A stretch of DNA of 64,000 nucleotides from Heliomicrobium modesticaldum Ice1 (lineage in GTDB: Bacteria; Bacillota; Desulfitobacteriia; Heliobacteriales; Heliobacteriaceae), in the NCBI RefSeq assembly GCF_000019165.1, contig NC_010337.2, forward strand, positions 1 to 64,000, given 5' to 3'. The position numbers were made by a program, and so were the translations under genes. How positions within the stretch are numbered: position 1 is the stretch's first letter; every line of letters begins with the position of its first letter. Below the pieces are notes generated by a model that was given only the letters and a program-made list of their open reading frames with translations, made no database searches and was not told where the DNA came from. Positions 1-64,000 of this stretch are shown piece by piece.

Positions 1-514
1 TCCAAGATGGGCTGGGTGCACGAAACCCCCCGTTCAGCCCCGACCGCTGCGCCTTATCCGGTAACTATCGTTTGAGTCCAAACCCGGTAAGACACGACTT
101 ATCGCCACTGGCAGCAGCCACTGGTAACAGGATTAGCAGAGCGAGGTATGTAGGCGGTGCTACAGAGTTCTTGAAGTGGTGGCCTAACTACGGCTACACT
201 AGAAGAACAGTATTTGGTATCTGCGCTCTGCTGAAGCCAGTTACCTTCGGAAAAAGAGTTGGTAGCTCTTGATCCGGCAAACAAACCACCGCTGGTAGCG
301 GTGGTTTTTTTGTTTGCAAGCAGCAGATTACGCGCAGAAAAAAAGGATCTCAAGAAGATCCTTTGGATCACAAAAAAAAGCCCGCTCATTAGGCGGGTTA
401 AATTCCCGGGTACTGCAGCCGATTCATTAATGCAGGTTAACCTGGCTTATCGAAATGTAAAACGACGGCCAGTAGACCGGCAGATCTGATATCATCGCCA
501 CTGTGGTGGAATTC
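1..514. other. Cloning-vector sequence (ColE1/pMB1 origin plus polylinker), not native
   Basis: Bases 1 to about 360 match the well-known pUC/pBR replication origin. A terminator-like hairpin with an AAAAAAGCCCGC arm follows at about 371-400. The M13 forward primer site GTAAAACGACGGCCAG lies at 457-472, BglII and EcoRV sites at 482-493, a BstXI site (CCACTGTGGTGG) at 498-509 and EcoRI at 509-514. The first ~100 bases carry several single-base indels relative to the origin sequence as I remember it, as expected at a low-quality read end. I infer untrimmed shotgun-library vector at a contig end, not a bacterial plasmid. Confidence 0.96.
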
Positions 515-1477
515 ATCCTCCACAGAAAGGATGACCCGATTGCCGGTGACGCCGGTGCGGATGGTGATCACCTGTCGCGGCGCCATGGCCTCCAGGCCGT
601 TGTTTAACAGATTGAGGATCAACTGGCGGATTTGTTTTTCATCCATCCAGATGTCCGGCACAGGCGCAAGGTCGAACCGGATCTGCTTATTGACGTTGAT
701 GGCTAGGGCCTCCAGAAGGGGCGCCAGTTTCTGCACAACCTCGTTTACGTTATTCCGGGCAAAACAGTCGGCCTTTTTTCGAGATAAGGTCAGATATTCG
801 GTGATGATCTGATTGGCGCGATCCAGTTCGGATATCATCAAGGCAAAGTATTCATCGTCATCACGGTACTGGGCTTTGCGCTGCAAGATCTGAAGGAAAC
901 CGCGCACCGTCTGCAAGGGATTGCGGATCTCATGTCCAAAGGCGCTGGCCAGTTGTCCCACCAGGTTCAGCCGATCCAGCCGCTGCAGTTCCTTCTCCAG
1001 GCGCCGCTGTTCGGTGATATCGTTGGTCACCGTCAGGATGTACTCACGCCCATCCAATTGCATCCGTTCCATCGACATGAGTCCGCTCCGCTCTTCGCCG
1101 GAACGGGTGCGAAAGATGATCTCCATGCTTTTAGCGGCGTCCTTTTTCAGCAGGATGTCGATCACCTTGGATTGGCCAGACCAGATGCCCAATTCCTCCG
1201 CCGTGCGTCCGATGATCTCTTCGCGGCGATAGCCGATGACGCGAAGGAAGCTCTCGTTCACGTGCACATAGCGGAGGCGCTGCAAGTCTTTGAGCGCCAT
1301 GATGCTAGGACTCAGGTCGAAGGCTCTGCCAAGGACCTTCAGGCAATCTTCCTTCCGGCAAGACTTTCGTACCTGCTTGGGAGCGCCCGCGGGCCGCTCT
1401 CCTGCCATAGGGAATGGGGGATGAAAACAGCAGTTCAAGGCCTGATCACATCCGGTTATGAACAGCTCGTCCCGCAT
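515..1477 (-). CDS. PAS-domain sensor histidine kinase, C-terminus lost at the vector junction
   Basis: An N-terminal PAS-like domain (FLRVIGYRREEIIGRTAEE to TVTNDITEQRR) is followed by a HisKA dimerisation helix with the H-box ASAFGHEIRNPLQ, whose His is the predicted phosphorylation site. The start of the ATPase domain follows, with the N-box LILNLLNNGLEAM. The frame enters vector sequence right after VILSVEDE, so the glycine-rich ATP-lid boxes are missing and the last ~24 residues of the open frame are vector-encoded. The ATG at 1477 is preferred because GGGGGG sits 7 nt upstream and a TATAAT -10 box (1535-1540) lies inside the longer frame from 1558. No transmembrane segment is seen, so a cytoplasmic kinase of the sporulation or energy-sensing kind is plausible. 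Its partner regulator is not in the window. Confidence 0.85.
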
Positions 1478-1712
1478 CACCTTACCCCCCAAAAAAACAA
1501 TCAGCTTTTCATGGAAAAATTGGATACCAGCACTATTATAATGCAATTTTTGTTGCATAAGTCTTAATTTTTTGAAAAATCCTTATCGTTCATTTGCGAA
1601 AAGGAGGTTGGCTCTTCCTGTAAGATTATTGGAGCATATGAAAAGCGCCGGTTTTGAAACCAACGCTTCGTTACAAAACATATCCTCCAATAGGCGATTT
1701 TTCGTAAAGGGG

Positions 1713-1737
1713 AAAAATCCCGGCGAAAATCGCCGGG
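1713..1737 (-). terminator. Intrinsic terminator of the 1759-2160 gene
   Basis: A perfect 7-bp stem CCCGGCG/CGCCGGG with an AAAAT loop is followed on the minus strand by a T run (1713-1718). It lies directly downstream of the small gene ending at 1759. Confidence 0.8.
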
Positions 1738-1758
1738 TTGCCTCGCCTTTTGCCCTTC

Positions 1759-2160
1759 TCAACTCGCAGAAAGAAAAGCCTGCTCCGGAGGAGAAACAGT
1801 CAAGGAAGGGATGAACAGTTCATGCCAGCGCATCACGATCCGGTAGTTGCTCTGCCCCCAGAAGACCACCCGCTGGGTATCCGCTTCCACTGTGATCTGC
1901 CAGATGTGACTCACGCCCGTCTTTTCCCATTGCCCGACGATATTTCCTGCTTCGTCATAGGCGACAATGCCTATGCCGTACCGGTCAACCAGGTTGTACA
2001 CCCAGTAGGTATGCAGCCCCCACTGGAGCACAGGGTTGGTAGGACTCGACGCGCCGGTGTCGGGTCCCCAAGCAGCGGCTTCGACCAGGCCATAGGGGAT
2101 CGGCGGATGGCTGACCGAGGGCACAGTCACCACCATAGGAATCGCTTGTTGCTCGTACAT
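1759..2160 (-). CDS. Hypothetical protein, 133 aa, aromatic-rich
   Basis: I do not recognise a family. The ATG at 2160 has an excellent ribosome site (GGAGGTGAT, about 5 nt spacing), so it is preferred over the in-frame start at 2199. The product has no signal peptide or obvious membrane helix. The N-terminal half is rich in Pro and aromatic residues, and the C-terminal half has alternating hydrophobic strands (GIGIVAYDEAGNIVGQWEKTG, ITVEADTQRVVFWGQ) that suggest a beta-sandwich or propeller-like fold. It is a single-gene unit with its own terminator. Function unknown. Confidence 0.7.
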   Translation of the reverse strand: MYEQQAIPMVVTVPSVSHPPIPYGLVEAAAWGPDTGASSPTNPVLQWGLHTYWVYNLVDRYGIGIVAYDEAGNIVGQWEKTGVSHIWQITVEADTQRVVFWGQSNYRIVMRWHELFIPSLTVSPPEQAFLSAS

Positions 2161-2250
2161 GGCATCACCTCCATCAAGATAAAAATAGATTTTCTTCAAA
2201 AATTCTGAAAATTCCTTCTTGTTTTCTTGAAAAAGCGAAAAATTATTTAT

Positions 2251-2943
2251 TCACTCCGCCGTCTCCATCAATCTCTCCACATCGATGATCCGCACCGTCT
2301 CGAGGTGAAAGTCGATCAAGCCTTCGTCGCGCATGCGCGCCATCTCCCTGGACATAGACGGCCGGGACACGTTCAGGAAGTCGGCCAGTTCGTTCCGCTT
2401 CATGGGCAGTCGAAAGGTGGCGGCGCCGGATTTTTTGTGTTGCTCCAAAAAGAAGGTGCTCAACTTCCCACGCATGCTTTTGATGGACAGGTACTCCACT
2501 TTTTTATTCAGCATCATGGCCTTCTCGGAGATGATGCGGAGCATGTTCTGGATGAGCACACGGTGCCAAGCGCAACTGCGCTCACACTGCTCGACCAGTT
2601 TGCGCCGAGGGATGAAGAGCACCTGGCACTCCTCCTGGGCGATGACGGTAGCCGGCCAGACGGCATTGCTGGAAAAGACGACGATCTCGCCAAAAAGGCC
2701 GCCGGGGCGGACCACGGCCATCATCGACCGATGACCTGCCGCCGTTTCCTTGATCACCCGGGCTTCCCCCTTGAGCAAAATGCCGATGCTGTCAAAGGCT
2801 TCGCCCGCAAAAGCGATGGTGTCACTCTTTTTGTACTGATTCATCCTCGGCTCCAGGCATACCAGCATTTCCTTGACCACGGCAGGTTCCAGGCCGTCGA
2901 AAAGCGGGCACGCCGGCAGGAGGCGCTTGCCTTCCCTGTCCAT
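2251..2943 (-). CDS. Crp/Fnr-family transcriptional regulator
   Basis: The 230-aa product has a cyclic-nucleotide-binding-like beta-roll (about residues 12-125, including GILLKGEARVIKE and RPGGLFGEIVVF) joined by a long dimerisation helix to a winged helix. The recognition helix is in RNELADFLNVSRPSMSREMARM, near residues 180-200. The N-terminus lacks the four-Cys cluster of Fnr, so it probably senses something other than oxygen through an Fe-S cluster. It is transcribed away from the ferredoxin gene at 3054, and a perfect palindrome lies between them. Autoregulation plus control of the ferredoxin is the simplest inference. The effector is unknown. Confidence 0.9.
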   Translation of the reverse strand: MDREGKRLLPACPLFDGLEPAVVKEMLVCLEPRMNQYKKSDTIAFAGEAFDSIGILLKGEARVIKETAAGHRSMMAVVRPGGLFGEIVVFSSNAVWPATVIAQEECQVLFIPRRKLVEQCERSCAWHRVLIQNMLRIISEKAMMLNKKVEYLSIKSMRGKLSTFFLEQHKKSGAATFRLPMKRNELADFLNVSRPSMSREMARMRDEGLIDFHLETVRIIDVERLMETAE

Positions 2944-2967
2944 GGGCTCATTCCTTCACCTGTGTTT

Positions 2968-2987
2968 TCGGTAGCCATGGCTACCGA
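2968..2987. promoter_or_regulatory. 20-bp perfect palindrome, candidate operator of the Crp/Fnr regulator
   Basis: The core CGGTAGCCATGGCTACCG (2969-2986) is a perfect palindrome, extended one base each side, in the intergenic region between the regulator and the ferredoxin. A TATTAT/TATAGT -10 region lies at 3004-3012 without a good -35 box. If TATAGT (3007-3012) is the -10, the start point is near 3019 and the palindrome is centred at about -41.5, the class II activator position. Confidence 0.65.
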
Positions 2988-3053
2988 TTTTTTCGTCCAA
3001 TTTTATTATAGTGAACATGCAAAGGCAAACCAATCCGAAGGAGGATAAAAGAT

Positions 3054-3986
3054 ATGAAACGCAAAATCGTCACCATCAACGAGGAAAAATGCAACGGCTG
3101 TGGGCTCTGTATCTCTGCCTGCCATGAAGGCGCCCTGCAGCTGATCAACGGCAAGGCCAAATTGGTCTCCGATGCCTACTGTGACGGCCTCGGCGACTGC
3201 CTCCCCGAGTGTCCCACCGACGCCATCACACTTGTCGAGCGGGATGCGGCACCTTTTGACGAAGCGGCCGTGAAAAAGCGCATAGAAGAACTGAAACACG
3301 GCGCTGCGGCTGCTCCTGCTGTTTATGCTCATGCCGGCACTTCCGCAGCCGCCGCTTCCGCCGCTTCCGCCGCTTCCGCTGCTTCCGCCGCTTCCGCCGC
3401 TTCCGCCGCTCCCGCCGCTCCCGCCGCTCCCGCTGCTTCCGCCACTCCCGCCGCTCCCGCCGCTTCCGCCGCTCCCGCTGCTTCCTTCGGCTGTCCCGGC
3501 ATGAGGGCGCGGGTGTTCGAAAGGTCGTCCAGCGCGGAGAGCACCTCTCCTGGCGCCGCCCCTGTCGCTGCCAGCGCGGGCACCAACGCCGGAATCGGAT
3601 CGGGCGCCGTCGCCGAATCGCAACTCGGCCAGTGGCCCTGCCAGTTGAAGCTCGTCTCCCCGCGGGCGCCTTATTTTGACAACTGCCGCCTGCTCATCGC
3701 CGCCGACTGCACTGCCTTCGCCTACGCCGGGATTCACCAGGACTTTATGAAGAACAAGATCACCCTGATCGGCTGCCCGAAGTTGGATGACATCGACTAC
3801 GCCGAAAAACTGACGGAGATCCTGGCCACCCATGAGATCGAGAGTCTGACGGTGCTTCGGATGGAAGTCCCTTGCTGCGGCGGAATCGTCAATGCCGTGA
3901 AAAAAGCCCTTGCCGCCAGCGGCAAGATCATCCCCTGGCAGATTGTCATCATCGGCACCGACGGCCGCCTCGTCCAAGGGGTGTAA
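3054..3986 (+). CDS. Two-cluster ferredoxin-type iron-sulfur protein with Ala/Ser/Pro linker
   Basis: Residues 1-65 form a 2[4Fe-4S]-type module: CNGCGLCISAC then CDGLGDCLPECP, the cluster ligands. Residues ~85-145 are a low-complexity linker built from Ala-Ala-Ser and Ala-Ala-Pro triplets. A C-terminal domain (~145-310) starts with a CPGM motif and has further cysteines (LIAADC, LIGCPK, VPCCGG), suggesting another metal or cluster site. The ribosome site is AAGGAGG about 9 nt before the ATG. Proteins of this kind are common in anaerobic Firmicutes as electron carriers of unassigned partner. The divergent Crp/Fnr gene and palindrome suggest regulated expression. Confidence 0.88.
   Translation: MKRKIVTINEEKCNGCGLCISACHEGALQLINGKAKLVSDAYCDGLGDCLPECPTDAITLVERDAAPFDEAAVKKRIEELKHGAAAAPAVYAHAGTSAAAASAASAASAASAASAASAAPAAPAAPAASATPAAPAASAAPAASFGCPGMRARVFERSSSAESTSPGAAPVAASAGTNAGIGSGAVAESQLGQWPCQLKLVSPRAPYFDNCRLLIAADCTAFAYAGIHQDFMKNKITLIGCPKLDDIDYAEKLTEILATHEIESLTVLRMEVPCCGGIVNAVKKALAASGKIIPWQIVIIGTDGRLVQGV
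3350..3483 (+). repeat. Degenerate 9-bp tandem repeat coding Ala-Ala-Ser/Pro
   Basis: Tandem units of GCCGCTTCC and GCCGCTCCC, about fourteen in all, in frame inside the ferredoxin gene. The repeat also opens long false Gly/Ser- and Ala/Glu-rich frames on the other strand. Confidence 0.95.
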
Positions 3987-4054
3987 AGAAACCAGTTCCT
4001 GTCAGCCATCGAGCCCGTCATCGGCAACGTCTGCCATTAAAAAGCGCTAAACTG

Positions 4055-4106
4055 AGCGACATGGTAGAGCCAATCACAACTGGCCGCTCTATCATGTCGC
4101 TTTTTC
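4055..4106 (+). terminator. Terminator after the ferredoxin gene
   Basis: A 16-bp stem (4055-4070 with 4086-4101, one G-T pair) has arms beginning AGCGACATG and ending CATGTCGCT. It is followed by TTTTTC on the plus strand. It separates the convergent ferredoxin and zinc-ribbon genes. Confidence 0.88.
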
Positions 4107-4111
4107 ATTTC

Positions 4112-4366
4112 TCATTCGCCCGGTTTCATCAACGTGTACAGACAGGCGGAGCAACGATAGACACTGAATCGGAAGCCTACGTTCACAACACGACGAAAAC
4201 CGTCATATCCGCAATCAGGGCATTTCAATCCCGGCTCATCCTCTTCACCATCAGTCGGGCGATTCCATTCCCAACCGACGATGTTGCACTGAGAGCATTG
4301 ACAATAATCGCCGCGGCTTCGATAGGTCCTGCTCCCGCAACTTGGACAAGTAACCTTATATGCCAA
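4112..4366 (-). CDS. Small double zinc-ribbon protein, 84 aa
   Basis: Four CxxC pairs are visible (CPSCGS, CQCSQC, CPDCGYDG, CSAC), enough for two zinc ribbons in 84 residues. The protein is acidic in the middle (DGEEDEPG) and otherwise cytoplasmic in character. The minus strand has AGGGGGGAGGG just before the ATG. Zinc ribbons of this size often serve as nucleic-acid or protein adaptors, and nothing in the neighbourhood identifies the partner. Function unassigned. Confidence 0.75.
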   Translation of the reverse strand: MAYKVTCPSCGSRTYRSRGDYCQCSQCNIVGWEWNRPTDGEEDEPGLKCPDCGYDGFRRVVNVGFRFSVYRCSACLYTLMKPGE

Positions 4367-4428
4367 TGGTCCCTCCCCCCTGAAACGATGGTATTGATGG
4401 CAAACAGCCGCTAAAGCTTATTTAATCC

Positions 4429-5628
4429 TCAACGGTATTCACCGCCGATGACCATGGCAGCCATGCGGTTTTTCAGCTCCTGCTCCAACCGGGCCAGTTC
4501 CGCCTCAGCTTCCCGACGTCTGACGCGGCCCTCTTGCTGTATTTTCAAGGTCTCTTCCAGCGTATTCATTAGGTTTTCCTGGGTCTTTTTCAACGTTGCC
4601 ATATCGACGATGGCCCTTTCATTTTCCCGAGCAACACCGATCGTATTGGTCTTGAGCATCTCCGAGTTGCGCAGGAGCAGTTCATTGGTGGTGTCCGCGA
4701 CCTGTCGCTGCATGGCCAGAGCCGCCTGTTGGCGTTGCAGCGTTAAGGCGAGCACGATCTGGTTTTTCCAGAGCGGGATCGTCGTCAAGATGGACGATTG
4801 AATCTTTTCCACCAACACATGGTCGTTGTTCTGAATCAGGCGGATCTGCGGTGCTGTCTGCAAGGTGACGGTGCGGCTGATCAACAGGTCGTGGACCTTC
4901 TTTTCCAGCCGATCGACAAATTGGAGGTGATCATTCAGCTCCTGCACAAGGGCTGTGTCATTGGTGGCGGCAGCTCGTTGCTGCAGTTGAGGAATGGTCT
5001 GGTTGCGTAGCTCCTCCAGTTTATGCTGGGCGGCAGCGATGTAGACGTTCAGTTCGTTGAAGTACTCCCGATTTTTGTGGAACAAGGTTTCAAGCAAGGT
5101 GATATCGCGCAGGAGTTGAAGGCGTGCTTTATCCAATTGGAGGCTGATCTGGTCGATCTCGCTGCCCAAGGTCTGGTAGCGGGCCAAGACCTTCTCGGCA
5201 GAACGCTTGGCCGAACTGAAGAACTTATTGAAGAAGCTGTCTTTCGATTCCAACAGGTCATCGGGATTGGCTTCCTTGAGTTTTTGCATCAAGTTGCCGA
5301 GAACCTCCCCGACGGTGCCGGAATCCTTGGCCCGCACATGATCGAGAATGTTGTCGGCAAAACGAGAAAGCTCCGACTGTACGGGCAAGCCGTATTGCAG
5401 CAAGGTTTGGGGGTTTTTCACATCGATTTGCTTGGCTAGGGCCAACGCTTTTTGCTGCTGATCGGCGGGCAGGGCGGCGAGGGTTACTGCCGGCTCGGGT
5501 CGGCTTTCCGCTAAAGAAGGCGCGGCGGGCGACTGGGGCGACACCACCGGGGTAGGTGTTACGGGCGCCTGGATGCGGTCGAAGGGGCCGGGAATGTCAA
5601 AAGGATCCGTCTGATTCGCTGTGGTCAT
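4429..5628 (-). CDS. telA: TelA family protein (toxic anion resistance family)
   Basis: This 399-aa, mainly alpha-helical coiled-coil protein has the hallmarks of the TelA family: QQQKALALAKQID near the start, long central helices (FNELNVYIAAAQHKLEEL) and the conserved LTLQRQQAALAMQRQVADTTNELLLRNSEMLK block near residue 300. It has a Pro-rich N-terminus and is soluble. Its start overlaps the upstream xpaC stop by 4 nt (ATGA), so the two are translationally coupled. Family members are linked to tellurite and cell-envelope stress tolerance, but the biochemical function is not settled. Confidence 0.9.
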   Translation of the reverse strand: MTTANQTDPFDIPGPFDRIQAPVTPTPVVSPQSPAAPSLAESRPEPAVTLAALPADQQQKALALAKQIDVKNPQTLLQYGLPVQSELSRFADNILDHVRAKDSGTVGEVLGNLMQKLKEANPDDLLESKDSFFNKFFSSAKRSAEKVLARYQTLGSEIDQISLQLDKARLQLLRDITLLETLFHKNREYFNELNVYIAAAQHKLEELRNQTIPQLQQRAAATNDTALVQELNDHLQFVDRLEKKVHDLLISRTVTLQTAPQIRLIQNNDHVLVEKIQSSILTTIPLWKNQIVLALTLQRQQAALAMQRQVADTTNELLLRNSEMLKTNTIGVARENERAIVDMATLKKTQENLMNTLEETLKIQQEGRVRRREAEAELARLEQELKNRMAAMVIGGEYR

Positions 5629-6254
5629 TTTTTCTCTCCTTTCGAATCAAGGGTCTGCTTTAACACATTGACTTCCACCTCAAGCTCCAGCAGATCTTTG
5701 GCCAGGAGTTTGTTCAACTGTTCCTCATAGGCGTGAATAAGGTCTTGCAATCCCGCATGGGTCTTTTCCAGGGCGTTGCGAATCTCATCATTGGAAATAG
5801 GTTGGCTGGACAGGAGCGAGTACTTATCCAAGATGGTGACGGTGGCGTCAAGATAATGGTTGAAAAAAGACTGCACTTTGCTGATCTGTCGGAGGTCTTT
5901 CTCGGTGATGTCAAGGATCTGTTCGGCGATTTTATAGAGGCGTGTCACTTTGAGCCAGATGGAGAGGGAACGGACTTTGAAACGATAGCGCCCGATGACT
6001 TTCCATTTGCGACGGGCTTCCTTATGGGTTTTTTCCAGGTAATGAGGATCTGTGCCATCGATCAGTGAATGCCGGGCAGGCGGTAAAGCAAAACGACGCT
6101 GAATTCCTTTCGAAGTCACGAAATAGGCCACACCGCCGAGGACCAGTGCCGGTACGATTTCAATTCCACCCAACAGATAGGTCACCAGAAAGGTCGTGAC
6201 CGCAATCGAACCGGAGAAAAAGATGCGCAACCCGGAAATCACGATTTCTTTCAC
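5625..6254 (-). CDS. xpaC: XpaC-like 5-bromo-4-chloroindolyl phosphate hydrolysis family membrane protein
   Basis: The 209-aa product has two N-terminal membrane helices (about residues 8-50, IFFSGSIAVTTFLVTYLLGG and IVPALVLGGVAYFVTS) followed by a helical cytoplasmic region. The start is GTG at 6254 behind GGAGGTGAG. The gene order xpaC-telA with a 4-nt overlap is the usual arrangement in Firmicutes and supports both calls. The family name comes from an indirect phosphatase phenotype, and the likely role is in a TelA-containing envelope-stress unit. Confidence 0.85.
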   Translation of the reverse strand: MKEIVISGLRIFFSGSIAVTTFLVTYLLGGIEIVPALVLGGVAYFVTSKGIQRRFALPPARHSLIDGTDPHYLEKTHKEARRKWKVIGRYRFKVRSLSIWLKVTRLYKIAEQILDITEKDLRQISKVQSFFNHYLDATVTILDKYSLLSSQPISNDEIRNALEKTHAGLQDLIHAYEEQLNKLLAKDLLELEVEVNVLKQTLDSKGEKK

Positions 6255-6475
6255 GAACTCACCTCCGAAGACTGGCTGAGTCGTTGCTTTCTTCGACGAT
6301 ATCTATTATATCGTATCAGAAACCGCGCGTCTTTCATTCAAAAAAACGGATCGACAAAGCAGGGGTTGACCTGACGACCTCTCGGGCTCAGGCGCAACCC
6401 CTGCTTTTCTCCACGATTTGTTATTGGAAAGGGTGGCATGCGACCGCTATAATCGTCACAAAAGGAGGATTCCCG

Positions 6476-7291
6476 ATGGTTGAAATCAATGATCGCCCAG
6501 TGAATGACCGTCAGCATAACCGCCTACATCATCACGGAAATGATCGTCTACATCACCAGAGCATCGAGGACTTTGTAGGGGAACTGACCGCCTTCGCGTC
6601 ACCCCAAGTCTTCAATCCCTGGCGGGATTATCATCCCGATACCGATATCAGCCCTGACGCACCGGAGATCCGCAGGGTGCACCTGAAACAATACCTCCGG
6701 CTCCGCAAAGAGGCGAAGTTTCTCTTTGTCGCCGAAGCAGCGGGCTATCAGGGCGGCCATTTCTCCGGCGTGGCCCTCACATCGGAGCGGATGCTGCTGG
6801 GAAACCACACCGATATATCGCCGGCTATGATCCTCGGCGGTCACATGGCCGGACGGACAAGCAGCCCCGCCTCCCCCCACTTGAAGCCGGCCCAGCGTGC
6901 ATCGGGCTTCGCCGAACCGACGGCAACGGTGGTATGGAAGGAGATTCTACATAACGGCCTCTCTCCTTTTGAGGTGATCCTGTGGAACATCTTCCCCTTT
7001 CACCCGTATAACGCGAAAAAGGGACTGCTCAGCAACCGCACGCCCACAAAGAAAGAACTGGCGGTGGGGGCAACCTTTTTGGGGAAACTGCTGACTGTAG
7101 CGCCCGGGGCGGAGGATCTGCTCGTGATCGCCATCGGCGGACATGCAGCGGAGACGCTGGCGAAGATGGGGGTCCCTCACCGCCATGTGCCGCACCCGTC
7201 GAATGGGGGGACACCGGGGTTTCGGAGGGGGATGAGGGGAATACTGCAACTGGAAGGCTTAAAAAGCCAGCTTAGGCGATCTTTTCCATGA
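6476..7291 (+). CDS. Uracil-DNA glycosylase superfamily protein
   Basis: AAAGGAGG lies 7 nt before the ATG at 6476, so the longer frame from 6284 is not used. The 271-aa product starts with a His-rich stretch (residues 11-26). It then shows glycosylase-fold motifs: FLFVAEAAGYQGGHFSGVAL (active-site loop region), a central VILWNIFPFHPYN strand, and LLVIAIGGHAAETL followed by HPS near the C-terminus. This pattern fits the uracil-DNA glycosylase superfamily involved in base-excision repair. The exact subfamily and substrate cannot be fixed by eye. It appears to be a single-gene unit. Confidence 0.8.
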   Translation: MVEINDRPVNDRQHNRLHHHGNDRLHHQSIEDFVGELTAFASPQVFNPWRDYHPDTDISPDAPEIRRVHLKQYLRLRKEAKFLFVAEAAGYQGGHFSGVALTSERMLLGNHTDISPAMILGGHMAGRTSSPASPHLKPAQRASGFAEPTATVVWKEILHNGLSPFEVILWNIFPFHPYNAKKGLLSNRTPTKKELAVGATFLGKLLTVAPGAEDLLVIAIGGHAAETLAKMGVPHRHVPHPSNGGTPGFRRGMRGILQLEGLKSQLRRSFP

Positions 7292-7363
7292 AAGCAACCA
7301 ATTCATCAGGGTAATAATGTGATTCCCGAACCTCTGCAAAAGCGTTTCGGGTGACGAGTCACG

Positions 7364-7555
7364 TCACTTAACCCGACGTAAAGTCTCTTCCTGTTCAATC
7401 GACCGACGGCAAAGAGCATCGAGGATAATCTGATGCTTCTGTTGACCCTCGTTCAGTTTCGAAACCATGCCTTTAATGAAATTGATATCTTCAGCGGTTC
7501 GTCGATGTGCAAGAAAGGTACAGGCCAGACCCAAAAAGGAAAACCGCCAGCCCAG
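7364..7555 (-). CDS. Possible 63-aa single-span membrane protein with coiled coil
   Basis: The frame reads LGWRFSFLGLACTFLAHRR followed by a charged helix (KGMVSKLNEGQQKHQ) and ends at 7364. It lies just downstream of the broken DUF4405-like gene. No ATG, GTG or TTG begins the conserved-looking part; CTG at 7555 or an internal TTG would have to serve. It may be a real small gene or the tail of a decayed one. The remainder of 7292-7363 holds only a weak hairpin (CCCGAA/TTTCGGG). Confidence 0.35.
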   Translation of the reverse strand: MGWRFSFLGLACTFLAHRRTAEDINFIKGMVSKLNEGQQKHQIILDALCRRSIEQEETLRRVK

Positions 7556-7695
7556 CGCTGACGGTTCTCTCTCACTTGTCTCATTATCGAAAAAGCTGCT
7601 TCAGTTCTGCCTTCAAGAGCTTCAGATTCAGTACAAAGTGACCCAAGACGAAGGCGACCATCCCAAAACCCAGCCAGATGTGCAGGTCCTTCATG

Positions 7696-9609
7696 GAGTC
7701 TGTCTAAAAACCCCCCTCAAGAGAGGGCAAAAAGCAAGACGTTTTTATATGGAAATCGGTGGAATTTAAAGGGAATTTGACTCTTCGCGTCGAAGGATAT
7801 AGGTACAAAGACTGTTTATAGCGAGGCGATGTACCTTGTTTCGATTCGATGTGGATCCCCAAGTTAGCTTTTACGACTTTGCAGCCCTCTGGGACCAACT
7901 TGTGCCTGCCGATTCCGTCTTTCGCCTGTTTCGTGAATTGGCGCCCCTATTAATACAACCGGAGGATTTTACAGGTCTCTATTGCCTTGACAACGGACGT
8001 CCCAGTCATGCGGCCCGGCAGATGACGATGGCCTGCATGTTACAGGAAATGCTGGGCGAAACAGACCGGGGGATGGAAGCACAGACACGTGTGAACATCG
8101 AGGTCAAGTTTGCGTTAGGAATGGCCCTCGATGAACCGGGCATTGATCACGCCAATTTTGGCGTCCACCGGCAACGGCTCATCCAAAAGGAACTTGATAA
8201 GGTCTATCTCGATCGCTTTATCCGGTTGATGTACTACCTGGGCGTTTTGACAGGGAAAGAACCTTGGATAACGGACACGACCCATGTCATAGCTCCCATC
8301 AGTGCCCCCACGACCATCGAACTGATCCGCCAAGCCATGCGCCTGTTGGTGCGTCTTTTGGCGAAGCAATACAGTGTTCCATGGCATGCAATCCCCCATG
8401 CCCCTCGGGCGGTACGTTACCTGGAAACAGTGACGGAAGTGAAAGAGCATAACCTGGACGATAAGGCCAAAATGGAACGGCTTGTTGAAGTGGTCAGCGA
8501 GGCTGACGAACTGCTGGCCTACGTGGAGTCATCGGAGGCTTCGTGGAAGAAGAAGCCCGATGTCATTCATTACGCCCTTTTGCTTTGCCGTATCCTCCGT
8601 GAACGAATCATTCGGAAAGATGATGGAACTCTTGAGATAGCCCCCGGCGGTTCTGTCAAAGATATGATAGTTTCGGCTGTAGACAGCGAAGCCCGTTTCG
8701 GTTGTAAGGGCAAGACGAAATGGCGCGGGTATAAGATGGCCATCGTCGAAGTCGGAAATTCCGGATTTATCGCCGCCGCCGAGGCCATGAAAGCCAACGA
8801 CTATGACGGCTCCAGTCTGGTGCCGTTAGCGGATCAGCTTCCCACCGATTGTGTAGAAAACCCGACGATCATTGGAGATACCCACTATGGTGCGGGCGAT
8901 GACCGTGTCACCCTCAAGGAAAAAGGCATTGACGTAGTGGCGCCACTTTCACCAAAGACAAAATGTGATATCCTCGCGGGCGAGGGATTTCAAGTTTCCG
9001 AAGACCAAACACAACTGATCTGCCCGAGAGGAAAAGTCATCACCACCTATTCGGAAGTGGCAGATGGGAAGAACTTCGTGCTTCGCGCCAAGGACCATGA
9101 TTGCAAGCACTGCCCTCGTTACACGACCTGTTTTAAAGAAAAGAAACATCGGCGCACGATTTTTATTCACAACGCCTATGGTGTCATGCTCGAGGCGGCA
9201 AAGCACTCCCAAACGAAAATCTATAAGGAACAGATGCGTCTTCGCAGCCGCATCGAAGCCAAGCAAAATGAACTGGTCAACCGTTACGGACTGCGCCGGG
9301 TTCGCCGTATCGGAAAACGAAATCTGGCTTATGCCGCCCGGCTCAGCGCGTTAGCGGCGAACTTTCAAAAACTCAACCGTCTACGAAATGATAAGAATGC
9401 AACCATGGTGTTGGAGGTGAGCGCCTTACGCGGTGTTGCTTTCAAAAAAGCCGCATAAGGTGCAAGGGGGAGATCTGCCCTTTTTGAGGAAAATCCTCAA
9501 AAAGGGCTGCTGAGACCGATAAAAAGACTCTGGTTTTTTGCTGTTTGTATTAAAAAATCATGCTTTTGCAAGGGCTGGCTAGGAATTTGCTTATTTTCTA
9601 GACGGCCTC
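7696..9609 (+). mobile_element. IS1182-like insertion sequence, copy 1 (1914 bp)
   Basis: The ends are imperfect inverted repeats: GAGTCTGTCTAAAAA at 7696 and the complement of GAGGCCGTCTAGAAAA at 9609. TCATG flanks both sides (7691-7695 and 9610-9614) as a target duplication. It carries one transposase gene and near its right end a hairpin around CCCTTTTTGAGG/CCTCAAAAAGGG (9477-9506). A second copy with the same length lies inverted at 19604-21517. Confidence 0.92.
7836..9458 (+). CDS. IS1182-like transposase, copy 1
   Basis: The 540-aa product has the DUF772-type N-terminal domain (RFDVDPQVSFYDFAALWDQL, MTMACMLQEMLGETDRGMEA) and a DDE catalytic region. Candidate acidic residues are in DTTHVIAPI, VDSEARFGCKGK and IGDTHYGAGDD. 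A C-terminal zinc-knuckle-like CKHCPRYTTCF precedes RLRSRIEAKQNELVNRYGLRR. The frame is intact. It differs from copy 2 by one visible residue (TTIELIRQ here, TTIEPIRQ there), so transposition was recent. Confidence 0.93.
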   Translation: MFRFDVDPQVSFYDFAALWDQLVPADSVFRLFRELAPLLIQPEDFTGLYCLDNGRPSHAARQMTMACMLQEMLGETDRGMEAQTRVNIEVKFALGMALDEPGIDHANFGVHRQRLIQKELDKVYLDRFIRLMYYLGVLTGKEPWITDTTHVIAPISAPTTIELIRQAMRLLVRLLAKQYSVPWHAIPHAPRAVRYLETVTEVKEHNLDDKAKMERLVEVVSEADELLAYVESSEASWKKKPDVIHYALLLCRILRERIIRKDDGTLEIAPGGSVKDMIVSAVDSEARFGCKGKTKWRGYKMAIVEVGNSGFIAAAEAMKANDYDGSSLVPLADQLPTDCVENPTIIGDTHYGAGDDRVTLKEKGIDVVAPLSPKTKCDILAGEGFQVSEDQTQLICPRGKVITTYSEVADGKNFVLRAKDHDCKHCPRYTTCFKEKKHRRTIFIHNAYGVMLEAAKHSQTKIYKEQMRLRSRIEAKQNELVNRYGLRRVRRIGKRNLAYAARLSALAANFQKLNRLRNDKNATMVLEVSALRGVAFKKAA

Positions 9610-10060
9610 TCATGGTCGAAACGGTCATCCCGAGGAATGTCCAACCTTTGGCTGCTGACGGGCCATGGGGCGCGATGAAGAGGCCCAGGCCGGTGACGGC
9701 GACGACCAGTCCAAGCAGCGCCAAGGTGACGGAGATGATGCCTTTTACTTTGCTGACAGCGGAACCGTCCGCTTTGGCTTTTGCATGTATAGGGTCTACC
9801 GTCGTCTGATTTGTGATGGAGCTCATCTTGAAACCTCCCAGATTATTTGTTGTTTCTGCCGATGTCTATACTGTACCAGCAGAAACTGAAATCAATCTGA
9901 AAAGCTTTGCGTAATCTTTGTGCAGACAAAACAAGTCTGCCCCAAGGTCTGGCTAGCGCTGCGCATCGATGACCTCCCTCACTCTTCTCCCTGGCAAAAA
10001 CTTTTCTTCATTGCCAATCCTTTACTTTTCTTATCGTCCGCGCCTGCTCTCTGATTGAGA

Positions 10061-10104
10061 AAAAAACGCCGCCTTCAAGGCGATTGCTCTTGAAAGCGGC
10101 GCTT
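10061..10104 (-). terminator. htpG terminator
   Basis: CGCCGC-TTCAAG pairs with CTTGAA-GCGGCG (10067-10101, one mismatch). On the minus strand it is followed by TTTTTT (10061-10066). It lies directly after the htpG stop. The rest of 9890-10060 shows nothing recognisable. Confidence 0.85.
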
Positions 10105-10108
10105 TTCT

Positions 10109-11989
10109 TTAGGCCATGATTTTGCAGATGTTGTTGGAAAAGGCAACGGGGTCTTCGACAGGCAATCCTTCGATCAACAATGCCTGGTTGTACAGCAGGT
10201 CGGTATAGAGCTTGAACTTCTCTGGATCTTCTTGCCGCGCCGCTTTCAAAGCCTGGAAGACGGCATGGTTGACGTTGATCTCCAACACCTTGTCCGCCTT
10301 GATGTCCGGGTTGTTCGGCATGGTCTTGAGAATCTTCTCCATCTCGATGGTCAGGTCGCCCTCATTGGAGAGGCAGACAGGATGTTGCTTCAGTCGCTTC
10401 GACGCCTTGACCGCTTTGACTTTATCCGCCAGGAGGGTTTTCATCTCGGCGAAAAGTGCTTGATTTTCCTGCTTGTCCGCTTCGGAAGCTTCCTTATTTT
10501 CTTCCGCCTCAATGCCCAGATCGCTGCTCGAAACAGACTTAAATTCTTTTTCTTTATAGGTCCGCAGCATGCGGATAGCAAACTCGTCTACATCGTCGGT
10601 GAAGTAAAGGATCTCATAGCCTTTGTCGGCGACCAGTTCGGTCTGGGGCAGTTTGTCGATGCGCTCGATGGAGTCGCCGGCGGCGTAGTAGATATACTTC
10701 TGCTTTTCGGGCATGCGGGAGACATACTCGGAGAGGGTGACCAGCTTCTTCTCTTTTGAGGAATAGAAGAGCAGCAGATCTTGGAGCACATCCTTGTGGG
10801 CGCCGAAGTCGCTGTAGAGGCCGTATTTCAGTTGCTTGCCGAAGGATTTGAAAAATTCGACGTACTGGTCGCGGTCGTTTTGCAGGAGGTCTTCCAGTTC
10901 GCTCTTGATCTTGGCCTTGATGTTCTTGGCGATCAGCTTCAGTTGTCGGTCATGCTGCAGCAGTTCGCGAGAGATGTTCAGCGACAGGTCTTCCGAGTCG
11001 ACCATGCCTTTGACGAAGCTGAAGTAGTCGGGCAGCAGGTCGGCGCACTTGTTCATGATCAGCACGCCGTTGGCGTAGAGCTCCAAGCCCTTTTCGTAGT
11101 CTTTGGTATAGAAGTCAAAGGGCATCTTCTCAGGGATGAAGAGGACGGCCTTGTAGCTGATGGTGCCTTCGGCGTTGATATGGATGTAGCGGATGGGCTT
11201 GTCGAAACCGAAGTGTTTTTCGGCGTAAAAATTTTCGTAGTCTTCCTTGGTCAGCTCATTCTTGTTCTTCTTCCAGATGGGCACCATGCTGTTAAGGGTC
11301 TGCTCTTCTGTATACTGTTCGTACTCCTTGTCGCTGCCCGCTTTGAGGCGCGACTTGGTTACGTCCATCTTGATGGGATAGCGGATGAAGTCAGAGTACT
11401 TCTTGATGATCGACTTGATGCGATATTCTTCCAGAAATTCATCGTAATTCTCATCGTCGGTGTTCGCCTTGATTTTGAGGATGACCTCGGTGCCGACGGT
11501 AGCTTTCGTCCAGGGCTCGATGGTGTAGCCTTCGGCACCTTTTGATTCCCACTTGTAAGCTCTGTCGCTGCCCAGGGCTCGGCTGATGACGGTGACCACA
11601 TCAGCAACCATGAAGGCAGAGTAGAAACCGACGCCGAACTGACCGATGATGTCGAAGCCGTCTTTCAGTTCGTTTTCCTTCTTGAAGGCGAAGGAACCGC
11701 TCTTAGCGATAACGCCCAGGTTCTCTTCCATCTCGGTCGAGGTCATGCCGATGCCGGTGTCGATGATCTTCAAGAGCCGGTTGGGCTTGTCTACTTCGAC
11801 GCGTATGAAGTAATCCTCTTTGTTGAAGTGGAGCGATTCATCTGTCAAGGCTTTGTAGTAGATCTTATCGATGGCGTCGCTGGCGTTGGAGATGAGTTCT
11901 CTGAGGAAAATCTCCTTATGTGTGTAGATGGAGTTGACCATCAGATCGAGCAGTCGTTTCGATTCCGCTTGAAACTGTTTCACGGTCAT
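10109..11989 (-). CDS. htpG: Chaperone HtpG (Hsp90)
   Basis: The 626-aa product has every Hsp90 landmark in order: [12 protein letters not shown] (ATP-site helix), [19 protein letters not shown] (lid and Gly motif), [14 protein letters not shown] in the middle domain with its catalytic-loop Arg, and a C-terminal dimerisation domain ending KIMA. It assists folding of client proteins in the cytoplasm with ATP hydrolysis. ATG at 11989 is preferred to 12007 because the purine-rich site GGAGGGG lies between them. Expression is predicted to be HrcA-controlled through the CIRCE element upstream. It is a single-gene unit. Confidence 0.98.
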
Positions 11990-12037
11990 TGAAGATCCCC
12001 CCTCCAATTGGTCTCGTATGTCTTCGGACGAAAGCGT

Positions 12038-12064
12038 TTAGCACTCTCGACACCTGAGTGCTAA
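12038..12064. promoter_or_regulatory. CIRCE element, HrcA operator
   Basis: TTAGCACTC-N9-GAGTGCTAA matches the CIRCE consensus exactly with the canonical 9-nt spacer. It sits between the -10 box and the htpG start, where HrcA repression is expected. Confidence 0.97.
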
Positions 12065-12075
12065 ACGCTATATAT

Positions 12076-12104
12076 TATGTACCAAATGGAAAGGGGATTG
12101 TCAA
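12076..12104 (-). promoter_or_regulatory. SigA-type promoter of htpG
   Basis: On the minus strand there is TTGACA (12099-12104), a 17-nt spacer and TACATA (12076-12081), directly upstream of the CIRCE element. Confidence 0.8.
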
Positions 12105-12619
12105 TCGATCGGAGCGTAGACAGTAAAGGCTTGGCGTTGTCACCGAGTCTGCGCTTTTATTATTCACCGCTTTGACGGATACATCTCACCAATGCGCGCC
12201 TAATTCTTTCGACAGGGATTAAAGCGGGAAGAAAAAAGGTGGCTACGATTTCCGCAATCAAGCGAAAAAACATAACCACCTCTTCGTTACCGTGTATGTC
12301 TAAAGCTCACACGCAATGGTTGTGATGGTTTTCCCCTTACTCCCATTCTATCACTCGAATTTGTCTTGAGGTTTTTCCCCTTGATTTCAGTTATTTCTAT
12401 TGCCTGTATTATTAATTTTATCAGTATTTTTTTGGTTTAGGAATATTTTTGTTGCCATTTTGCTGCCACGGCTATTGATCGTCCTACGCAGTTTCTTCTC
12501 TGACGGCAATGTCCGTTCCTCAAACGATTTCTATTTTTCTAATGCCGGAGATATCCAGTATTTATCCGCTATTTTCTCGAAGTCTATACTGCTCTTGTTT
12601 TTCCACACAATGGCTTCGA
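12105..12619. other. Non-coding, AT-rich stretch before the IS1380-like element
   Basis: No supported gene. The frame at 12400-12624 lacks a ribosome site and has no natural composition. The only notable item is the 23-bp sequence at 12450-12472 that recurs next to the integrase. A weak inverted repeat AGGTGG/CCACCT lies near 12237-12283. Confidence 0.6.
12450..12472. other. Candidate prophage attachment site (left copy)
   Basis: Exact 23-bp match to 46817-46839, which begins one base after the integrase stop codon. It contains TGCCATTTTGCTGCCA. See the matching entry and the finding. Confidence 0.5.
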
Positions 12620-14319
12620 CCTGAATCCGTGAGTCGACTTAGCAGTACCCCAATGATTTTCCACAAAAAGTAATTCGTATTACAAGAATTTAATCCAATT
12701 TCCTTAGATAGCCATTTGAACACGTCGCCTTATCAAAGAAGGTGGTGCCGTCAAGAAACGAGATCCATAAAAGCGTATAGCAAAGCTAACCTTTGACACA
12801 TTTTACATCCAAAGGTCTATCCCATCGAATGAATTTGATTTTTTAGGAAATTCTTGCCGTTTACGAAAAAGCAAGATAGAGATCCTTAAACGTTGCGTAC
12901 CAGGGACTATGCGCCCCGAGCCGGAGCTTCACTTGTCTGGCATGTCTCACCAATCGAGACGCAATGGTGATCACATTTTGAAGTACCGTGCGTATCCGGC
13001 GGCGCTGCGTATGGGCCTTTCTCTTTAGGGGAGAATCCGGATGGTGTAAGCTCATTTGACCAACGATGCGAAGCAGGTTATAGGCAAGCGCACCGAAATG
13101 AAAGACCAGATCATTGACCTTAAATTTTCCACTAGGCAGTCGTTCCAAATCAAGGTCCGTTTTTAACTCGCTATGGAATTGCTCGCTGGTTCCGTGATCT
13201 CTTTGCAAATGGATCAATTCTTCCGGCGAGACGGGTAACGACGTCCAGTACGTGGCCACTTCTAACTCTGGAAGCAGCAATTGCTGCCCATTGGACAAGA
13301 TGGTTCGTTCCACGACATGGAAAACCACCCGTTCACGTTGTTCCATATTGCCGACCTTCCACATTACACTGCCCATATACTCCACTTTTCCTTCCCGAAC
13401 AATTCGGGCCTGCCCATTTTTAAGGGCGATGTCCCTCCACATTTCGGGAGTTTCTTGGCGAAGGTTGCGTTTGATTATGTAGTCAACATTCTCTGCGCGG
13501 AGGACACGTATGTTATCGACGCTGTCAAAGCCGGAATCCATGCGTACCAGAAGCTTCTCAGCTCCGCACTGGCGTGCGTAATTGATGCTCTTTGTTAAGA
13601 ACTGGGGCGTTCCTTTCTGGCTATGATCTTTGCCCGGACGCAGCTCAACGTTTATGCAGTAGCCTTCCTGACCGAGGTAGGCTAGTATGGGCGCAAAGCC
13701 ATCATGACCTTTGTAGGTGCGCGTCACCCCCTCTTTTTTGGAACCGGAATTATCCAATGGCGTCACATCTACGTCTACCGTCAGATAGTCCGTAGCGCCG
13801 ACCCGAACAGGTGTCAGGGGAGCTTTTGCTTTTTTGATGAGACGAGCAGATTCTTCCATAATGATGTCGTTCCATTTCAAATCCGTCTCAACAACCTTTT
13901 CAAATCGTTGTCGTAACGTGGGACTGGAGGGTACGATGTCGACGCCCATGGCGTATCGAAAAAAGTCATCTCCACGAGCCAGCTCAATCGCATCGAAGTC
14001 ATTCTTTCCCTGACAGAGAAGGCCCAGGTAGCTCAGAGCAACAGTTCCGTGGCTTATATCTGGTGTCAAACAAGTGGGCACAGTGGACTTATCCAATCGC
14101 AATTTCAACGAAGTCTTTCTTAACAAGGCGCCCACGAGCGCCAATCCAGTTACCGGTGTAAGCTCCTCATTCGATTGCTCGATAATGAACTTCTTCATGG
14201 TCATGCATTCACCCCGTCGGTGAGTTTAAATCACTCCGATTAAACTCGTTTATCTCTATTATACGGGTAAATGCGCTGAATTTCGACTATTTACTACTTA
14301 GCGCTGTCACGGATTCAGG
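12620..14319 (-). mobile_element. IS1380-like insertion sequence, copy A (1700 bp)
   Basis: Terminal inverted repeats CCTGAATCCGTGA (12620) and TCACGGATTCAGG (14319) bound one transposase gene. No 4-bp target duplication is visible (TCGA left, GAGA right). A near-identical copy in the same orientation lies at 25595-27293. Confidence 0.9.
12861..14204 (-). CDS. IS1380-family transposase, copy A
   Basis: The 447-aa DDE transposase has LTVDVDVTPLDNSGSKKEG (first Asp region), LLVRMDSGFDSVDN (the RxDSGF motif typical of IS1380-type enzymes) and HRDHGTSEQFHSELKTDLDLERLPSG-type C-terminal sequence (QRDHGTSEQFHSELK) carrying the last acidic residue. The frame is intact. It differs from copy B at residue ~40 (DKSTVP here, DKFTVP there). 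Confidence 0.93.
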   Translation of the reverse strand: MTMKKFIIEQSNEELTPVTGLALVGALLRKTSLKLRLDKSTVPTCLTPDISHGTVALSYLGLLCQGKNDFDAIELARGDDFFRYAMGVDIVPSSPTLRQRFEKVVETDLKWNDIIMEESARLIKKAKAPLTPVRVGATDYLTVDVDVTPLDNSGSKKEGVTRTYKGHDGFAPILAYLGQEGYCINVELRPGKDHSQKGTPQFLTKSINYARQCGAEKLLVRMDSGFDSVDNIRVLRAENVDYIIKRNLRQETPEMWRDIALKNGQARIVREGKVEYMGSVMWKVGNMEQRERVVFHVVERTILSNGQQLLLPELEVATYWTSLPVSPEELIHLQRDHGTSEQFHSELKTDLDLERLPSGKFKVNDLVFHFGALAYNLLRIVGQMSLHHPDSPLKRKAHTQRRRIRTVLQNVITIASRLVRHARQVKLRLGAHSPWYATFKDLYLAFS

Positions 14320-14802
14320 GAGATTGGTAAAGTCAACGATATTCCTGTCACAAAATTTGATTTCGAAAAACAAAAAATATTGCTTCAACTTGATAAAAAG
14401 CTTGCCGGGAGTTCCGATGCTGTAGACGACGAGACAGTGTGGAAAGAAGTAATTAAAAACAAAGCGCTTTATGCTGAATCAAAGAAACAAAAACTTGATG
14501 TTTCTCTAGATGAGGCCAAGCAATTCGCCTTGGAGTCTGCAAAGGCTTTTGAAACAATTGAGCCTTCTCCTAGTAAAGCCGAAGCAGAAGCCTATCTGGC
14601 TGGTTTAGAGCTTACCCCACGGGAATACTTTGAAAAGGTTGCCCCTAGTGAGTATCAAATTGGTATGTCTATCGGTCGTCTAAAGGCTAAATTATACGAA
14701 GAAAAGAAAGTTGATCCATCTAGCCCTATCGACGTCTTAGACAAAGTATTTGATGAATATACGAATACGATTGTTAGGAACGCAAAAGTCGTTAGGAATT
14801 AA
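14320..14802 (+). pseudogene. SurA/PrsA-type chaperone domain fragment, 5' end removed by the IS
   Basis: The frame is open from the IS edge: IGKVNDIPVTKFDFEKQK, then a helical domain to NAKVVRN. The pattern V-N-(x)-I-P-V-T-K-x-(D/E)-F-(D)-F near the N-terminus is that of SurA N-terminal/PrsA-type peptidyl-prolyl isomerase chaperones. The signal peptide and start codon are missing: an in-frame TAG lies 18 nt into the IS. TTG at 14380 could start a shorter product but has no clear ribosome site. A strong terminator follows. Confidence 0.65.
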
Positions 14803-14832
14803 TTACCGCCTCAAATAGGTTTCAGAAAAATA

Positions 14833-14875
14833 TGGGGCGCCCACGGTTCCCAAGTGACTGTAGGCGCCCCATTTA
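14833..14875 (+). terminator. Terminator after the SurA-like fragment
   Basis: Perfect stem TGGGGCGCC (14833-14841) with GGCGCCCCA (14863-14871), followed by TTTATAA. Confidence 0.8.
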
Positions 14876-14913
14876 TAACGGGAAGTATCCAACTTATTAT
14901 TTACACCTTTTTA

Positions 14914-15330
14914 TTAGACACGCAAGATAAAGGCAGTGCTGGCTTCCTCCCGAGCTACCCATTCATCGGCAACTTTTAATTTTTCCGATAGCTCGGGTTC
15001 TTCTTTTTTATTAAATCTTGCAATATTTGGATTTCTAATGTCTTTTCGCCGAGTAGCTTTTTCAGTGCTATGTTTTCGGATTCCAATCGCTTAAATTCTT
15101 GTGCGGACGGCACATACGGAGCAATTTGTTTTGCCTCCGCCGGTGCTTCTTGGAAGCCCTTGTGCTGTGATTCTCGAATCCAGTAATACAGCCGTTTCGG
15201 ATCGATCCCATGTCGGCGGGCCACTTGTGTTGCATTTCCCGCTTCCATGGCTTCTTGGATCAGCTGTTCCTTCAGTTCTTTTGGGTATCGATTTCGTCTC
15301 ATATTCTTGACCCCTCCATGTGTTCTCATT
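14914..15330 (-). pseudogene. IS3-family remnant: intact orfA and first codons of orfB
   Basis: orfA (15302-14976, ATG with a GGGGTCAAGAAT leader) encodes an HTH transposase subunit: RRNRYPKELKEQLIQEAMEAGNATQ, then YYWIRES and a C-terminal leucine-zipper helix (LESENIALKKLLGEKTLEIQILQ). Downstream a second frame reads KLKVADEWVAREEASTAFILRV, the typical start of an IS3 orfB, and stops at 14914. The catalytic DDE domain is gone, so the element is dead. Confidence 0.75.
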
Positions 15331-15369
15331 GTAGCCCACTAGGGGGTCTTTGCTCAAATTCAATTAGGG

Positions 15370-15579
15370 GGCTTGATAGAGACCATGAAACGACATGAGA
15401 AGGGCATCCTGCGCTGGTTTGTCTCTAACATCACAAACGGATTACAAGAAGGAATCAATAGCTTGATTCAAGCAGTCAAACGTAAAGCGCGCGGGTACCG
15501 CTCAGTACGCAACTTTATCTCCATTATATACCTGGTTGCGGGTGGGCTTGATATTTCCGTAGCACCGGCGAACACTTGA
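15370..15579 (+). pseudogene. ISL3-family transposase, C-terminal fragment
   Basis: IETMKRHEKGILRWFVSNITNGLQEGINSLIQAVKRKARGYRSVRNF is the characteristic C-terminal end of ISL3-type transposases, with the E-G-x-N-S catalytic Glu block. The remaining ~85 % of the gene is absent. It abuts the IS3 remnant and the truncated glycosyltransferase, marking a site of repeated insertion and deletion. Confidence 0.85.
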
Positions 15580-15597
15580 TACAATTTCAGCAAACAA

Positions 15598-16254
15598 ATG
15601 TTCACCCACACAAAACAGCGAAGAGCCAATTATGTCTTCCCCCGACCCGGCGACTGGAATTCACACATTCACCAAAGCGGCTATTGGTTCGTCGAGGAGC
15701 CCACAGACTATCAGCCTTCCGAGGCATTGATACGTTTTTTGCAGGCCGGAGAAAAGCCGGTGTACATCGGCTTCGGCAGTGTCTTTGATACAGATGAGAA
15801 AGACGCCATGTCCACACGGGTCATCGAAGCGCTCGCGAAAAGCGGCAGGCGCGGCATCCTCTGTGGCATGGGCGAATGGCGGGATCTGCCGGACCATGTA
15901 TTCGCGGTGGACAGCATCCCCCACTCCTGGTTGTTTGAACGGGTGTCGGCCGTTTGTCATCACGGCGGCGCCGGGACAACGGTAGCCGGATTCAAAGCCG
16001 GCGTGCCGAGCATCATTGTTCCCTTTGCAAACGATCAGTTTGCCTGGGCCCATCGCGCCCATGATCTGGGTGTAGGCGCCAAGCCGATTCCCGTCAAAAA
16101 ACTGACCGCCGACAACCTGGCCGAGGCCATTCGTTTTGTCCACAACGATCATGTCGTTGCAAGCGCAAAGATGCTGGCAACCCATATGGCCTCTGAAAAC
16201 GGGGCGCGCGATTGCGCGAAAGTGATCGTTGATTGTCTGGAAGGGAAGGCCTAA
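15598..16254 (+). pseudogene. GT1 (MGT/UGT-type) glycosyltransferase, C-terminal half only
   Basis: The 218 residues cover only the nucleotide-sugar-binding half of a GT-B enzyme: VYIGFGSVFDTDEKD, then the signature ICHHGGAGTTVAGFKAGVPSIIVPFANDQFAWA (here VCHHGGAGTT) where UDP-sugar binds. Intact members are ~400 aa with an acceptor-binding N-terminal half, which is missing. The remaining sequence abuts the ISL3 fragment. The start at 15598 has no good ribosome site. Homologues glycosylate sterols, macrolides or other lipophilic acceptors. The broken MFS exporter gene that follows suggests the two once formed a drug-handling pair. Confidence 0.8.
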
Positions 16255-16272
16255 GTGGATAGGGCGAGAGAT

Positions 16273-16669
16273 TGGAAAAAGCCTTTTTCACCATGTACGC
16301 CGGTCAGGCGATTTCGATTTTAAGTTCCCAGGCGGTGCAGTTTTTGATCCTTTGGTGGATCACGGTGCAAACAGGCTCCGCCTTGCTTCCATGGCCGAGC
16401 CGATGATGGCGATTGTCTTGTGCCGATGGGAACGCTGTTGCCCCTCATGGTAAAGGTGTATTTTCGTGGTACCGCTTGGCACAATGGCATTGTGCAAATG
16501 CTTTTTCGAGCGGAATATTCATCGCCGCATTGGTCATTACCGTGACAGGAGGATTACAGCGGCAGTTTCTCATGATCTCCCTCGATGCGCTGGAATCGGG
16601 GCTGTTGACCGAGTCACCGCCGCAGATAAGGAACGATATAGTGGTTGTAAGTGGAAAAACGATGAGATA
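16273..16669 (+). pseudogene. Decayed MefA-like (DHA3) MFS efflux gene
   Basis: One frame from TTG 16273 reads LEKAFFTMYAGQAISILSS then QAVQFLILWWITVQTGSAL, the first helix of DHA3-type MFS exporters, and then breaks. Another frame from ~16421 reads MGTLLPLMVKVYFRGTAWHNG and, after a one-base shift near 16507, SSGIFIAALVITVTGGL, matching the middle and later helices. The intervening helices are deleted. It lies 18 nt after the glycosyltransferase fragment. Confidence 0.65.
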
Positions 16670-16723
16670 AGCCCTCGAGTGAGGAGTTTCCGTCGTCGTC
16701 AAAAGCGAAAGGAGGAATGATGG

Positions 16724-17491
16724 GTGCATAAGAACGTCTACTATGCCAAGTCGCCCAAAAAAATCTGCACCGCCGTCAGCAGCGATGGGTCGCCGGCGGA
16801 CAAGGGCGTCTGTGCCCCTTCGCATGCCCTTCGACAGCCACCATCGATGGAGCAGGCTCATCCCCAGCTTGCCTACCCGCATCATGGGAATCCATATTAT
16901 CCCGAGTCCTACCCGTCCCAATACTGCCCGCCCCACCCTTGCCCACCACAACCGAGGCCGAAAAGCAAGCGAATCAAGGCGATGGTTGTCGTTGCGGAAA
17001 AAGAAGTCAAAAAGGTGGCCGACCTGACCATCCCGGCGCCAGTGGGTGTGGGGCTGGATCCCCATACAGGCCAATTGACCGCATCTGTCGAGCTTGAGCC
17101 CTTTGGAGAGCCTCAACTGCAACCGAAGATCATCAACAATATGGTCATCAACGAAGGGATTATCTGTGTCAAACTGATTGTGAAGGACAATGATCCGGCA
17201 CCATGTCCTGATGTGAGAAAAGGCTTTGAGAAAAAAATATGCATTCCTGTTCAGACGGTTCTAGAATGCAAAGGCATCCAGCCGGACGATGACATTCAGG
17301 AAAAGGTTTGTATCAGCGCCCTGAGCGTCTTTGCTGTACCGGCCAATTCGACGACAGGGACAGCGGGCAATGTGGTGAACTTGATCCTCAAAGCCATATT
17401 GGATGTGAAGATGGTCATCGCCAGAGAAGAAGTCATCACCATCCCTGTTCATCAGGAAAGCGATCCGGACTGTGGCCAATGGCATGATTAA
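16724..17491 (+). CDS. SPOCS/DUF3794-like protein 1 of 3, with Pro/His/Tyr-rich N-terminus
   Basis: The 255-aa product starts at GTG behind AAAGGAGG. Residues ~40-85 are rich in Pro, His and Tyr (YPHHGNPYYPESYPSQYCPP), reminiscent of spore-coat proteins. Residues ~95-245 are a beta-rich domain like its two neighbours: VADLTIPAPVGVGLDPHTGQ, INNMVINEGIICVKL, then VQTVLECKGIQPDDDIQEKVC and LILKAILDVKMVIAREEVITI. The arrangement resembles SPOCS/DUF3794 domains of spore morphogenesis proteins. Assignment is by pattern only. Function is inferred as structural and sporulation-related. Confidence 0.6.
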   Translation: MHKNVYYAKSPKKICTAVSSDGSPADKGVCAPSHALRQPPSMEQAHPQLAYPHHGNPYYPESYPSQYCPPHPCPPQPRPKSKRIKAMVVVAEKEVKKVADLTIPAPVGVGLDPHTGQLTASVELEPFGEPQLQPKIINNMVINEGIICVKLIVKDNDPAPCPDVRKGFEKKICIPVQTVLECKGIQPDDDIQEKVCISALSVFAVPANSTTGTAGNVVNLILKAILDVKMVIAREEVITIPVHQESDPDCGQWHD

Positions 17492-17576
17492 GAGCAGATG
17501 CAGAGGAACCTCAGGGATGCCTCTCCCATATATTGAAGCAGAATGAAGATTACCTGTGGAGAGGAGTCCGATCACA

Positions 17577-18086
17577 GTGTCCCATTCCTTTGACTTTATT
17601 GACGACCGGTTTTTTGACCAGCGGATCAAGGTGCCCAAGGTGATCTGCCAAAAGTTCGTGCAAGAGATCGGCGATCTGATGGTACCGGCACCGGCGGGTG
17701 TCACCCTCGATGTGCAGACGGGAAAGCTCAACCAAATGGTGCGGTTGGAATGGGTCGGCCCGCCGCAGTTGCGGGCGGTCACTGTATTGCCGAACAAGGT
17801 GATCAACCAAGGTGTCGTGCCGGTTCGCCTACTCGTCGACAACATCGTCGCCATTCAACTTCTGGAGATCCCCTTTCAAGGCGTGATTGATTGCCCAGGC
17901 GCCAGCCCTGGGGATATCGTGCAGAAACATGACGTGCAAATTGAAGGGTTCAGCATCAATCCGGTACAGATACTTACGGAAGGCGTCTTAACGCTGCACC
18001 TCATCCTGAAGGTGGCGTTGCATCTTTGCCTCGTTGTTGCTTCGGAGCGGATATTGAAGGTCAACGCGGCGGAAACCTTTTGTTAA
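17577..18086 (+). CDS. SPOCS/DUF3794-like protein 2 of 3
   Basis: GTG at 17577 is chosen because GAGAGGAG lies 10 nt upstream; the earlier GTG at 17556 overlaps that site. The ~169-aa product carries the shared domain: IGDLMVPAPAGVTLD, VLPNKVINQGVVPVRLLV, then EIPFQGVIDCPGASPGDIVQ and LILKVALHLCLVVASERILKVNAAETFC. The PF-x6-CPGA-x-PGD segment matches the end of the SPOCS/DUF3794 repeat. No signal peptide. It is followed by a terminator, so transcription with protein 1 is likely and with protein 3 less so. Confidence 0.65.
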   Translation: MSHSFDFIDDRFFDQRIKVPKVICQKFVQEIGDLMVPAPAGVTLDVQTGKLNQMVRLEWVGPPQLRAVTVLPNKVINQGVVPVRLLVDNIVAIQLLEIPFQGVIDCPGASPGDIVQKHDVQIEGFSINPVQILTEGVLTLHLILKVALHLCLVVASERILKVNAAETFC

Positions 18087-18107
18087 TATGACCACATTGT
18101 GTCGAGG

Positions 18108-18140
18108 AAAAAGGGCTTGGCTGTTGCCGGGCCTTTTTTT
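18108..18140 (+). terminator. Terminator after SPOCS-like protein 2
   Basis: An AAGGGCTTGGC / GCCGGGCCTT hairpin is followed by TTTTTTT. Confidence 0.75.
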
Positions 18141-18269
18141 GTTGGGAAAAAGATGAAAAAGCAGAGGAAACAATATCGAACTGGCGCTTTTTTCCATATC
18201 GTTTAAATAGGTGAGATGATACATCTCACCTACATCCTGAAAAGAGACAATCAAGAGGAGGATGCGCAA

Positions 18270-18794
18270 ATGGCATTTGTGAACCAGATTCAACAAGCGA
18301 CCTTTTTTCCGCAAAACCTGAAGTCGCTCCGGGTGCTTTGTCAGCAATGTGTGCAAGAAACAGGTGACGTAATAATTCCCCTGCCGACAGTGCCGGCCCT
18401 TGCCGATATCGTGAACGTGACAGTCGTCCCGACGGGCAATCCGGAAATCCGGACGACCACGGTGCTGCCGGGAAAAGTCGTCAACATGGGTGTCGTTCCC
18501 GTATCGGTGACGATCACGATCCTCGGGGTGGTATTGCCGATCACGATTCCCCTTATCGAGATCCCCTTTGAAGGAATTGTCGAGTGCCCTGGCGCCCAAC
18601 CGGGCGACATTGTTCAGAAGCATGACATTGCCTTGGAAGCGGTGGTCTCTCAACCGGTCCAACTGTTGCCAGTGGTAGGGGAAGCGCTGGTTGTTGGTTT
18701 GGAACTGCAAGCGATCGTCAAGGCCTGCATCGTTGTCGGTCGTGAAGAGGTGCTGACGGTGAATGCCGCTAACCCCTTCTGCAACTGCCCCTAA
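18270..18794 (+). CDS. SPOCS/DUF3794-like protein 3 of 3
   Basis: ATG at 18270 follows GAGGAGG by 7 nt, making the upstream in-frame start at 18216 unnecessary. The ~174-aa product shares LCQQCVQETGDVIIPLPTV, VLPGKVVNMGVVPVSV, then EIPFEGIVECPGAQPGDIVQ and a C-terminal REEVLTVNAANPFCNC with protein 2, including the final Phe-Cys. It is very hydrophobic and beta-rich, without charged coiled coil or signal peptide. With its neighbours it forms a tandem paralogue family; a spore-structure role is inferred. Confidence 0.65.
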   Translation: MAFVNQIQQATFFPQNLKSLRVLCQQCVQETGDVIIPLPTVPALADIVNVTVVPTGNPEIRTTTVLPGKVVNMGVVPVSVTITILGVVLPITIPLIEIPFEGIVECPGAQPGDIVQKHDIALEAVVSQPVQLLPVVGEALVVGLELQAIVKACIVVGREEVLTVNAANPFCNCP

Positions 18795-18874
18795 CCGTTA
18801 CCCCTCTCATCGACGCTACAGAGCTGATTGAACAGGCTGCGCCATTTTCCGTGAGCCATCTGCGGCAAAAAGCA

Positions 18875-18915
18875 AGCCCCATCCCCTCCTGTAGGAGGCG
18901 ATGGGGCTGTTGTCT
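18875..18915 (-). terminator. Strong hairpin between convergent genes
   Basis: AGCCCCATC-C-CCTCCT-GT-AGGAGG-C-GATGGGGCT forms an almost perfect 15-bp stem (18875-18907) between the SPOCS-like protein 3 gene and the convergent gene ending at 18927. On the minus strand it is followed by TGCTTTTTG. Confidence 0.8.
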
Positions 18916-18926
18916 TGCTCATGGCT

Positions 18927-19403
18927 TCAGTCGATGACCTCCTTGATAAAGAGAGTCAGGTCCTTTGTCATGTCATACTCTTTGAAGGCTACCTTGTCGT
19001 CTGCCAGGTGGACCATGATGTCCATTTTGCCGATCAACTCGCTGATGATATCTTTGACCACCCCGATAAAGCGTCCTGAATTGAATTTGTTGCTGATCCG
19101 GTTCAGTTCATCGTCGTTGAGTGTCAGCAGGCCGTCCTTTTTGACGGGGATCGTGTCAGTGATGTCTTCGATGATCTGGATTGCGGCGTTTCGCGTTTTC
19201 TCTGTCAATGGCTCGTCGATGGTCACGTCTTCTAGGCGTTTGTCTTGAATATAGACTTTGGAAACCCCTAGGTTCACCATGCGGGCGATATACCCGCTCG
19301 TCAGGGCAACCCCTTGGCTGAGCAGAACTCGTCTATCACTGGCATATATGTTTTTGGCCAGGACATCTCCTGACTTGAGATTGCTCACCGATACGATCCG
19401 CAT
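18927..19403 (-). CDS. N-terminal domain of an HD-GYP-type protein, standalone or truncated
   Basis: MRIVSVSNLKSGDVLAKNIY, then LLSQGVALTSGYIARMVNLGVSKVYIQD matches the N-terminal domain that normally precedes an HD-GYP c-di-GMP phosphodiesterase domain in clostridia. At 158 aa the gene stops just where the HD-GYP domain would begin (AFKEYDMTKDLTLFIKEVID). No His-Asp catalytic motif is present. It may be a natural stand-alone domain or a decayed gene in this IS-rich area. Confidence 0.7.
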   Translation of the reverse strand: MRIVSVSNLKSGDVLAKNIYASDRRVLLSQGVALTSGYIARMVNLGVSKVYIQDKRLEDVTIDEPLTEKTRNAAIQIIEDITDTIPVKKDGLLTLNDDELNRISNKFNSGRFIGVVKDIISELIGKMDIMVHLADDKVAFKEYDMTKDLTLFIKEVID

Positions 19404-19507
19404 GCCATCACCTGCAAAATGTTTATTTAAGATAACTGTAGTCCCTGCAAGGAGAAAGAGGAATAGAACCGGGGTCCCAATTCTGGCTTCTGTGGAAATT
19501 AGAGGAA

Positions 19508-19545
19508 AGCCCCTCGCCGATTGCGCCGGCGAAGGGCTTTCGTTA
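19508..19545. terminator. Orphan terminator-like hairpin
   Basis: AAGCCC-TCGCCG pairs with CGGCGA-GGGCTTT around 19511-19541, with a weak T tract (TTTCG). No gene clearly ends at it; 19404-19603 has no supported gene. Confidence 0.5.
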
Positions 19546-19603
19546 ATGAAGGAACCAGCTTTTTTGCCCTAATTCTCCGTAATAATTCGCTAGAGTTCTC
19601 ATA

Positions 19604-21517
19604 GAGGCCGTCTAGAAAATAAGCAAATTCCTAGCCAGCCCTTGCAAAAGCATGATTTTTTAATACAAACAGCAAAAAACTAGAGTCTTTTTATCGGTCT
19701 CACCAGCCCTTTTTGAGGATTTTCCTCAAAAAGGGCAGATCTCCCCCCTTGCACCTTATGCGGCTTTTTTGAAAGCAACACCGCGTAAGGCGCTCACCTC
19801 CAACACCATGGTTGCATTCTTATCATTTCGTAGACGGTTGAGTTTTTGAAAGTTCGCCGCTAACGCGCTGAGCCGGGCGGCATAAGCCAGATTTCGTTTT
19901 CCGATACGGCGAACCCGGCGCAGTCCGTAACGGTTGACCAGTTCATTTTGCTTGGCTTCGATGCGGCTGCGAAGACGCATCTGTTCCTTATAGATTTTCG
20001 TTTGGGAGTGCTTTGCCGCCTCGAGCATGACACCATAGGCGTTGTGAATAAAAATCGTGCGCCGATGTTTCTTTTCTTTAAAACAGGTCGTGTAACGAGG
20101 GCAGTGCTTGCAATCATGGTCCTTGGCGCGAAGCACGAAGTTCTTCCCATCTGCCACTTCCGAATAGGTGGTGATGACTTTTCCTCTCGGGCAGATCAGT
20201 TGTGTTTGGTCTTCGGAAACTTGAAATCCCTCGCCCGCGAGGATATCACATTTTGTCTTTGGTGAAAGTGGCGCCACTACGTCAATGCCTTTTTCCTTGA
20301 GGGTGACACGGTCATCGCCCGCACCATAGTGGGTATCTCCAATGATCGTCGGGTTTTCTACACAATCGGTGGGAAGCTGATCCGCTAACGGCACCAGACT
20401 GGAGCCGTCATAGTCGTTGGCTTTCATGGCCTCGGCGGCGGCGATAAATCCGGAATTTCCGACTTCAACGATGGCCATCTTATACCCGCGCCATTTCGTC
20501 TTGCCCTTACAACCGAAACGGGCTTCGCTGTCTACAGCCGAAACTATCATATCTTTGACAGAACCGCCGGGGGCTATCTCAAGAGTTCCATCATCTTTCC
20601 GAATGATTCGTTCACGGAGGATACGGCAAAGCAAAAGGGCGTAATGAATGACATCGGGCTTCTTCTTCCACGAAGCCTCCGATGACTCCACGTAGGCCAG
20701 CAGTTCGTCAGCCTCGCTGACCACTTCAACAAGCCGTTCCATTTTGGCCTTATCGTCCAGGTTATGCTCTTTCACTTCCGTCACTGTTTCCAGGTAACGT
20801 ACCGCCCGAGGGGCATGGGGGATTGCATGCCATGGAACACTGTATTGCTTCGCCAAAAGACGCACCAACAGGCGCATGGCTTGGCGGATCGGTTCGATGG
20901 TCGTGGGGGCACTGATGGGAGCTATGACATGGGTCGTGTCCGTTATCCAAGGTTCTTTCCCTGTCAAAACGCCCAGGTAGTACATCAACCGGATAAAGCG
21001 ATCGAGATAGACCTTATCAAGTTCCTTTTGGATGAGCCGTTGCCGGTGGACGCCAAAATTGGCGTGATCAATGCCCGGTTCATCGAGGGCCATTCCTAAC
21101 GCAAACTTGACCTCGATGTTCACACGTGTCTGTGCTTCCATCCCCCGGTCTGTTTCGCCCAGCATTTCCTGTAACATGCAGGCCATCGTCATCTGCCGGG
21201 CCGCATGACTGGGACGTCCGTTGTCAAGGCAATAGAGACCTGTAAAATCCTCCGGTTGTATTAATAGGGGCGCCAATTCACGAAACAGGCGAAAGACGGA
21301 ATCGGCAGGCACAAGTTGGTCCCAGAGGGCTGCAAAGTCGTAAAAGCTAACTTGGGGATCCACATCGAATCGAAACAAGGTACATCGCCTCGCTATAAAC
21401 AGTCTTTGTACCTATATCCTTCGACGCGAAGAGTCAAACTCCCTTTAAATTCCACCGATTTCCATATAAAAACGTCTTGCTTTTTGCCCTCTCTTGAGGG
21501 GGTTTTTAGACAGACTC
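19604..21517 (-). mobile_element. IS1182-like insertion sequence, copy 2 (1914 bp, inverted)
   Basis: Same ends and same length as copy 1 but opposite orientation. The flanking pentamers (TCATA left, CAGAA right) do not match, unlike the TCATG pair around copy 1. A few substitutions and two compensating homopolymer indels distinguish the copies. Confidence 0.92.
19756..21378 (-). CDS. IS1182-like transposase, copy 2
   Basis: The 540-aa frame is intact and identical to copy 1 apart from one visible residue (TTIEPIRQ). It has the same DUF772-type N-terminus, DDE region and zinc-knuckle CKHCPRYTTCF. Both copies could supply transposase in trans. Confidence 0.93.
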   Translation of the reverse strand: MFRFDVDPQVSFYDFAALWDQLVPADSVFRLFRELAPLLIQPEDFTGLYCLDNGRPSHAARQMTMACMLQEMLGETDRGMEAQTRVNIEVKFALGMALDEPGIDHANFGVHRQRLIQKELDKVYLDRFIRLMYYLGVLTGKEPWITDTTHVIAPISAPTTIEPIRQAMRLLVRLLAKQYSVPWHAIPHAPRAVRYLETVTEVKEHNLDDKAKMERLVEVVSEADELLAYVESSEASWKKKPDVIHYALLLCRILRERIIRKDDGTLEIAPGGSVKDMIVSAVDSEARFGCKGKTKWRGYKMAIVEVGNSGFIAAAEAMKANDYDGSSLVPLADQLPTDCVENPTIIGDTHYGAGDDRVTLKEKGIDVVAPLSPKTKCDILAGEGFQVSEDQTQLICPRGKVITTYSEVADGKNFVLRAKDHDCKHCPRYTTCFKEKKHRRTIFIHNAYGVMLEAAKHSQTKIYKEQMRLRSRIEAKQNELVNRYGLRRVRRIGKRNLAYAARLSALAANFQKLNRLRNDKNATMVLEVSALRGVAFKKAA

Positions 21518-21789
21518 CAGAACCTACGCAATCGAAATAGCACCAAGCAAATGAGCGACCTCTTACGGTTAACCGATTTAAGGGCGTTACCAGTTCTCTC
21601 TTTAAATGTTTAAATTATCCAGTCGATAGTTGCATTTGTCCTACGCAAGTTTATGGAAAAAAACACCTTGTTTATACCAGTGCTTCGATAGGCAATCCCA
21701 CCCTTTCACCCTTGGTCAGCTAGGCAGTAGATAAGCCCCACTCCCAGACCAAACAATATAGATGTAAAGATACCCACCTCGTCGCTTCG
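21518..21789. other. Junction between IS1182 copy 2 and the group II intron
   Basis: No complete gene. On the minus strand 21789-21720 carries the last ~23 codons of the transposase gene that the intron interrupts, ending at TAG (21720-21722). 21518-21719 shows nothing recognisable and may include the end of that transposon. Confidence 0.6.
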
Positions 21790-23673
21790 GTGCGCCCGGC
21801 ATGGGCGTTGTCTCTAGGGTGGAAGTCCCGAACGCCGAAGGTGGCAGTAGGCGTTAGCTTAAGGCAAGGGTGTCCGCCGCGAGGCGGAATCTGAAGGAAG
21901 CCAGCGGCAAACCTCCGGCCCGAGGACCACGAACCCCAGGTGAGGCTAGCGGCAGTTGGATGAGCTTGCCGAACAAAGCGAAGTCCTTGTCACCGAAGGC
22001 TGCCGAGAGTAAATGGGGCGGGTAGATGGAGGGAAAGGCAACGTTCTTACCCGGGGAGGCCTGCCGGGGGACCAAGTAACTTGGGAAACCACGCCGAAAG
22101 GCGTGGCTGAACCGGCAGGAGTCAGCAGAGGTCATAGTAGGCTGGCCCGACGTCCGGCCAGATGAAGGACCGAACATGATGGAAGGGGAAGCGACGATGC
22201 GTTCGCGTGACGCGCAGAGACAGCCGAATATCCCGAAAGGGAACTGCCAACGGGAGGAAGCGGTGAATCCGCAGGGGACCGGTGGAGTGCCGAGCGCGTT
22301 ACCGGCACAAGAAGCGAAGCAACCCCGCGAAGAGACGTATGACCTGATGGAGAAAGTCGTCGAACGAGGGAACATGACGGAAGCGTATAAGCGAGTCATG
22401 GCCAACAAAGGCGCGGCCGGAATCGACGGTATGGGGCTAGAATCCCTGCGCCCGTACCTAAAAGAGGAATGGTCGCGCATTAAACAGGAATTGTTGGAGG
22501 GGACCTATCGACCGCAACCGGTCCGGCGGGTTGAAATTCCCAAACCCCAAGGCGGAACACGGAAGCTGGGCATTCCCACTGTCGTCGATCGACTGATCCA
22601 ACAGGCCCTGAACCAGATCCTGATGCCGATCTTCGACCCTGACTTTTCCACGAACAGCTACGGATTTCGTCCGGGAAAGAGTGCGCACCAAGCGGTGAAG
22701 AAAGCGAAGGAATACATCGCCGACGGCTACCGATGGGTGGTTGACATGGACCTGGCCCAGTTCTTTGATCGCGTCAATCACGACATTCTCATGGCGCGCG
22801 TAGCGCGCAAGGTGAAGGACAAACGAATCTTGAAGTTGATCCGAGAATACCTCAAGGCCGGGGTCATGCTCAACGGGATTCGTGTGAAGAGCGAGGAAGG
22901 AACACCCCAGGGAGGTCCACTCAGCCCTTTGCTGGCGAACATCATCCTGGATGATTTGGATAAGGCACTGGAAAGCCGGGGACATCGCTTCTGCCGGTAC
23001 GCCGACGACTGTAACGTCTACGTCCGCAGTCGACGGGCAGGGCAACGAGTGATGGAGGGTATGGCAAAGTTTCTGGAGGGGCGGTTAAAACTGCAGGTCA
23101 ACTGGGAGAAAAGCGCAGTCGACCGACCCTGGAACCGAAAGTTTCTGGGGTTTTCATTTACGTGGCATAAGGCAGCAAAGATTCGGCTCGCCCCCCAAAC
23201 GGTGAAACGGGTGAAAGAGAAGATCCGCCAGTTCACTGGGCGGAACCGAAGCATTGCGATGGAGGACCGACTGGTCACCCTCAACCAATACCTGAAAGGC
23301 TGGATGGGCTACTTTCGACTCATTGACACGCCAAGCGTACTTAAAGAGTTGGATGAGTGGCTTCGCCGACGACTGCGGATGTGCCTGCTCAAGCAATGGA
23401 AGCGCCCGAAGACACGAAGACGAAACTTAGTGGCGTTGGGGATCCCGGAGGAATGGGCATGCAACATCAGCGGCTCACGAAAAGGATATTGGCGTCTGTC
23501 CTTGACCCCGCAAATGAATAAAGCCCTTGGCCTCGCCTACTGGCGGGAACAGGGCTTAGTCAGTTTAGTCGAAACATACCAATCTCATCGTCAACCAGCA
23601 TGAACCGCCGTATACCGAACGGTACGTACGGTGGTGTGAGAGGACGGGGGTTAATCACCCCCTCCTACTCGAT
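21790..23673 (+). mobile_element. Group II intron (about 1.88 kb)
   Basis: The 5' end GTGCGCCCGG at 21790 resembles the GUGYG start. About 380 nt of structured GC-rich RNA sequence precedes the reverse-transcriptase frame. The 3' end shows a domain V-like hairpin (CCGCCGTA...TACGGTGG, ~23604-23635) and a domain VI-like hairpin with a bulged A (GAGAGGACGGGGG/CCCCCTCCTACTC, ~23637-23670), ending in AT. Ends are set by eye and may be off by a few bases. Confidence 0.9.
22176..23603 (+). CDS. ltrA: Group II intron reverse transcriptase/maturase
   Basis: The 475-aa protein has RT0-RT7 blocks: NKGAAGIDGMGLES, RPQPVRRVEIPKPQGGTRKL, SYGFRPGKSAHQAV, then GTPQGGPLSPLLANIILDDLD and the catalytic RYADDCNVYV (YADD). 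After the thumb, RLVTLNQYLKGWMGYFRL lies in the maturase domain X (GIIM type). There is no HNH endonuclease at the C-terminus (ends ETYQSHRQPA). It lies in intron domain IV as usual. It binds the intron RNA, helps splicing and copies it at the target. Confidence 0.95.
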   Translation: MMEGEATMRSRDAQRQPNIPKGNCQREEAVNPQGTGGVPSALPAQEAKQPREETYDLMEKVVERGNMTEAYKRVMANKGAAGIDGMGLESLRPYLKEEWSRIKQELLEGTYRPQPVRRVEIPKPQGGTRKLGIPTVVDRLIQQALNQILMPIFDPDFSTNSYGFRPGKSAHQAVKKAKEYIADGYRWVVDMDLAQFFDRVNHDILMARVARKVKDKRILKLIREYLKAGVMLNGIRVKSEEGTPQGGPLSPLLANIILDDLDKALESRGHRFCRYADDCNVYVRSRRAGQRVMEGMAKFLEGRLKLQVNWEKSAVDRPWNRKFLGFSFTWHKAAKIRLAPQTVKRVKEKIRQFTGRNRSIAMEDRLVTLNQYLKGWMGYFRLIDTPSVLKELDEWLRRRLRMCLLKQWKRPKTRRRNLVALGIPEEWACNISGSRKGYWRLSLTPQMNKALGLAYWREQGLVSLVETYQSHRQPA

Positions 23674-25176
23674 CGCATCTCATCAATGAGATATCGAAGC
23701 GGCACATCTCGATTACGAGAAGAGGCAGGAAGGTGGTGAAAGGAAAACAATCGCTTAAGATTAAAAGCCAGCACTTGAAATCCGATCATCGCTTTGATCG
23801 CCACCGAATCGTGCACGAAGCAGTGGTCCAAGGCGTTGAACGTCTTAAGGTTGCGAAATCCAATATTCTCAATATCCCAACGAGCGGCGGCAATTTGTGC
23901 GATCGTCTGGGTATCCGCTTTTTCGGATGAGCATGTGGTTGCTATCCAGCGCTCCACCACATCAGTGACAAAGACTTCTTTGTTTGCTTCGATGACTGTC
24001 TTGTTGGTATGACGAATGATTTTTACGATTCGCATGGGCACGCGAACTTGCGGCCATTGTGCCAATCCCTCTTCGTCCCAAGCTTGAACGTAAACGGTAT
24101 TCCCTTTTCCATCTCTTTCTTCCCAAGTGGAGTCCGGAAGCCGGTTCGCAAAGCAGGCATTTGCCTCTTTCATTATCCGTCGACGTTCTTCTTTCATGCG
24201 AACAACTACATGAGCGCCTGCATCCAGAGCGGCATGAATGACGGGTGCTTTGGCAAACAGCGCGTCTAACGTGTATACATCCGTTATTTTTCCATAGGTC
24301 TCGGCCATACGTCGGATCAATCGTTGGGCGACGGTGGTTTCTCCTTCATCCTTGTCCACCCCATCCTGAGGTTTTCGCATTTCCCAGTCATAAATCAGGT
24401 TCGCGCTACCGCCAACCTGTTGGGCGACTACGACCGCATGATAATAGTCGGTGGTTTTGTCGCGGTGTTCGCGCGTAAGGCATTCGGGACAACGATAGGC
24501 CTTGGTGTGGAATAACTCCACGCCATCGATGGCAGTCACTCGCCAACCATTGATGCTTTCCTTCTGCGGGCCGCGTTGCTCCTTATATCGCTGGATCACA
24601 CAGTTATGCTGCTTTCGTTGCTCTCTTAGATCCCATTTCATCAAGGCTTGTCGCACCGTATCATGTGATGGCAATCGAATGTTTTTGGGAACCAATTGAC
24701 GGAATACCCCGGTTTTTCGCCAACGGTCCATCCGCTCCATACTCTCCATACAGAAAAAGGCGCCAAAAAAAGCGACGGTAAAAATGGCTGGGGCTTTGAT
24801 ACGGGGTTGTTTGCGACCATCCTTTGCTTGACGGACCATCTGCGAAAAGCCATATACCTTTGAGGCGTACTGCGTAAAATGTTGAATTAGTCGGCCCGCT
24901 TTTTTTCCACCAGGTGTTCTACAAAAAATTTTCTGGACTTCTTCGAGTGGCTGTGCTACGCTTTGCACTGAGGATTCCCCCTTTGTTCAGTGTTTTGCTT
25001 TGCAACCACTCACTTCGACAAAGGTAACGGGAATCCTTTAAAATTTTCTGGAAATTAATCTAATTACATCCATTTTCCCGTGGGAATTGTCGCGTTTTCA
25101 TGACAATTCTCCAACAGCGCCTCAGACAGGGGATTAGCAGACTTTTTTATTAAAGATGCGTGGGTTCTGCATGAAT

Positions 25177-25182
25177 TATAAT
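25177..25182 (+). promoter_or_regulatory. TATAAT -10 box upstream of 25203
   Basis: Consensus TATAAT lies 20 nt before CAGGGGG and the TTG start at 25203. No strong -35 box. Confidence 0.45.
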
Positions 25183-25202
25183 AACAAGACAGGGGGATAA
25201 TA

Positions 25203-25607
25203 TTGGTTAAGCCAAATTTCATTTATATTGCGGCAATTGTAGCAATAATCGGTGCTTTACCCTTTTATTTTTCTATTAAGAACAGTTCATCCGCCCCAAC
25301 GGCAGAGTATATTTCGATTACGTATTCTGATTATAATACAGATAATACCAGTGACAAAATCACAACCCAGATATTAACGCTTGATTGTCCTTCAAAGGAA
25401 ATTAAAAAAGTTTTTGAATTTGACTATACCTCACAATACCCTTTAGGGTATTGTGACAAAAAAGATCAGCTGGTTTATTTTACTAAAAGAATTGGGGATG
25501 ATCAAAATTACGGCGATCAAATATTTGTTAGCAACTTATTAGACAAAAAGGAAACGCAATTGACCTATAACTTGTTTGCAGTTAACTATATTATCCTGAA
25601 TCCGTGA
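25203..25607 (+). pseudogene. Membrane-anchored beta-propeller-like protein, 3' end lost to IS1380 copy B
   Basis: TTG at 25203 follows CAGGGGG. An N-terminal helix (FIYIAAIVAIIGALPFYFSI) is a signal anchor, followed by an extracytoplasmic beta-rich part (YISITYSDYNTDNTSD, QLVYFTKRIGDDQNYGDQIFVSNLLDKKETQLTY-type strand pattern) like the start of a TolB/WD40-type propeller. The frame enters the IS at 25595 and stops 13 nt later, so residues after AVNYI are missing or IS-encoded. Original length unknown. Confidence 0.65.
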
Positions 25608-27293
25608 GTCGACTTGGCAGTACCCCAATGATTTTCCACAAAAAGTAATTCGTATTACAAGAATTTAATCCAATTTCCTTAGATAGCCATTTGAACACGT
25701 CGCCTTATCAAAGAAGGTGGTGCCGTCAAGAAACGAGATCCATAAAAGCGTATAGCAAAGCTAACCTTTGACACATTTTACATCCAAAGGTCTATCCCAT
25801 CGAATGAATTTGATTTTTTAGGAAATTCTTGCCGTTTACGAAAAAGCAAGATAGAGATCCTTAAACGTTGCGTACCAGGGACTATGCGCCCCGAGCCGGA
25901 GCTTCACTTGTCTGGCATGTCTCACCAATCGAGACGCAATGGTGATCACATTTTGAAGTACCGTGCGTATCCGGCGGCGCTGCGTATGGGCCTTTCTCTT
26001 TAGGGGAGAATCCGGATGGTGTAAGCTCATTTGACCAACGATGCGAAGCAGGTTATAGGCAAGCGCACCGAAATGAAAGACCAGATCATTGACCTTAAAT
26101 TTTCCACTAGGCAGTCGTTCCAAATCAAGGTCCGTTTTTAACTCGCTATGGAATTGCTCGCTGGTTCCGTGATCTCTTTGCAAATGGATCAATTCTTCCG
26201 GCGAGACGGGTAACGACGTCCAGTACGTGGCCACTTCTAACTCTGGAAGCAGCAATTGCTGCCCATTGGACAAGATGGTTCGTTCCACGACATGGAAAAC
26301 CACCCGTTCACGTTGTTCCATATTGCCGACCTTCCACATTACACTGCCCATATACTCCACTTTTCCTTCCCGAACAATTCGGGCCTGCCCATTTTTAAGG
26401 GCGATGTCCCTCCACATTTCGGGAGTTTCTTGGCGAAGGTTGCGTTTGATTATGTAGTCAACATTCTCTGCGCGGAGGACACGTATGTTATCGACGCTGT
26501 CAAAGCCGGAATCCATGCGTACCAGAAGCTTCTCAGCTCCGCACTGGCGTGCGTAATTGATGCTCTTTGTTAAGAACTGGGGCGTTCCTTTCTGGCTATG
26601 ATCTTTGCCCGGACGCAGCTCAACGTTTATGCAGTAGCCTTCCTGACCGAGGTAGGCCAGTATGGGCGCAAAGCCATCATGACCTTTGTAGGTGCGCGTC
26701 ACCCCCTCTTTTTTGGAACCGGAATTATCCAATGGCGTCACATCTACGTCTACCGTCAGATAGTCTGTAGCGCCGACCCGAACAGGTGTCAGGGGAGCTT
26801 TTGCTTTTTTGATGAGACGAGCAGATTCTTCCATAATGATGTCGTTCCATTTCAAATCCGTCTCAACAACCTTTTCAAATCGTTGTCGTAACGTGGGACT
26901 GGAGGGTACGATGTCGACGCCCATGGCGTATCGAAAAAAGTCATCTCCACGAGCCAGCTCAATCGCATCGAAGTCATTCTTTCCCTGACAGAGAAGGCCC
27001 AGGTAGCTCAGAGCAACAGTTCCGTGGCTTATATCTGGTGTCAAACAAGTGGGCACAGTGAACTTATCCAATCGCAATTTCAATGAAGTCTTTCTTAACA
27101 AGGCGCCCACGAGCGCCAATCCAGTTACCGGTGTAAGCTCCTCATTCGATTGCTCGATAATGAACTTCTTCATGGTCATGCATTCACCCCGTCGGTGAGT
27201 TTAAATCACTCCGATTAAACTCGTTTATCTCTATTATACGGGGAAATGCGCTGAATTTCGACTATTTACTTTTTATCCTGTCACTGATTCAGG
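25595..27293 (-). mobile_element. IS1380-like insertion sequence, copy B
   Basis: CCTGAATCCGTGA at the left (25595) and TCACTGATTCAGG at the right (27293), one mismatch from copy A. The right-terminal ~20 bp differ from copy A (TTACTTTTTATCC versus TTACTACTTAGCG). Flanking tetramers TTAT and AATA do not match. Both neighbouring genes are truncated at its edges. Confidence 0.9.
25836..27179 (-). CDS. IS1380-family transposase, copy B
   Basis: The 447-aa frame is intact and near-identical to copy A (DKFTVP instead of DKSTVP near residue 40). It carries the same RMDSGFDS motif and C-terminal QRDHGTSEQFHSELK. Confidence 0.93.
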   Translation of the reverse strand: MTMKKFIIEQSNEELTPVTGLALVGALLRKTSLKLRLDKFTVPTCLTPDISHGTVALSYLGLLCQGKNDFDAIELARGDDFFRYAMGVDIVPSSPTLRQRFEKVVETDLKWNDIIMEESARLIKKAKAPLTPVRVGATDYLTVDVDVTPLDNSGSKKEGVTRTYKGHDGFAPILAYLGQEGYCINVELRPGKDHSQKGTPQFLTKSINYARQCGAEKLLVRMDSGFDSVDNIRVLRAENVDYIIKRNLRQETPEMWRDIALKNGQARIVREGKVEYMGSVMWKVGNMEQRERVVFHVVERTILSNGQQLLLPELEVATYWTSLPVSPEELIHLQRDHGTSEQFHSELKTDLDLERLPSGKFKVNDLVFHFGALAYNLLRIVGQMSLHHPDSPLKRKAHTQRRRIRTVLQNVITIASRLVRHARQVKLRLGAHSPWYATFKDLYLAFS

Positions 27294-28052
27294 AATAGTG
27301 CCTTCCGATTCTTTTCCGTATGCATCTATCATGGGAAATGTGATTACAAAAATCACTTTTTCGATGCCATAAACAGGAGCACTTTTCCTGTCAGACACAT
27401 AGTTAAACCCTTTTTCGTCGAGTGATATTGCCTGCAATGTATTCGCAATATCATAAGCTATCCCTTTTCTAATCCACGATTTTGTAAAATTATCTGCAGC
27501 TCGCGCCTCTATTGACACAATTCCTGAAAAAGGATCGAATATAACGGCGGGCTTTTTTTCTGAATCAAACTTGCCATTTACTGCTTCTTTTACGTTGGAT
27601 AGGACTTTGGTTTTTAAATCCTCCAACATGGCCTCATAATCAGGTTTTGCTGGTGGTTCTGGCTGCTCCGGCGTGATTATAGGTGCATTGCTTTGTGCAG
27701 GAGCTTTGCTTTGACTAGGGATATCTTTAGCCGATTCATCCCCTGCGACTTTTGTCTCGGTTCCAGCGCCATTCTCGCTTTCTGCAATTTTAGGTTCAAG
27801 CGATACCGTAGCTGGGGTTGTTGGTTTTTGGTCTTCTTTTTTTACGCTGTTCGTATGAATTGCTGTTTTGGGTTCATATGTAATTCCTATAATGACGAAA
27901 GAAGCAATGCCTATGACGATTGCCGCAGTGAGTATTTTGCCGGTATGTCTGAATTTACTCTTTCCCAATACCCTTAATATGAGCATTATGGCGCACCATA
28001 ATACTGCGGCTATGGATACCAGCATAATTATGCCAAAAATCGTTGCTATCAA
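27273..28052 (-). CDS. Two-helix membrane protein with Pro/Thr-rich linker, C-terminus supplied by the IS
   Basis: TTG at 28052 is preceded by GGGAGGGATAAG. Two membrane helices (residues ~2-28 and ~40-60) are followed by a low-complexity linker (residues ~65-140, many Thr, Pro, Ala, Glu) and a ~120-residue domain (MLEDLKTKVLSNVKEAVNGKF to VIFVITFPMIDAYG). The last codons (PESVTG and the TAA) lie inside IS1380 copy B, so a few native residues may be lost. Family not recognised. It may be the left-most prophage-border or a chromosomal gene. Confidence 0.65.
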   Translation of the reverse strand: MIATIFGIIMLVSIAAVLWCAIMLILRVLGKSKFRHTGKILTAAIVIGIASFVIIGITYEPKTAIHTNSVKKEDQKPTTPATVSLEPKIAESENGAGTETKVAGDESAKDIPSQSKAPAQSNAPIITPEQPEPPAKPDYEAMLEDLKTKVLSNVKEAVNGKFDSEKKPAVIFDPFSGIVSIEARAADNFTKSWIRKGIAYDIANTLQAISLDEKGFNYVSDRKSAPVYGIEKVIFVITFPMIDAYGKESEGTIPESVTG

Positions 28053-28241
28053 TTCTTATCCCTCCCTTCCGTCTCTGTGTTTTACACCGATATTATCACA
28101 AAATTGGTTTTTTTCAATCAACCCGAGAGCGACCGGTAAAAGGTTCAAGGGGGAAATTGTCAACGTGCTTTTATGCTACTTGCACTGTGCTTGTATGATA
28201 CAAGTCTGGTGCTTTTATCATATTCTCTCCTTCAAGAGTGA

Positions 28242-28265
28242 AAGGCGGAGCCCAAACTCCGCCTT
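28242..28265 (-). terminator. Terminator of the leftward prophage operon
   Basis: AAGGCGGAG-CCCAAA-CTCCGCCTT hairpin directly after the 28264 stop; on the minus strand it is followed by TCACTCTT rather than a long T run. Confidence 0.55.
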
Positions 28266-28596
28266 AAAATCCGAATTCCTTCCGATACCATTCGTGGAGG
28301 TCGTCCGTCGTTTTTATTTTGGCCGCCAGGATTTCTCCTCCCCCGACCATCTTATAATGCTCCCGCCGGAACTCCTCAATCGTCAGCACATCAAACCGCC
28401 ATTCGCCCGGCATGTATCCTGTGGACGTGAAAATGAATCCATTCTCGTCTTCCGCTGTGACCTTGCCGGGTATTTCGTGGCCTCTGATGGTATCGTCAAA
28501 TCGGAGCGTCTCTCCGTGAACATGTACGTCGAGGGCCAGTCCGGCGCACGCGGTCTCGCCTGGGAGCGTATAAAAATAAACTGCACGTCTGTTTAT
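28264..28596 (-). CDS. Phage-type hypothetical protein with no canonical start (ATA)
   Basis: A 110-codon frame reads NRRAVYFYTLPGETACAGLA, then VHVHGETLRFDDTIRGHEI and ends LHEWYRKEFGF. Composition and strand fit the operon. Between the upstream in-frame stop (TGA near 28618) and the conserved-looking part there is no ATG, GTG or TTG. ATA at 28596 sits 9 nt after AGGAAGAAGG, exactly where a start codon is expected, so the gene either uses ATA or has lost its ATG by a point mutation. Function unknown. Confidence 0.6.
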   Translation of the reverse strand: MNRRAVYFYTLPGETACAGLALDVHVHGETLRFDDTIRGHEIPGKVTAEDENGFIFTSTGYMPGEWRFDVLTIEEFRREHYKMVGGGEILAAKIKTTDDLHEWYRKEFGF

Positions 28597-28780
28597 GGTC
28601 TGGCACCTTCTTCCTCTTCAAAATAAACGTGGGGTATCGTGAAAGCACCTTGATTCGCGGTGGCCTAATTGTGCTCTGTTTGTGTCCTTTGGGCGTCTCA
28701 TTCGCGGGAGCCTTTGGGTAGCCTTTTGGTGCCCTATTTGAAAGCCTGCTCGGTACTTAATTTATTATCCCACAGTTCTA

Positions 28781-29125
28781 TCAATCAGTAAATTGGTTAC
28801 TTGCCGCGCCGAAATCCACCACCTGGATGAAGCTGCTGCCCTTTGCCTGGTACCGGATGATAAGACCAGCATTGTGAAGCTCCTGCAGCATACCATCTAC
28901 CTGGCCGGCGGTCACATCATCGTATCCCAGGATTGCCTTTTTAATCGTTCTGGGTTTGTCCTGTAGCCGCCCTTCTTTATCAACCCTGCAGTAAAGCCCT
29001 AAAAATAACAGCCGGGCCAGCGGCGGAAGGTAGCCGAGGCTCTCTCTGTCGAAAAACTGGGGCTTCATGCTTCGTATCTGCTCCATCTCCTTGGTAAAGG
29101 TCGGGGAAATTCTTGCTGTGTTCAT
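28781..29125 (-). CDS. Prophage replication-type winged-helix protein, 114 aa
   Basis: ATG at 29125 follows GGAGGATGAGAAC. The sequence MKPQFFDRESLGYLPPLARLLFLGLYCRVDKEGRLQDKP is typical of the N-terminal domain of phage replisome-organiser and DnaD-like proteins, followed by helices (GQVDGMLQELHNAGLIIRY) of a winged helix. Usual homologues have a longer C-terminal tail. After the stop, another frame reads LIELWDNKLSTEQAFK before a stop, so the tail may have been lost by frameshift. Confidence 0.7.
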   Translation of the reverse strand: MNTARISPTFTKEMEQIRSMKPQFFDRESLGYLPPLARLLFLGLYCRVDKEGRLQDKPRTIKKAILGYDDVTAGQVDGMLQELHNAGLIIRYQAKGSSFIQVVDFGAASNQFTD

Positions 29126-29137
29126 GTTCTCATCCTC

Positions 29138-29446
29138 CTATCTTTGAAGCTGATTTGTGGTTGGGTCGTGTTTCTCTGTGATTTTGATGGTATCGGTCTC
29201 TCCAGCGAGCATTCTTGCCAGCTGGGCACCCACCCGGAGACCGTCGATATAGCCCTGGTCGTACATCGCAGTCTTGAAAATGTTGAGCTTGTCCTCTGCG
29301 GCGCTCTTTCCGATTTTCACGGTCAGCAGGTTCAGGATTTCCTCCTGCGCCAACTCCGTGTCCTCCTTGAAGTCCTCCGTGGATATGGCGTAGGTGTCGT
29401 TCTCTTCCTGCAGGAAGCAGGCTAACTGATAAATGGTCTTTTTCAT
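29138..29446 (-). CDS. Prophage hypothetical protein, 102 aa
   Basis: ATG at 29446 follows GAGGAGG. The protein is soluble and mostly helical (DTELAQEEILNLLTVKIGKSAAEDKLNIFKTAMYDQGYIDG-type pattern). It lies 12 nt upstream of the 29125 gene in the same direction. I do not recognise the family. Confidence 0.65.
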   Translation of the reverse strand: MKKTIYQLACFLQEENDTYAISTEDFKEDTELAQEEILNLLTVKIGKSAAEDKLNIFKTAMYDQGYIDGLRVGAQLARMLAGETDTIKITEKHDPTTNQLQR

Positions 29447-29467
29447 CCTTCATGCCTCCTCGTTTGA

Positions 29468-30442
29468 TTATTCACTCCGGAGCGGGCACCAGGGCGGCGA
29501 TGTTCTCGCATATCGTCCTGGGACGCGCTGGGGGGTCTTGCCATGCTCACATGTGTGGTTCATCATCATGGTGGCCTTCACGCTGTCGTAGTGGCGCTCT
29601 GTGGCCCTGTGGTGCTCGCAGTCGCTGCAGTGGGGGATTGGCTTGTCCTCTGGCCGGCTTAATGCCGCAGGAAGCTCTTGAATTAATTCCTCGCCCCAGA
29701 TTTCCTCCATCTCCTTGCTGTGCTTCATCATCACCGGGATTCCGGCGGCTCGTGCCGTCTGGACGATTGCCTCTATCCATTCCCGCTTCGGCTTCACCTT
29801 GCCTCTCCTGCTGCCGGTCTCGGCTCCGACGATAATCCAATCCATGAATGTGAGGTCTTCGATGTCTATCGCCTCCATGACCGGCTCTATGCTGATGAAT
29901 TGGTTATGCTGCTTCCGGGGGAGGTATACTATCCGGTCGAGGTCGGCGCTCCTGGTGACGGTCGTCCCGTACCAGAAGTTTCTGGAGCGGGGGAGTTGGC
30001 CGGCGGAGCTCATCTGTTCATACCTTTCCGGATATCTCGTCAAGAAGAGGTAATTGTGCCATGGTGCTGCCTCGCATGCCTCAAATACCTCAATAATCCA
30101 CTTTTCGGGTATCCATGGCGCCATCAGGTCGGACAGGCTGCAGGTGAGGATGTTTGCCGCTTTCTTTTTCTGCTTTGGTGAGGCCAGCCGGTACCTGTGA
30201 AGTGTCGGCACAAATCCGACCGGGCATGGTATCACTTTGCCGCTCTGATTTTTGAAGGGCTTCTCCAGGATGTAGAGGCCATTCTCGTCCCTCTGAAGTT
30301 GACCAGAACCTCGGTTTATTCTCACATCCCCGGAGAAGCGCTTTGCCTGTTTAGCGGCGTAGCAGTATTCGCACCCTGTCCGACACCCGGTGACCGGATT
30401 CCATGAGAAGTCGCAGTATTCTATCTCGCTCTTGTTCATCAT
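29468..30442 (-). CDS. Phage Gp37/Gp68-family (DUF5131) protein
   Basis: The 324-aa product starts SEIEYCDFSWNPVTGCRTGC then EYCYAAKQAKRFSGD. The GCxxGCxYCYA cysteine motif is characteristic of the phage Gp37/Gp68 (DUF5131) family, which has a radical-SAM-like Cx3-4CxxC arrangement. Later blocks LFLTRYPERYEQM, NFWYGTTVTRSADLDR and FISIEPVMEAIDIEDL, DWIIVGAETGSRRGKVKP are also typical. A C-terminal CSDCEHHRATERHYDS extension resembles a metal-binding tail. ATG overlaps the upstream stop (ATGA) behind AGGAGG. The reaction is not known; it is a common phage accessory gene. Confidence 0.88.
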   Translation of the reverse strand: MMNKSEIEYCDFSWNPVTGCRTGCEYCYAAKQAKRFSGDVRINRGSGQLQRDENGLYILEKPFKNQSGKVIPCPVGFVPTLHRYRLASPKQKKKAANILTCSLSDLMAPWIPEKWIIEVFEACEAAPWHNYLFLTRYPERYEQMSSAGQLPRSRNFWYGTTVTRSADLDRIVYLPRKQHNQFISIEPVMEAIDIEDLTFMDWIIVGAETGSRRGKVKPKREWIEAIVQTARAAGIPVMMKHSKEMEEIWGEELIQELPAALSRPEDKPIPHCSDCEHHRATERHYDSVKATMMMNHTCEHGKTPQRVPGRYARTSPPWCPLRSE

Positions 30443-30672
30443 CTTGGGGTTCCTCCTGTGGCCGCATGCCGCTGGCCCTGCTTTGCTATTGCGGCTCCCT
30501 CTTTGCGGAGCGTTTCCGCCTCCTCTGGTGTCCTGGCGGTGATTATAACTCCTATAACTCCTGCAGCCAGTTCTCTGCTTGCGTATGCCGGTGTTTCATC
30601 CTCATCTATCGTGATGAAATACCGGAGCTTGGGTTGCTTTGTTTTTGCTGGAAAATTAATTATTTCTGCCAT
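30439..30672 (-). CDS. Small prophage protein, 77 aa
   Basis: ATG at 30672 follows GGGAGGAT. The sequence MAEIINFPAKTKQPKLRYFITIDEDETP has the IINFP opening often seen in phage early proteins. It overlaps the next gene by 4 nt. Function unknown. Confidence 0.6.
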   Translation of the reverse strand: MAEIINFPAKTKQPKLRYFITIDEDETPAYASRELAAGVIGVIITARTPEEAETLRKEGAAIAKQGQRHAATGGTPR

Positions 30673-30758
30673 GCTTATCTATCCTCCCTGTTTTTCACTG
30701 CCGCCTTGGAGCCGGTCGATTTGTTTCCTGGCTGTCGGCGCGAGTGTATTTGTCCATC

Positions 30759-30914
30759 TCAATAAAAACTTCGGTATGTCTGCTCGGCCTCTTCCTCGGT
30801 GTGAAAGTCCATTTGCTCCAGCATCAATGCTTCGAGGAGCCGGATAGTCTTTTCGTCAAGGGCGGCTTTCTTCGCCGCCCTGATCATGTAGCCGATTGCT
30901 GCTCCGTTTGTCAT
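30759..30914 (-). CDS. Small prophage protein, 51 aa
   Basis: ATG at 30914 has ATAGGAGGCGCACT upstream, so it is preferred to the longer frame from 31004, which has no such site. The product (MTNGAAIGYMIRAAKKAALDEKT then helices to YRSFY) is a short helical acidic protein. Function unknown. Confidence 0.6.
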   Translation of the reverse strand: MTNGAAIGYMIRAAKKAALDEKTIRLLEALMLEQMDFHTEEEAEQTYRSFY

Positions 30915-30924
30915 AGTGCGCCTC

Positions 30925-31248
30925 CTATCTCTTATAAACCGTGTAGACCATCTCGTCCTTACTCCCCAGGCTCTGGACACGCCGGTCGTATTCCTCTCTA
31001 TCAAGCGGGATGATGTCCAGTCCGGCAGTTCTTATGCTGCCGTCCTCATTGTATGTCTTGGTTGCGTATATCACGCAGTCGGCGCCGGTTTCCTTTTGGA
31101 CTTCGATTGCCTTCCGGTTGAATTCCTTCTTCGCCTCCTCGAACTCTGTCATGGTCAGGTGGCGGCACATCGGCCTATCGGGGAACCGAACCCAAACCAT
31201 CCGGCCATGCGCAAGGTCTTCCTGGTGCCGTTCCTCAATGCTTTTCAT
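30925..31248 (-). CDS. Prophage hypothetical protein, ~107 aa
   Basis: ATG at 31248 follows GAGGAGGAGTGACC, so the upstream start at 31290 is not needed. It contains helices (EFEEAKKEFNRKAIEVQKE) and a small beta part (ADCVIYATKTYNEDGS). It is part of the closely packed leftward operon. Family not recognised. Confidence 0.6.
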   Translation of the reverse strand: MKSIEERHQEDLAHGRMVWVRFPDRPMCRHLTMTEFEEAKKEFNRKAIEVQKETGADCVIYATKTYNEDGSIRTAGLDIIPLDREEYDRRVQSLGSKDEMVYTVYKR

Positions 31249-31399
31249 GGTCACTCCTCCTCGTTCTTGATTTATCTGCTTGGTTATCAAAGAACAATTT
31301 ATATAAAAGAGGCGCCATCTTTCCCCCTCTGGCGGCGGGTTCCCGCGACCATCCCGGCATATGCCGGTAGGTTTCGGCCTGGCCCCTCCAGGCTCTCAT

Positions 31400-31642
31400 T
31401 CAGGCGGGGAGTTGTATATATTCTCCAGTGTCAAAGTCGAACTCAAAAACTCCTTCTAAGACTTCAATCGGGCCGCCATATGCATTACCGAGATTTCCTT
31501 CTACTATTTGAGCCTTGCAAGCTTCAATCGTGGCAAGTTTCAATCCGTCAGTTCTGATGCCTTCCTCTGCTGCTTCGGCTGCGGAGATTGTTCCGCCGTC
31601 ATAAGATTCCAGGGAGTAAACCTTTGTTGCGTCGATTGACAT
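31400..31642 (-). CDS. Prophage hypothetical protein, 80 aa
   Basis: ATG at 31642 follows GGAAAGGATGG. The product MSIDATKVYSLESYDGGTIS is small and acidic with GGPIEVLEGVFEFDFDTGEYI at the C-terminus. No family recognised. Region 31291-31399 has only a short hairpin-rich spacer. Confidence 0.55.
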   Translation of the reverse strand: MSIDATKVYSLESYDGGTISAAEAAEEGIRTDGLKLATIEACKAQIVEGNLGNAYGGPIEVLEGVFEFDFDTGEYIQLPA

Positions 31643-31737
31643 TTCGTATGACCATCCTTTCCTGTGTTTTGCCTGCTCCTGGTTGGTTATCCACCCGCGC
31701 CGCGTGGAGGCGGCAGGCTTTGCGGGCACCGGCGGTC

Positions 31738-32148
31738 TTAACTCGCCGCCGTCATGTAGTCGTAAAGCTTGGCCTTTAGTGTGGTAATCTCAAGCTTGGC
31801 CGCCTTCATGGCTTCCTTCAGGCTGTCTATCTCGTAAGCGTACCTTTTGGCTCTTTCGCAGGTTTCTTCCAGCGCCTTTGTGGTGCCCCGGTGAGCGCTC
31901 CGTACACCTTCCAACTCCGCCTTGACTGCGGCAAGTTCCTTCTTGGCTCTATTCTCGTTCTCGTCGGCCTTGATGGCCCGGTCGATGTATTCCTGTGTGG
32001 TGATGCCCCAGTCGTTCTCGATGTTCTGTTCTGCGAGCTCGAATGCACCGGTAAAGGCTGCGGCCAGGTAGCTGTTTTCGCCGAGTTCGTCGACCATCTG
32101 CTTGATTTTCTCCAAAGTCTTGCGTTCCTGTTCCTTCGTGGCTATCAT
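31738..32148 (-). CDS. Coiled-coil prophage protein, 136 aa
   Basis: Residues ~60-130 form a continuous heptad pattern (ENRAKKELAAVKAELEGVRSAHRGTTKALEE-like, then EIDSLKEAMKAAKLEITTLKAK). The N-terminal third is a short globular domain (GENSYLAAAFTGAFELAEQ). It overlaps the upstream gene by 4 nt (ATGA), so the pair is coupled. Function unknown. Confidence 0.65.
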   Translation of the reverse strand: MIATKEQERKTLEKIKQMVDELGENSYLAAAFTGAFELAEQNIENDWGITTQEYIDRAIKADENENRAKKELAAVKAELEGVRSAHRGTTKALEETCERAKRYAYEIDSLKEAMKAAKLEITTLKAKLYDYMTAAS

Positions 32149-32339
32149 TGCTGTGCCTCCTTCTTGGCTATCCAGTTTTCCTTCGCTTGCCTGCAGGCTT
32201 CCAGGGTGGGTTTAACGCAGGAGAACAATTCTCCATCTGTGTGCCGGTAGTCGTATTGAACTGCCGTCTTCCTGGTGATGTTGCTCTTGAAGGTTTCATA
32301 CTGCTCTTGGCCGTTGGCCAGGTTTCTTGGATTTAACAT
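32145..32339 (-). CDS. First gene of the leftward prophage operon, 64 aa
   Basis: ATG at 32339 follows AGGAGGAAGTATA. The short polar protein MLNPRNLANGQEQYETFKSN has no recognised family. It lies about 35 nt downstream of the operator-bearing promoter, so it is the promoter-proximal gene of a run that extends to 28264. Confidence 0.6.
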   Translation of the reverse strand: MLNPRNLANGQEQYETFKSNITRKTAVQYDYRHTDGELFSCVKPTLEACRQAKENWIAKKEAQQ

Positions 32340-32371
32340 TATACTTCCTCCTGTTCATTGTATATGCTCTT

Positions 32372-32406
32372 GTTTATAATATAAACATTAATGTTTATGC
32401 AGTCAA
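32372..32406 (-). promoter_or_regulatory. Promoter and overlapping palindromic operators for the leftward operon
   Basis: On the minus strand TTGACT (32401-32406), a 17-nt spacer and TATATT (32378-32383). The spacer and -10 are covered by two overlapping palindromes: ATAAACATTAATGTTTAT (32381-32398, perfect) and GTTTATA-A-TATAAAC (32372-32386). The shared half-site GTTTAT recurs at the -10 of the facing promoter. Confidence 0.8.
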
Positions 32407-32447
32407 TTCATTTTTTAACGTTTCTCAATAAAAGAGAAATATTATCG

Positions 32448-32476
32448 TTGATTTACTAAATGGTTTCGTTTATAAT
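32448..32476 (+). promoter_or_regulatory. Promoter of the HTH/zinc-ribbon/Fic operon
   Basis: TTGATT (32448-32453), 17-nt spacer, TATAAT (32471-32476), with a GTTTAT half-site overlapping the -10 box. AAGGAG precedes the ATG at 32501. Confidence 0.8.
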
Positions 32477-32500
32477 GAGAATATTGGAAGGAGTGGTGAT

Positions 32501-32716
32501 ATGTCAGTATCCGAACAGCTTAAAATACTGTGTGTCAAACTCGGGATAAGCGTTTCCGAACTCGGACGAATATCAGGGAAAAGCCCGCAAGCTTTCAGCC
32601 AGAAAATGAAACGGGAGAGTTTTACAGTCGACGAATTGAAGCAAATTGCGGAGGCCGCTGGTTGCCGATATGAGGGGGCCTTTATTACGCCTTCCGGCGA
32701 AAAGGTCACATACTGA
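32501..32716 (+). CDS. Small XRE-type helix-turn-helix regulator, 71 aa
   Basis: The five-helix pattern SVSEQLKILCVKLGISVSEL then GRISGKSPQAFSQKMKRESFTVDELKQIAEAAGC is a complete Cro/XRE HTH with little else. It lies between divergent promoters that carry GTTTAT repeats, so it is the obvious candidate for binding them and repressing both directions. The C-terminus (FITPSGEKVTY) is a short strand. It is followed within 15 nt by the zinc-ribbon gene. Confidence 0.85.
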   Translation: MSVSEQLKILCVKLGISVSELGRISGKSPQAFSQKMKRESFTVDELKQIAEAAGCRYEGAFITPSGEKVTY

Positions 32717-32730
32717 AGGGGGATTATCTT

Positions 32731-32928
32731 ATGAAGGTGGAGAAAAGTTCTTACACGTGCACAGCTTGCGGTAAAAATTTCGGCATATCTATTTCGAATG
32801 CCGGTTATCCGGGCGGAAAAGACCGCGAAAGCATAAACTGCCCTTGGTGCGGTACGGAAAATGGCACAATTATAACCAGCGGGATTATTACCTCGTGTCG
32901 AGAGGAAAAAGGCGGTGATAGCCGGTGA
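32731..32928 (+). CDS. Zinc-ribbon protein, 65 aa
   Basis: YTCTACGKNFGIS and NCPWCGTENG provide two CxxC knuckles separated by 28 residues, a single zinc ribbon. GAAGGGGGATTATCTT precedes the ATG. The stop overlaps the GTG start of the fic gene by 4 nt, so the two proteins are translationally coupled. It may partner or regulate Fic, but this is inference. Confidence 0.75.
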   Translation: MKVEKSSYTCTACGKNFGISISNAGYPGGKDRESINCPWCGTENGTIITSGIITSCREEKGGDSR

Positions 32929-33680
32929 CCATATATGAAAAAATCGACCGCTGCCACAAGGCTATCAGCGAGGTTCGCCCCTTCGAGGGGCATATGCTGA
33001 AGCAGTTGAAAGACTATTACCGCATCGGGCTCACATGGTCGAGTAATGCCATCGAGGGGAATACCCTCACCATCAGCGAGACAAAGGTGGTGCTTGAGGA
33101 CGGTCTAACCATCGGGGGCAGGCCGCTCCGGGATTTCTATGAGACGGTGGGCCACGGCCAAGCCTATGATTTCATGTTTACCCTGATTGGGGAGCGGCGC
33201 ATAACTGTGGAGGACATTAAAACCATGCATCGCCTGTTCTACAAAAGCATTGACGAGGCAAACGCTGGCACATGGAGGAAGGAAAGCGTTATCGTCTCCG
33301 GTACCGAGTATGTCTTCCCCCGGCCACAGGAAATTGATGGACAAATGCGGAAGCTGGAGAAATGGGTAAAGGCCGAGCGGAAAAATTACCATCCCGTAAC
33401 CTTTGCCGCGCTGCTGCACCTGAAGTTTGTGTCAATCCACCCGTTCATTGATGGCAACGGCAGAACAAGCCGTCTTATCATGAATTTGGCGCTGATACAA
33501 GACGGTTATCAGTTGGCAATTATTCCTCCTGTGCTCCGGCCAGAATATAACGACACCATCCGGCAGTATCAGAACAAGGGTAAGTCTGAGCCGTTCTGTG
33601 AATTCATTGCCGAGCGGGTGTATGAAACGCAGAAGGAAATCATGCGGCTGCTGCACATTCCGTTTCCCGAGCTGTCATAA
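32925..33680 (+). CDS. fic: Fic family protein (predicted AMP transferase) with N-terminal inhibitory helix
   Basis: The 251-aa product has the catalytic motif HPFIDGNGRTSR (HPFxxGNGR; His is the general base, the GNGR loop holds ATP). It also has the flap TEYVFPRPQEID that docks the substrate. Near residue 45, SSNAIEGNTLT matches the autoinhibitory (S/T)xxxE(G/N) motif, so this is a class II Fic whose inhibition is built in. Fic enzymes usually transfer AMP to Tyr, Ser or Thr of a target protein. Translation is coupled to the zinc-ribbon gene, GTG start at 32925. Target unknown. Confidence 0.92.
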   Translation: MTIYEKIDRCHKAISEVRPFEGHMLKQLKDYYRIGLTWSSNAIEGNTLTISETKVVLEDGLTIGGRPLRDFYETVGHGQAYDFMFTLIGERRITVEDIKTMHRLFYKSIDEANAGTWRKESVIVSGTEYVFPRPQEIDGQMRKLEKWVKAERKNYHPVTFAALLHLKFVSIHPFIDGNGRTSRLIMNLALIQDGYQLAIIPPVLRPEYNDTIRQYQNKGKSEPFCEFIAERVYETQKEIMRLLHIPFPELS

Positions 33681-33684
33681 AACG

Positions 33685-33720
33685 AGAGCGGGTATCCCAA
33701 CACAGGAATCCCGCTCTTTC
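33685..33720 (+). terminator. Terminator of the fic operon
   Basis: AGAGCGGG-ATCCC/GGAAT-CCCGCTCT stem (33685-33717) followed by TTCTT. Confidence 0.8.
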
Positions 33721-33809
33721 TTCATTAAAGCCGTCCTGGGCCCGCTTGGCTCGTGGCGGCTTTTGTTATTATATTCTGCACGAAGGCGCCTGCAATCTGG
33801 CGCCGGCGT

Positions 33810-34079
33810 TTAATACTCACTGGGGAATAGAATCGTCGTCGCTGACCTGTCCCATTCGGTTATAATCCAGATTTTCCCCTTGCTGGTCAGGTACGCAGCC
33901 ATTACCCGGTCTCCGCTTTCAACCGCCTGGTCGTTTAGGGTCTTATCCTCTTGGCAGAGGTCGCCCCAATCGTGCCGCTGGTATCTGCCAAAGGCTGCAG
34001 CAATCTCCCGAGCAAATGCCAGGTCGCTCTCCATTTCTTCCGCAATGCCTCGGGTTGCCACAAGTCTGCCGTATTTCAT
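33810..34079 (-). CDS. Prophage/ICE-type hypothetical protein, 89 aa
   Basis: ATG at 34079 follows AAGGGGAGAGCACG. The C-terminal block DKTLNDQAVESGDRVMAAYLTSKGKIWIITEWDRSATTILFPSEY-like pattern (KTLNDQAV, GDRV, AAY, SKGKIWIITE, TTILFP) recurs in small proteins of Firmicute phages and conjugative elements. It stands alone on the minus strand between plus-strand genes. Function unknown. Confidence 0.7.
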   Translation of the reverse strand: MKYGRLVATRGIAEEMESDLAFAREIAAAFGRYQRHDWGDLCQEDKTLNDQAVESGDRVMAAYLTSKGKIWIITEWDRSATTILFPSEY

Positions 34080-34238
34080 CGTGCTCTCCCCTTTCCGTTA
34101 TGGTTTGAGTCCATGGTACCGCGCCGGGTCGCCGATGGTTAAGGCGTACTGGGTGGGTAATTTCCTGGCTTTTGGGCCGCCGCTCCGAGAGCGCTGGCGT
34201 CAATCTTGACGTTCATCGAGCAAGGAGGTGGCTTGCCC

Positions 34239-34574
34239 ATGATTACCGCCACCCGTTACACAGTGGAGTATGACGAAGCCCGGAGCGTTTATAGAATCCG
34301 AAATATGGAGGCGCCGGTTTGTCCGCAGTGTGGCCTGCTGCTCTCCGGGTATGATACAAAAAAGCGACATGTAATCGACAGCTCCGGGGCAGTCCGCTGG
34401 TTCCTGCTGCGTCGCCTCAGATGCCCTGGCTGCGGTAAGCTGCACATCGAACTTCCCGACTTCATGCAGCCAAAAAAGCATTATGAGGCCCAGTTGATTA
34501 TGGACGTATTGGCCGGCCACTCTGATTCCTGCCCGGCGGACGACTCGACAATCCGACGATGGAAGAAAAAATAA
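34239..34574 (+). CDS. DUF6431-like zinc-finger protein, 111 aa
   Basis: ATG at 34239 follows AAGGAGGTGGCTTGCCC, so the upstream start at 34206 is rejected. The protein has VCPQCGLLLSGYDTKKR and RLRCPGCGKLHIELPDFMQPKKHY, two CxxC knuckles with an intervening basic strand, plus a C-terminal ADDSTIRRWKKK. The pattern fits DUF6431, a family often found near mobile elements and reminiscent of transposase DNA-binding domains. The exact role is unknown. Confidence 0.7.
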   Translation: MITATRYTVEYDEARSVYRIRNMEAPVCPQCGLLLSGYDTKKRHVIDSSGAVRWFLLRRLRCPGCGKLHIELPDFMQPKKHYEAQLIMDVLAGHSDSCPADDSTIRRWKKK

Positions 34575-34659
34575 TACCCACCCGGTTTGCCTTTATCCCG
34601 CTGAAAAACACCGCTATTATTATATCTGCACAAAAGCAGAAAGGGGGGATACGGTCTAT

Positions 34660-35136
34660 ATGAAAAACAACATCATAACTATGGCCGCCGTGTCGCTTAT
34701 TACCGCTGTTATTGCGCTTAGTGGTGTCTTGATAGGCACAAATCTGGCGGGGCGAGATTCCATGCCGGACACCGGCGCAAGAAACTCTACAGCGGCTACG
34801 GTGGAAACGACACCTGTCGAAATTCCAAAAACGATAGCCATTCCAGGCTACGCCCAGCTGGTGATGAAGGCGGGAGATATCGTGCAGAATGTAGAATTAC
34901 ATAATCCAGCGGGGAATCCCTGTTATTTCGTAATTTCTATAATTTTGCCTGACGGTACCGAAGTTTACCGCTCTGGCCTGATTGAGCCTGGACAAAAAAC
35001 AGACGCCATTAGGCTATCGCAACCACTGAAGGCAGGTACCTACAAGGGGGCCGTACTGCGGTATTCCTGCTACTCTACCAAGGACAAGGCGCCGATGAAT
35101 GGCGCTGATACAAAATTCACATTGGAGGTGGTTTGA
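34660..35136 (+). CDS. Signal-anchored extracytoplasmic beta-sandwich protein
   Basis: The 158-aa product has an N-terminal membrane anchor (IITMAAVSLITAVIALSGVLIGTNLAG), a short Ser/Thr linker and a beta-rich domain: IAIPGYAQLVMKAGDIVQNV, NPCYFVISIILPDGTEVYRS, then KAGTYKGAVLRYSCY. The layout looks like an immunoglobulin-like surface domain. AAAGGGGGGAT precedes the ATG and a TATTATTATAT -10-like tract lies in 34615-34624. It overlaps the next secreted-protein gene by a TGATG junction. Neighbours are phage genes, so this pair is lysogenic cargo or host DNA captured in the element. Confidence 0.7.
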   Translation: MKNNIITMAAVSLITAVIALSGVLIGTNLAGRDSMPDTGARNSTAATVETTPVEIPKTIAIPGYAQLVMKAGDIVQNVELHNPAGNPCYFVISIILPDGTEVYRSGLIEPGQKTDAIRLSQPLKAGTYKGAVLRYSCYSTKDKAPMNGADTKFTLEVV

Positions 35137-35714
35137 TGAAAAGAAAATTTATGGCATTAATTTTAACTATAGCCATGTTGGCGCTACCCGCGACGGTCTA
35201 CGCTGAAGACGTGACTACAGGCAGTATGACGGTATCTTACGAATATACGGCCCCTAACGGCGGAGGAACGGGCGGCGGGGGAACGGGAGACACCACGACC
35301 TATACCATAAATATTCCAGCGACCGTAACCAATGAAAACCTGGAAGTTATACCAATAACGGTAACAAAAAATAATATTGCTGCCGGGAAGATACTTGTAG
35401 TTAGTGTTGATTGGGACAAGTCATACGATGCCAGCGGCTACTTTAACCTATATAAAAATAAAGGAGAATCAAACGAGGAATCCATCCGATGCCGCGTCAT
35501 GGCTTACACAGACAGCGCATTAAGTGACATGGTGTACGTAGATTCCATGCAGGAGCTTCGGGGTAGGCCGGTTGCCAAATTTAACGCCGGTAGTACCAGC
35601 CCGTCTTACGGCGGCTTTTTGAGGCTCAACCCTTTGACTTTAGGACTAAATGTAAGCTCCGGCACATACACAGGTACGCTATACTTCAATATCCAGGTAA
35701 CGGATGCCGCATAA
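35136..35714 (+). CDS. Secreted beta-rich surface protein with Gly-rich hinge
   Basis: Start at ATG 35136 behind GGAGGTGG. A clear signal peptide (MKRKFMALILTIAMLALPAT, predicted cleavage after VYA) is followed by DVTTGSMTVSYEYTAP, a Gly-Thr hinge (GGGTGGGGTGD) and a ~150-residue domain: YTINIPATVTNENLEVIPIT, AGKILVVSVDWDKSYDASGY, and a last strand GTYTGTLYFNIQV. The pattern resembles pilin-like or WxL-like cell-surface domains but no LPxTG or WxL motif is seen. It is translationally coupled to the previous gene. Function unknown. Confidence 0.72.
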   Translation: MKRKFMALILTIAMLALPATVYAEDVTTGSMTVSYEYTAPNGGGTGGGGTGDTTTYTINIPATVTNENLEVIPITVTKNNIAAGKILVVSVDWDKSYDASGYFNLYKNKGESNEESIRCRVMAYTDSALSDMVYVDSMQELRGRPVAKFNAGSTSPSYGGFLRLNPLTLGLNVSSGTYTGTLYFNIQVTDAA

Positions 35715-35761
35715 GGTGGTCTCCCCCCCTTTTTTTTCTGTTATTGTGAGGATTTAATGCA

Positions 35762-35802
35762 TAAAAAACACAGATGGGAATCCCCCCTACTGTGTTTTTT
35801 GC
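35762..35802. terminator. Bidirectional terminator after the secreted-protein pair
   Basis: AAAAAACACAG (35764-35774) pairs with CTGTGTTTTTT (35792-35802), with T/A runs on both strands. 35803-36079 has no supported gene. Confidence 0.85.
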
Positions 35803-36079
35803 TTCCTACCAGGTAATCTATAAAGCGGCCACAGATAGCCTCCACATTTGCTCCATTTTGGCGTGTTTTCTTTTGCCCTTGTAATTACCCTACCAGCAAC
35901 AATATCGGCTTGTACGCGCCGCACAGGGCGTCCAGGGAGGGGTGTTTTTCCTGCCCTGCTTTTGCCCTGTTTCTGCCCCAGCAAAAAGGAGCGGCTTTTT
36001 GCTTAAAGTCCTGGGTAAAAATAATAGAGCGGATGGGGTTCCGCCCTATGAGTTTGCCGTTCAAAACTTAGCTGAAGCT

Positions 36080-36583
36080 CTATCTGTACGGTTCTTTGAA
36101 AATGCGCCTGATGCGTGGCTTTGCCCTCTCGATGATAGGCTCCTCGAACGGGCGAGGGGCTATTCGTCCGTCTTTTGTACCATCATTAAGCCATGGCGCA
36201 TACTTCACATCGGTGGTAATTGCCGACCTTACGGTCAGACCGCTTCCCGTTTTTTCAGACTCGGTTCTTGGCCTCCAGCTTTGGCGCAGGTTGCCGCTGC
36301 GCACCGCCGGCGGCTCTCCTGGTGCAGAAGCTCGGTACAGCTGCCCGCCCCGCAAGTTATGACCGTAGTCATTGAGCAATGCTTTTGTCTGTTTGGTCAT
36401 TCTCTTGCCATATGTGCCAGGCTTTTTATAAACCCTGCCGCTTCGTTGTCCTCGCAGGACAGTGAGCGCTGCGTTGCGGAGCTCGTTGGATGCTCTGAAG
36501 GCCCTTGATTTTACTTCCCATGTTATTTTTTGTACCGCATCATCTACTGCGCTTTTTATAGCTTCTGTTGTGTCAATTTTCAA
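36080..36583 (-). CDS. HK97 gp10-like phage structural protein
   Basis: The 167-aa basic protein shows the gp10-like pattern: NELRNAALTVLRGQRSGRVYKKPG, then YRASAPGEPPAVRSGNLRQSW and ITTDVKYAPWLNDGTKDGRIAPRPFEEP. This is the conserved A-P-G-x-P-P-x-x-x-x-G-x-L core and the Y-A-x-W-(L/V)-N-x-G-(T) end. Family members are head-tail connector or tail-completion components. Its ATG overlaps the tape-measure stop (36580-36583). It lies after the tape measure, the reverse of the usual order. Confidence 0.78.
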   Translation of the reverse strand: MKIDTTEAIKSAVDDAVQKITWEVKSRAFRASNELRNAALTVLRGQRSGRVYKKPGTYGKRMTKQTKALLNDYGHNLRGGQLYRASAPGEPPAVRSGNLRQSWRPRTESEKTGSGLTVRSAITTDVKYAPWLNDGTKDGRIAPRPFEEPIIERAKPRIRRIFKEPYR

Positions 36584-39500
36584 GCCCCGGCCCCTCCCTT
36601 CACCGGCATATTTGCGAAAATACGGGCCAGTCGTTCCGCGAGCTCGTCGCCGATGTCGTCGGCCATCTCCCGGATGCGTCCCTTTATGATGGTCACGACG
36701 TTCTCCTCATCGAGGTTATCCCCCTCAATGTGAAATGCGGGATGTACCTCGACTTTTTCCACCCTTGCCTGAATATACTGGGTCACGTTGCCGGTTCCTA
36801 CGCTGACCGGCACGGCGCTCGCTGTGGGAATATCACCTGCAATCCCGCCGTTTCCGTACGGTCGCACACCCAGCAGTTCTCCCGTCCGCCACCAAAGGTC
36901 GAGACCTCTTGCGCGCTTGCTTGGGCTTAATGGAATGATGCCCTCGGCTCCGTCCTCGGCCACAATGCCCATATGCGGTTTCGTCATGATGCCGCCCCAT
37001 GCATGTTTCGCAACATTGGAGCCGCCGCTTGAACCAGCTTCATATCCGGCTGAAAAACTGGATTTTACCTTGTCCCAGATATTGCTTGCCCAATCCCTGA
37101 AGCTGCCGAACCACCCGATAACACTGTCCTTTAATGCCTTTGCATATTCCGGTATTTTTTCGGTCACAAAGGTGCTCACGCTGCTCCACAGGTCAGTGAA
37201 AAACTCAGGAACTTTTTGTGTAAAGAACTCGTTTGCTTTGTTGAAAGCCCCCGTCGCCCATGTAGGTAAGGTCTCCGTGAAAAATCCATACACGGAATTC
37301 CACAGATTAGTGAAAAACGTCGGGACTGAAACGGTGAAGAAGTTTACCGCCGTGTTGTATGCCCCGTTCGCCCAGGCGGGGATTGTCTCGGTGAAAAAGT
37401 TCCCTACAGCTGTCCATAAGTCGTTCCATACCTGCGGGAGCGTTACGGTGAAAAACTTCCCAATCGAACCGGTCGCATAGCCTATGGCATAAGGTATCTG
37501 CTCTGTCACGAAGTTTGGTATTGTTTCTGTGAAAAATCTACTGATGGATTCTCCCGCCTTTGTCCCAAACTCGGAAATTGCAGTCTTTACTTTTCCTCCC
37601 ATTGAAGCTATTGCGTCTTTCTGATCATACAGCCACTCGGTGAATGCTTCTCCGCCTATGGCACCTCCAATGCCGCCAACAATGCCACCGACAGCGGTTC
37701 CGATTGGCCCGCCTCCAAGGGTGCCAACCAATGCCCCGGCTCCAGCTCCAGCGCCTATGGCGCCTAACCAGCTTCCTACTTCCCCGGCAGTTTCTCTTCC
37801 TCTGTTTTCTGGCGCTGCAGAAGCAACAACCGCTCCGCTCGCTGCCAAACCAAGAAGCGTACCCAATACAGGTATTCCCTTGATGCCTTTTCCTGCAGCT
37901 TTGCTCCCTGCTTTTAAGACATCATCGCCGCTTTTACCGAACCATCCTGCAATTTTACTGAATATGCCCGTCTTGCCGGCCACATCCCCTGCTTTGTCCG
38001 CTACTTTAGCTGCGTTTGCGACGTCCTTTGCGACAACAAACCCTTCTCTCGCGTTTGCGTAGTCTATCGCTTTAAGATTTTTCAAGTTTACCATGTCGTC
38101 AAGGTGCGACGCCGCCTTTTTAACATCAACTCGGCCTTTTGCCACCGCTTTCTCGGCAGCCATAATCTTACCGGACAATCCTTTGGGTATATCGTCCCCG
38201 AATTTGGCCGCTTCTTTTTTCAGCTCCTTCAGCAATCTCGCACTCTTTTCAAGGTCTGCCTGTTTAGCAGTCTTTAATGCTTCTGCGGTCTTTACGGCTT
38301 TCTCTGCCTCTTTCGAAGCGTTTGCAGCCGCCCTAAATGATTCTGCCGCATCCTTAAGGTTTTTGGTTGTTTTCGCTATATCAGCAACATCATCAGCAGC
38401 TCCTGCAGCTGCACCGGCGACCTTGGCTGCATCTGCTGCAGCATCTGCGGCTTTCGAGCCTTTGCCGAATAACCATTTTCCGGTTTTCCACAGGCCCTTG
38501 CCACCGGCTATAGCGGCTTTTCCTCCTTTGCCGACTATACCAAGCAATGTTCCTGCGCCAAGCATCCAGGCCATGCCGCCCAGCGCCGCAGCGCCACTCC
38601 AATTGCCTTCCCTGGCTGCGTTTCCGGCTCCTTTCAAGGTTGCCCCCAGGGCTGTCATCCATGCCCGTCCCGCTATCTCGGCCATTTCAACAAAGACCTT
38701 CTCGACCTTTTTACCGCCCGCACCTTGCAACCATTTGCTCGCTTCGTCCAGCCCGTACTCAATACCGTAAATAAGTTTGTCTCCCAGGCCCATATTCTTT
38801 AGCTCGCCCTGGTTGAACTTATCCAGGAATTCCTTGACGTCCTTATAAATTTGCTCCAGCTTTTCGCCTACTACCTTACCTGCATATTCCAGCGAACCTG
38901 CAAAGCTATTAAACTTCTTGCCGGTCGGGTCAAGTTGAGCAGACAAATCTTGCATGATGCGCATCACCGGCCCGCTCATCCCCCGTCCAAAGGCCCACAG
39001 GAACATTCGGCCCGTCTCCTTCAATGCAGATTCCAGGGCCAGAAGGTCGTCCTGCATATCTTTGGCCGGGAATCTCTTCTCCATGGTTTTTAGAATGGCC
39101 TCCATAGCCTCGTTTGCCGGTATGGCGGCATCCCCGAGATTCTTTGCAGCCTTGCCCGTCAGGCCCAGTTCCTCTATAACCCATTGTAGCGGGAGGTTTA
39201 AGTTCTCTGTTACCTGCCGCAGCTCCTCCATCTGCAATGTACCGACAGCCGAAATCTGTTTAAATCCGTAAAAAGCCAATTCAATCTGCGACATGCTGGC
39301 TCCGGTGTAATATGCGGTTTGTTCAAAGTCTTTTAGCGCCCTTTTGACGAATTCGATATTTTTACCGGCTGCAAGTAATTGGCCGGCGGTCTGAACCACA
39401 AACGGCACTTCATAAAGCGGTGATTTGATGGCTTGGTTAACTAACTCCTGAAAGGCTTTGGTTCCCTCTTCCGCTGAACCGGTAAAGAAATCAATCGATT

Positions 39501-39891
39501 TTTTGGCTCTATCCATCTCACCGCTCAATTGGAGACCCTTAAATCCGACAGCAGTCAGGCTGCCCCCGAGTATGACGCCTTGAAGAGAGGTCGCAAAGTT
39601 CCATATGGACTTAAGCGGAGCTGTCGCCATATCAACCACTTTCATGGTGAAGCTGTAAGTCCTCCCTGCGATGCTGCGTGCCTTCGTGGAGACATGCCCT
39701 ATAATGCTAGATGCTCTGTCTAAGGCTTCAAGAATAACCTGATATCTGCTTCTATTCATTTTCTCCAGGCGTTCCTGCGTCTTTTGGTTCGCCCTGTCAA
39801 AGGCGCTTACCTTGCGCGTGGCCTGGGAGATGCCAGGGTCTGTGTTGTCCCTGACGTTTATGGGGATTTCAACTCTAAATGTCTCTCCCAT
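36580..39891 (-). CDS. Phage tail tape measure protein
   Basis: The 1103-aa product has the tape-measure N-terminal domain (residues ~100-280: GGSLTAVGFKGLQLSGEMDRA, ELVNQAIKSPLYEVPFVVQTAGQLLAAGK, IELAFYGFKQISAVGTLQMEELRQV). A long Ala/Lys helical stretch follows (~450-640), then Gly-rich hydrophobic segments (~680-790: GIKGIPVLGTLLGLAASGAV, GAGAGALVGTLGGGPIG). About five repeats around FFTETIPxWxxGAxNxxxxFFT follow (~800-930). It sets tail length in long-tailed phages. AGGAGGAGAACACT precedes the ATG. The gene is intact, but the tail-tube and chaperone genes that should precede it are absent. Confidence 0.92.
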   Translation of the reverse strand: MGETFRVEIPINVRDNTDPGISQATRKVSAFDRANQKTQERLEKMNRSRYQVILEALDRASSIIGHVSTKARSIAGRTYSFTMKVVDMATAPLKSIWNFATSLQGVILGGSLTAVGFKGLQLSGEMDRAKKSIDFFTGSAEEGTKAFQELVNQAIKSPLYEVPFVVQTAGQLLAAGKNIEFVKRALKDFEQTAYYTGASMSQIELAFYGFKQISAVGTLQMEELRQVTENLNLPLQWVIEELGLTGKAAKNLGDAAIPANEAMEAILKTMEKRFPAKDMQDDLLALESALKETGRMFLWAFGRGMSGPVMRIMQDLSAQLDPTGKKFNSFAGSLEYAGKVVGEKLEQIYKDVKEFLDKFNQGELKNMGLGDKLIYGIEYGLDEASKWLQGAGGKKVEKVFVEMAEIAGRAWMTALGATLKGAGNAAREGNWSGAAALGGMAWMLGAGTLLGIVGKGGKAAIAGGKGLWKTGKWLFGKGSKAADAAADAAKVAGAAAGAADDVADIAKTTKNLKDAAESFRAAANASKEAEKAVKTAEALKTAKQADLEKSARLLKELKKEAAKFGDDIPKGLSGKIMAAEKAVAKGRVDVKKAASHLDDMVNLKNLKAIDYANAREGFVVAKDVANAAKVADKAGDVAGKTGIFSKIAGWFGKSGDDVLKAGSKAAGKGIKGIPVLGTLLGLAASGAVVASAAPENRGRETAGEVGSWLGAIGAGAGAGALVGTLGGGPIGTAVGGIVGGIGGAIGGEAFTEWLYDQKDAIASMGGKVKTAISEFGTKAGESISRFFTETIPNFVTEQIPYAIGYATGSIGKFFTVTLPQVWNDLWTAVGNFFTETIPAWANGAYNTAVNFFTVSVPTFFTNLWNSVYGFFTETLPTWATGAFNKANEFFTQKVPEFFTDLWSSVSTFVTEKIPEYAKALKDSVIGWFGSFRDWASNIWDKVKSSFSAGYEAGSSGGSNVAKHAWGGIMTKPHMGIVAEDGAEGIIPLSPSKRARGLDLWWRTGELLGVRPYGNGGIAGDIPTASAVPVSVGTGNVTQYIQARVEKVEVHPAFHIEGDNLDEENVVTIIKGRIREMADDIGDELAERLARIFANMPVKGGAGA

Positions 39892-39976
39892 AGTGTTCTC
39901 CTCCTTTCTGAATCATTTTTGATACTTAGTTTTAAGAACCAGGAAGGGCGGTGCTCTGACGTTGTAAAAATTCCCA

Positions 39977-41374
39977 TTAACCATACCTCCCCAGTCTCTC
40001 TTTCGCTTTTTTTACCGCTTCCTCGTCGTCCTCTAACTCTTCCGGGATGTCCGAATATGTCCCCTTCCCCGGTTTTACGTTAGAGCTTTGTCTCTTTGGT
40101 TGTCTTGGGTTTGGGTCTGTGCCCTCGTCCAGTCTTTCCGGCAATCCCGCCGCCTCTCTTACATAGTCCTCCAGATGGTCATCCGGCACCAAGACACCCA
40201 CGCCGGTCATGTCCTTGATATAAGCCGCCAGCGCCTGAATGTCCGCGCTCTCAATATCACCGTGCTCCAAGGTGGGATAATCGGTTATGCCGCTGAAATG
40301 CTCACCGTTAAGGTCTATCAATGTCGGTATTGCCTGGTTGTTGAAAACCTCGCAGATAATATCGAGGTAAGCGCCTACAGCCATTGAGAATAATTCGGTC
40401 TTGTCGCTGCTCAAGGCAAAGCTGCCCACTTGCTGGTGCCCAAGCAGTACGAAGTCTGCAAGGACAGTCATGGCTATTCGGGTATCGTATCGCTCGATGA
40501 TGGCGTTGGTATCGAACTGGCGCCGGCCACCGGTGCTCAATAGCTGTAGCTCCCAGCCTGCCGGGAGGCTCAAGCCTTCCATGCTGTCGCGGCGGATGTT
40601 CTGGACGATTTTCTCTGTCAGCAGGCGAATGGCGGTCATGTCCGGGTCGTCCTCGTCCCAGATGTTCATTCCTTCCGGTGCCTTCAAAACAGGAAAGCCA
40701 GCCAGGTCGCGCTCGATGCCTATTCCCTCTATCTCTTGAATGCGGCGCTTGAAATACCAGCTCCGGTATGCGTTGCGGAGGATGCTTCTCCCTTCAGGGT
40801 TGCCCTTGCGGCTCTTCGTCCTGAAAAGCAGCAGCTTTTCAATTGGTATTTGGATTATCTCAAAAGTGGGCGGCGGCATCTGTGCCATTCCCAGAAGGTT
40901 GTCATTATCATCATATAACCACTCCCAGAGAGTATCCTGCGCCCTGATGGGTAACTTTTGCCACCCTATCAATCCATCAGTGTACTTACTCTTTAGTCGC
41001 GGGTCGCTGTTCCTGCCTAAGCGCCGCTTGTAGACCAATTCGTGAGCACTCCAACCAAAAGTTAAAAACGACAGGATTTCAGAGATGGTATCCGTCCATG
41101 TGTCGCTCATGTCGTCCATGCAGCTATAAATAAAGTCCGCTGCTTCTTGGTCTTTGGCTGTGGGGCCTCCCGGCTGCACGCTCCAGCTTGCCTGTCTGAT
41201 AAGCATTTCTATGGCGTAAAGGATGGCGCCGATAACATCGTCGTTCTCGCTCATCTCCTTGTACACCTCGATGCCTTTTCTGCCCTGTAAATCCTTGAGA
41301 AACTCTTCGTAGAAAAATCCCCCGTAGCGGCGCTGTCCTATACGACCTAATTCTTTTAAGCTATTGCTTTGCAA
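39977..41374 (-). CDS. Phage portal protein, DUF935/Mu gp29-like
   Basis: The 465-aa product shows DUF935 features: GFFYEEFLKDLQGRKGIEVYKEM, AILYAIEMLIRQASWSVQPG, FGWSAHELVYKRR, GNPEGRSILRNAYRSWYFKRR, and GHQQVGSFALSSDKTELFSMAVGAYLD toward the C-terminus. The acidic tail (EELEDDEEAVKKAKERLGRYG) is typical. It would form the dodecameric ring through which DNA enters the capsid. A ribosome site GGAGGGGAG precedes the ATG. The very next gene downstream (85 nt) is the tape measure, so the head and connector genes are missing. Confidence 0.9.
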   Translation of the reverse strand: MQSNSLKELGRIGQRRYGGFFYEEFLKDLQGRKGIEVYKEMSENDDVIGAILYAIEMLIRQASWSVQPGGPTAKDQEAADFIYSCMDDMSDTWTDTISEILSFLTFGWSAHELVYKRRLGRNSDPRLKSKYTDGLIGWQKLPIRAQDTLWEWLYDDNDNLLGMAQMPPPTFEIIQIPIEKLLLFRTKSRKGNPEGRSILRNAYRSWYFKRRIQEIEGIGIERDLAGFPVLKAPEGMNIWDEDDPDMTAIRLLTEKIVQNIRRDSMEGLSLPAGWELQLLSTGGRRQFDTNAIIERYDTRIAMTVLADFVLLGHQQVGSFALSSDKTELFSMAVGAYLDIICEVFNNQAIPTLIDLNGEHFSGITDYPTLEHGDIESADIQALAAYIKDMTGVGVLVPDDHLEDYVREAAGLPERLDEGTDPNPRQPKRQSSNVKPGKGTYSDIPEELEDDEEAVKKAKERLGRYG

Positions 41375-41407
41375 ATTCTCCCCTCCTTTCCCGCCAATTT
41401 TTCCAGT

Positions 41408-41701
41408 TTATCTGCTTTTCAGCAGAAAATCGAGAACGTCACACATTTGCTTTAGCGCCTGGGTCATGTACTCTTCATTCCTGGGGTTCCCCGATTGAAT
41501 GCTGTCGACCAGCTGCCTGGCTAATTCCTGCTTGTCCAGGATTTTTTCAAAAGACGATTTCTCGTTTGCTTCCCGCGCCGCTGCGGCCCGTTCATCTGCT
41601 TGGCGTTGCAGCTCCTGGCGGCGCTGGTATAACTCCCTGTCTTCAGCCTTTTGCCGCTCGATAACATCAGTCAGTGACTTCCCATTATAAAGGCTGGACA
41701 T
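41408..41701 (-). CDS. Small coiled-coil phage protein, 97 aa
   Basis: ATG at 41701 follows GGGAGGTGAGAAGCGA. The middle is a charged helix (RQKAEDRELYQRRQELQRQADERAAAAREANEK). It ends YMTQALKQMCDVLDFLLKSR. Position just upstream of the portal gene suggests a scaffold-like or packaging accessory role, which is inference only. Confidence 0.6.
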   Translation of the reverse strand: MSSLYNGKSLTDVIERQKAEDRELYQRRQELQRQADERAAAAREANEKSSFEKILDKQELARQLVDSIQSGNPRNEEYMTQALKQMCDVLDFLLKSR

Positions 41702-41728
41702 TCGCTTCTCACCTCCCTTCCAAATCCT

Positions 41729-42682
41729 TCAGTTAGCCGTTTGAGTATTACTCAAAGCCGCTTTGTTTACATCATCAGGGTTCAGGCAAATTCCACCGGT
41801 GCCGTACATAATGTCAGTCAAATCCTCTACACCTCTGGTTATGTATTTGAAAATTGTCCTCCTGGCAATCCTGAATCTGTCCGATATTTGAATTGTTTTC
41901 AGAGGGTAATCCGCAAAATAGAAATAAAATAATATGTTGTATGCCTTGTCCTGCTTTTCGTTAATGGCAGTTGTCCTGTATCTTTCCATTGCCTGAATTA
42001 ATTCTTTCCGCTCCCCTGGTGTTGATTTGCCTTTCTTATATCTCCTTAAGGCTTCCCTTACTTGCTGCTGCCTGGCCTTAATCTCTAAGTCAGAGCATTC
42101 TTCTCGCTCGACAATATCCTGAGCAAATTCTTCTGTAAGCTGTCTCTTTATTAACGCCTGCAGGCGCTCTTGCAAATCCGCACGACCTTCACATGTAATA
42201 TTCATGAGTTGGCATTCTTCAAAAAAAGCACGACATTCGTTTCTGACCTCCTGTTCAAGTTCTACAGTCAGCCGTTTTGTGATTTGCTCTTTCATCTTTT
42301 CTTCCATGATTCTTTCTTCTTTCATCCGCCAATCAAATCCATCAATGCCATACAACAAAAAGGTTAAATCCCTTACTCCTGTACCTATATCTTTAAATAC
42401 CGTCCTTTTGTTTATATTAAATAACCTCATAATTTGTTCGGGTGTCAAAGTCCGGCTTGAAAAATAAGAGTATAACAACACGTTGTAGGCTCTGGTCTGA
42501 TTTTCCTTGAAGGCCAACCTCCTATAGCTCCGCATTGCTTCCACGAGGATTTCCCTTTCCTCGGGCCTTGATTTCCCGCATTTATATCGGTTAAGCGCTC
42601 GTTTAATGGTTTGATAACGCTTCTTTATAGGAATCTTTGAGCATTCTTCCGCCTCTATTAGATCTTGGATGCTAATTTCCAT
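41729..42682 (-). CDS. Protein with two tandem copies of a sigma-region-4-like HTH domain
   Basis: Residues ~10-112 and ~187-297 of this 317-aa protein are clear duplicates: EECSKIPIKKRYQTIKRALNRYKCGKS against EECSDLEIKARQQQVREALRRYKKGKS, RAYNVLLYSYFSSRTLTPEQI against KAYNILFYFYFADYPLKTIQI, NKRTVFKDIGTGVRDLTFLLYG against ARRTIFKYITRGVEDLTDIMYG. Each half resembles the sigma-like HTH of phage late-gene regulators (ArpU type). A charged helical linker (~118-185) joins them. ATG at 42682 follows GGAGGTGCTTT. A DNA-binding late regulator that dimerises within one chain is the inference. Confidence 0.78.
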   Translation of the reverse strand: MEISIQDLIEAEECSKIPIKKRYQTIKRALNRYKCGKSRPEEREILVEAMRSYRRLAFKENQTRAYNVLLYSYFSSRTLTPEQIMRLFNINKRTVFKDIGTGVRDLTFLLYGIDGFDWRMKEERIMEEKMKEQITKRLTVELEQEVRNECRAFFEECQLMNITCEGRADLQERLQALIKRQLTEEFAQDIVEREECSDLEIKARQQQVREALRRYKKGKSTPGERKELIQAMERYRTTAINEKQDKAYNILFYFYFADYPLKTIQISDRFRIARRTIFKYITRGVEDLTDIMYGTGGICLNPDDVNKAALSNTQTAN

Positions 42683-42696
42683 AAAGCACCTCCAGT

Positions 42697-43413
42697 TTAT
42701 ATTGGTTCAAGCCCGCTATCCCCCAATAGACCTTTTATTTTTTCTGGATCAAGGTAGCTCGGACGTTTATTGTTCCAGTTATAAGCTTTTCTCAATTCTC
42801 GTATGCCTTTTGAACGTCGCAGCGAATTAAAAGCAGTATCTCTCACTGACAGAACAGTTCCGAGTTCACACCCAAACTCCTGAGCGAGACCTTCAATGGT
42901 CTTGTTGTTATAAAAAATGCCGTATATCACACACTGTTCACGTGGAGAGAGCCTTTCTATTTCTCTTCTAACAATGAGCCTCATGTCGTTCAGTTCGCAA
43001 AAGCTGTATGTATCGGCATCAGGGTCGCTAATAATGTCCTCTAAAGTAAGGCCTTCTTCATCGTCAGATATGGGTGTTTCAAGTGAAATGGTCTCGACCT
43101 CCCGGTTTAACACCTTGCCGCCGGTCTGGAACGATATCCCCAGCTCCCTCCAGCATTCCCTCGCTACACAAAAATCAAGATACGATGTAAATTTCAGCTC
43201 CCTCTCCGGCGAGTATTGCTTGAGCGCACTCAGATATGCAAAATAGCCACACTGTGTTAAGTCCTCCGGCCTGACACCCTTCCTGTTGGTCTCGCAATAC
43301 TTGAAATACCGGCTCGTGATTTTATATATTAGCGGGGCGACCGCAAAATATAGTTTATGCAGGCTCTCCGTGTCGCCCTGGGCGGCCATGATTGCCAGCT
43401 CTTCATTAGTCAC
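42697..43413 (-). CDS. Phage-encoded sigma-70-like factor
   Basis: VTNEELAIMAAQGDTESLHKLYFAVAPLIYKITSRYFKYC is region 2-like, with GVRPEDLTQCGYFAYLSALKQYSPERELKFTSYLDF covering the 2.1-2.4 helices. The C-terminal SPREQCVIYGIFYNNKTIEGLAQEFGCELGTVLSVRDTAFNSLRRSK pattern is region 4 with its HTH. GTG at 43413 is preferred over ATG 43464: GGAGAGGGG lies ~10 nt upstream and the protein then starts like other sigma factors. It would redirect RNA polymerase to phage promoters, presumably together with the duplicated-HTH protein encoded 14 nt downstream. Confidence 0.8.
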   Translation of the reverse strand: MTNEELAIMAAQGDTESLHKLYFAVAPLIYKITSRYFKYCETNRKGVRPEDLTQCGYFAYLSALKQYSPERELKFTSYLDFCVARECWRELGISFQTGGKVLNREVETISLETPISDDEEGLTLEDIISDPDADTYSFCELNDMRLIVRREIERLSPREQCVIYGIFYNNKTIEGLAQEFGCELGTVLSVRDTAFNSLRRSKGIRELRKAYNWNNKRPSYLDPEKIKGLLGDSGLEPI

Positions 43414-43529
43414 TTGAATGCTCACCCCTCTCCGTGGTAGAATATGGATAGATATTTTAACCATATGGCTGTACCACGGGGGCGGGAGCTTTTCAACGGC
43501 TCTCGTTTTATTTATGCTCGCTGAAGAGC

Positions 43530-44546
43530 TTAACCACTGTCATCGCTTTGCTTGAAACCAGCGAGAGCGCCTCCGTCTTGTTTCTTTGGCTCATCCGCAT
43601 CGTCATCCTTGCACCATTCTGCGTCTTCCGCCCTATGAAAGCCCGAGAGGGCAAAACCTCCGGCCTTATTTGGCCCAGTATGTTGCTTATTGATGACAGT
43701 GTCATTGTCATCTTCCTCCCATGCGAGCTTGAATCTTGAATGTTGGCTATTGCTTCCATACGGTTGGGTCACCTCCTCGTATTCATCGTCCCAGCGCCCC
43801 TGGTTGAGCCAGGTCGCAGGGTTTGGTATAAACCGGCCATTTTCCCTCTGCCATTGCTCTGTCCGCTTCGCGGTTGCCACAGCCTTAATTATCTTGGCAT
43901 GTAGCTCGGCAGTTGGTTTGACGCGCTGCCATGACTTAAAGGCGGCTTGTTTTCCGGTCTTCTTCGGATACGCCGCCCAGAATTCTTCAAATCGTTTTTC
44001 TTGAATATTTATGACCGGTGCCGCACTTCCCCCGGCGGGGGTTAGGGGGGTGGTTGCTATACTCTTCTTTTCTGTGCTTTTATTTTCTATGCTTTTCTTT
44101 GCTATGCTTTGTGTCATTTCTGCCCCTGTTTCTGCGGCAGAAATGGGAGCAGAAATTTTACTCTCGTATCTTTCAGCCTCCCGCTCCCGTTTTTCAAAGA
44201 CTTTCCTGGCTCTCTTCTGTATTCCGTGGCTGGTTAGTTTGCCTGTTTTGGCATAGAAATCGGCGTCAAATGCGCCGTGTCGGAGGAACGATTGAAGGAT
44301 ATTATCGTATTGTTGTTCGTCGATGTGGAGTTTCCGCTGAATTACTTCCCTCATTTCTGCCCCTGTTTCTGTTGCAGAAATATCAACTGTTAAATCGTCG
44401 GAGCGGTAGCAGTATTCCAAGTGGACGAAATAAAAGGCGTATGCGGCGGCGCCGTAGCGCATGATTGCTGGTTCTATTTTGGGGTCTGTGGTCACGTCCA
44501 CGTCATGCGGGAAGTAATCCAGACCTGTCTTTCGTGGCCGTGCCAT
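43530..44546 (-). CDS. Phage replication protein, DUF4373-type N-terminal domain
   Basis: MARPRKTGLDYFPHDVDVTT, then YGAAAYAFYFVHLEYCYRSD is the Lin1244/DUF4373 N-terminal winged-helix domain found in phage replication initiators. After a Ser/Lys-rich linker, FEEFWAAYPKKTGKQAAFKSWQRVKPTAELHAKII is the common phage replisome tail motif. The C-terminal ~90 residues are acidic and low complexity, with two GGFALSGFxxA / GGALAGFKQ repeats that resemble helicase- or SSB-docking tails. 338 aa, intact. Transcribed leftward from the early promoter region. Confidence 0.82.
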   Translation of the reverse strand: MARPRKTGLDYFPHDVDVTTDPKIEPAIMRYGAAAYAFYFVHLEYCYRSDDLTVDISATETGAEMREVIQRKLHIDEQQYDNILQSFLRHGAFDADFYAKTGKLTSHGIQKRARKVFEKREREAERYESKISAPISAAETGAEMTQSIAKKSIENKSTEKKSIATTPLTPAGGSAAPVINIQEKRFEEFWAAYPKKTGKQAAFKSWQRVKPTAELHAKIIKAVATAKRTEQWQRENGRFIPNPATWLNQGRWDDEYEEVTQPYGSNSQHSRFKLAWEEDDNDTVINKQHTGPNKAGGFALSGFHRAEDAEWCKDDDADEPKKQDGGALAGFKQSDDSG

Positions 44547-44608
44547 GGTCGCCGCCTCCTCTCACTTTTCCACCTGCTACTCTACACCTTCCTTCCAAGC
44601 GGAGCGGA

Positions 44609-44836
44609 TCATATTCCGTACGCCTCGCGCATGTTGCCATCGCTACCGCCTCCCCGCTTCATCGCCACAAGCTCCCTTATGGCCTGCCGGACTTTTGCCT
44701 TTTCTTCAGGGGTGAGCTCGTCCCGCAGTTTCCGGCAGAATGTGGATTCCGCATACCCCAGGCGCTTTGCAATCTGCCAATGGGCCACATTAGCCTGCTT
44801 GGCCTCTTTTCGGATATCAATGTTGGCGTTGCTCAT
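44609..44836 (-). CDS. Small phage HTH protein (Cro-like position), 75 aa
   Basis: ATG at 44836 follows AAGGGAGGGTATAAA. The core KEAKQANVAHWQIAKRLGYAESTFCRKLRDELTPEEKAKVRQAI is an HTH of the type found in small phage regulators. It is the first gene of the leftward early transcript opposite the cI-like gene, where Cro normally sits. Its role is inferred from position. Confidence 0.75.
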   Translation of the reverse strand: MSNANIDIRKEAKQANVAHWQIAKRLGYAESTFCRKLRDELTPEEKAKVRQAIRELVAMKRGGGSDGNMREAYGI

Positions 44837-44874
44837 TTTATACCCTCCCTTGCATATAATTGTTGTTGTTGCTA

Positions 44875-44938
44875 TTGACCTCTGAATAGTTATGGTGTAC
44901 TATGGCTTTAGAATAATTCTTGTTGCTGTTGTTGTCAA
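44875..44938. promoter_or_regulatory. Divergent early promoters of the prophage switch
   Basis: Rightward: TTGACC (44875-44880), 17-nt spacer, TACTAT (44898-44903). Leftward: TTGACA (44933-44938 on the minus strand), 17-nt spacer, TATTCT (44910-44915). The promoters face and overlap each other. TTGTTG-rich direct repeats flank them (44861-44876 and 44920-44940) and may be operator elements. Confidence 0.78.
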
Positions 44939-45038
44939 TTGAGTATATAGCAATTCAACAATGTTATTCATTTTAAGAATTTGCGGCTCTGGTGCGCCGC
45001 TTATTTGCTGACGTTGTTAAACAAAAAGGAGGCATAAA

Positions 45039-45656
45039 ATGGGAGGAAGCAAAATCAACGAGACCGAGGTTCGTGTGCGGGAGTGTTTTTCTGAACGCCT
45101 TCGGGGACTACGCAAAGGGCGCAAGCTTTCCCAGAATGAATTGGGCGCCGCTCTGGGCTTGTCTCGCGGCAGTATCAGCTATTATGAAAAGCAGAGCCGA
45201 ACGGCTCCGATAGATGTCCTGTATGTCGTTGCGGATTATTTCAATGTGTCCGCTGATTTCCTGCTGGGGCTGAAGGAAGAACCTGATCCGGATATTGCTC
45301 AACTGAAGCCCGGCCCTCACAGGTCTTCTCTTTATCCTCCGCCGCTCGCTGCCAAAGAAGCCGCCGCCCTGGTATCCCAGCAATCCGAATTGTGGAGCGC
45401 TTTTGCTCGTTCTTCCCTATCGCTACCGGCGGCGTCCGGTCTGCGTGATAGCTTGTTTACTGCCGTAATGGGCACCATGGACGCTTACATGGTCGCGGCA
45501 CAGTTCCTCAAATCGGGTAAGCCCATAACAGAGTTAGTCTTGGCTCTACGGTCTGCCGGGGTATCTGCCGAGCTTTCCATGTCTCTCCTCGCCCAGGTCT
45601 CCGAGCTTCAGGGGAAAGTGAGCGGTGCCGGTCAGGATGGCGGGGAAAAGGAATAA
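45039..45656 (+). CDS. cI-type XRE repressor
   Basis: Residues ~10-75 form an XRE HTH: SERLRGLRKGRKLSQNELGAALGLSRGSISYYEKQSRTAPIDVL-like (key blocks LSQNELGAALGLSRGSISYYE and VADYFNVSADFLLGL). The remaining ~130 residues are an uncharacterised helical C-terminal domain, not a LexA-type peptidase (no Ser-Lys dyad motif seen). AAAGGAGGCATAAA precedes the ATG. Position opposite the early promoter fits the lysogeny repressor. Confidence 0.85.
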   Translation: MGGSKINETEVRVRECFSERLRGLRKGRKLSQNELGAALGLSRGSISYYEKQSRTAPIDVLYVVADYFNVSADFLLGLKEEPDPDIAQLKPGPHRSSLYPPPLAAKEAAALVSQQSELWSAFARSSLSLPAASGLRDSLFTAVMGTMDAYMVAAQFLKSGKPITELVLALRSAGVSAELSMSLLAQVSELQGKVSGAGQDGGEKE

Positions 45657-45660
45657 AAAT

Positions 45661-45692
45661 AAGCCCTGGCCGTCGTCCGGCTGGGGCTTTTG
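45661..45692 (+). terminator. Terminator after the repressor
   Basis: AAGCCC-GGCCG-TCGT-CCGGC-GGGCTT hairpin (45661-45689) followed by TTTG. The integrase ribosome site begins 4 nt later. Confidence 0.7.
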
Positions 45693-45709
45693 TGAAAGGA
45701 GGCGTTGCT

Positions 45710-46816
45710 TTGCCTGTTTATAAGGACGAAAAAAGAAAGACCTGGTATTGCGCCTTCCGCTACAAAGATTGGACTGGAACGACGCGGCAGCATAAAAAGC
45801 GGGGCTTTGCTAAAAAGTCCGACGCTGTCCAGTACGAACGCGATTTTATTAAAAAACAGAGCGGCGGTTGCGACATGGCCTTTGGTTCCATGGTCGAGCT
45901 TTATATGGAGGACTGCAAGACACGGCTCCGCCCTACGACCTATGAGGGCAAGAAGTACCTCATTGATTCAAAAATTCTTCCGGTATTTAAAGATATGCCT
46001 GTGAACGCCATTACTCCTGCGACGGTGCGAAAGTGGCAAAATGGCCTCTTGGACGATGAAAGCGATTATTCGCCTACATATCTCAAAACCATAAATAATC
46101 AGCTGTCGGCCATTTTTAATTATGCCAGGCGGTATTATGGCCTTCAAACCAATCCGGCGGCTGTCTGCGGCTCAATCGGCAAAAAGAACGCAGAGTCCAT
46201 GCAATTCTGGACTACTGATGAATTCCGGCTTTTCGCTGCCGCGATTTCAGATAAGCCTGCGTCATATGCCATTTTTAATACGCTATTCTGGACTGGCATG
46301 CGCTCCGGAGAGCTCCTGGCTCTTACCCTGAATGATATTGATTTTGAATCTAAAAAAATCAGCATCACGAAAAGTTACGCCAGGGTTGGTAATGAGGATG
46401 TCATTTCTCCCCCAAAGACGCCCAAGAGCCGCCGGGTAATCACGGCATCTGAATTCCTATTGGAAATCCTGAAGGATTATGCCGGTCGCCTGGTGGATTA
46501 CGAGCCTTCGGACAGGCTCTTTGATTATACAAAGCATTTCCTTGCCAGTGAAATGGCTCGCGGCTGTAAGCTTTCCGGCGTTAAAAAAATACGTATTCAT
46601 GACATTCGCCACTCCCACGCATCGCTGCTGATTGAACTCGGTTTTTCTCCGCTTCTAATATCGGAACGCCTTGGGCATGAAAGCGTAGAAACCACCTTAC
46701 AAACCTATGCCCATTTGTACCCTAACAAGCATGGTGAAGTAGCCGACAAATTGGATGCCCTCAATTCTCCAGAAAATGGCTCCAAATCAGATAAAAATCC
46801 CGAAAAACCGGAATAA
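45710..46816 (+). CDS. int: Prophage tyrosine integrase
   Basis: TTG at 45710, 7 nt after AAAGGAGG, gives a 368-aa protein starting PVYKDEKRKTWYCAFRYKDW, the AP2-like arm-binding domain. A core-binding SAM-like domain follows (FGSMVELYMEDCKTRLRPTTY). The catalytic domain has Arg in WTGMRSGELLALT, HxxR in IHDIRHSHASLL, GHESVETT and the nucleophile Tyr in LQTYAHLYP. All catalytic residues are present, so it should be active. The gene ends one base before the 23-bp repeat proposed as the attachment core. Confidence 0.95.
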   Translation: MPVYKDEKRKTWYCAFRYKDWTGTTRQHKKRGFAKKSDAVQYERDFIKKQSGGCDMAFGSMVELYMEDCKTRLRPTTYEGKKYLIDSKILPVFKDMPVNAITPATVRKWQNGLLDDESDYSPTYLKTINNQLSAIFNYARRYYGLQTNPAAVCGSIGKKNAESMQFWTTDEFRLFAAAISDKPASYAIFNTLFWTGMRSGELLALTLNDIDFESKKISITKSYARVGNEDVISPPKTPKSRRVITASEFLLEILKDYAGRLVDYEPSDRLFDYTKHFLASEMARGCKLSGVKKIRIHDIRHSHASLLIELGFSPLLISERLGHESVETTLQTYAHLYPNKHGEVADKLDALNSPENGSKSDKNPEKPE

Positions 46817-46839
46817 TGTTGCCATTTTGCTGCCACGGC
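46817..46839. other. Candidate prophage attachment site (right copy)
   Basis: 23 bp identical to 12450-12472, beginning one base after the integrase stop and ending 5 nt before the guaA-side terminator stem. Attachment cores commonly lie directly after the integrase gene. Confidence 0.55.
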
Positions 46840-46845
46840 CAAAAA

Positions 46846-46892
46846 GCAAAGCCTGTAAACCCTTTGTTTATCTGGGTTACAGGCTTTTTCTT
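46846..46892. terminator. Bidirectional terminator between int and guaA
   Basis: AAGCCTGTAAACCC pairs with GGGTTACAGGCTT (46849-46885), with TTTTTCTTTC on the plus strand and TTTGCTTTTT on the minus strand. Confidence 0.88.
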
Positions 46893-46894
46893 TC

Positions 46895-48436
46895 TTATTC
46901 CCATTCAATCGTCCCCGGCGGCTTCGACGTGATGTCGTAGACGACGCGGTTGACGCCTTTGACCTCGTTGACGATCCGGTTGGAGATCTTCTCCAGCAAC
47001 TCGTAGGGCAGCCGTGCCCAGTCGGCCGTCATGGCGTCGTCAGAGGTGACGGCCCGCAGGATGGCCGGGTACTCGTAGGTGCGGCCGTCGCCCATGACGC
47101 CGACGCTGCGGACGGTTGTCGGCAGCACGACAAAGGACTGCCAGATCTGCCGGTAAAGACCGGCTTTTTTGATCTCTTGGAAGACAATGTCATCAGCGTG
47201 ACGCAGGATGTCCAGGCTCTCCTTGGTGATCTCGCCGAGGACGCGGATGGCCAGACCCGGTCCGGGGAAGGGCTGGCGCCAGACGATATCTTCAGGCAGG
47301 CCCAGTCTCTGGCCCACTTCCCGCACCTCGTCCTTAAAGAGGGTGCGCAGGGGTTCGATCAGTTCGAATTTCATGTCTTCGGGCAGGCCGCCCACGTTGT
47401 GGTGGGTCTTGATCGTCTCGGCTGTCGAGGTACCGCTCTCGACGACGTCGGGGTAAAGGGTGCCTTGCACCAGGAAGTCCACCTGGCCCAATTTGGCCGC
47501 TTCCTCTTCGAAGACGCGGATGAATTCGTTGCCGATGCTTTTGCGCTTCGTCTCCGGGTCGGAGACACCGGCAACCTTGGCCATGAAGCGTTCTGACGCT
47601 TCGACGGCGATCAGGTTCATGCCCAGTTCGTCGCGGAAGGTCTTGATGATCCGCTCCGATTCGTTGAGGCGCATGAAGCCGTGATCGACGTAGACACAGG
47701 TCAGCTGCTCGCCGACAGCGCGGTGGACGAGGAGGGCCGCCACGGAGGAGTCGACGCCGCCCGAGAGGGCGCAGAGGACTTTGCCGCTGCCGACGCGGGC
47801 GCGGATGGCCGCGACCTGTTCTTCGATGAAGTTTTCCATGGTCCACTCACCGGTGCAGCCACAGACGCCGAAGAGGAAGTTGCGCATCATGTCCATGCCT
47901 TGGGGCGTGTGGCGCACCTCGGGGTGGAACTGGACACCGTAGAAGCGGCGCACCGGATCGGCCATGGCCGCAAAGGGGGCATGGTCTGTTTTGCCGGAGC
48001 CGACGAAGCCGTGGGGCAGGACTTCTACTTTGTCGCCATGGCTCATCCAGCACTGCACATCGCCTTCCATGCCGGCGAAGGGGCCTTCAGAAGCGGTGAT
48101 GGTGAGGGACGCCTTGCCGTATTCGCGCGATTCGGCCCTGCCGACCTTGCCTCCCAGTTGGTTGACCATGAGTTGCATGCCGTAGCAGATGCCCAGGATA
48201 GGGATGCCCAGGTCGTAGATGGCCGGGTCGACGGCAGGCGCTTTTTCTTCATAGACGCTGGCCGGACCGCCGGTGAAGATGATGCCCTTGGGATTCATCT
48301 CCCGGATGGCGTCGACGCTGATCGTGTAGGGGTGCATCTCGCAGTAGACGTGCAGTTCTCGGACGCGGCGCGCGATCAGTTGGTTATATTGACCGCCGAA
48401 GTCGAGGACCAAGATGGTTTCATGGGGCTTAGCCAA
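46895..48436 (-). CDS. guaA: GMP synthase (glutamine-hydrolysing)
   Basis: The 513-aa product converts XMP to GMP with ATP and glutamine. The class I amidotransferase domain (residues ~8-200) has the nucleophile Cys in [11 protein letters not shown] and His-Glu in [10 protein letters not shown]. The ATP-pyrophosphatase domain has the P-loop [16 protein letters not shown]. The dimerisation domain ends [10 protein letters not shown]. The start is TTG (48436) behind GAGAGGAG. It lies 102 nt after hpt in the same direction, consistent with a purine operon. The prophage integrated beyond its terminator without damaging it. Confidence 0.98.
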
Positions 48437-48538
48437 GAATGTTCGCTCCTCTCGAAGTCTTGCCGGTTGATGGTTCTCTGTTGTTTCTACACCACTGCGC
48501 TGTCGACGGGCAGCCTGTCTGTGCGCTTCCTTGTCAGC

Positions 48539-49078
48539 TTACTTCTCGTAGACTTCTCGCTTCAGCACAGCCACGAAGGGAAAGTGACGGTACTGCTCCG
48601 CATAGTCGAGGCCGTAGCCGATGACAAATTCGTCCGGGATAGTGAAACCATTGTAATCGGGGGTGACAAGCGTCTTGCGGCGGCTCGGCTTGTCCAGCGC
48701 GGTGCAGACCTTCACCGATGCGGCGCCTCGTGATTTCAGGTTGTCCATCAAGTAGTTGAGGGTCAACCCCGTGTCAACGATGTCCTCAACGATCAGGATG
48801 TGTCGGTTTTCGATGGCCCGGTCGAGGTCCTTCAAGATCCGCACAGCCCCCGACGACTTGGCCCCCGCCCCGTAGCTGGAGACAGCCATGAAGTCGATCT
48901 CGATAGGGATGTGGATGGCCCGGATCAGGTCGGCCATGAAGACGAGAGCGCCTTTGAGGATGCCCACGACCAGCAGGTCCTTGTCTTGATAGTCCTTCGA
49001 GATTCGTTCGCCCAGCTCTTTGACCTTGACTCGAATGTCTTCTTCACTGACCAGTACGCGATCGATGACCTTGTCCAT
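48539..49078 (-). CDS. hpt: Hypoxanthine phosphoribosyltransferase
   Basis: ATG at 49078 follows AGGAGG, so the longer frame from 49135 is rejected. The 179-aa enzyme has the PRPP-binding motif HILIVEDIVDTGLTLNYL (acidic pair then TG loop), the catalytic-loop YGAGAKSSG, and the purine-binding DEFVIGYGLDYAEQYRHFPFV end. It salvages hypoxanthine and guanine to IMP and GMP. A strong promoter and a leader hairpin lie upstream. Confidence 0.96.
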   Translation of the reverse strand: MDKVIDRVLVSEEDIRVKVKELGERISKDYQDKDLLVVGILKGALVFMADLIRAIHIPIEIDFMAVSSYGAGAKSSGAVRILKDLDRAIENRHILIVEDIVDTGLTLNYLMDNLKSRGAASVKVCTALDKPSRRKTLVTPDYNGFTIPDEFVIGYGLDYAEQYRHFPFVAVLKREVYEK

Positions 49079-49104
49079 CGCTGCTGCCGCCTCCTGAAAT
49101 ACGA

Positions 49105-49131
49105 AAATAAGGCCGGCTCTCAAGACCGGCC
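49105..49131 (-). promoter_or_regulatory. Terminator-like hairpin in the hpt leader
   Basis: GGCCGG-CTCTCAAGA-CCGGCC (49111-49131) is followed on the minus strand by TTATTTT and lies in the ~90-nt leader between promoter and hpt. It looks like an attenuator. I see no purine-riboswitch core. Confidence 0.55.
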
Positions 49132-49175
49132 ACACTCCCGAAAAGTCGCTTGTTAGGTTTGTCAGATACGAAAAA

Positions 49176-49205
49176 ATTATACCAGCCGCAATAAAAATAT
49201 GTCAA
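49176..49205 (-). promoter_or_regulatory. Promoter of hpt-guaA
   Basis: Minus strand TTGACA (49200-49205), 18-nt spacer, TATAAT (49176-49181): near-perfect SigA promoter. Confidence 0.88.
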
Positions 49206-49338
49206 CCAGACGCTGTGCCAACCTGGTGGAACACCAAAAAACCTCATTTATGCTTCCTTATTTTAACGGTTTCTTTTCAAAGATTTTGCAATTGCCGTAA
49301 CTTTCCGATGCTATCATCAACCTGAAGGGGGTGAGCGA

Positions 49339-49569
49339 ATGCCGGCAGTGAAGAAAAAGAAGGTAGCCTTCGTAGAAGCGGTGCATGCCTCTGGCAGCTG
49401 GAGCGCCCAACAGGGCATTATCATCCCCGTCGAGGCGGACGCAGATCGTCTGGTCGACGCGATCCGTTGGGTGGAAGAGCAGCAGATCTCTTGCCAACGG
49501 ATCTATTTCAGCCCGAAAGAGAAGGCCTGGGTGGCCATTGTGCCTGTCGAACTGGCGCAACCGTCCTGA
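49339..49569 (+). CDS. Hypothetical protein, 76 aa
   Basis: AAGGGGGTGAGCGA precedes the ATG. The product (MPAVKKKKVAFVEAVHASGSWSAQ, then helix ADRLVDAIRWVEEQQISCQRI and strands IYFSPKEKAWVAIVPV) looks like a small alpha-beta fold. No family recognised. It is monocistronic between hpt and the membrane protein gene. Confidence 0.65.
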   Translation: MPAVKKKKVAFVEAVHASGSWSAQQGIIIPVEADADRLVDAIRWVEEQQISCQRIYFSPKEKAWVAIVPVELAQPS

Positions 49570-49625
49570 ACCTGTCTTATGACTTACGCACCCACATCAA
49601 ACAATCCTAGTCGCCGACATAAGTG

Positions 49626-49656
49626 AGGGGTCTTGGATAAACACCACGACCCCTTT
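49626..49656. terminator. Hairpin between convergent genes 49339 and 49671
   Basis: AGGGGTC-TTGG/CCAC-GACCCCT (49626-49654), short TTT on the plus strand. Confidence 0.55.
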
Positions 49657-49670
49657 GCTGTTCATTCTTT

Positions 49671-50378
49671 CTATCGCGTCGCCACCGGCGGCAAGGTGAT
49701 GGTCTGTTTACCACTGTAATCCCAAAACCGCAACGTGAGGATCAGCCGATCGCGGGGCGCGTTGCGGCTGGTGGCCTCGACAACGACTTTGCGGATCAGG
49801 TTTTTCTTGGGATCGACCCAGATGCGGTAGTAGAAGTCTTTCCAGAGCGTCGCCAGGAGGCGGTTCGATACCTCGGTGCGGCACTCCATGAGCAGGCATT
49901 TGTCCTCGTCAACACTGTCGATCCCCGCTACGGTGACCCCTTCGATGGTCTTGATGTCCAGGGCTGTCAGCGGGCTGATCTCGGACAGCAGCAGGTCTTG
50001 GGGACCGAAGCGGTTTTTCTCGATCGTGTACCAGCTTTTCTTAACGGGATCCCAGAGGTAGAAGAGGTTGCCCACCGTATAGATCTCCGCCGGCGACTGG
50101 AGCAGCGTCCCTTTCAAGTGAAACTTCTCTCCTTCGGCCCGGTCGCCAGAAAAGCGGCTGATGACCTCCTCGCGACCGTCGACCCGGATGAGGAAGGTGC
50201 TCTCAAAGGAAAAACTCGGGCTCTGCAAGGTGCCGGCGACTGCGCGCTTGACGACAGTCACGGGGTCTTTGGGGTTCCAGAGTTCCTCATGGGCCTTCCA
50301 CATCAGGTAGCCGCCGCCGGCGCTCAGGAGCAAAAACAAGATGGTGACACCTGCGATCCACCGCCACCAACGTCGCAT
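49671..50378 (-). CDS. Membrane-anchored LolA-like/outer-surface lipid-binding-type protein
   Basis: The 235-aa product has an N-terminal signal anchor (WWRWIAGVTILFLLLSAGGGYLMW) and an extracytoplasmic beta-rich domain: FSFESTFLIRVDGREEVISRFSGDRA, SPAEIYTVGNLFYLWDPVKKSWYTIEK, YYRIWVDPKKNLIRKVVVEAT. The curved-sheet pattern resembles the LolA/LppX half-barrel proteins that Firmicutes carry on the outer face of the membrane. No lipobox Cys is seen. GGGGGGATCCCC precedes the ATG. Ligand and partners are unknown. Confidence 0.65.
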   Translation of the reverse strand: MRRWWRWIAGVTILFLLLSAGGGYLMWKAHEELWNPKDPVTVVKRAVAGTLQSPSFSFESTFLIRVDGREEVISRFSGDRAEGEKFHLKGTLLQSPAEIYTVGNLFYLWDPVKKSWYTIEKNRFGPQDLLLSEISPLTALDIKTIEGVTVAGIDSVDEDKCLLMECRTEVSNRLLATLWKDFYYRIWVDPKKNLIRKVVVEATSRNAPRDRLILTLRFWDYSGKQTITLPPVATR

Positions 50379-50484
50379 GGGGATCCCCCCTTCCGGAAAA
50401 CCCTCCCTAAAGGAAGGGTATTTTCGGTGGAGGGGGACACAGAACCGGAGAATATTTCCTCATGGTGAAAGAGGTTCGCCAGCA

Positions 50485-50516
50485 GAAAAAGAATCCACCC
50501 GACCCGGGGGGATTCT
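50485..50516 (-). terminator. Terminator of the moa-mog operon
   Basis: AGAATCC...GGATTCT (50490-50516) followed by TTTTT on the minus strand, about 50 nt after the mogA stop. The rest of 50379-50564 holds only a second small hairpin (ACCCTCCCT/AGGAAGGGT). Confidence 0.85.
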
Positions 50517-50564
50517 TCCGTCACTACTCGAGGTGATCGGTGCCTGTTCCTTGGCGCCTATCGC

Positions 50565-51059
50565 CTATGATTTTCGGGCACACTCGCCCGCTTCGCCCTT
50601 GAGGATTTCGATGCCGTGAGGCAACGCCGGCAGGATGATGTCGAGGCATTCCTGAACCGCCTTGGGGCTGCCGGGGAGGTTGACGATCAGGGTACGGCCT
50701 CGGATGGCGGCGACGCCGCGGGTAAGCATCGCCCGGGGCGTGATCTTCATGCTCTCCGCCCGCATCGCCTCGGCGATGCCGGGGACCATTCTATCTACCA
50801 CATCGAGGGTCGCCTCGGGGGTCACGTCGCGAGGCGATAAGCCTGTCCCGCCGGTTGTGAAGATCAGGTCCAGGCCGAGGTCGTCGGCCATTTCCCGGAG
50901 CGCTGCGGCGATCTGATCCCGCTCATCAGGAACGACCTTGTAGGCGACCATGGCGCCGCCGATGGTTTGGATGGCTTCGCCGATGAGCCGGCCAGAACGG
51001 TCCTCCCGTTCGCCGCGACTGCCCTTGTCAGAGGCGGTGAGGATGCCGACGCGGATCAC
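50565..51059 (-). CDS. mogA: Molybdopterin adenylyltransferase MogA
   Basis: The 164-aa MoCF-fold protein has VGILTASDKGSRGEREDRSG near the N-terminus, LIFTTGGTGLSPRDVTPEAT (the molybdopterin-binding GGTG motif) and LIVNLPGSPKAVQECLDIILPALPHGIEIL. It activates molybdopterin with ATP for molybdenum insertion. ATG overlaps the MOSC gene stop by 4 nt. It is the last gene of the operon. Confidence 0.93.
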   Translation of the reverse strand: MIRVGILTASDKGSRGEREDRSGRLIGEAIQTIGGAMVAYKVVPDERDQIAAALREMADDLGLDLIFTTGGTGLSPRDVTPEATLDVVDRMVPGIAEAMRAESMKITPRAMLTRGVAAIRGRTLIVNLPGSPKAVQECLDIILPALPHGIEILKGEAGECARKS

Positions 51060-51634
51060 AGGGCCACCTCCTGTCCAGCAGCCTTCGCTCCACCTTTAGG
51101 CTCCTCCGGCGTGATTGCTTCTTGCGCAGTTTCCTGGGGCGATGTGCCATCCTCCGCCTCACCCGACGCCATCTTATCCGGCGCTGCCTCTCCCGTCGCG
51201 ATGACTTCGATCGCATCGCCGACCTGGACAGGCCCGCCCGTCAGCACCCGAATGAAGATGCCCTCTTTGGGCATGACACAGTCGCCGGCCTGGTAGTAGA
51301 TGGCGCAGCGACTATGGCACTCTTTGCCGATCTGGGTCACCTCGCCGACAGCCTCCGGACCGAGCTTCAGCCGGGCGCCGATCGGCAAAGCCAGTAAATC
51401 GATCCCCTCGGTGGTGATGTTTTCCGCAAAGTCGCCGGGATGAACATCGAGGCCCAGGCCGCGCATCTTCTGGATGCTCTCGATGGCCAGCAGGCTCACC
51501 TGGCGGTGCCAAGGACCGCCGTGGGCATCGCCGACGAGGCCGAAGTCCGCCTTGAGCATGCCGCTGCCCGCGTTTTTTTTAGGCATCCCTTTTTCCTCAC
51601 TGCTGCAAACAGCCACGATCGTTGCCACGGTCAT
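51056..51634 (-). CDS. MOSC domain protein with acidic low-complexity tail
   Basis: Residues ~1-145 are a MOSC domain: [64 protein letters not shown] and the conserved-Cys block [19 protein letters not shown]. Residues ~148-192 are an Ala/Glu/Pro-rich tail. MOSC proteins handle the molybdenum cofactor and its sulfur. Short MOSC proteins are often encoded with or fused to MogA in Firmicutes, and here the two genes overlap (ATGA), as do moaC and this gene. Confidence 0.88.
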
Positions 51635-52110
51635 TCCTCCCTGATGTAGTGCCCGCTCTTGCCCCCTGTTTTTTCGACGAGCCGGATATCGCTGACGACC
51701 ATGTTCTTATCCATGGCCTTGCACATGTCATAAATGGTCAGCGCAGCCACGGAGACGGCCGTCAAGGCCTCCATCTCTACGCCGGTCTTGCCGGTCGTTT
51801 TGACGCGGCTTTCGATCTCCACCGTCGAATGAAGTTCGTCCAGGGTGAAGTGCAGATCGACGCCGGTGAGAGACAAGGGGTGACAGAGGGGAATCAGGTC
51901 GCTCGTCCGCTTGGCGGCCATGATGCCCGCCAGGCGGGCCACCGCCAACACGTCGCCCTTGGCGATCTGACCGTCTCGGACGCGCCGGAAGGTGTCTCGG
52001 TGCATCAGCACCCTTCCGCGGGCCACCGCCTCCCGCCGTGTGTCGCCCTTCAAGCTCACATCGACCATGCGGGCGCCGCCTTTTTCATCAAAATGTGTCA
52101 AAGGATCCAT
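51631..52110 (-). CDS. moaC: Cyclic pyranopterin monophosphate synthase MoaC
   Basis: ATG at 52110 is preferred (GGAGG 5 nt upstream) over 52128. The 159-aa product has [29 protein letters not shown], the catalytic [20 protein letters not shown] and [28 protein letters not shown], with the conserved [15 protein letters not shown] end. It acts after MoaA in molybdenum-cofactor synthesis. Confidence 0.96.
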
Positions 52111-52250
52111 CGCTACCTCCGCTGTCATCGCTAATCTGAAGAAACTGCCAGTTCAACAGATAGGTTCAGGTCACGCCCATCATATCCTGCATCGTTCAAC
52201 ACTCATCCCCATCGGGATGACCGCCCATTGACAAGGGTGGACGCCGTTCC

Positions 52251-53234
52251 CTATCCCCCGATCTGGGACATCAATCGCGGCCTGTCCCCCCACCCCTCAT
52301 CGAGCATGTGATGCTGGTAGGGCTTGGCCTCGACGGCCTTTTGGAAGATCCGCGCCAGCAGGTTGTCCGACGCGCCCCGGCGCAACGGCGTTCGCAGGTC
52401 GATCTCCTGCCGCGAATGCAAGCAGGGACGCAGTTTGCCCTCCGCCGTCAACCGCAGACGGTTGCAGGTCCCGCAGAAGTGTTTGGATATGGCGCTGATG
52501 AAGCCCACCGTCCCCAAGGCGCCCGCCAAGGTGTGATAGCGGGCGGGGCCACCCCCTCGGATGCCGGGGTGATCGCCGAGTCGCAGTCCCTGTTCAGCCA
52601 TCTTCGCTTTCATCTGTTCAATCGTGACATATTGCCCGCGAAAACGGGAGTCGCCCTCGCCGATGGGCATCAGTTCGATGAAGCGGACGTGTATGGGCCA
52701 CTGCAAGGTGAGTCGGGCAAAGTCAGCAACCTCGTCATCATTGACACCGCCCATGACGACCACGTTCAGCTTGACGGGGTGAAGGTCCGCCGCCAGGGCA
52801 GCCTCGATGCCTGTCCAGACATCATCAATCCGGCCCACGCGGGTGACGGCGCGAAAGCGTTCCGGTCGCAACGTGTCCAGGCTGATGTTGACACGGTCCA
52901 AGCCGGCCGCCTTCAGTTCGCTGGCGAAGCGCGGCAGCAGGAGGCCGTTGGTGGTGAGGGCTACATCTTCAATGCCGGTCATCGTCTTCACCCGGGCCAC
53001 AAAGGGAACGATCCCTTTGCGCACCAGCGGTTCCCCGCCGGTGATCCGCACCCTTCGAATGCCCTGACTGGCGGCGATGGCGATCAGCCGTTCAAACTCT
53101 TCGAAGCGAAGCACCTCCCGGTGATCAACCAGGGGAAGGCCCGCTTCGGGCATGCAGTAGATGCAGCGGAGGTTGCAGCGGTCGGTCACAGAGACGCGCA
53201 GGTAGTGGATATCCCGAGCGAAGGCGTCGATCAT
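52251..53234 (-). CDS. moaA: GTP 3',8-cyclase MoaA
   Basis: The 327-aa radical-SAM enzyme has RVSVTDRCNLRCIYCMPEAG (CxxxCxxC cluster for SAM cleavage), RITGGEPLVRKG and the second cluster motif HFCGTCNRLRLTAEGKLRPCLHS. The protein ends in the essential Gly-Gly (LMSQIGG). It makes the first committed step of molybdenum-cofactor synthesis from GTP. It lies downstream of a small CELGCF protein and 140 nt upstream of moaC in the same direction. Confidence 0.97.
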   Translation of the reverse strand: MIDAFARDIHYLRVSVTDRCNLRCIYCMPEAGLPLVDHREVLRFEEFERLIAIAASQGIRRVRITGGEPLVRKGIVPFVARVKTMTGIEDVALTTNGLLLPRFASELKAAGLDRVNISLDTLRPERFRAVTRVGRIDDVWTGIEAALAADLHPVKLNVVVMGGVNDDEVADFARLTLQWPIHVRFIELMPIGEGDSRFRGQYVTIEQMKAKMAEQGLRLGDHPGIRGGGPARYHTLAGALGTVGFISAISKHFCGTCNRLRLTAEGKLRPCLHSRQEIDLRTPLRRGASDNLLARIFQKAVEAKPYQHHMLDEGWGDRPRLMSQIGG

Positions 53235-53313
53235 TTTCGGCCACCCCGTCTCTTCAATAGGTCCAGCGGTAAAAGAAAGGTAACTTCAACGGCGAAAGGA
53301 ACAACAGATCCCG

Positions 53314-53505
53314 TCAGAAGCAGCCTAACTCGCAATGGCGGATTTTGATCTTCATCTCATTGGCCAGGCGTCCGACCAAGCTGTAGGGCACGCCGAAGGA
53401 TTCGGCGATGGCCCGGGCGTCGGTGCAGGTCAGCCGATTGTCGATCACGGAGTCGGTCATGGCCTTTTTGATCGCGTCAATCGAAGCATCTCTATCCGTC
53501 ATCAT
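53314..53505 (-). CDS. Small protein ending in CELGCF, 63 aa, first gene of the moa operon
   Basis: ATG at 53505 follows GGGGAGGG. The sequence forms a helical bundle with an HTH-like middle (CTDARAIAESFGVPYSLVGRLANEMKIK) and a terminal IRHCELGCF with two Cys. Proteins with a similar C-terminal CxLGCF are, as I recall, found near molybdenum-cofactor genes in anaerobes. The Cys pair could bind metal or sulfur and the HTH could bind nucleic acid. Function not established. Confidence 0.7.
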   Translation of the reverse strand: MMTDRDASIDAIKKAMTDSVIDNRLTCTDARAIAESFGVPYSLVGRLANEMKIKIRHCELGCF

Positions 53506-53536
53506 AGCAACCCTCCCCTATCAATGCGACCTTGTG

Positions 53537-53588
53537 AAAAACAAAAAGACGGCCCGAAAGGTCCCCGAAAGCATCGTGCCGGCTCGTC
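53537..53588 (-). promoter_or_regulatory. Leader hairpin with T tract upstream of the moa operon
   Basis: GACG-AG-CCGG...TCGG-GC-CGTC (53548-53588) is followed on the minus strand by TTTTTGTTTTT. It lies ~30 nt before the first gene, the layout of a transcription attenuator. A GGAAAGG segment lies further upstream (~53598). A Moco riboswitch is possible but I could not match its conserved core. Confidence 0.5.
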
Positions 53589-53794
53589 CATCTCCTTTCC
53601 GCAACCATGGGATTCGGAGAAAAAAATTCCAATATTCCGAAGCGCTCTTGTGATGTTTTTAGCATACGTGCTGGCGCCTTGTTCGTCAAGGCTTTCCGGC
53701 GCCGTTCCCCTTTTTCACATCCTCTTGACTTCCTCAAAATACATTTTTCCCCTCCCTCGCACATAAGAATCAGACGTGGGAGAGGAGGATGGCG

Positions 53795-54784
53795 ATGGAC
53801 TGGGCATTGGTCCTCAGCGGCGGCGGTTCTCGCGGCGCCGCCCATATCGGCGTGATCCAGGCATTGGAAGAGGCAGGCCTGCGGCCCTCCCTTGTCGTCG
53901 GCGTCAGCGCCGGCAGCATCGCTGGCGCCCTCTATGGAACTGGTCACAGCGCCGCTGATATGCTCGCCATCGCCAAAGAGGCGTCGAAGCATTTTTTCTT
54001 TGACTTCGACTGGCGCTGGATCACGGGGGCGTTGCTCGGCCTTTTTCGCCTGATTCAGGGACGCCCCAATGCGGCGCTCTGGCCCGGTCTTCCTACCGGC
54101 CTGCTCCTTGGCAATCAGTTGGAAAAACTTTTCTGTCAGATCTGGGGGCAGCGAACTTTTGACGGAACAGAACCGCCTGTCGTCGTAACAGCAGCTGACC
54201 TGATAACGGGCGCCTCGATCTGCTTTCTCCCCAAAGGCCTGGAACCGCGCGATCCCCTGCCCTACCGGCGCTTCGTGACCGGCGTACCCATCGCCCGAGC
54301 TGTCCGGGCCAGTTCGAGCATCCCCGGCGTCTTTCATCCCGTCCGGTTGAAAGAGTTTTGTCTCGTCGACGGCGCCGTGCGGGCGAACCTGCCCACCGAC
54401 CTGGCCCGCAGCCTAGGCGCCAAAGTGGTCATCTGTGTCAGCCTGCGCGATCCCGATACGCCGGCCTTCCCGCCTGATAACCTGATCGGCACGGTCCTGC
54501 GTTCCATTGATATCATGGGCTATGAGATCGATCTGTGCACGATCCTGGGCGGCGCCGATCTGGTCATCGAACCGAACCTCGGTCCCATGGGCGTCTTCGA
54601 CTTCAACAATATTGACGAGGCTGCCCGGGCAGGCCATGCCGCCGCCATGGCGGCCATGCCATCGATCCGACGCATCCTTCAAGTCCCGCCGATTCAACCG
54701 AAAGAGCCCTCGGTGACAGAACATCGGACATCGCAGGGGATCGTCATCCGCATCGGCAGAGAGAAGCAAGGGAGCGTTCCATAG
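53795..54784 (+). CDS. Patatin-like phospholipase family protein (RssA/YlbK type)
   Basis: ATG at 53795 follows AGAGGAGG by 6 nt; ATG 53789 abuts the site. The product has the oxyanion loop LVLSGGGSRGAAHIG, the nucleophile Ser in VGVSAGSIAG (GxSxG) and the catalytic Asp in VDGAVRANLP (DGA). These complete the Ser-Asp dyad of patatin-type lipid hydrolases. Length (~330 aa) fits bacterial RssA-like proteins. It stands alone, divergent from the moa operon. Confidence 0.92.
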   Translation: MDWALVLSGGGSRGAAHIGVIQALEEAGLRPSLVVGVSAGSIAGALYGTGHSAADMLAIAKEASKHFFFDFDWRWITGALLGLFRLIQGRPNAALWPGLPTGLLLGNQLEKLFCQIWGQRTFDGTEPPVVVTAADLITGASICFLPKGLEPRDPLPYRRFVTGVPIARAVRASSSIPGVFHPVRLKEFCLVDGAVRANLPTDLARSLGAKVVICVSLRDPDTPAFPPDNLIGTVLRSIDIMGYEIDLCTILGGADLVIEPNLGPMGVFDFNNIDEAARAGHAAAMAAMPSIRRILQVPPIQPKEPSVTEHRTSQGIVIRIGREKQGSVP

Positions 54785-54879
54785 CCGTAATACAGATACG
54801 TAAGCAGAGAAGCGAGATTGGAAAGAAGCAAATAAAGTTACTTCTCCTCCGTTTCACTAAGACCGCTAAACAAGGACCC

Positions 54880-54938
54880 CACAAAAACAAAGGCGCCCTA
54901 GGCCCAGCGAACATGGTTTCGCCGGGCCTAGGGCGCCT
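54880..54938 (-). terminator. Very long hairpin, probable terminator of the glnB operon
   Basis: AGGCGCCCTAGGCCC pairs perfectly with GGGCCTAGGGCGCCT (54891-54938), with inner GCGAA/TTCGC pairs. On the minus strand it is followed by TTGTTTTTGT. It is 120 nt beyond the glnB stop and 106 nt beyond the convergent patatin stop. Confidence 0.75.
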
Positions 54939-55057
54939 CTGCCTCTGCATCACTATACCTCTTGAGACATTATAGGTCTCGCATCAGCCTTTTGTAAGCA
55001 CTCATCGATGACTCTTTCATCGTTCAGGTGGTGACAGATAAGGTCCAGTCTCTCAAG

Positions 55058-55396
55058 TTACAGGGCGATGGCGCCCCGTTCACCGGTCCGGATCCGCACT
55101 GCTTCTTCGATGGGCAGGACGAAGATTTTTCCGTCGCCTACATTACCAGTCCGAGCGGCTTCAATGATGGCCTGGACCACTGATTCCACTTCGCCGTCCG
55201 CTACGGCCAGTTCCAGCTTCACCTTCGTCCGCAAAGTGATGGCGTATTCCTGCCCGCGGTAGACGCCGGTCTCTCCCTTTTGCCGACCGCATCCCATCAC
55301 CTGGGTGAGGGTCATGCCCCGGATGCCGATGGCCTCCAAGCGCTGTTTGACCAAGTCCAGACGCTCCGGACGAAAAACCGCTTCAATCTTTTTCAC
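55058..55396 (-). CDS. glnB: P-II nitrogen regulatory protein
   Basis: The 112-aa product has MKKIEAVFRPERLDLVKQRL, the T-loop GCGRQKGETGVYRGQEYAIT with the usual Tyr of the YRGxEY motif, and GNVGDGKIFVLPIEEAVRIRTGERG, the B and C loops that bind ATP, ADP and 2-oxoglutarate. It senses nitrogen and energy status and controls ammonium assimilation partners. It lies 27 nt downstream of an ANTAR regulator gene in the same direction. Confidence 0.96.
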   Translation of the reverse strand: MKKIEAVFRPERLDLVKQRLEAIGIRGMTLTQVMGCGRQKGETGVYRGQEYAITLRTKVKLELAVADGEVESVVQAIIEAARTGNVGDGKIFVLPIEEAVRIRTGERGAIAL

Positions 55397-55423
55397 TGCA
55401 GTCCACCTTTCCTAAGGAACTCC

Positions 55424-55999
55424 TTATTGCATGTCATAGGCGACGATGATCGCTTCTGCCACGGCTTTCAAACTCATCCGTTTGTTCATGGACTGCTTCT
55501 GGATGCGCCGGAAGGCTTCCGACTCATTGATGCCCAGGTTACGCATCAAGAGACCTTTCGCCTTCTCGACGAGCTTGCGCGTCTCGATGGTATTCTTCAA
55601 CTGCCGTATCTCTTTTTCCAACCGGCTGACTTCTCGAAAGCGGCTGACGGCAAGATCGATGATCGGCTGCAAGGACATCTCCTGCACTGGTTTGATCAGG
55701 TAAGGAAGCAGGGTGTCGGTCTCTCGGCTCCGCTGATTTTCTCGACCTCGTTCCACAAGCAGGACGACCGGACAGAGCCGTTCATCCTCTATCAAGTGGG
55801 CTACACTTTCACCATCCTTCATCGCCGGTTGAACGGAAATAAAGACAAGGTCAGGTGTGAGCCGCCGGATCAGCTTGATCGTACCGAGACCGTCTTCGGC
55901 TTCGCCAACGACCAACTGACCTAGGGCGTGCAGCAGTTTTTTTAATTCCGCTCGCTGCGTCTCGTTGGGATCGCCGAGTATCACACGCAGTCCTTGCAT
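55424..55999 (-). CDS. ANTAR-domain RNA-binding regulator with degenerate receiver
   Basis: ATG at 55999 follows GGAGG. Residues ~1-115 have a receiver fold, but the phosphorylation-site region reads DLVFISVQPAMKDGES where LxxLDxxMPxxDG is usual: the Asp is replaced by Ser, and the acidic N-terminal pair is LGDP. Residues ~115-190 are a coiled coil plus ANTAR (KLVEKAKGLLMRNLGINESEAFRRIQKQSMNKRMSLKAVAEAII), which binds dual-hairpin antiterminators in nitrogen genes. Pairing with glnB points to nitrogen control. It cannot be regulated by phosphorylation in the normal way. Confidence 0.9.
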   Translation of the reverse strand: MQGLRVILGDPNETQRAELKKLLHALGQLVVGEAEDGLGTIKLIRRLTPDLVFISVQPAMKDGESVAHLIEDERLCPVVLLVERGRENQRSRETDTLLPYLIKPVQEMSLQPIIDLAVSRFREVSRLEKEIRQLKNTIETRKLVEKAKGLLMRNLGINESEAFRRIQKQSMNKRMSLKAVAEAIIVAYDMQ

Positions 56000-56269
56000 G
56001 GCCTTGCCTCCAACTTGTGTCTCTCTGTCCCGAAACCCAAAGCCCATGATCAACAGGTATGTTCTTTACAATGGACAGTACTTATATTTTAACGACCATC
56101 GCCACATGCGTCAAAGGGTGTCGTAGATAAATGCAAGGCTGAGGCTCTTTCATCTCGTGCTTGAGTGTTTTTTTGCTTTTATCGCCATATCCATGGACGA
56201 ACCTATTCCGTCAGGGATATAATGAACCTGTCGGACGGTGCGGGATGAAAATATAACAGGAGAAATGCC

Positions 56270-57070
56270 ATGGACTTCGCTCTACTGATCGCGACCGGCC
56301 TCGTGGTAGGAACGCTTGGCTCCCTCGTGGGGGTCGGCGGCGGATTTATCGTTGTTCCCGTGTTGCTGCTTGTCTTTGCCTATCCTCATCTATGGACGGT
56401 GTCTACTTCCCTTTTCTTCATCTTTATCAACTCCCTTGTGAGCAGTTACAACTACTCCCGGCAGAAGCGCGTCGACTTTGCCACGGGAATTCCCTTTGCT
56501 CTCAGCACCATCCCCGGCGCGCTTGTCGGCGCCCATCTTGTTCCTCACCTCAGCGGCAAAGCCTTCGATAGCGCATTCGCCATGCTCTTGCTTCTTGTCT
56601 CCCTATTCATGCTCTTTAAGCCGCAGGGCCCACCAAAGGACCGCACGCCCAACTGGATGGGCAAGAAAACGACGCGCCAGTTTACTGATGCCCACGGGAT
56701 AGCTCATGAGTACAGCTTCAGCCTCCCCTTCGGTGTCTTGATCAGCTTTTTTGTCGGCTTCCTGTCGAGTATTTTTGGCATCGGCGGCGGGATCATCCAT
56801 GTGCCGGTCATGACGTTGATCATGGGTATTCCGCCTCATATCGCCACAGCTACGTCCATGTTTATTCTGACCATCTCTTCTTTCGCCGGAACAGTGCCTC
56901 ACCTGGTCGCCGGAGACGTGCAGTTGGTTGCTTCGGTAGCACTCTCTATCGGGGCCATCGTTGGTGCTCACATCGGAACGCGCTTAGCCCCTCAGGTGAA
57001 CAGTCGGCGCCTGATGCAGCTGTTTTCGATCATCATGTTGGTGCTGGCGCTTCGTTTGCTTCTACGGTAA
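56270..57070 (+). CDS. TauE/SafE (TSUP) family membrane transporter
   Basis: The 266-aa product has about eight membrane helices and the two TSUP repeats, seen at GTLGSLVGVGGGFIVVPVLL near the N-terminus and SSIFGIGGGIIHVPVMTLI in the second half. A cytoplasmic loop (PPKDRTPNWMGKKTTRQFTDAHG) separates the halves. Family members export sulfite, sulfoacetate or other organic anions. The substrate cannot be told from the sequence. It is monocistronic, with a strong terminator. ACAGGAGAAATGCC precedes the ATG. Confidence 0.9.
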   Translation: MDFALLIATGLVVGTLGSLVGVGGGFIVVPVLLLVFAYPHLWTVSTSLFFIFINSLVSSYNYSRQKRVDFATGIPFALSTIPGALVGAHLVPHLSGKAFDSAFAMLLLLVSLFMLFKPQGPPKDRTPNWMGKKTTRQFTDAHGIAHEYSFSLPFGVLISFFVGFLSSIFGIGGGIIHVPVMTLIMGIPPHIATATSMFILTISSFAGTVPHLVAGDVQLVASVALSIGAIVGAHIGTRLAPQVNSRRLMQLFSIIMLVLALRLLLR

Positions 57071-57104
57071 GGCGATGGTCGACGGCGGATTGTCTTGACA
57101 GGAT

Positions 57105-57145
57105 CGCCAAAAGGTGCTTCTGAGAAAGAAGCACCTTTTGGCGTG
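57105..57145 (+). terminator. Terminator after the TSUP gene
   Basis: Perfect 16-bp stem CGCCAAAAGGTGCTTC (57105-57120) with GAAGCACCTTTTGGCG (57128-57143). Confidence 0.82.
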
Positions 57146-57226
57146 GTTATCTGTGGCGATTTGTTCGTTTTGTTTTTCTTACTTGGAATCACGCTGCCGC
57201 GGATTGCCCAAGGCACTGTTCAGCGC

Positions 57227-58972
57227 TCAGATGCTGTACTTTTCCATCTCGATAATTGGTTGGGCAATGGCACGCGTTAAGGCTTTTTCATTGACCGGCA
57301 CATGACGTGTCAGTTTTTTCAAGATGGACAACTGTGCGCGCAGCGCATCCCCTTCTTCCATAGCGGCTAAGGATTTTTTGGCGATAACTTCGATGGCTGT
57401 GATGCGCTGGTAGATATAGGCGGTGGCCAGTTGGATGGCCATTGCAGCTTTTTCCGGTCCAGACTGGACGAGTTTTTTCTTGGCCCGTAGCAAGGCGCTT
57501 TCCATTGCAAAGACGGCGATGACCAGATCGGCTATGTTCCGAAGGAGTTCTTGTTCTTGTGCCAGCGCTTTTTGATACTTCTGTACGGCTATGCCTGCCA
57601 CGAAGAGCACTATCTTTTTGCTGCGCTCAATCAGATCTTCTTCAATATTCAAGGGCATACCGTTGTCAGCGTGAATGCCGAGGCTGAACAGTTCTGATTG
57701 GAGCCTCTGGGCAGCTGCGAGCAACGGAATCTCCCCTTTCATGGCCCGCTTCAGCAGCGTGTCGGGGATCAACAGCCGATTGATCTCATTGGTGCCTTCA
57801 AAGATCCGGTTGATGCGGGCGTCGCGGTAGATGCGCTCGATCTCGTACTCCTGGGTGTAGCCGTACCCACCGTGGATCTGCACGCCTTCATCGGCGACAA
57901 GGTCGAGCATTTCAGAGGCGAGAATCTTGCAGATCGAACACTCGACGGCATACTCCGCTGTAGCCTGCAGCGGTTCTTTCACTTCCAAGGCTTTTTCGAT
58001 CAGACCGGCCGTGCGATAGATGACCGACTCGGCGCCGTATAGTTCGATGGCCATATTGGCGATCTTCTCCTGAATCAAGGGAAAGTGAGCGATGGGGCTA
58101 TTGAACTGCACGCGCGCGTTGGCATACTTGGCGGACAGGTGGAGCGCCCATTTGGCCGATCCGATGCAACCGGCGCCGAGCTTGAATCTGCCGATGTTCA
58201 ATATGTTGAAGGCGATATGGTGCCCTTTGCCGATTTCACCGAGCAGGTTTTTCGCAGGGACCTTGGCGTCTTCCAGAATCACCGGGCAGGTGGAGGAGCC
58301 CTTGATCCCCATCTTCTTTTCTTCCGGACCGATGGACAAGCCAGGCGTGTCCCGATCAACGATAAAGGCGGTAAACTTATCGCCGTCCACCTTGGCGTAG
58401 ACGATAAAGACATCGGCGAAGCCGGCGTTGGTGATGTACTGTTTCGTTCCGTTCAGGATGTAGTGGCGACCATCTTCACTCCGGATCGCTTTCGTCTTTG
58501 CGCCGAGCGCATCGGAACCGGAACCGGGCTCGGTCAGGCAGTAGGCGGCTATCTTTTCGCCGCTGCCCAGCGCCGGGAGGTATCGCTGCTTCTGTTCTTC
58601 ATTGCCGAAGAATACGATCGGCAAGGTGCCGATGCCTACATGGGCACCATGGCTCAGGCCGAAAGACCCGCCGCGGGCCATATGCTCAGTGATCAGCGTC
58701 GAAGAGATTTTATCGAGAGCGACGCCGTCATATGCCTCGGGGATGTCGGCGGCCAAGAGTCCGATCTCTCCGGCTTCTTTCAACAGTGACCGCGTTAATT
58801 CGTAGTCGAGTTTCTCAATCGCTTCCAGATGGGGCGCCACGTTACCGGCGATAAAGTCAGCCGTCGTCTGCGCGATCGTGCGTTGTTCCTCCGTAAAATC
58901 TTCCGGGGTGAAGATTTGTTCCACTGAGAGGGATTCTGTCAGAAAGTGTCCGCCACGAATGAAGTCGCCCAT
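57227..58972 (-). CDS. fadE: Acyl-CoA dehydrogenase with C-terminal extension (FadE type)
   Basis: The 581-aa flavoprotein has AAYCLTEPGSGSDALGAKTKA (FAD and substrate contact), YILNGTKQYITNAGFAD and the catalytic-region GGYGYTQEYEIERIYRDARINRIFEGTNEINRL. The ~170-residue C-terminal extension is typical of Bacillus FadE-like and very-long-chain acyl-CoA dehydrogenases. It oxidises acyl-CoA to trans-2-enoyl-CoA, passing electrons to ETF. GAGGTG precedes the ATG. It is the last gene of the fadN-fadA-fadE run, 54 nt after fadA. Confidence 0.94.
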   Translation of the reverse strand: MGDFIRGGHFLTESLSVEQIFTPEDFTEEQRTIAQTTADFIAGNVAPHLEAIEKLDYELTRSLLKEAGEIGLLAADIPEAYDGVALDKISSTLITEHMARGGSFGLSHGAHVGIGTLPIVFFGNEEQKQRYLPALGSGEKIAAYCLTEPGSGSDALGAKTKAIRSEDGRHYILNGTKQYITNAGFADVFIVYAKVDGDKFTAFIVDRDTPGLSIGPEEKKMGIKGSSTCPVILEDAKVPAKNLLGEIGKGHHIAFNILNIGRFKLGAGCIGSAKWALHLSAKYANARVQFNSPIAHFPLIQEKIANMAIELYGAESVIYRTAGLIEKALEVKEPLQATAEYAVECSICKILASEMLDLVADEGVQIHGGYGYTQEYEIERIYRDARINRIFEGTNEINRLLIPDTLLKRAMKGEIPLLAAAQRLQSELFSLGIHADNGMPLNIEEDLIERSKKIVLFVAGIAVQKYQKALAQEQELLRNIADLVIAVFAMESALLRAKKKLVQSGPEKAAMAIQLATAYIYQRITAIEVIAKKSLAAMEEGDALRAQLSILKKLTRHVPVNEKALTRAIAQPIIEMEKYSI

Positions 58973-59026
58973 GCTTTTTCACCTCATAAAAATAGTGATA
59001 TCGGACTCGTGCCGAAAAAATATTAT

Positions 59027-60205
59027 TCAAAATCTTTCGAATACAGCAGCCGCACCCATTCCGCCGCCGATGCACATGGAGACGACGCCGTAACGAGCTT
59101 GGCGACGTTTCATCTCATACAAGAGTGTCGTCGTCAGTTTGCTCCCTGTGCAGCCTAAGGGATGACCGAGGGCGATAGCCCCGCCGTTGACGTTGACACG
59201 CTCGGGATCAAGACCGAGATGATTCATGACATACAGCGCCTGGGCGGCGAAGGCCTCGTTGAGTTCAAAGAGGTCCACGTCGTCTTGGTCGATCCCAGCC
59301 AGTTTGAGTGCTTTCGGGATCGCCACCACCGGGCCGATGCCCATGATCTCGGCGGGTACGCCACCGACGGCGAACGAGCGGAAAGCACCGAGCACCGGCA
59401 ATCCCAACTGTTCTGCCTTTTCTCTTGATGTGACCAACAGGGCCGCTGCACCGTCACTGGTCTGCGAAGCGTTCCCCGCTGTGACCGTGCCGTTTTCGCG
59501 AAAAACCGGGCGCAGCTTTGCCAAAGCGTCCAGCGATGTGTCAGGCCGGATCCCTTCATCTTTGTCAAAGAGGACCTCCTGCTCCTGCAGTTTTCCATCG
59601 GCATCGACCCACCGTTTGCTGACGGTCACCGGTATCAACTCTTCATTGAACCGTCCTTCTGCTTGTGCTCTGGCCGCCTTTTGTTGACTCGCCAAAGCGA
59701 AGCGATCTTGAGCTTCGCGACTGACGCCGAAGCGGGCGGCCACATTTTCCGCTGTGATACCCATGGTCATGTACGCTTCCGGCATGTGTTCCATCAGATA
59801 GGGGTTGGGGGCGATCTTTGTGCCGCCCATGGGTATGGTGCTCATGCTTTCCACGCCACCGGCGAGCATCACCTCGGCAAAACCGGCCATTACCCGTTCC
59901 GCCGCAATGGCGATCGCTTGCAGCCCTGACGAGCAAAACCGATTGACCGTCATGCCGCAGACGCTGTAGGGCAGCCCGGCACGCTGGGCAACAATACGAC
60001 CCAGGTTCATTCCCTGTTCTGCTTCCGGGAAGGCACACCCTAAAATGACGTCTTCCACCTCTTCCGGGGCGATGGCCGGCACACGCGCCAGTGCCCCTCT
60101 GACCGCAATGGCGGCCAGATCTTCCGGTCGCACATCCTTCAGGACCCCTTTGGGCGCTTTACCGACAGGAGTCCGTACAGCGCTGACGATCACTGCCTCT
60201 CTCAT
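59027..60205 (-). CDS. fadA: Acetyl-CoA C-acyltransferase (thiolase)
   Basis: ATG at 60205 (GGGAGG upstream) gives 392 aa. It has VSAVRTPVGKAPKGVLKDVRPEDLAA, the nucleophile Cys in VNRFCSSGLQAIAIAAER, and GGAIALGHPLGCTGSKLTTTL with the catalytic His and second Cys. It cleaves 3-ketoacyl-CoA to acetyl-CoA and shortened acyl-CoA. The fadN stop lies 20 nt upstream, so the genes are co-transcribed. Confidence 0.96.
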   Translation of the reverse strand: MREAVIVSAVRTPVGKAPKGVLKDVRPEDLAAIAVRGALARVPAIAPEEVEDVILGCAFPEAEQGMNLGRIVAQRAGLPYSVCGMTVNRFCSSGLQAIAIAAERVMAGFAEVMLAGGVESMSTIPMGGTKIAPNPYLMEHMPEAYMTMGITAENVAARFGVSREAQDRFALASQQKAARAQAEGRFNEELIPVTVSKRWVDADGKLQEQEVLFDKDEGIRPDTSLDALAKLRPVFRENGTVTAGNASQTSDGAAALLVTSREKAEQLGLPVLGAFRSFAVGGVPAEIMGIGPVVAIPKALKLAGIDQDDVDLFELNEAFAAQALYVMNHLGLDPERVNVNGGAIALGHPLGCTGSKLTTTLLYEMKRRQARYGVVSMCIGGGMGAAAVFERF

Positions 60206-60225
60206 CTTTCCGAACCTCCCATCGA

Positions 60226-62625
60226 TCAATTCCGCAGCGGCTTTCCTTTCGCCAACATGTAACGCATCCGCTCCTGGCTCTTCGGTTCACCGACAAGACT
60301 GAGGAACGCCTCCCGTTCTAGATCTAAGATGTACTGTTCTGGAACAAGGCTCTTGGCCGGGATGGCACCTCCGCTCAATACGTGGGCGATCTTGCTGGCA
60401 ATCTTGGCATCATGTTCGCTGATCCGTCCCGCCTGCAAGAGCGTGTATACACCGAGCTTCATCAACGCCAAACCAGGCTCGCCGACGACAGGAAGCTTTC
60501 GTGGCATCGGCGGCATATACCCTTGTTCCCACAGTGCGCTCACTTTTTGCTTGGCATCGAAGAGTTGGCGATCTTTATTCATGGTGATAGCGTCGCTGTG
60601 ACGGATATAGCCCAGCTGTTTAGCTTCCATGGCGCTTGTCGACACCTTGGCCATGGCGATCGTCTCAAATACTCGGTTGACGATCGGTTGTAAGTCGTCT
60701 TTTTCCGTGACACCTGCCGCATCCATAGCCCGCAGCAGCAGTTCCTTATGACCGGTGCCGCCAGGAATGAGGCCAACGCCCACCTCTACCAAGCCGATAT
60801 ACGTCTCTGCCGCCGCTTGGATGGCCGCTGCCGGCATGGTCAGTTCACAACCACCGCCCAAAGTCAGACCGTGGGGCGCTACGACGACCGGTCGGCGGCT
60901 GTACTTGATGGCCATAGCTGCCTGTTGGAACTGACGCACCATTCCGTCGATCTCATCCCAGTTCTCGTCTTCCGCTTCCAAGAGGATCAACATCAGATTG
61001 GCGCCGACACAGTAGTGAGCGCCATCGTTACCGATGACGAGACCTTTGAAATTGCGTTCCACCTCTTCAAGGCTCCAACGGATCATCTGCAGAAAGTCAG
61101 GGCCAATGGCATGCTTCGGTGAATGAAAATCGAGAAAAGCCACATCATCGCCTATGTCATAGAGGGATGCCCCTGCATTGGAACGAATGGGCGGGTGCTT
61201 GCGCAGGTCAGCGACCTGCAACGGCGCCGATGAGCGACTGACTTCTGCTAATTCGCCCGACACTTGCACATAAAAACGCTTGTGCTCCCGCTCCTCGTAG
61301 AAGCGTTCTCTCCCGTCCTCCAGCATCTGAGCCACCCATGGGGGGATCGGATCTCCCTCTGCCCGCATCCGCGCCACGCTTTCCTTTAAACCTATGGCGT
61401 CCCACGTTTCAAAGGGGCCCAGAGACCAGTTAAAACCCCATCGCATCGCTTCGTCCACACTGACGATGTCATCAGCGATCTCAGGGAGCTTACGGGCCGA
61501 GTAGAGCAGCACTTTTTTGAGGATCTCCCAGCTAAACTGGGCAGCAGGATCTTTACCACTGACCAGTGTCGTGATTTTTTCTGCTGTTCCCTTGCCCAGC
61601 TTGGCTGTCTCCAGAGAAGGCATGGCGATCTTTTTGCGGGGCCGATAGGTAAAGGTGTTCAGATCGAGGACGCCGATCGCTGACCCTTGCGGTCCTTTTT
61701 CTTTGCGATAAAAGCCTTGGCCGCTCTTGTCGCCCAGCCAGCCTTTTTCAAGCATCTGCCGCAGCGGTGCCGGTATGGCAAAGGCCGCTTTTTCTTCAGG
61801 GTCTGTCGTGGACTCGAATACGTTGTTGGCCACATGGACAAAGACATCCAGTCCGACCAGATCGAGCGTTCGGAAAGTAGCGCTCTTGGGTCGACCGATG
61901 ACGGGACCCGTCAAGGCGTCTACCTCGTCGACAGTCAGTCCATATTTCTCCATGGCCTGCAAGGTGACGAGTAAGCCGTAGGTGCCGATGCGATTGGCAA
62001 TAAAGTTCGGCGTATCCTTGGCCAGGACGACGCCTTTACCCAACTGCTTTTCGCAGAAAGACTTCATGAAACCGATGAGTTCTTCGTCCGTTTCGCGGCA
62101 AGGGATGAGTTCCAGCAGTTTCATATACCGGGGCGGGTTGAAAAAATGGGTCCCCATGAAATGACGCCGGAAGGGATGGGAACAATCGGCCACGATCTGG
62201 TTGATTGATACACCCGATGTGTTAGAGCTGACGATCGTACCCGGCTGCCAGTAAGATTCCACCCGTTTCCAGAGCGCTTGCTTGACATCCAACCTTTCGA
62301 CGATGGCCTCGATCACCCAATCGGCCGTGGCCACACGAGGAAGGTCATCTTCCAGATTGCCGACAGCGATTCGCTCCAAGACCTCCGGGACGAACAAGGG
62401 AGACGGTTTTTGCTTGAGCAGATTCGCCTTGGCCTTGGCGGCAATGCGATCTCTCACCGCTCGGTCTTGCAAGGTTAATCCCTGCTTCGCCTCTTCTGGT
62501 GTAAGTTCTTTGGGGACGATATCTAGCAGCAGCACATCGCGGCCGGCATTGGCCAGATGGGCGGCGATCGCCGAACCCATCACGCCTGCCCCGAGAACAA
62601 GGACGGTTTGGATTGACGGGATCAT
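60226..62625 (-). CDS. fadN: 3-hydroxyacyl-CoA dehydrogenase/enoyl-CoA hydratase fusion (FadN type)
   Basis: The 799-aa bifunctional enzyme starts with an NAD-binding domain (VLVLGAGVMGSAIAAHLANAG) and the catalytic block FRRHFMGTHFFNPPRYMKLLELIP. A second dehydrogenase-type helical domain follows. The C-terminal third is a crotonase domain (GLVIGNDGAHYCVGANL, ALVVAPHGLTLGGGCELTM-like pattern VVVAPHGLTLGGGCEL). The order dehydrogenase-hydratase matches Bacillus FadN and is opposite to E. coli FadB. AAGGAGG precedes the ATG. A FadR operator lies 70 nt upstream. Confidence 0.95.
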   Translation of the reverse strand: MIPSIQTVLVLGAGVMGSAIAAHLANAGRDVLLLDIVPKELTPEEAKQGLTLQDRAVRDRIAAKAKANLLKQKPSPLFVPEVLERIAVGNLEDDLPRVATADWVIEAIVERLDVKQALWKRVESYWQPGTIVSSNTSGVSINQIVADCSHPFRRHFMGTHFFNPPRYMKLLELIPCRETDEELIGFMKSFCEKQLGKGVVLAKDTPNFIANRIGTYGLLVTLQAMEKYGLTVDEVDALTGPVIGRPKSATFRTLDLVGLDVFVHVANNVFESTTDPEEKAAFAIPAPLRQMLEKGWLGDKSGQGFYRKEKGPQGSAIGVLDLNTFTYRPRKKIAMPSLETAKLGKGTAEKITTLVSGKDPAAQFSWEILKKVLLYSARKLPEIADDIVSVDEAMRWGFNWSLGPFETWDAIGLKESVARMRAEGDPIPPWVAQMLEDGRERFYEEREHKRFYVQVSGELAEVSRSSAPLQVADLRKHPPIRSNAGASLYDIGDDVAFLDFHSPKHAIGPDFLQMIRWSLEEVERNFKGLVIGNDGAHYCVGANLMLILLEAEDENWDEIDGMVRQFQQAAMAIKYSRRPVVVAPHGLTLGGGCELTMPAAAIQAAAETYIGLVEVGVGLIPGGTGHKELLLRAMDAAGVTEKDDLQPIVNRVFETIAMAKVSTSAMEAKQLGYIRHSDAITMNKDRQLFDAKQKVSALWEQGYMPPMPRKLPVVGEPGLALMKLGVYTLLQAGRISEHDAKIASKIAHVLSGGAIPAKSLVPEQYILDLEREAFLSLVGEPKSQERMRYMLAKGKPLRN

Positions 62626-62694
62626 GCTTTCCCTCCTTATGAATGCAAAATGGTTACGCTATTGCCTTTCAGCGGACATCGATGCCATTTAACC

Positions 62695-62712
62695 TGAATG
62701 AGCACTCATTCA
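62695..62712. promoter_or_regulatory. FadR operator
   Basis: TGAATGA-GCAC-TCATTCA: perfect 7-bp half-sites with a 4-bp centre, matching the Bacillus subtilis FadR consensus TGAATGAMTANTCATTCA in both arms. It lies between fadN and the fadR stop, in the fadN promoter region. Confidence 0.9.
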
Positions 62713-62731
62713 TTAAACCTCAGGCATCTGT

Positions 62732-63325
62732 TCACTTGGTGATGCCTCTGAAAATCATGCGGAGCAATGGCTCTCCTTGCGCCCGCAACGCATATGCCTT
62801 TTGGCTGAATACCCAGGAGGTGGCTACCTCGTTGATACCGCCAAAGATAAGCTGACGGGCCAGTTTTGGAGAAAGGGTGGGATCGAAATGCCCCTGCTCC
62901 TGACCCAGGAGAATCGTCTGCTCGATGACCTGGAAGTACGATCGGAGAACAGGCGCAATGCCATCGCGGATGGTCGGGTTCGGTTGACGCAGTTCGAATT
63001 GAATCACTCGCGCCAGCTCAGGGTCTTCTTCCAGTCGAGAAAGGTGTTGATGGATGATGCAGGCGATCTGATCTCTTGCATCCTCCATAGAGCGCAGTTG
63101 TTCCTGCAGCACTGTAATAAAGCTCCCTACTTGCTGCTCAAAGAGGCGGATCATCAGCTCTTCTTTGCTGCGAACATAGAGATAGATGGTTCCTTCAGCG
63201 ATTCCCGCTTGTTTGGCGATTTTGGCAATCTGGGAATTATGAAAGCCGTTGCTCGCAAAAATCACTTTCGCCGCCTCCAGAATGATCGGCAGTTTATCCT
63301 TCTCTCGTTGTCGTGTGCCAGCCAG
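62732..63325 (-). CDS. fadR: TetR-family fatty-acid regulator FadR, probable CTG start
   Basis: The protein matches Bacillus FadR by pattern: KLPIILEAAKVIFASNGFHNSQIAKIAKQAGIAEGTIYLYVRSKEELMI-type HTH (key blocks NGFHNSQIAKIAKQAGIAEG and YLYVRSKEEL), then ARVIQFELRQPNPTIRD and ARQLIFGGINEVATSWV. The open frame's first ATG/GTG/TTG (GTG 63265) would cut HTH helix 1. The frame extends upstream to an in-frame TGA, and CTG at 63325 (after GAGAGGCG) is the best start for a ~197-aa protein. It represses beta-oxidation genes and is released by long-chain acyl-CoA. Confidence 0.88.
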   Translation of the reverse strand: MAGTRQREKDKLPIILEAAKVIFASNGFHNSQIAKIAKQAGIAEGTIYLYVRSKEELMIRLFEQQVGSFITVLQEQLRSMEDARDQIACIIHQHLSRLEEDPELARVIQFELRQPNPTIRDGIAPVLRSYFQVIEQTILLGQEQGHFDPTLSPKLARQLIFGGINEVATSWVFSQKAYALRAQGEPLLRMIFRGITK

Positions 63326-63351
63326 TACAACTCACGCCTCTCGTGCAAATA

Positions 63352-64000
63352 TCATGAATTTTTTATATTCTTTGCAGCCACCTCTTTTTCCTCTTCCAGC
63401 AACTGACGCCGCAAGATTTTACCGGAGAGTGTCTTCGGCAATGCTGTCCGGAACTCAATCGCCCGTGGGACTTTATAGCTGGCAAGATTGCTCCGGCAGA
63501 ATTGTTCGATTTCAGCGACGCTGACATCGATGCCGGCTTTGCGCACGATATAGGCCTTCACTGTTTCCCCTCGATACGGGTCAGGTACACCGACGACAAC
63601 AGCTTCCTGAATGCCAGGGTGTTCGAAGAGAACCTCTTCGACCTCACGAGGGTAGATGTTGTATCCGCCAGCGATGATGATGTCTTTCTTCCGGCCAACG
63701 ATGTGAAAAAATCCATCTTCATCCATGTAGGCCAGGTCGCCCGTGAACAGCCACCCATCGCGCAACACCGCGCTCGTCTCGTCCGGACGGTTCCAGTATC
63801 CTTTCATCACCTGCGGCCCTTTGACAACCAATTCACCAACTTCTCCGCCGGCGATCACCGCTGCGGTCTCCGGATCGACAATTTTCGCTTCCGTGTCCGG
63901 CAAAGGCAGTCCAATGCTACCTGCTTTTCGTTTGTGCCACAAAGGGATGCAGTGGGTCACCGGAGATGCTTCTGTCAACCCGTAGCCTTCCACAACACGA
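63352..64000 (-). CDS. fadD: Long-chain acyl-CoA synthetase, 3' part (5' end beyond the window)
   Basis: The visible C-terminal ~216 residues contain adenylate-forming motifs: [13 protein letters not shown] (A5), [32 protein letters not shown] (A7-A8), [16 protein letters not shown] and the catalytic Lys in [11 protein letters not shown] (A10). It activates fatty acids to acyl-CoA with ATP. The gene continues past 64000. It lies 26 nt upstream of fadR in the same direction, as lcfA-fadR do in Bacillus. Confidence 0.94.

Follow-up and report, generated by a model that had tools for sequence, protein, structure and literature searches.

The question raised by this locus is why a phage-derived element should encode, immediately after a sigma factor, a single protein (P0001) in which the same helix-turn-helix (HTH) domain appears twice, where the two copies came from, and what a two-headed protein of this kind might do. 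The window analysed here is the whole 64,000-nucleotide stretch of Heliomicrobium modesticaldum Ice1 DNA, and the gene for P0001 belongs to a phage-derived element that has integrated there at the 3' end of guaA. The coordinates of the relevant features are collected in Table 1.

Table 1. Features of the P0001 gene and of the surrounding guaA element, in window coordinates
Feature	Position	Strand	Remarks
Two-headed HTH regulator P0001	41729..42682	-	317 aa ORF, ATG start
Half A (aa 6-115)	42338..42667	-	HTH helices ~aa 81-111; matches single-headed type s1 (63% to L041)
Acidic helical linker (aa 116-187)	42122..42337	-	Low-confidence in model
Half B (aa 188-297)	41792..42121	-	HTH helices ~aa 263-293; groups with single-headed type s2
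Sigma-70 family factor	42697..43464	-	255 aa, regions 2 and 4; directly upstream of P0001, same direction
97-aa protein	41408..41701	-	Directly downstream of P0001; weak matches only: DUF4355 scaffold-like, small-terminase-like
Mu-type portal protein	39977..41374	-	Portal_Mu E 6.6e-41
Tape measure protein	36580..39891	-	1103 aa; TMP_3 E 4.5e-12
HK97 gp10-like tail-completion protein	36080..36583	-	phrog_5 E 7.2e-12
Replication initiation protein	43530..44546	-	phrog_9474 E 8.6e-34
Cro/CI-type repressor	45039..45656	+	Divergent from operon; profile matches
Tyrosine integrase of element	45692..46816	+	Phage_integrase E 3.9e-21
guaA 3' end, insertion site	46894..46910	-	att core GATTGAATGGGAATAAG

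An earlier note on this DNA, made from the sequence alone, had claimed that two halves of ~105 residues align along their full length, and this was borne out with the length corrected to ~110 residues. Half A and half B (aa 6-115 and aa 188-297) pair over 110 residues without a gap and with 55 identities (50%), at a BLOSUM62 score of 273 compared with 32.2 ± 5.5 (maximum 62) for 2000 shuffles. With a z of ~43, the alignment stands far above the chance level. The motifs that the note had named (EECS, RYK-GKS, the YN-L helix and RT-FK-I) are present in both halves, as the pairs EECS/EECS, RYKCGKS/RYKKGKS, YNVLLY/YNILFY and RTVFKDIGTGVRDLT/RTIFKYITRGVEDLT, respectively, and the recognition helices of the two halves differ (A NKRTVFKDIGTG, B ARRTIFKYITRG). 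As the codon-aligned DNA of the halves is only 56% identical, the repeat is old and not an assembly stutter. Both domains are basic, with a pI of 9.8 for half A and 9.4 for half B (9.0 for P0001 overall), and the linker between them contains two copies (aa 126-141 and aa 170-186) of the C-terminal tail found in single-headed relatives, with scores reached by 2 and 0 of 5000 shuffles, respectively. The second tail copy lies directly before half B, a hint of a lost middle unit.

The phage sigma factor that the note had placed beside this gene was confirmed immediately upstream, where the encoded protein matches Sigma70_r2 (E 1.1e-5) and Sigma70_r4 (E 5.2e-6), both above the Pfam cut-off, as well as phrog_351 (E 8.6e-24); on these profile matches it is a genuine sigma-70-family factor. 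Reading leftward, the gene order is replication initiator, sigma, P0001, 97-aa protein, portal, tape measure and gp10-like tail completion, and the position of P0001 between the replication and sigma genes on one side and the structural genes on the other fits a late regulator. Neighbouring genes of this operon are separated by ~30-85 bp, which offers a separate late promoter little space. A promoter scan gave 9 sites compared with 4.9 ± 1.9 expected, and no direct repeats (14 bp, at most 2 mismatches) were found in the stretches scanned around and downstream of the regulator gene. A TATAAT at 41684-41689 lies across the beginning of the 97-aa gene and was given no weight.

A search for single-domain and duplicated homologues returned both. 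The two-headed architecture recurs in four other elements, L002 (z 46), L005 (z 39), L037 (z 32) and the distant L067 (z 20), and an assembly artefact was rejected as its origin because the form is present in these four other records. In the whole-protein search, the two-headed proteins of L002, a metagenome provirus, and L005 were 97% and 81% identical to that of the window, respectively, while profile searches found L037, from another genome of the window's phylum, and the more distant L067. The record behind L005 (JAGUVT010000105.1) is a metagenome-assembled genome titled Deltaproteobacteria, a label that looks wrong, as the match recurs as G522:C71, in the window's phylum. At 10 of the 15 collected loci, the place of P0001 is taken by a one-headed protein of 146-179 aa, counts that reflect the collections searched and one small element family. 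Of the five two-headed proteins, four are closely grouped. The one-headed genes lie directly after the sigma gene wherever the contig covers it, and they fall into type s1 (L041-L044), type s2 (L045-L047, L059 and L060) and type s3 (L066).

Both heads of the fused protein appear to be maintained. Comparison with L002, L005 and L037 gave dN/dS values of 0.11-0.38 in both halves of P0001, which on these sequence comparisons are under purifying selection, and the RT..K.I recognition core is kept in every half of the four closer two-headed proteins. Together, these observations argue against a dead second head. They also bear on a neutral account, in which the two-headed form is a by-product of recombination between alleles and only one head matters: the locus is a recombination hotspot at which one- and two-headed forms alternate, as such an account would have it, but conservation in both halves and the persistence of two-headed forms across relatives whose halves are only 55-65% identical make it very unlikely.

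The two heads are homologous, as the earlier note had proposed, but the simple internal self-duplication that it envisaged did not hold up, as half A is nearer to the single-headed protein of L041 (type s1, 63%) than to half B (50%). Half B is 51% identical to the single-headed protein of L046 (type s2) compared with 50% to half A. In a tree of 15 rows, the A halves cluster with type s1 and the B halves with type s2 (98/99); in a larger tree, consisting of the same set plus L066 and L067, the support for joining B to s2 was 88/97. The link between A and s1 is thus strong, and that between B and s2 is less strong, resting on the tree rather than on raw identity. In approximately unbiased (AU) tests that included L066 and L067, a grouping of all halves together apart from the singles was rejected (p 0.016), as was a grouping of the A halves alone together (p 0.020). 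L067 sits on a long branch, with AU p values of 0.35 for its two halves together and 0.21 for all B halves together, and its duplication may be an independent event. A simple recent self-duplication was rejected for the window, given the DNA identity of 56% between the halves and a tree that pairs each half with a different single lineage.

Half A retains the C-terminal tail of the single-headed proteins ahead of the junction. Since it does so, and since the halves group with s1 and s2, the two-headed gene unites two stand-alone regulator lineages, and the retained tail suggests that the fusion probably arose from two tandem or recombined alleles brought into one frame. As for the order of events, either the singles were fused, or the fusion came first and the singles later lost a half.

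The note had described the domains as two sigma-region-4-like HTHs in one chain, and the predicted structure agrees with this description. An AlphaFold model of P0001 from a 12-row alignment (a single-sequence run was useless, with a pLDDT of 45) contains two similar domains, aa 19-111 and aa 198-293, each half with five helices and mostly with a pLDDT of 78-93; the linker has a pLDDT of ~37-57, and with a pTM of 0.37 the head-to-head geometry is not fixed by the model. For both halves, VIA-align and Foldseek neighbours included sigma region 4 (SigW, SigR, SigL and SigA; Z 6-8) and UPF0122 proteins, with SigW matching aa 40-112 (5wuq, Z 7.8) and aa 223-295 (5wur, Z 7.5). The top VIA match was the antiterminator Q21, in which 6p1b aligned with 95 residues spanning half A (Z 8.5) and 6p1a, with DNA, gave Z 8.4; the superposition on half A has an rmsd of 4.1-4.6 A and 13-14% identity. 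Foldseek probabilities against several sigma region 4 chains were 0.95-1.0, but the E-values were above 0.1 (best 0.2) and not significant. A VIA Z of 7-8 can reflect a common arrangement among small helical domains. With such Z values common and the E-values non-significant, the fold assignment is good without being proof of relationship, and each half of P0001 is predicted to resemble sigma-70 region 4. Stand-alone domains of this sigma-4-like helical kind are also found in UPF0122-type proteins (1xsv, 1s7o), as in the P0001 heads, but those are single-headed host proteins.

Among sequence profiles, phrog_1558 matches P0001 twice (E 1.5e-17) and also matches all 12 aligned relatives, and the match in P0001 covers only profile positions 105-175, not the full-length single-domain architecture of ~178 aa. 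Further profile matches of P0001, to HTH and sigma-like families, were weak. There was no match to Pfam Sigma70_r4 or to the Q21 antiterminator family (PF06530) at E up to 10, and none to the ArpU, RinA and Ltr models of Pfam and NCBIfam; a weak match to Sigma70_r4_2 (E 0.04) was seen only in the relative L066. Searching solved structures by the P0001 sequence yielded no relevant match, a plasmid search yielded none, and the phage collection searched with full P0001 yielded a match only in Brevibacillus phage Emery. Its gp101, which sits at the end of the phage record, is an example of phrog_1558, a 178-position family of Firmicute phages without an assigned function. P0001 resembles this family in its homologous HTH region and its location before the late genes, but the phage members known so far have one head and a longer N-terminal part, whereas P0001 carries two shortened copies.

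Comparison of closely related one-headed elements showed that the regulator gene is exchanged together with the sigma gene. Between L042 (s1, 3855-4795) and L045 (s2), the DNA is 93-100% identical up to about codon 10-20 of sigma, 43-80% identical over what remains of the sigma gene and ~87 codons at the start of the HTH gene, and 100% identical thereafter; a second pair, L041 and L046, follows the same pattern with flanks of lower identity. The recognition helix is placed at and beyond the boundary of this block and is nearly the same in both types (s1 RRTVYKDIDRG, s2 RRTLFKDIDRG), so the exchanged unit consists of sigma and the N-terminal regulator helices. Exchange as one block suggests that sigma and these helices work together through a co-adapted contact; simple linkage is the alternative explanation. 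The promoter-recognition part of sigma is also shuffled, since region 2 falls to 41-63% DNA identity in the lowest windows between the window (42697-43464) and L002 (3356-4099), while the regulator gene (95-100%) and the replication gene are nearly identical. In the comparisons of L042 with L045 and of L041 with L046, a second exchanged block takes in the repressor along with the beginning of the replication gene. A tape-measure promoter that tracks the regulator type was considered and rejected, as L044 (s1) has s2-like upstream DNA.

The exchange raises a broader and quite improbable scenario, in which the guaA element family would diversify sigma and its partner regulator as an exchangeable cassette, some elements fusing two alleles into a dual-specificity regulator that reads two kinds of late promoter, for example its own and that of a helper or competitor element. 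The idea of the cassette as a swap of DNA specificity is weakened by the near-identity of the s1 and s2 recognition helices, at about whose start the swap ends.

As to function, we favor, at roughly even probability and by analogy with known regulators, the reading of P0001 as two Ltr/ArpU-like late activators in one chain that act with the sigma factor of the element. The one-headed proteins would pair up at two neighbouring DNA half-sites close to a late promoter, as Ltr/ArpU activators do, and the two-headed form would fuse two such regulators so that one molecule reads both half-sites, with the acidic linker setting the distance between the heads. Because the heads have different recognition helices, the two half-sites are probably different as well. 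Once bound, P0001 would recruit or stabilise RNA polymerase carrying the co-encoded sigma. Counting against this reading are the small gaps of the operon, the DNA upstream of the tape measure gene, which does not track the regulator type, the lack of direct repeats in the stretches scanned and of matches to the ArpU, RinA and Ltr models, the non-significant Foldseek E-values and a top VIA match that is an antiterminator.

Antitermination is the main rival to this reading because of the structural match to Q21. The HTHs of a Q21-like protein would occupy a promoter-adjacent element of the Q-binding type, take the place of sigma region 4 on the beta flap and alter elongating RNA polymerase for read-through into the structural genes. 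P0001 has a gene position of the same kind as Q21 (6p1a/6p1b) and would share with it a sigma-region-4-like fold and late-gene control, and the continuous operon with its small gaps would suit read-through; Q21 works on RNA polymerase as two molecules per enzyme (PMC7171158), both of which a two-headed chain would supply. On the other side, the Z of 8.5 for the Q21 match is near background for small helical domains and the rmsd exceeds 4 A, Q21 itself is one-headed with no detectable sequence similarity to P0001 and no match to its Pfam family, and the presence of a sigma factor in the element fits promoter activation more simply. We regard antitermination as unlikely. We give a similarly low probability to some other DNA-binding role, as a repressor of promoters in the element or as a recognition factor in replication or packaging, in which the second head merely raises affinity. 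An HTH fold by itself suggests only DNA binding, small terminases use HTHs, and the element has no visible large terminase and a next gene with weak small-terminase-like matches; but a Cro/CI-type repressor is already encoded, L067 has a small terminase (phrog_6299, E 5e-22) separate from its two-headed protein, and its linkage to sigma and their exchange as a unit speak for a role in transcription.

Set against known systems, the favored reading as a late activator has several partial parallels. P0001 resembles the Ltr regulators, which are basic (RinA, LtrC; PMC13123087), and ArpU in being built on a small basic domain encoded at the end of the early genes and upstream of the structural genes. 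Ltr sites usually lie near the 3' end of the regulator, as several imperfect direct repeats at the promoter, whereas P0001 has two heads, a co-encoded sigma, no Ltr-type repeats found and no family-model match. Because neither direct repeats nor an ArpU/RinA model match were found, we do not file P0001 in the Ltr/ArpU/RinA superfamily. A late regulator that is both fused and split is already known, as GafA of Rhodobacter capsulatus corresponds to GafY plus GafZ of Caulobacter (PMC11150451). This late/GTA regulator is likewise fused in some genomes and separate in others, and its parts act with sigma and RNA polymerase; GafY and GafZ have distinct roles, whereas the heads of P0001 are paralogues, and the one-headed forms described here are, unlike the GafY/GafZ pair, alternative alleles of one locus. 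GafA is the nearest precedent, the parallel being architectural. A literature search on phage late activators with two HTHs in a single chain yielded no relevant paper in the library searched.

The element belongs to a family represented by window 28300-46910 and by L002, L005, L037, L041-L047 and L067, which are ~15-24 kb long and lie at the guaA 3' end where it is covered. Their gene set comprises integrase, repressor, replication initiator, sigma, HTH regulator, tape measure and gp10-like protein, with the Mu-type portal optional; guaA adjoins the integrase in L005, L037 and L041, with the same gene order, and the window element has an integrase as well. The portal is also present in L002 and L067, and in L005, L037 and L041-L047 no portal gene was seen in the interval that separates the ~100-aa gene from the tape measure gene, although the absence of a gene from IMG/VR records is weak evidence because the records are fragments. 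L067 carries extra genes for a small terminase, head morphogenesis, a tail chaperone and a baseplate hub. No large terminase or major capsid was seen in the family; the ORFs of the window element that were searched include no terminase or capsid, and in G569 no ORF of large-terminase size is left unexplained. The guaA elements may be phage satellites that bring tail genes; a decayed prophage is a possible alternative for the window element.

Several further observations were made on these elements. At ~4536 of L046 (G564; contig position 12374), the right end and the integrase end of the element meet at a copy of the guaA 3' end without guaA, as in an excised circle or a tandem copy. In the same genome, the 3' portion of the tape measure gene occurs twice together with its downstream gene (1-5102 and 17601-22702; L081 and L082), the copies being identical over ~3.3 kb and 17.6 kb apart and the first of them preceded by a gene for an HNH-like protein in place of the sigma and HTH genes; either recombination with the tape measure gene of another phage or misassembly would account for this. 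A 17-bp near-copy of the att core (2 mismatches) is present at window 12336-12352 beside one of two near-identical transposase genes (IS copies at 12861-14204 and 25836-27179), and IS activity may have moved the right end of the element. Window 34660-35714 (+), convergent to the phage operon, encodes two conserved signal-peptide-like proteins of 158 and 193 aa with no Pfam match; the pair travels with the sister elements and lies next to genes for a DUF6431 zinc-ribbon protein (34206-34574) and a Fic protein (32925-33680).

A phage late regulator is usually a small protein that acts in several copies. A single-chain form that occurs naturally, together with one-headed relatives at the same locus, provides a ready-made system for determining the number and spacing of heads that are needed. 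The P0001 system also lets one ask how a sigma factor and its helper regulator co-evolve, and the joint exchange of sigma and regulator offers a testable handle on the surfaces that must match.
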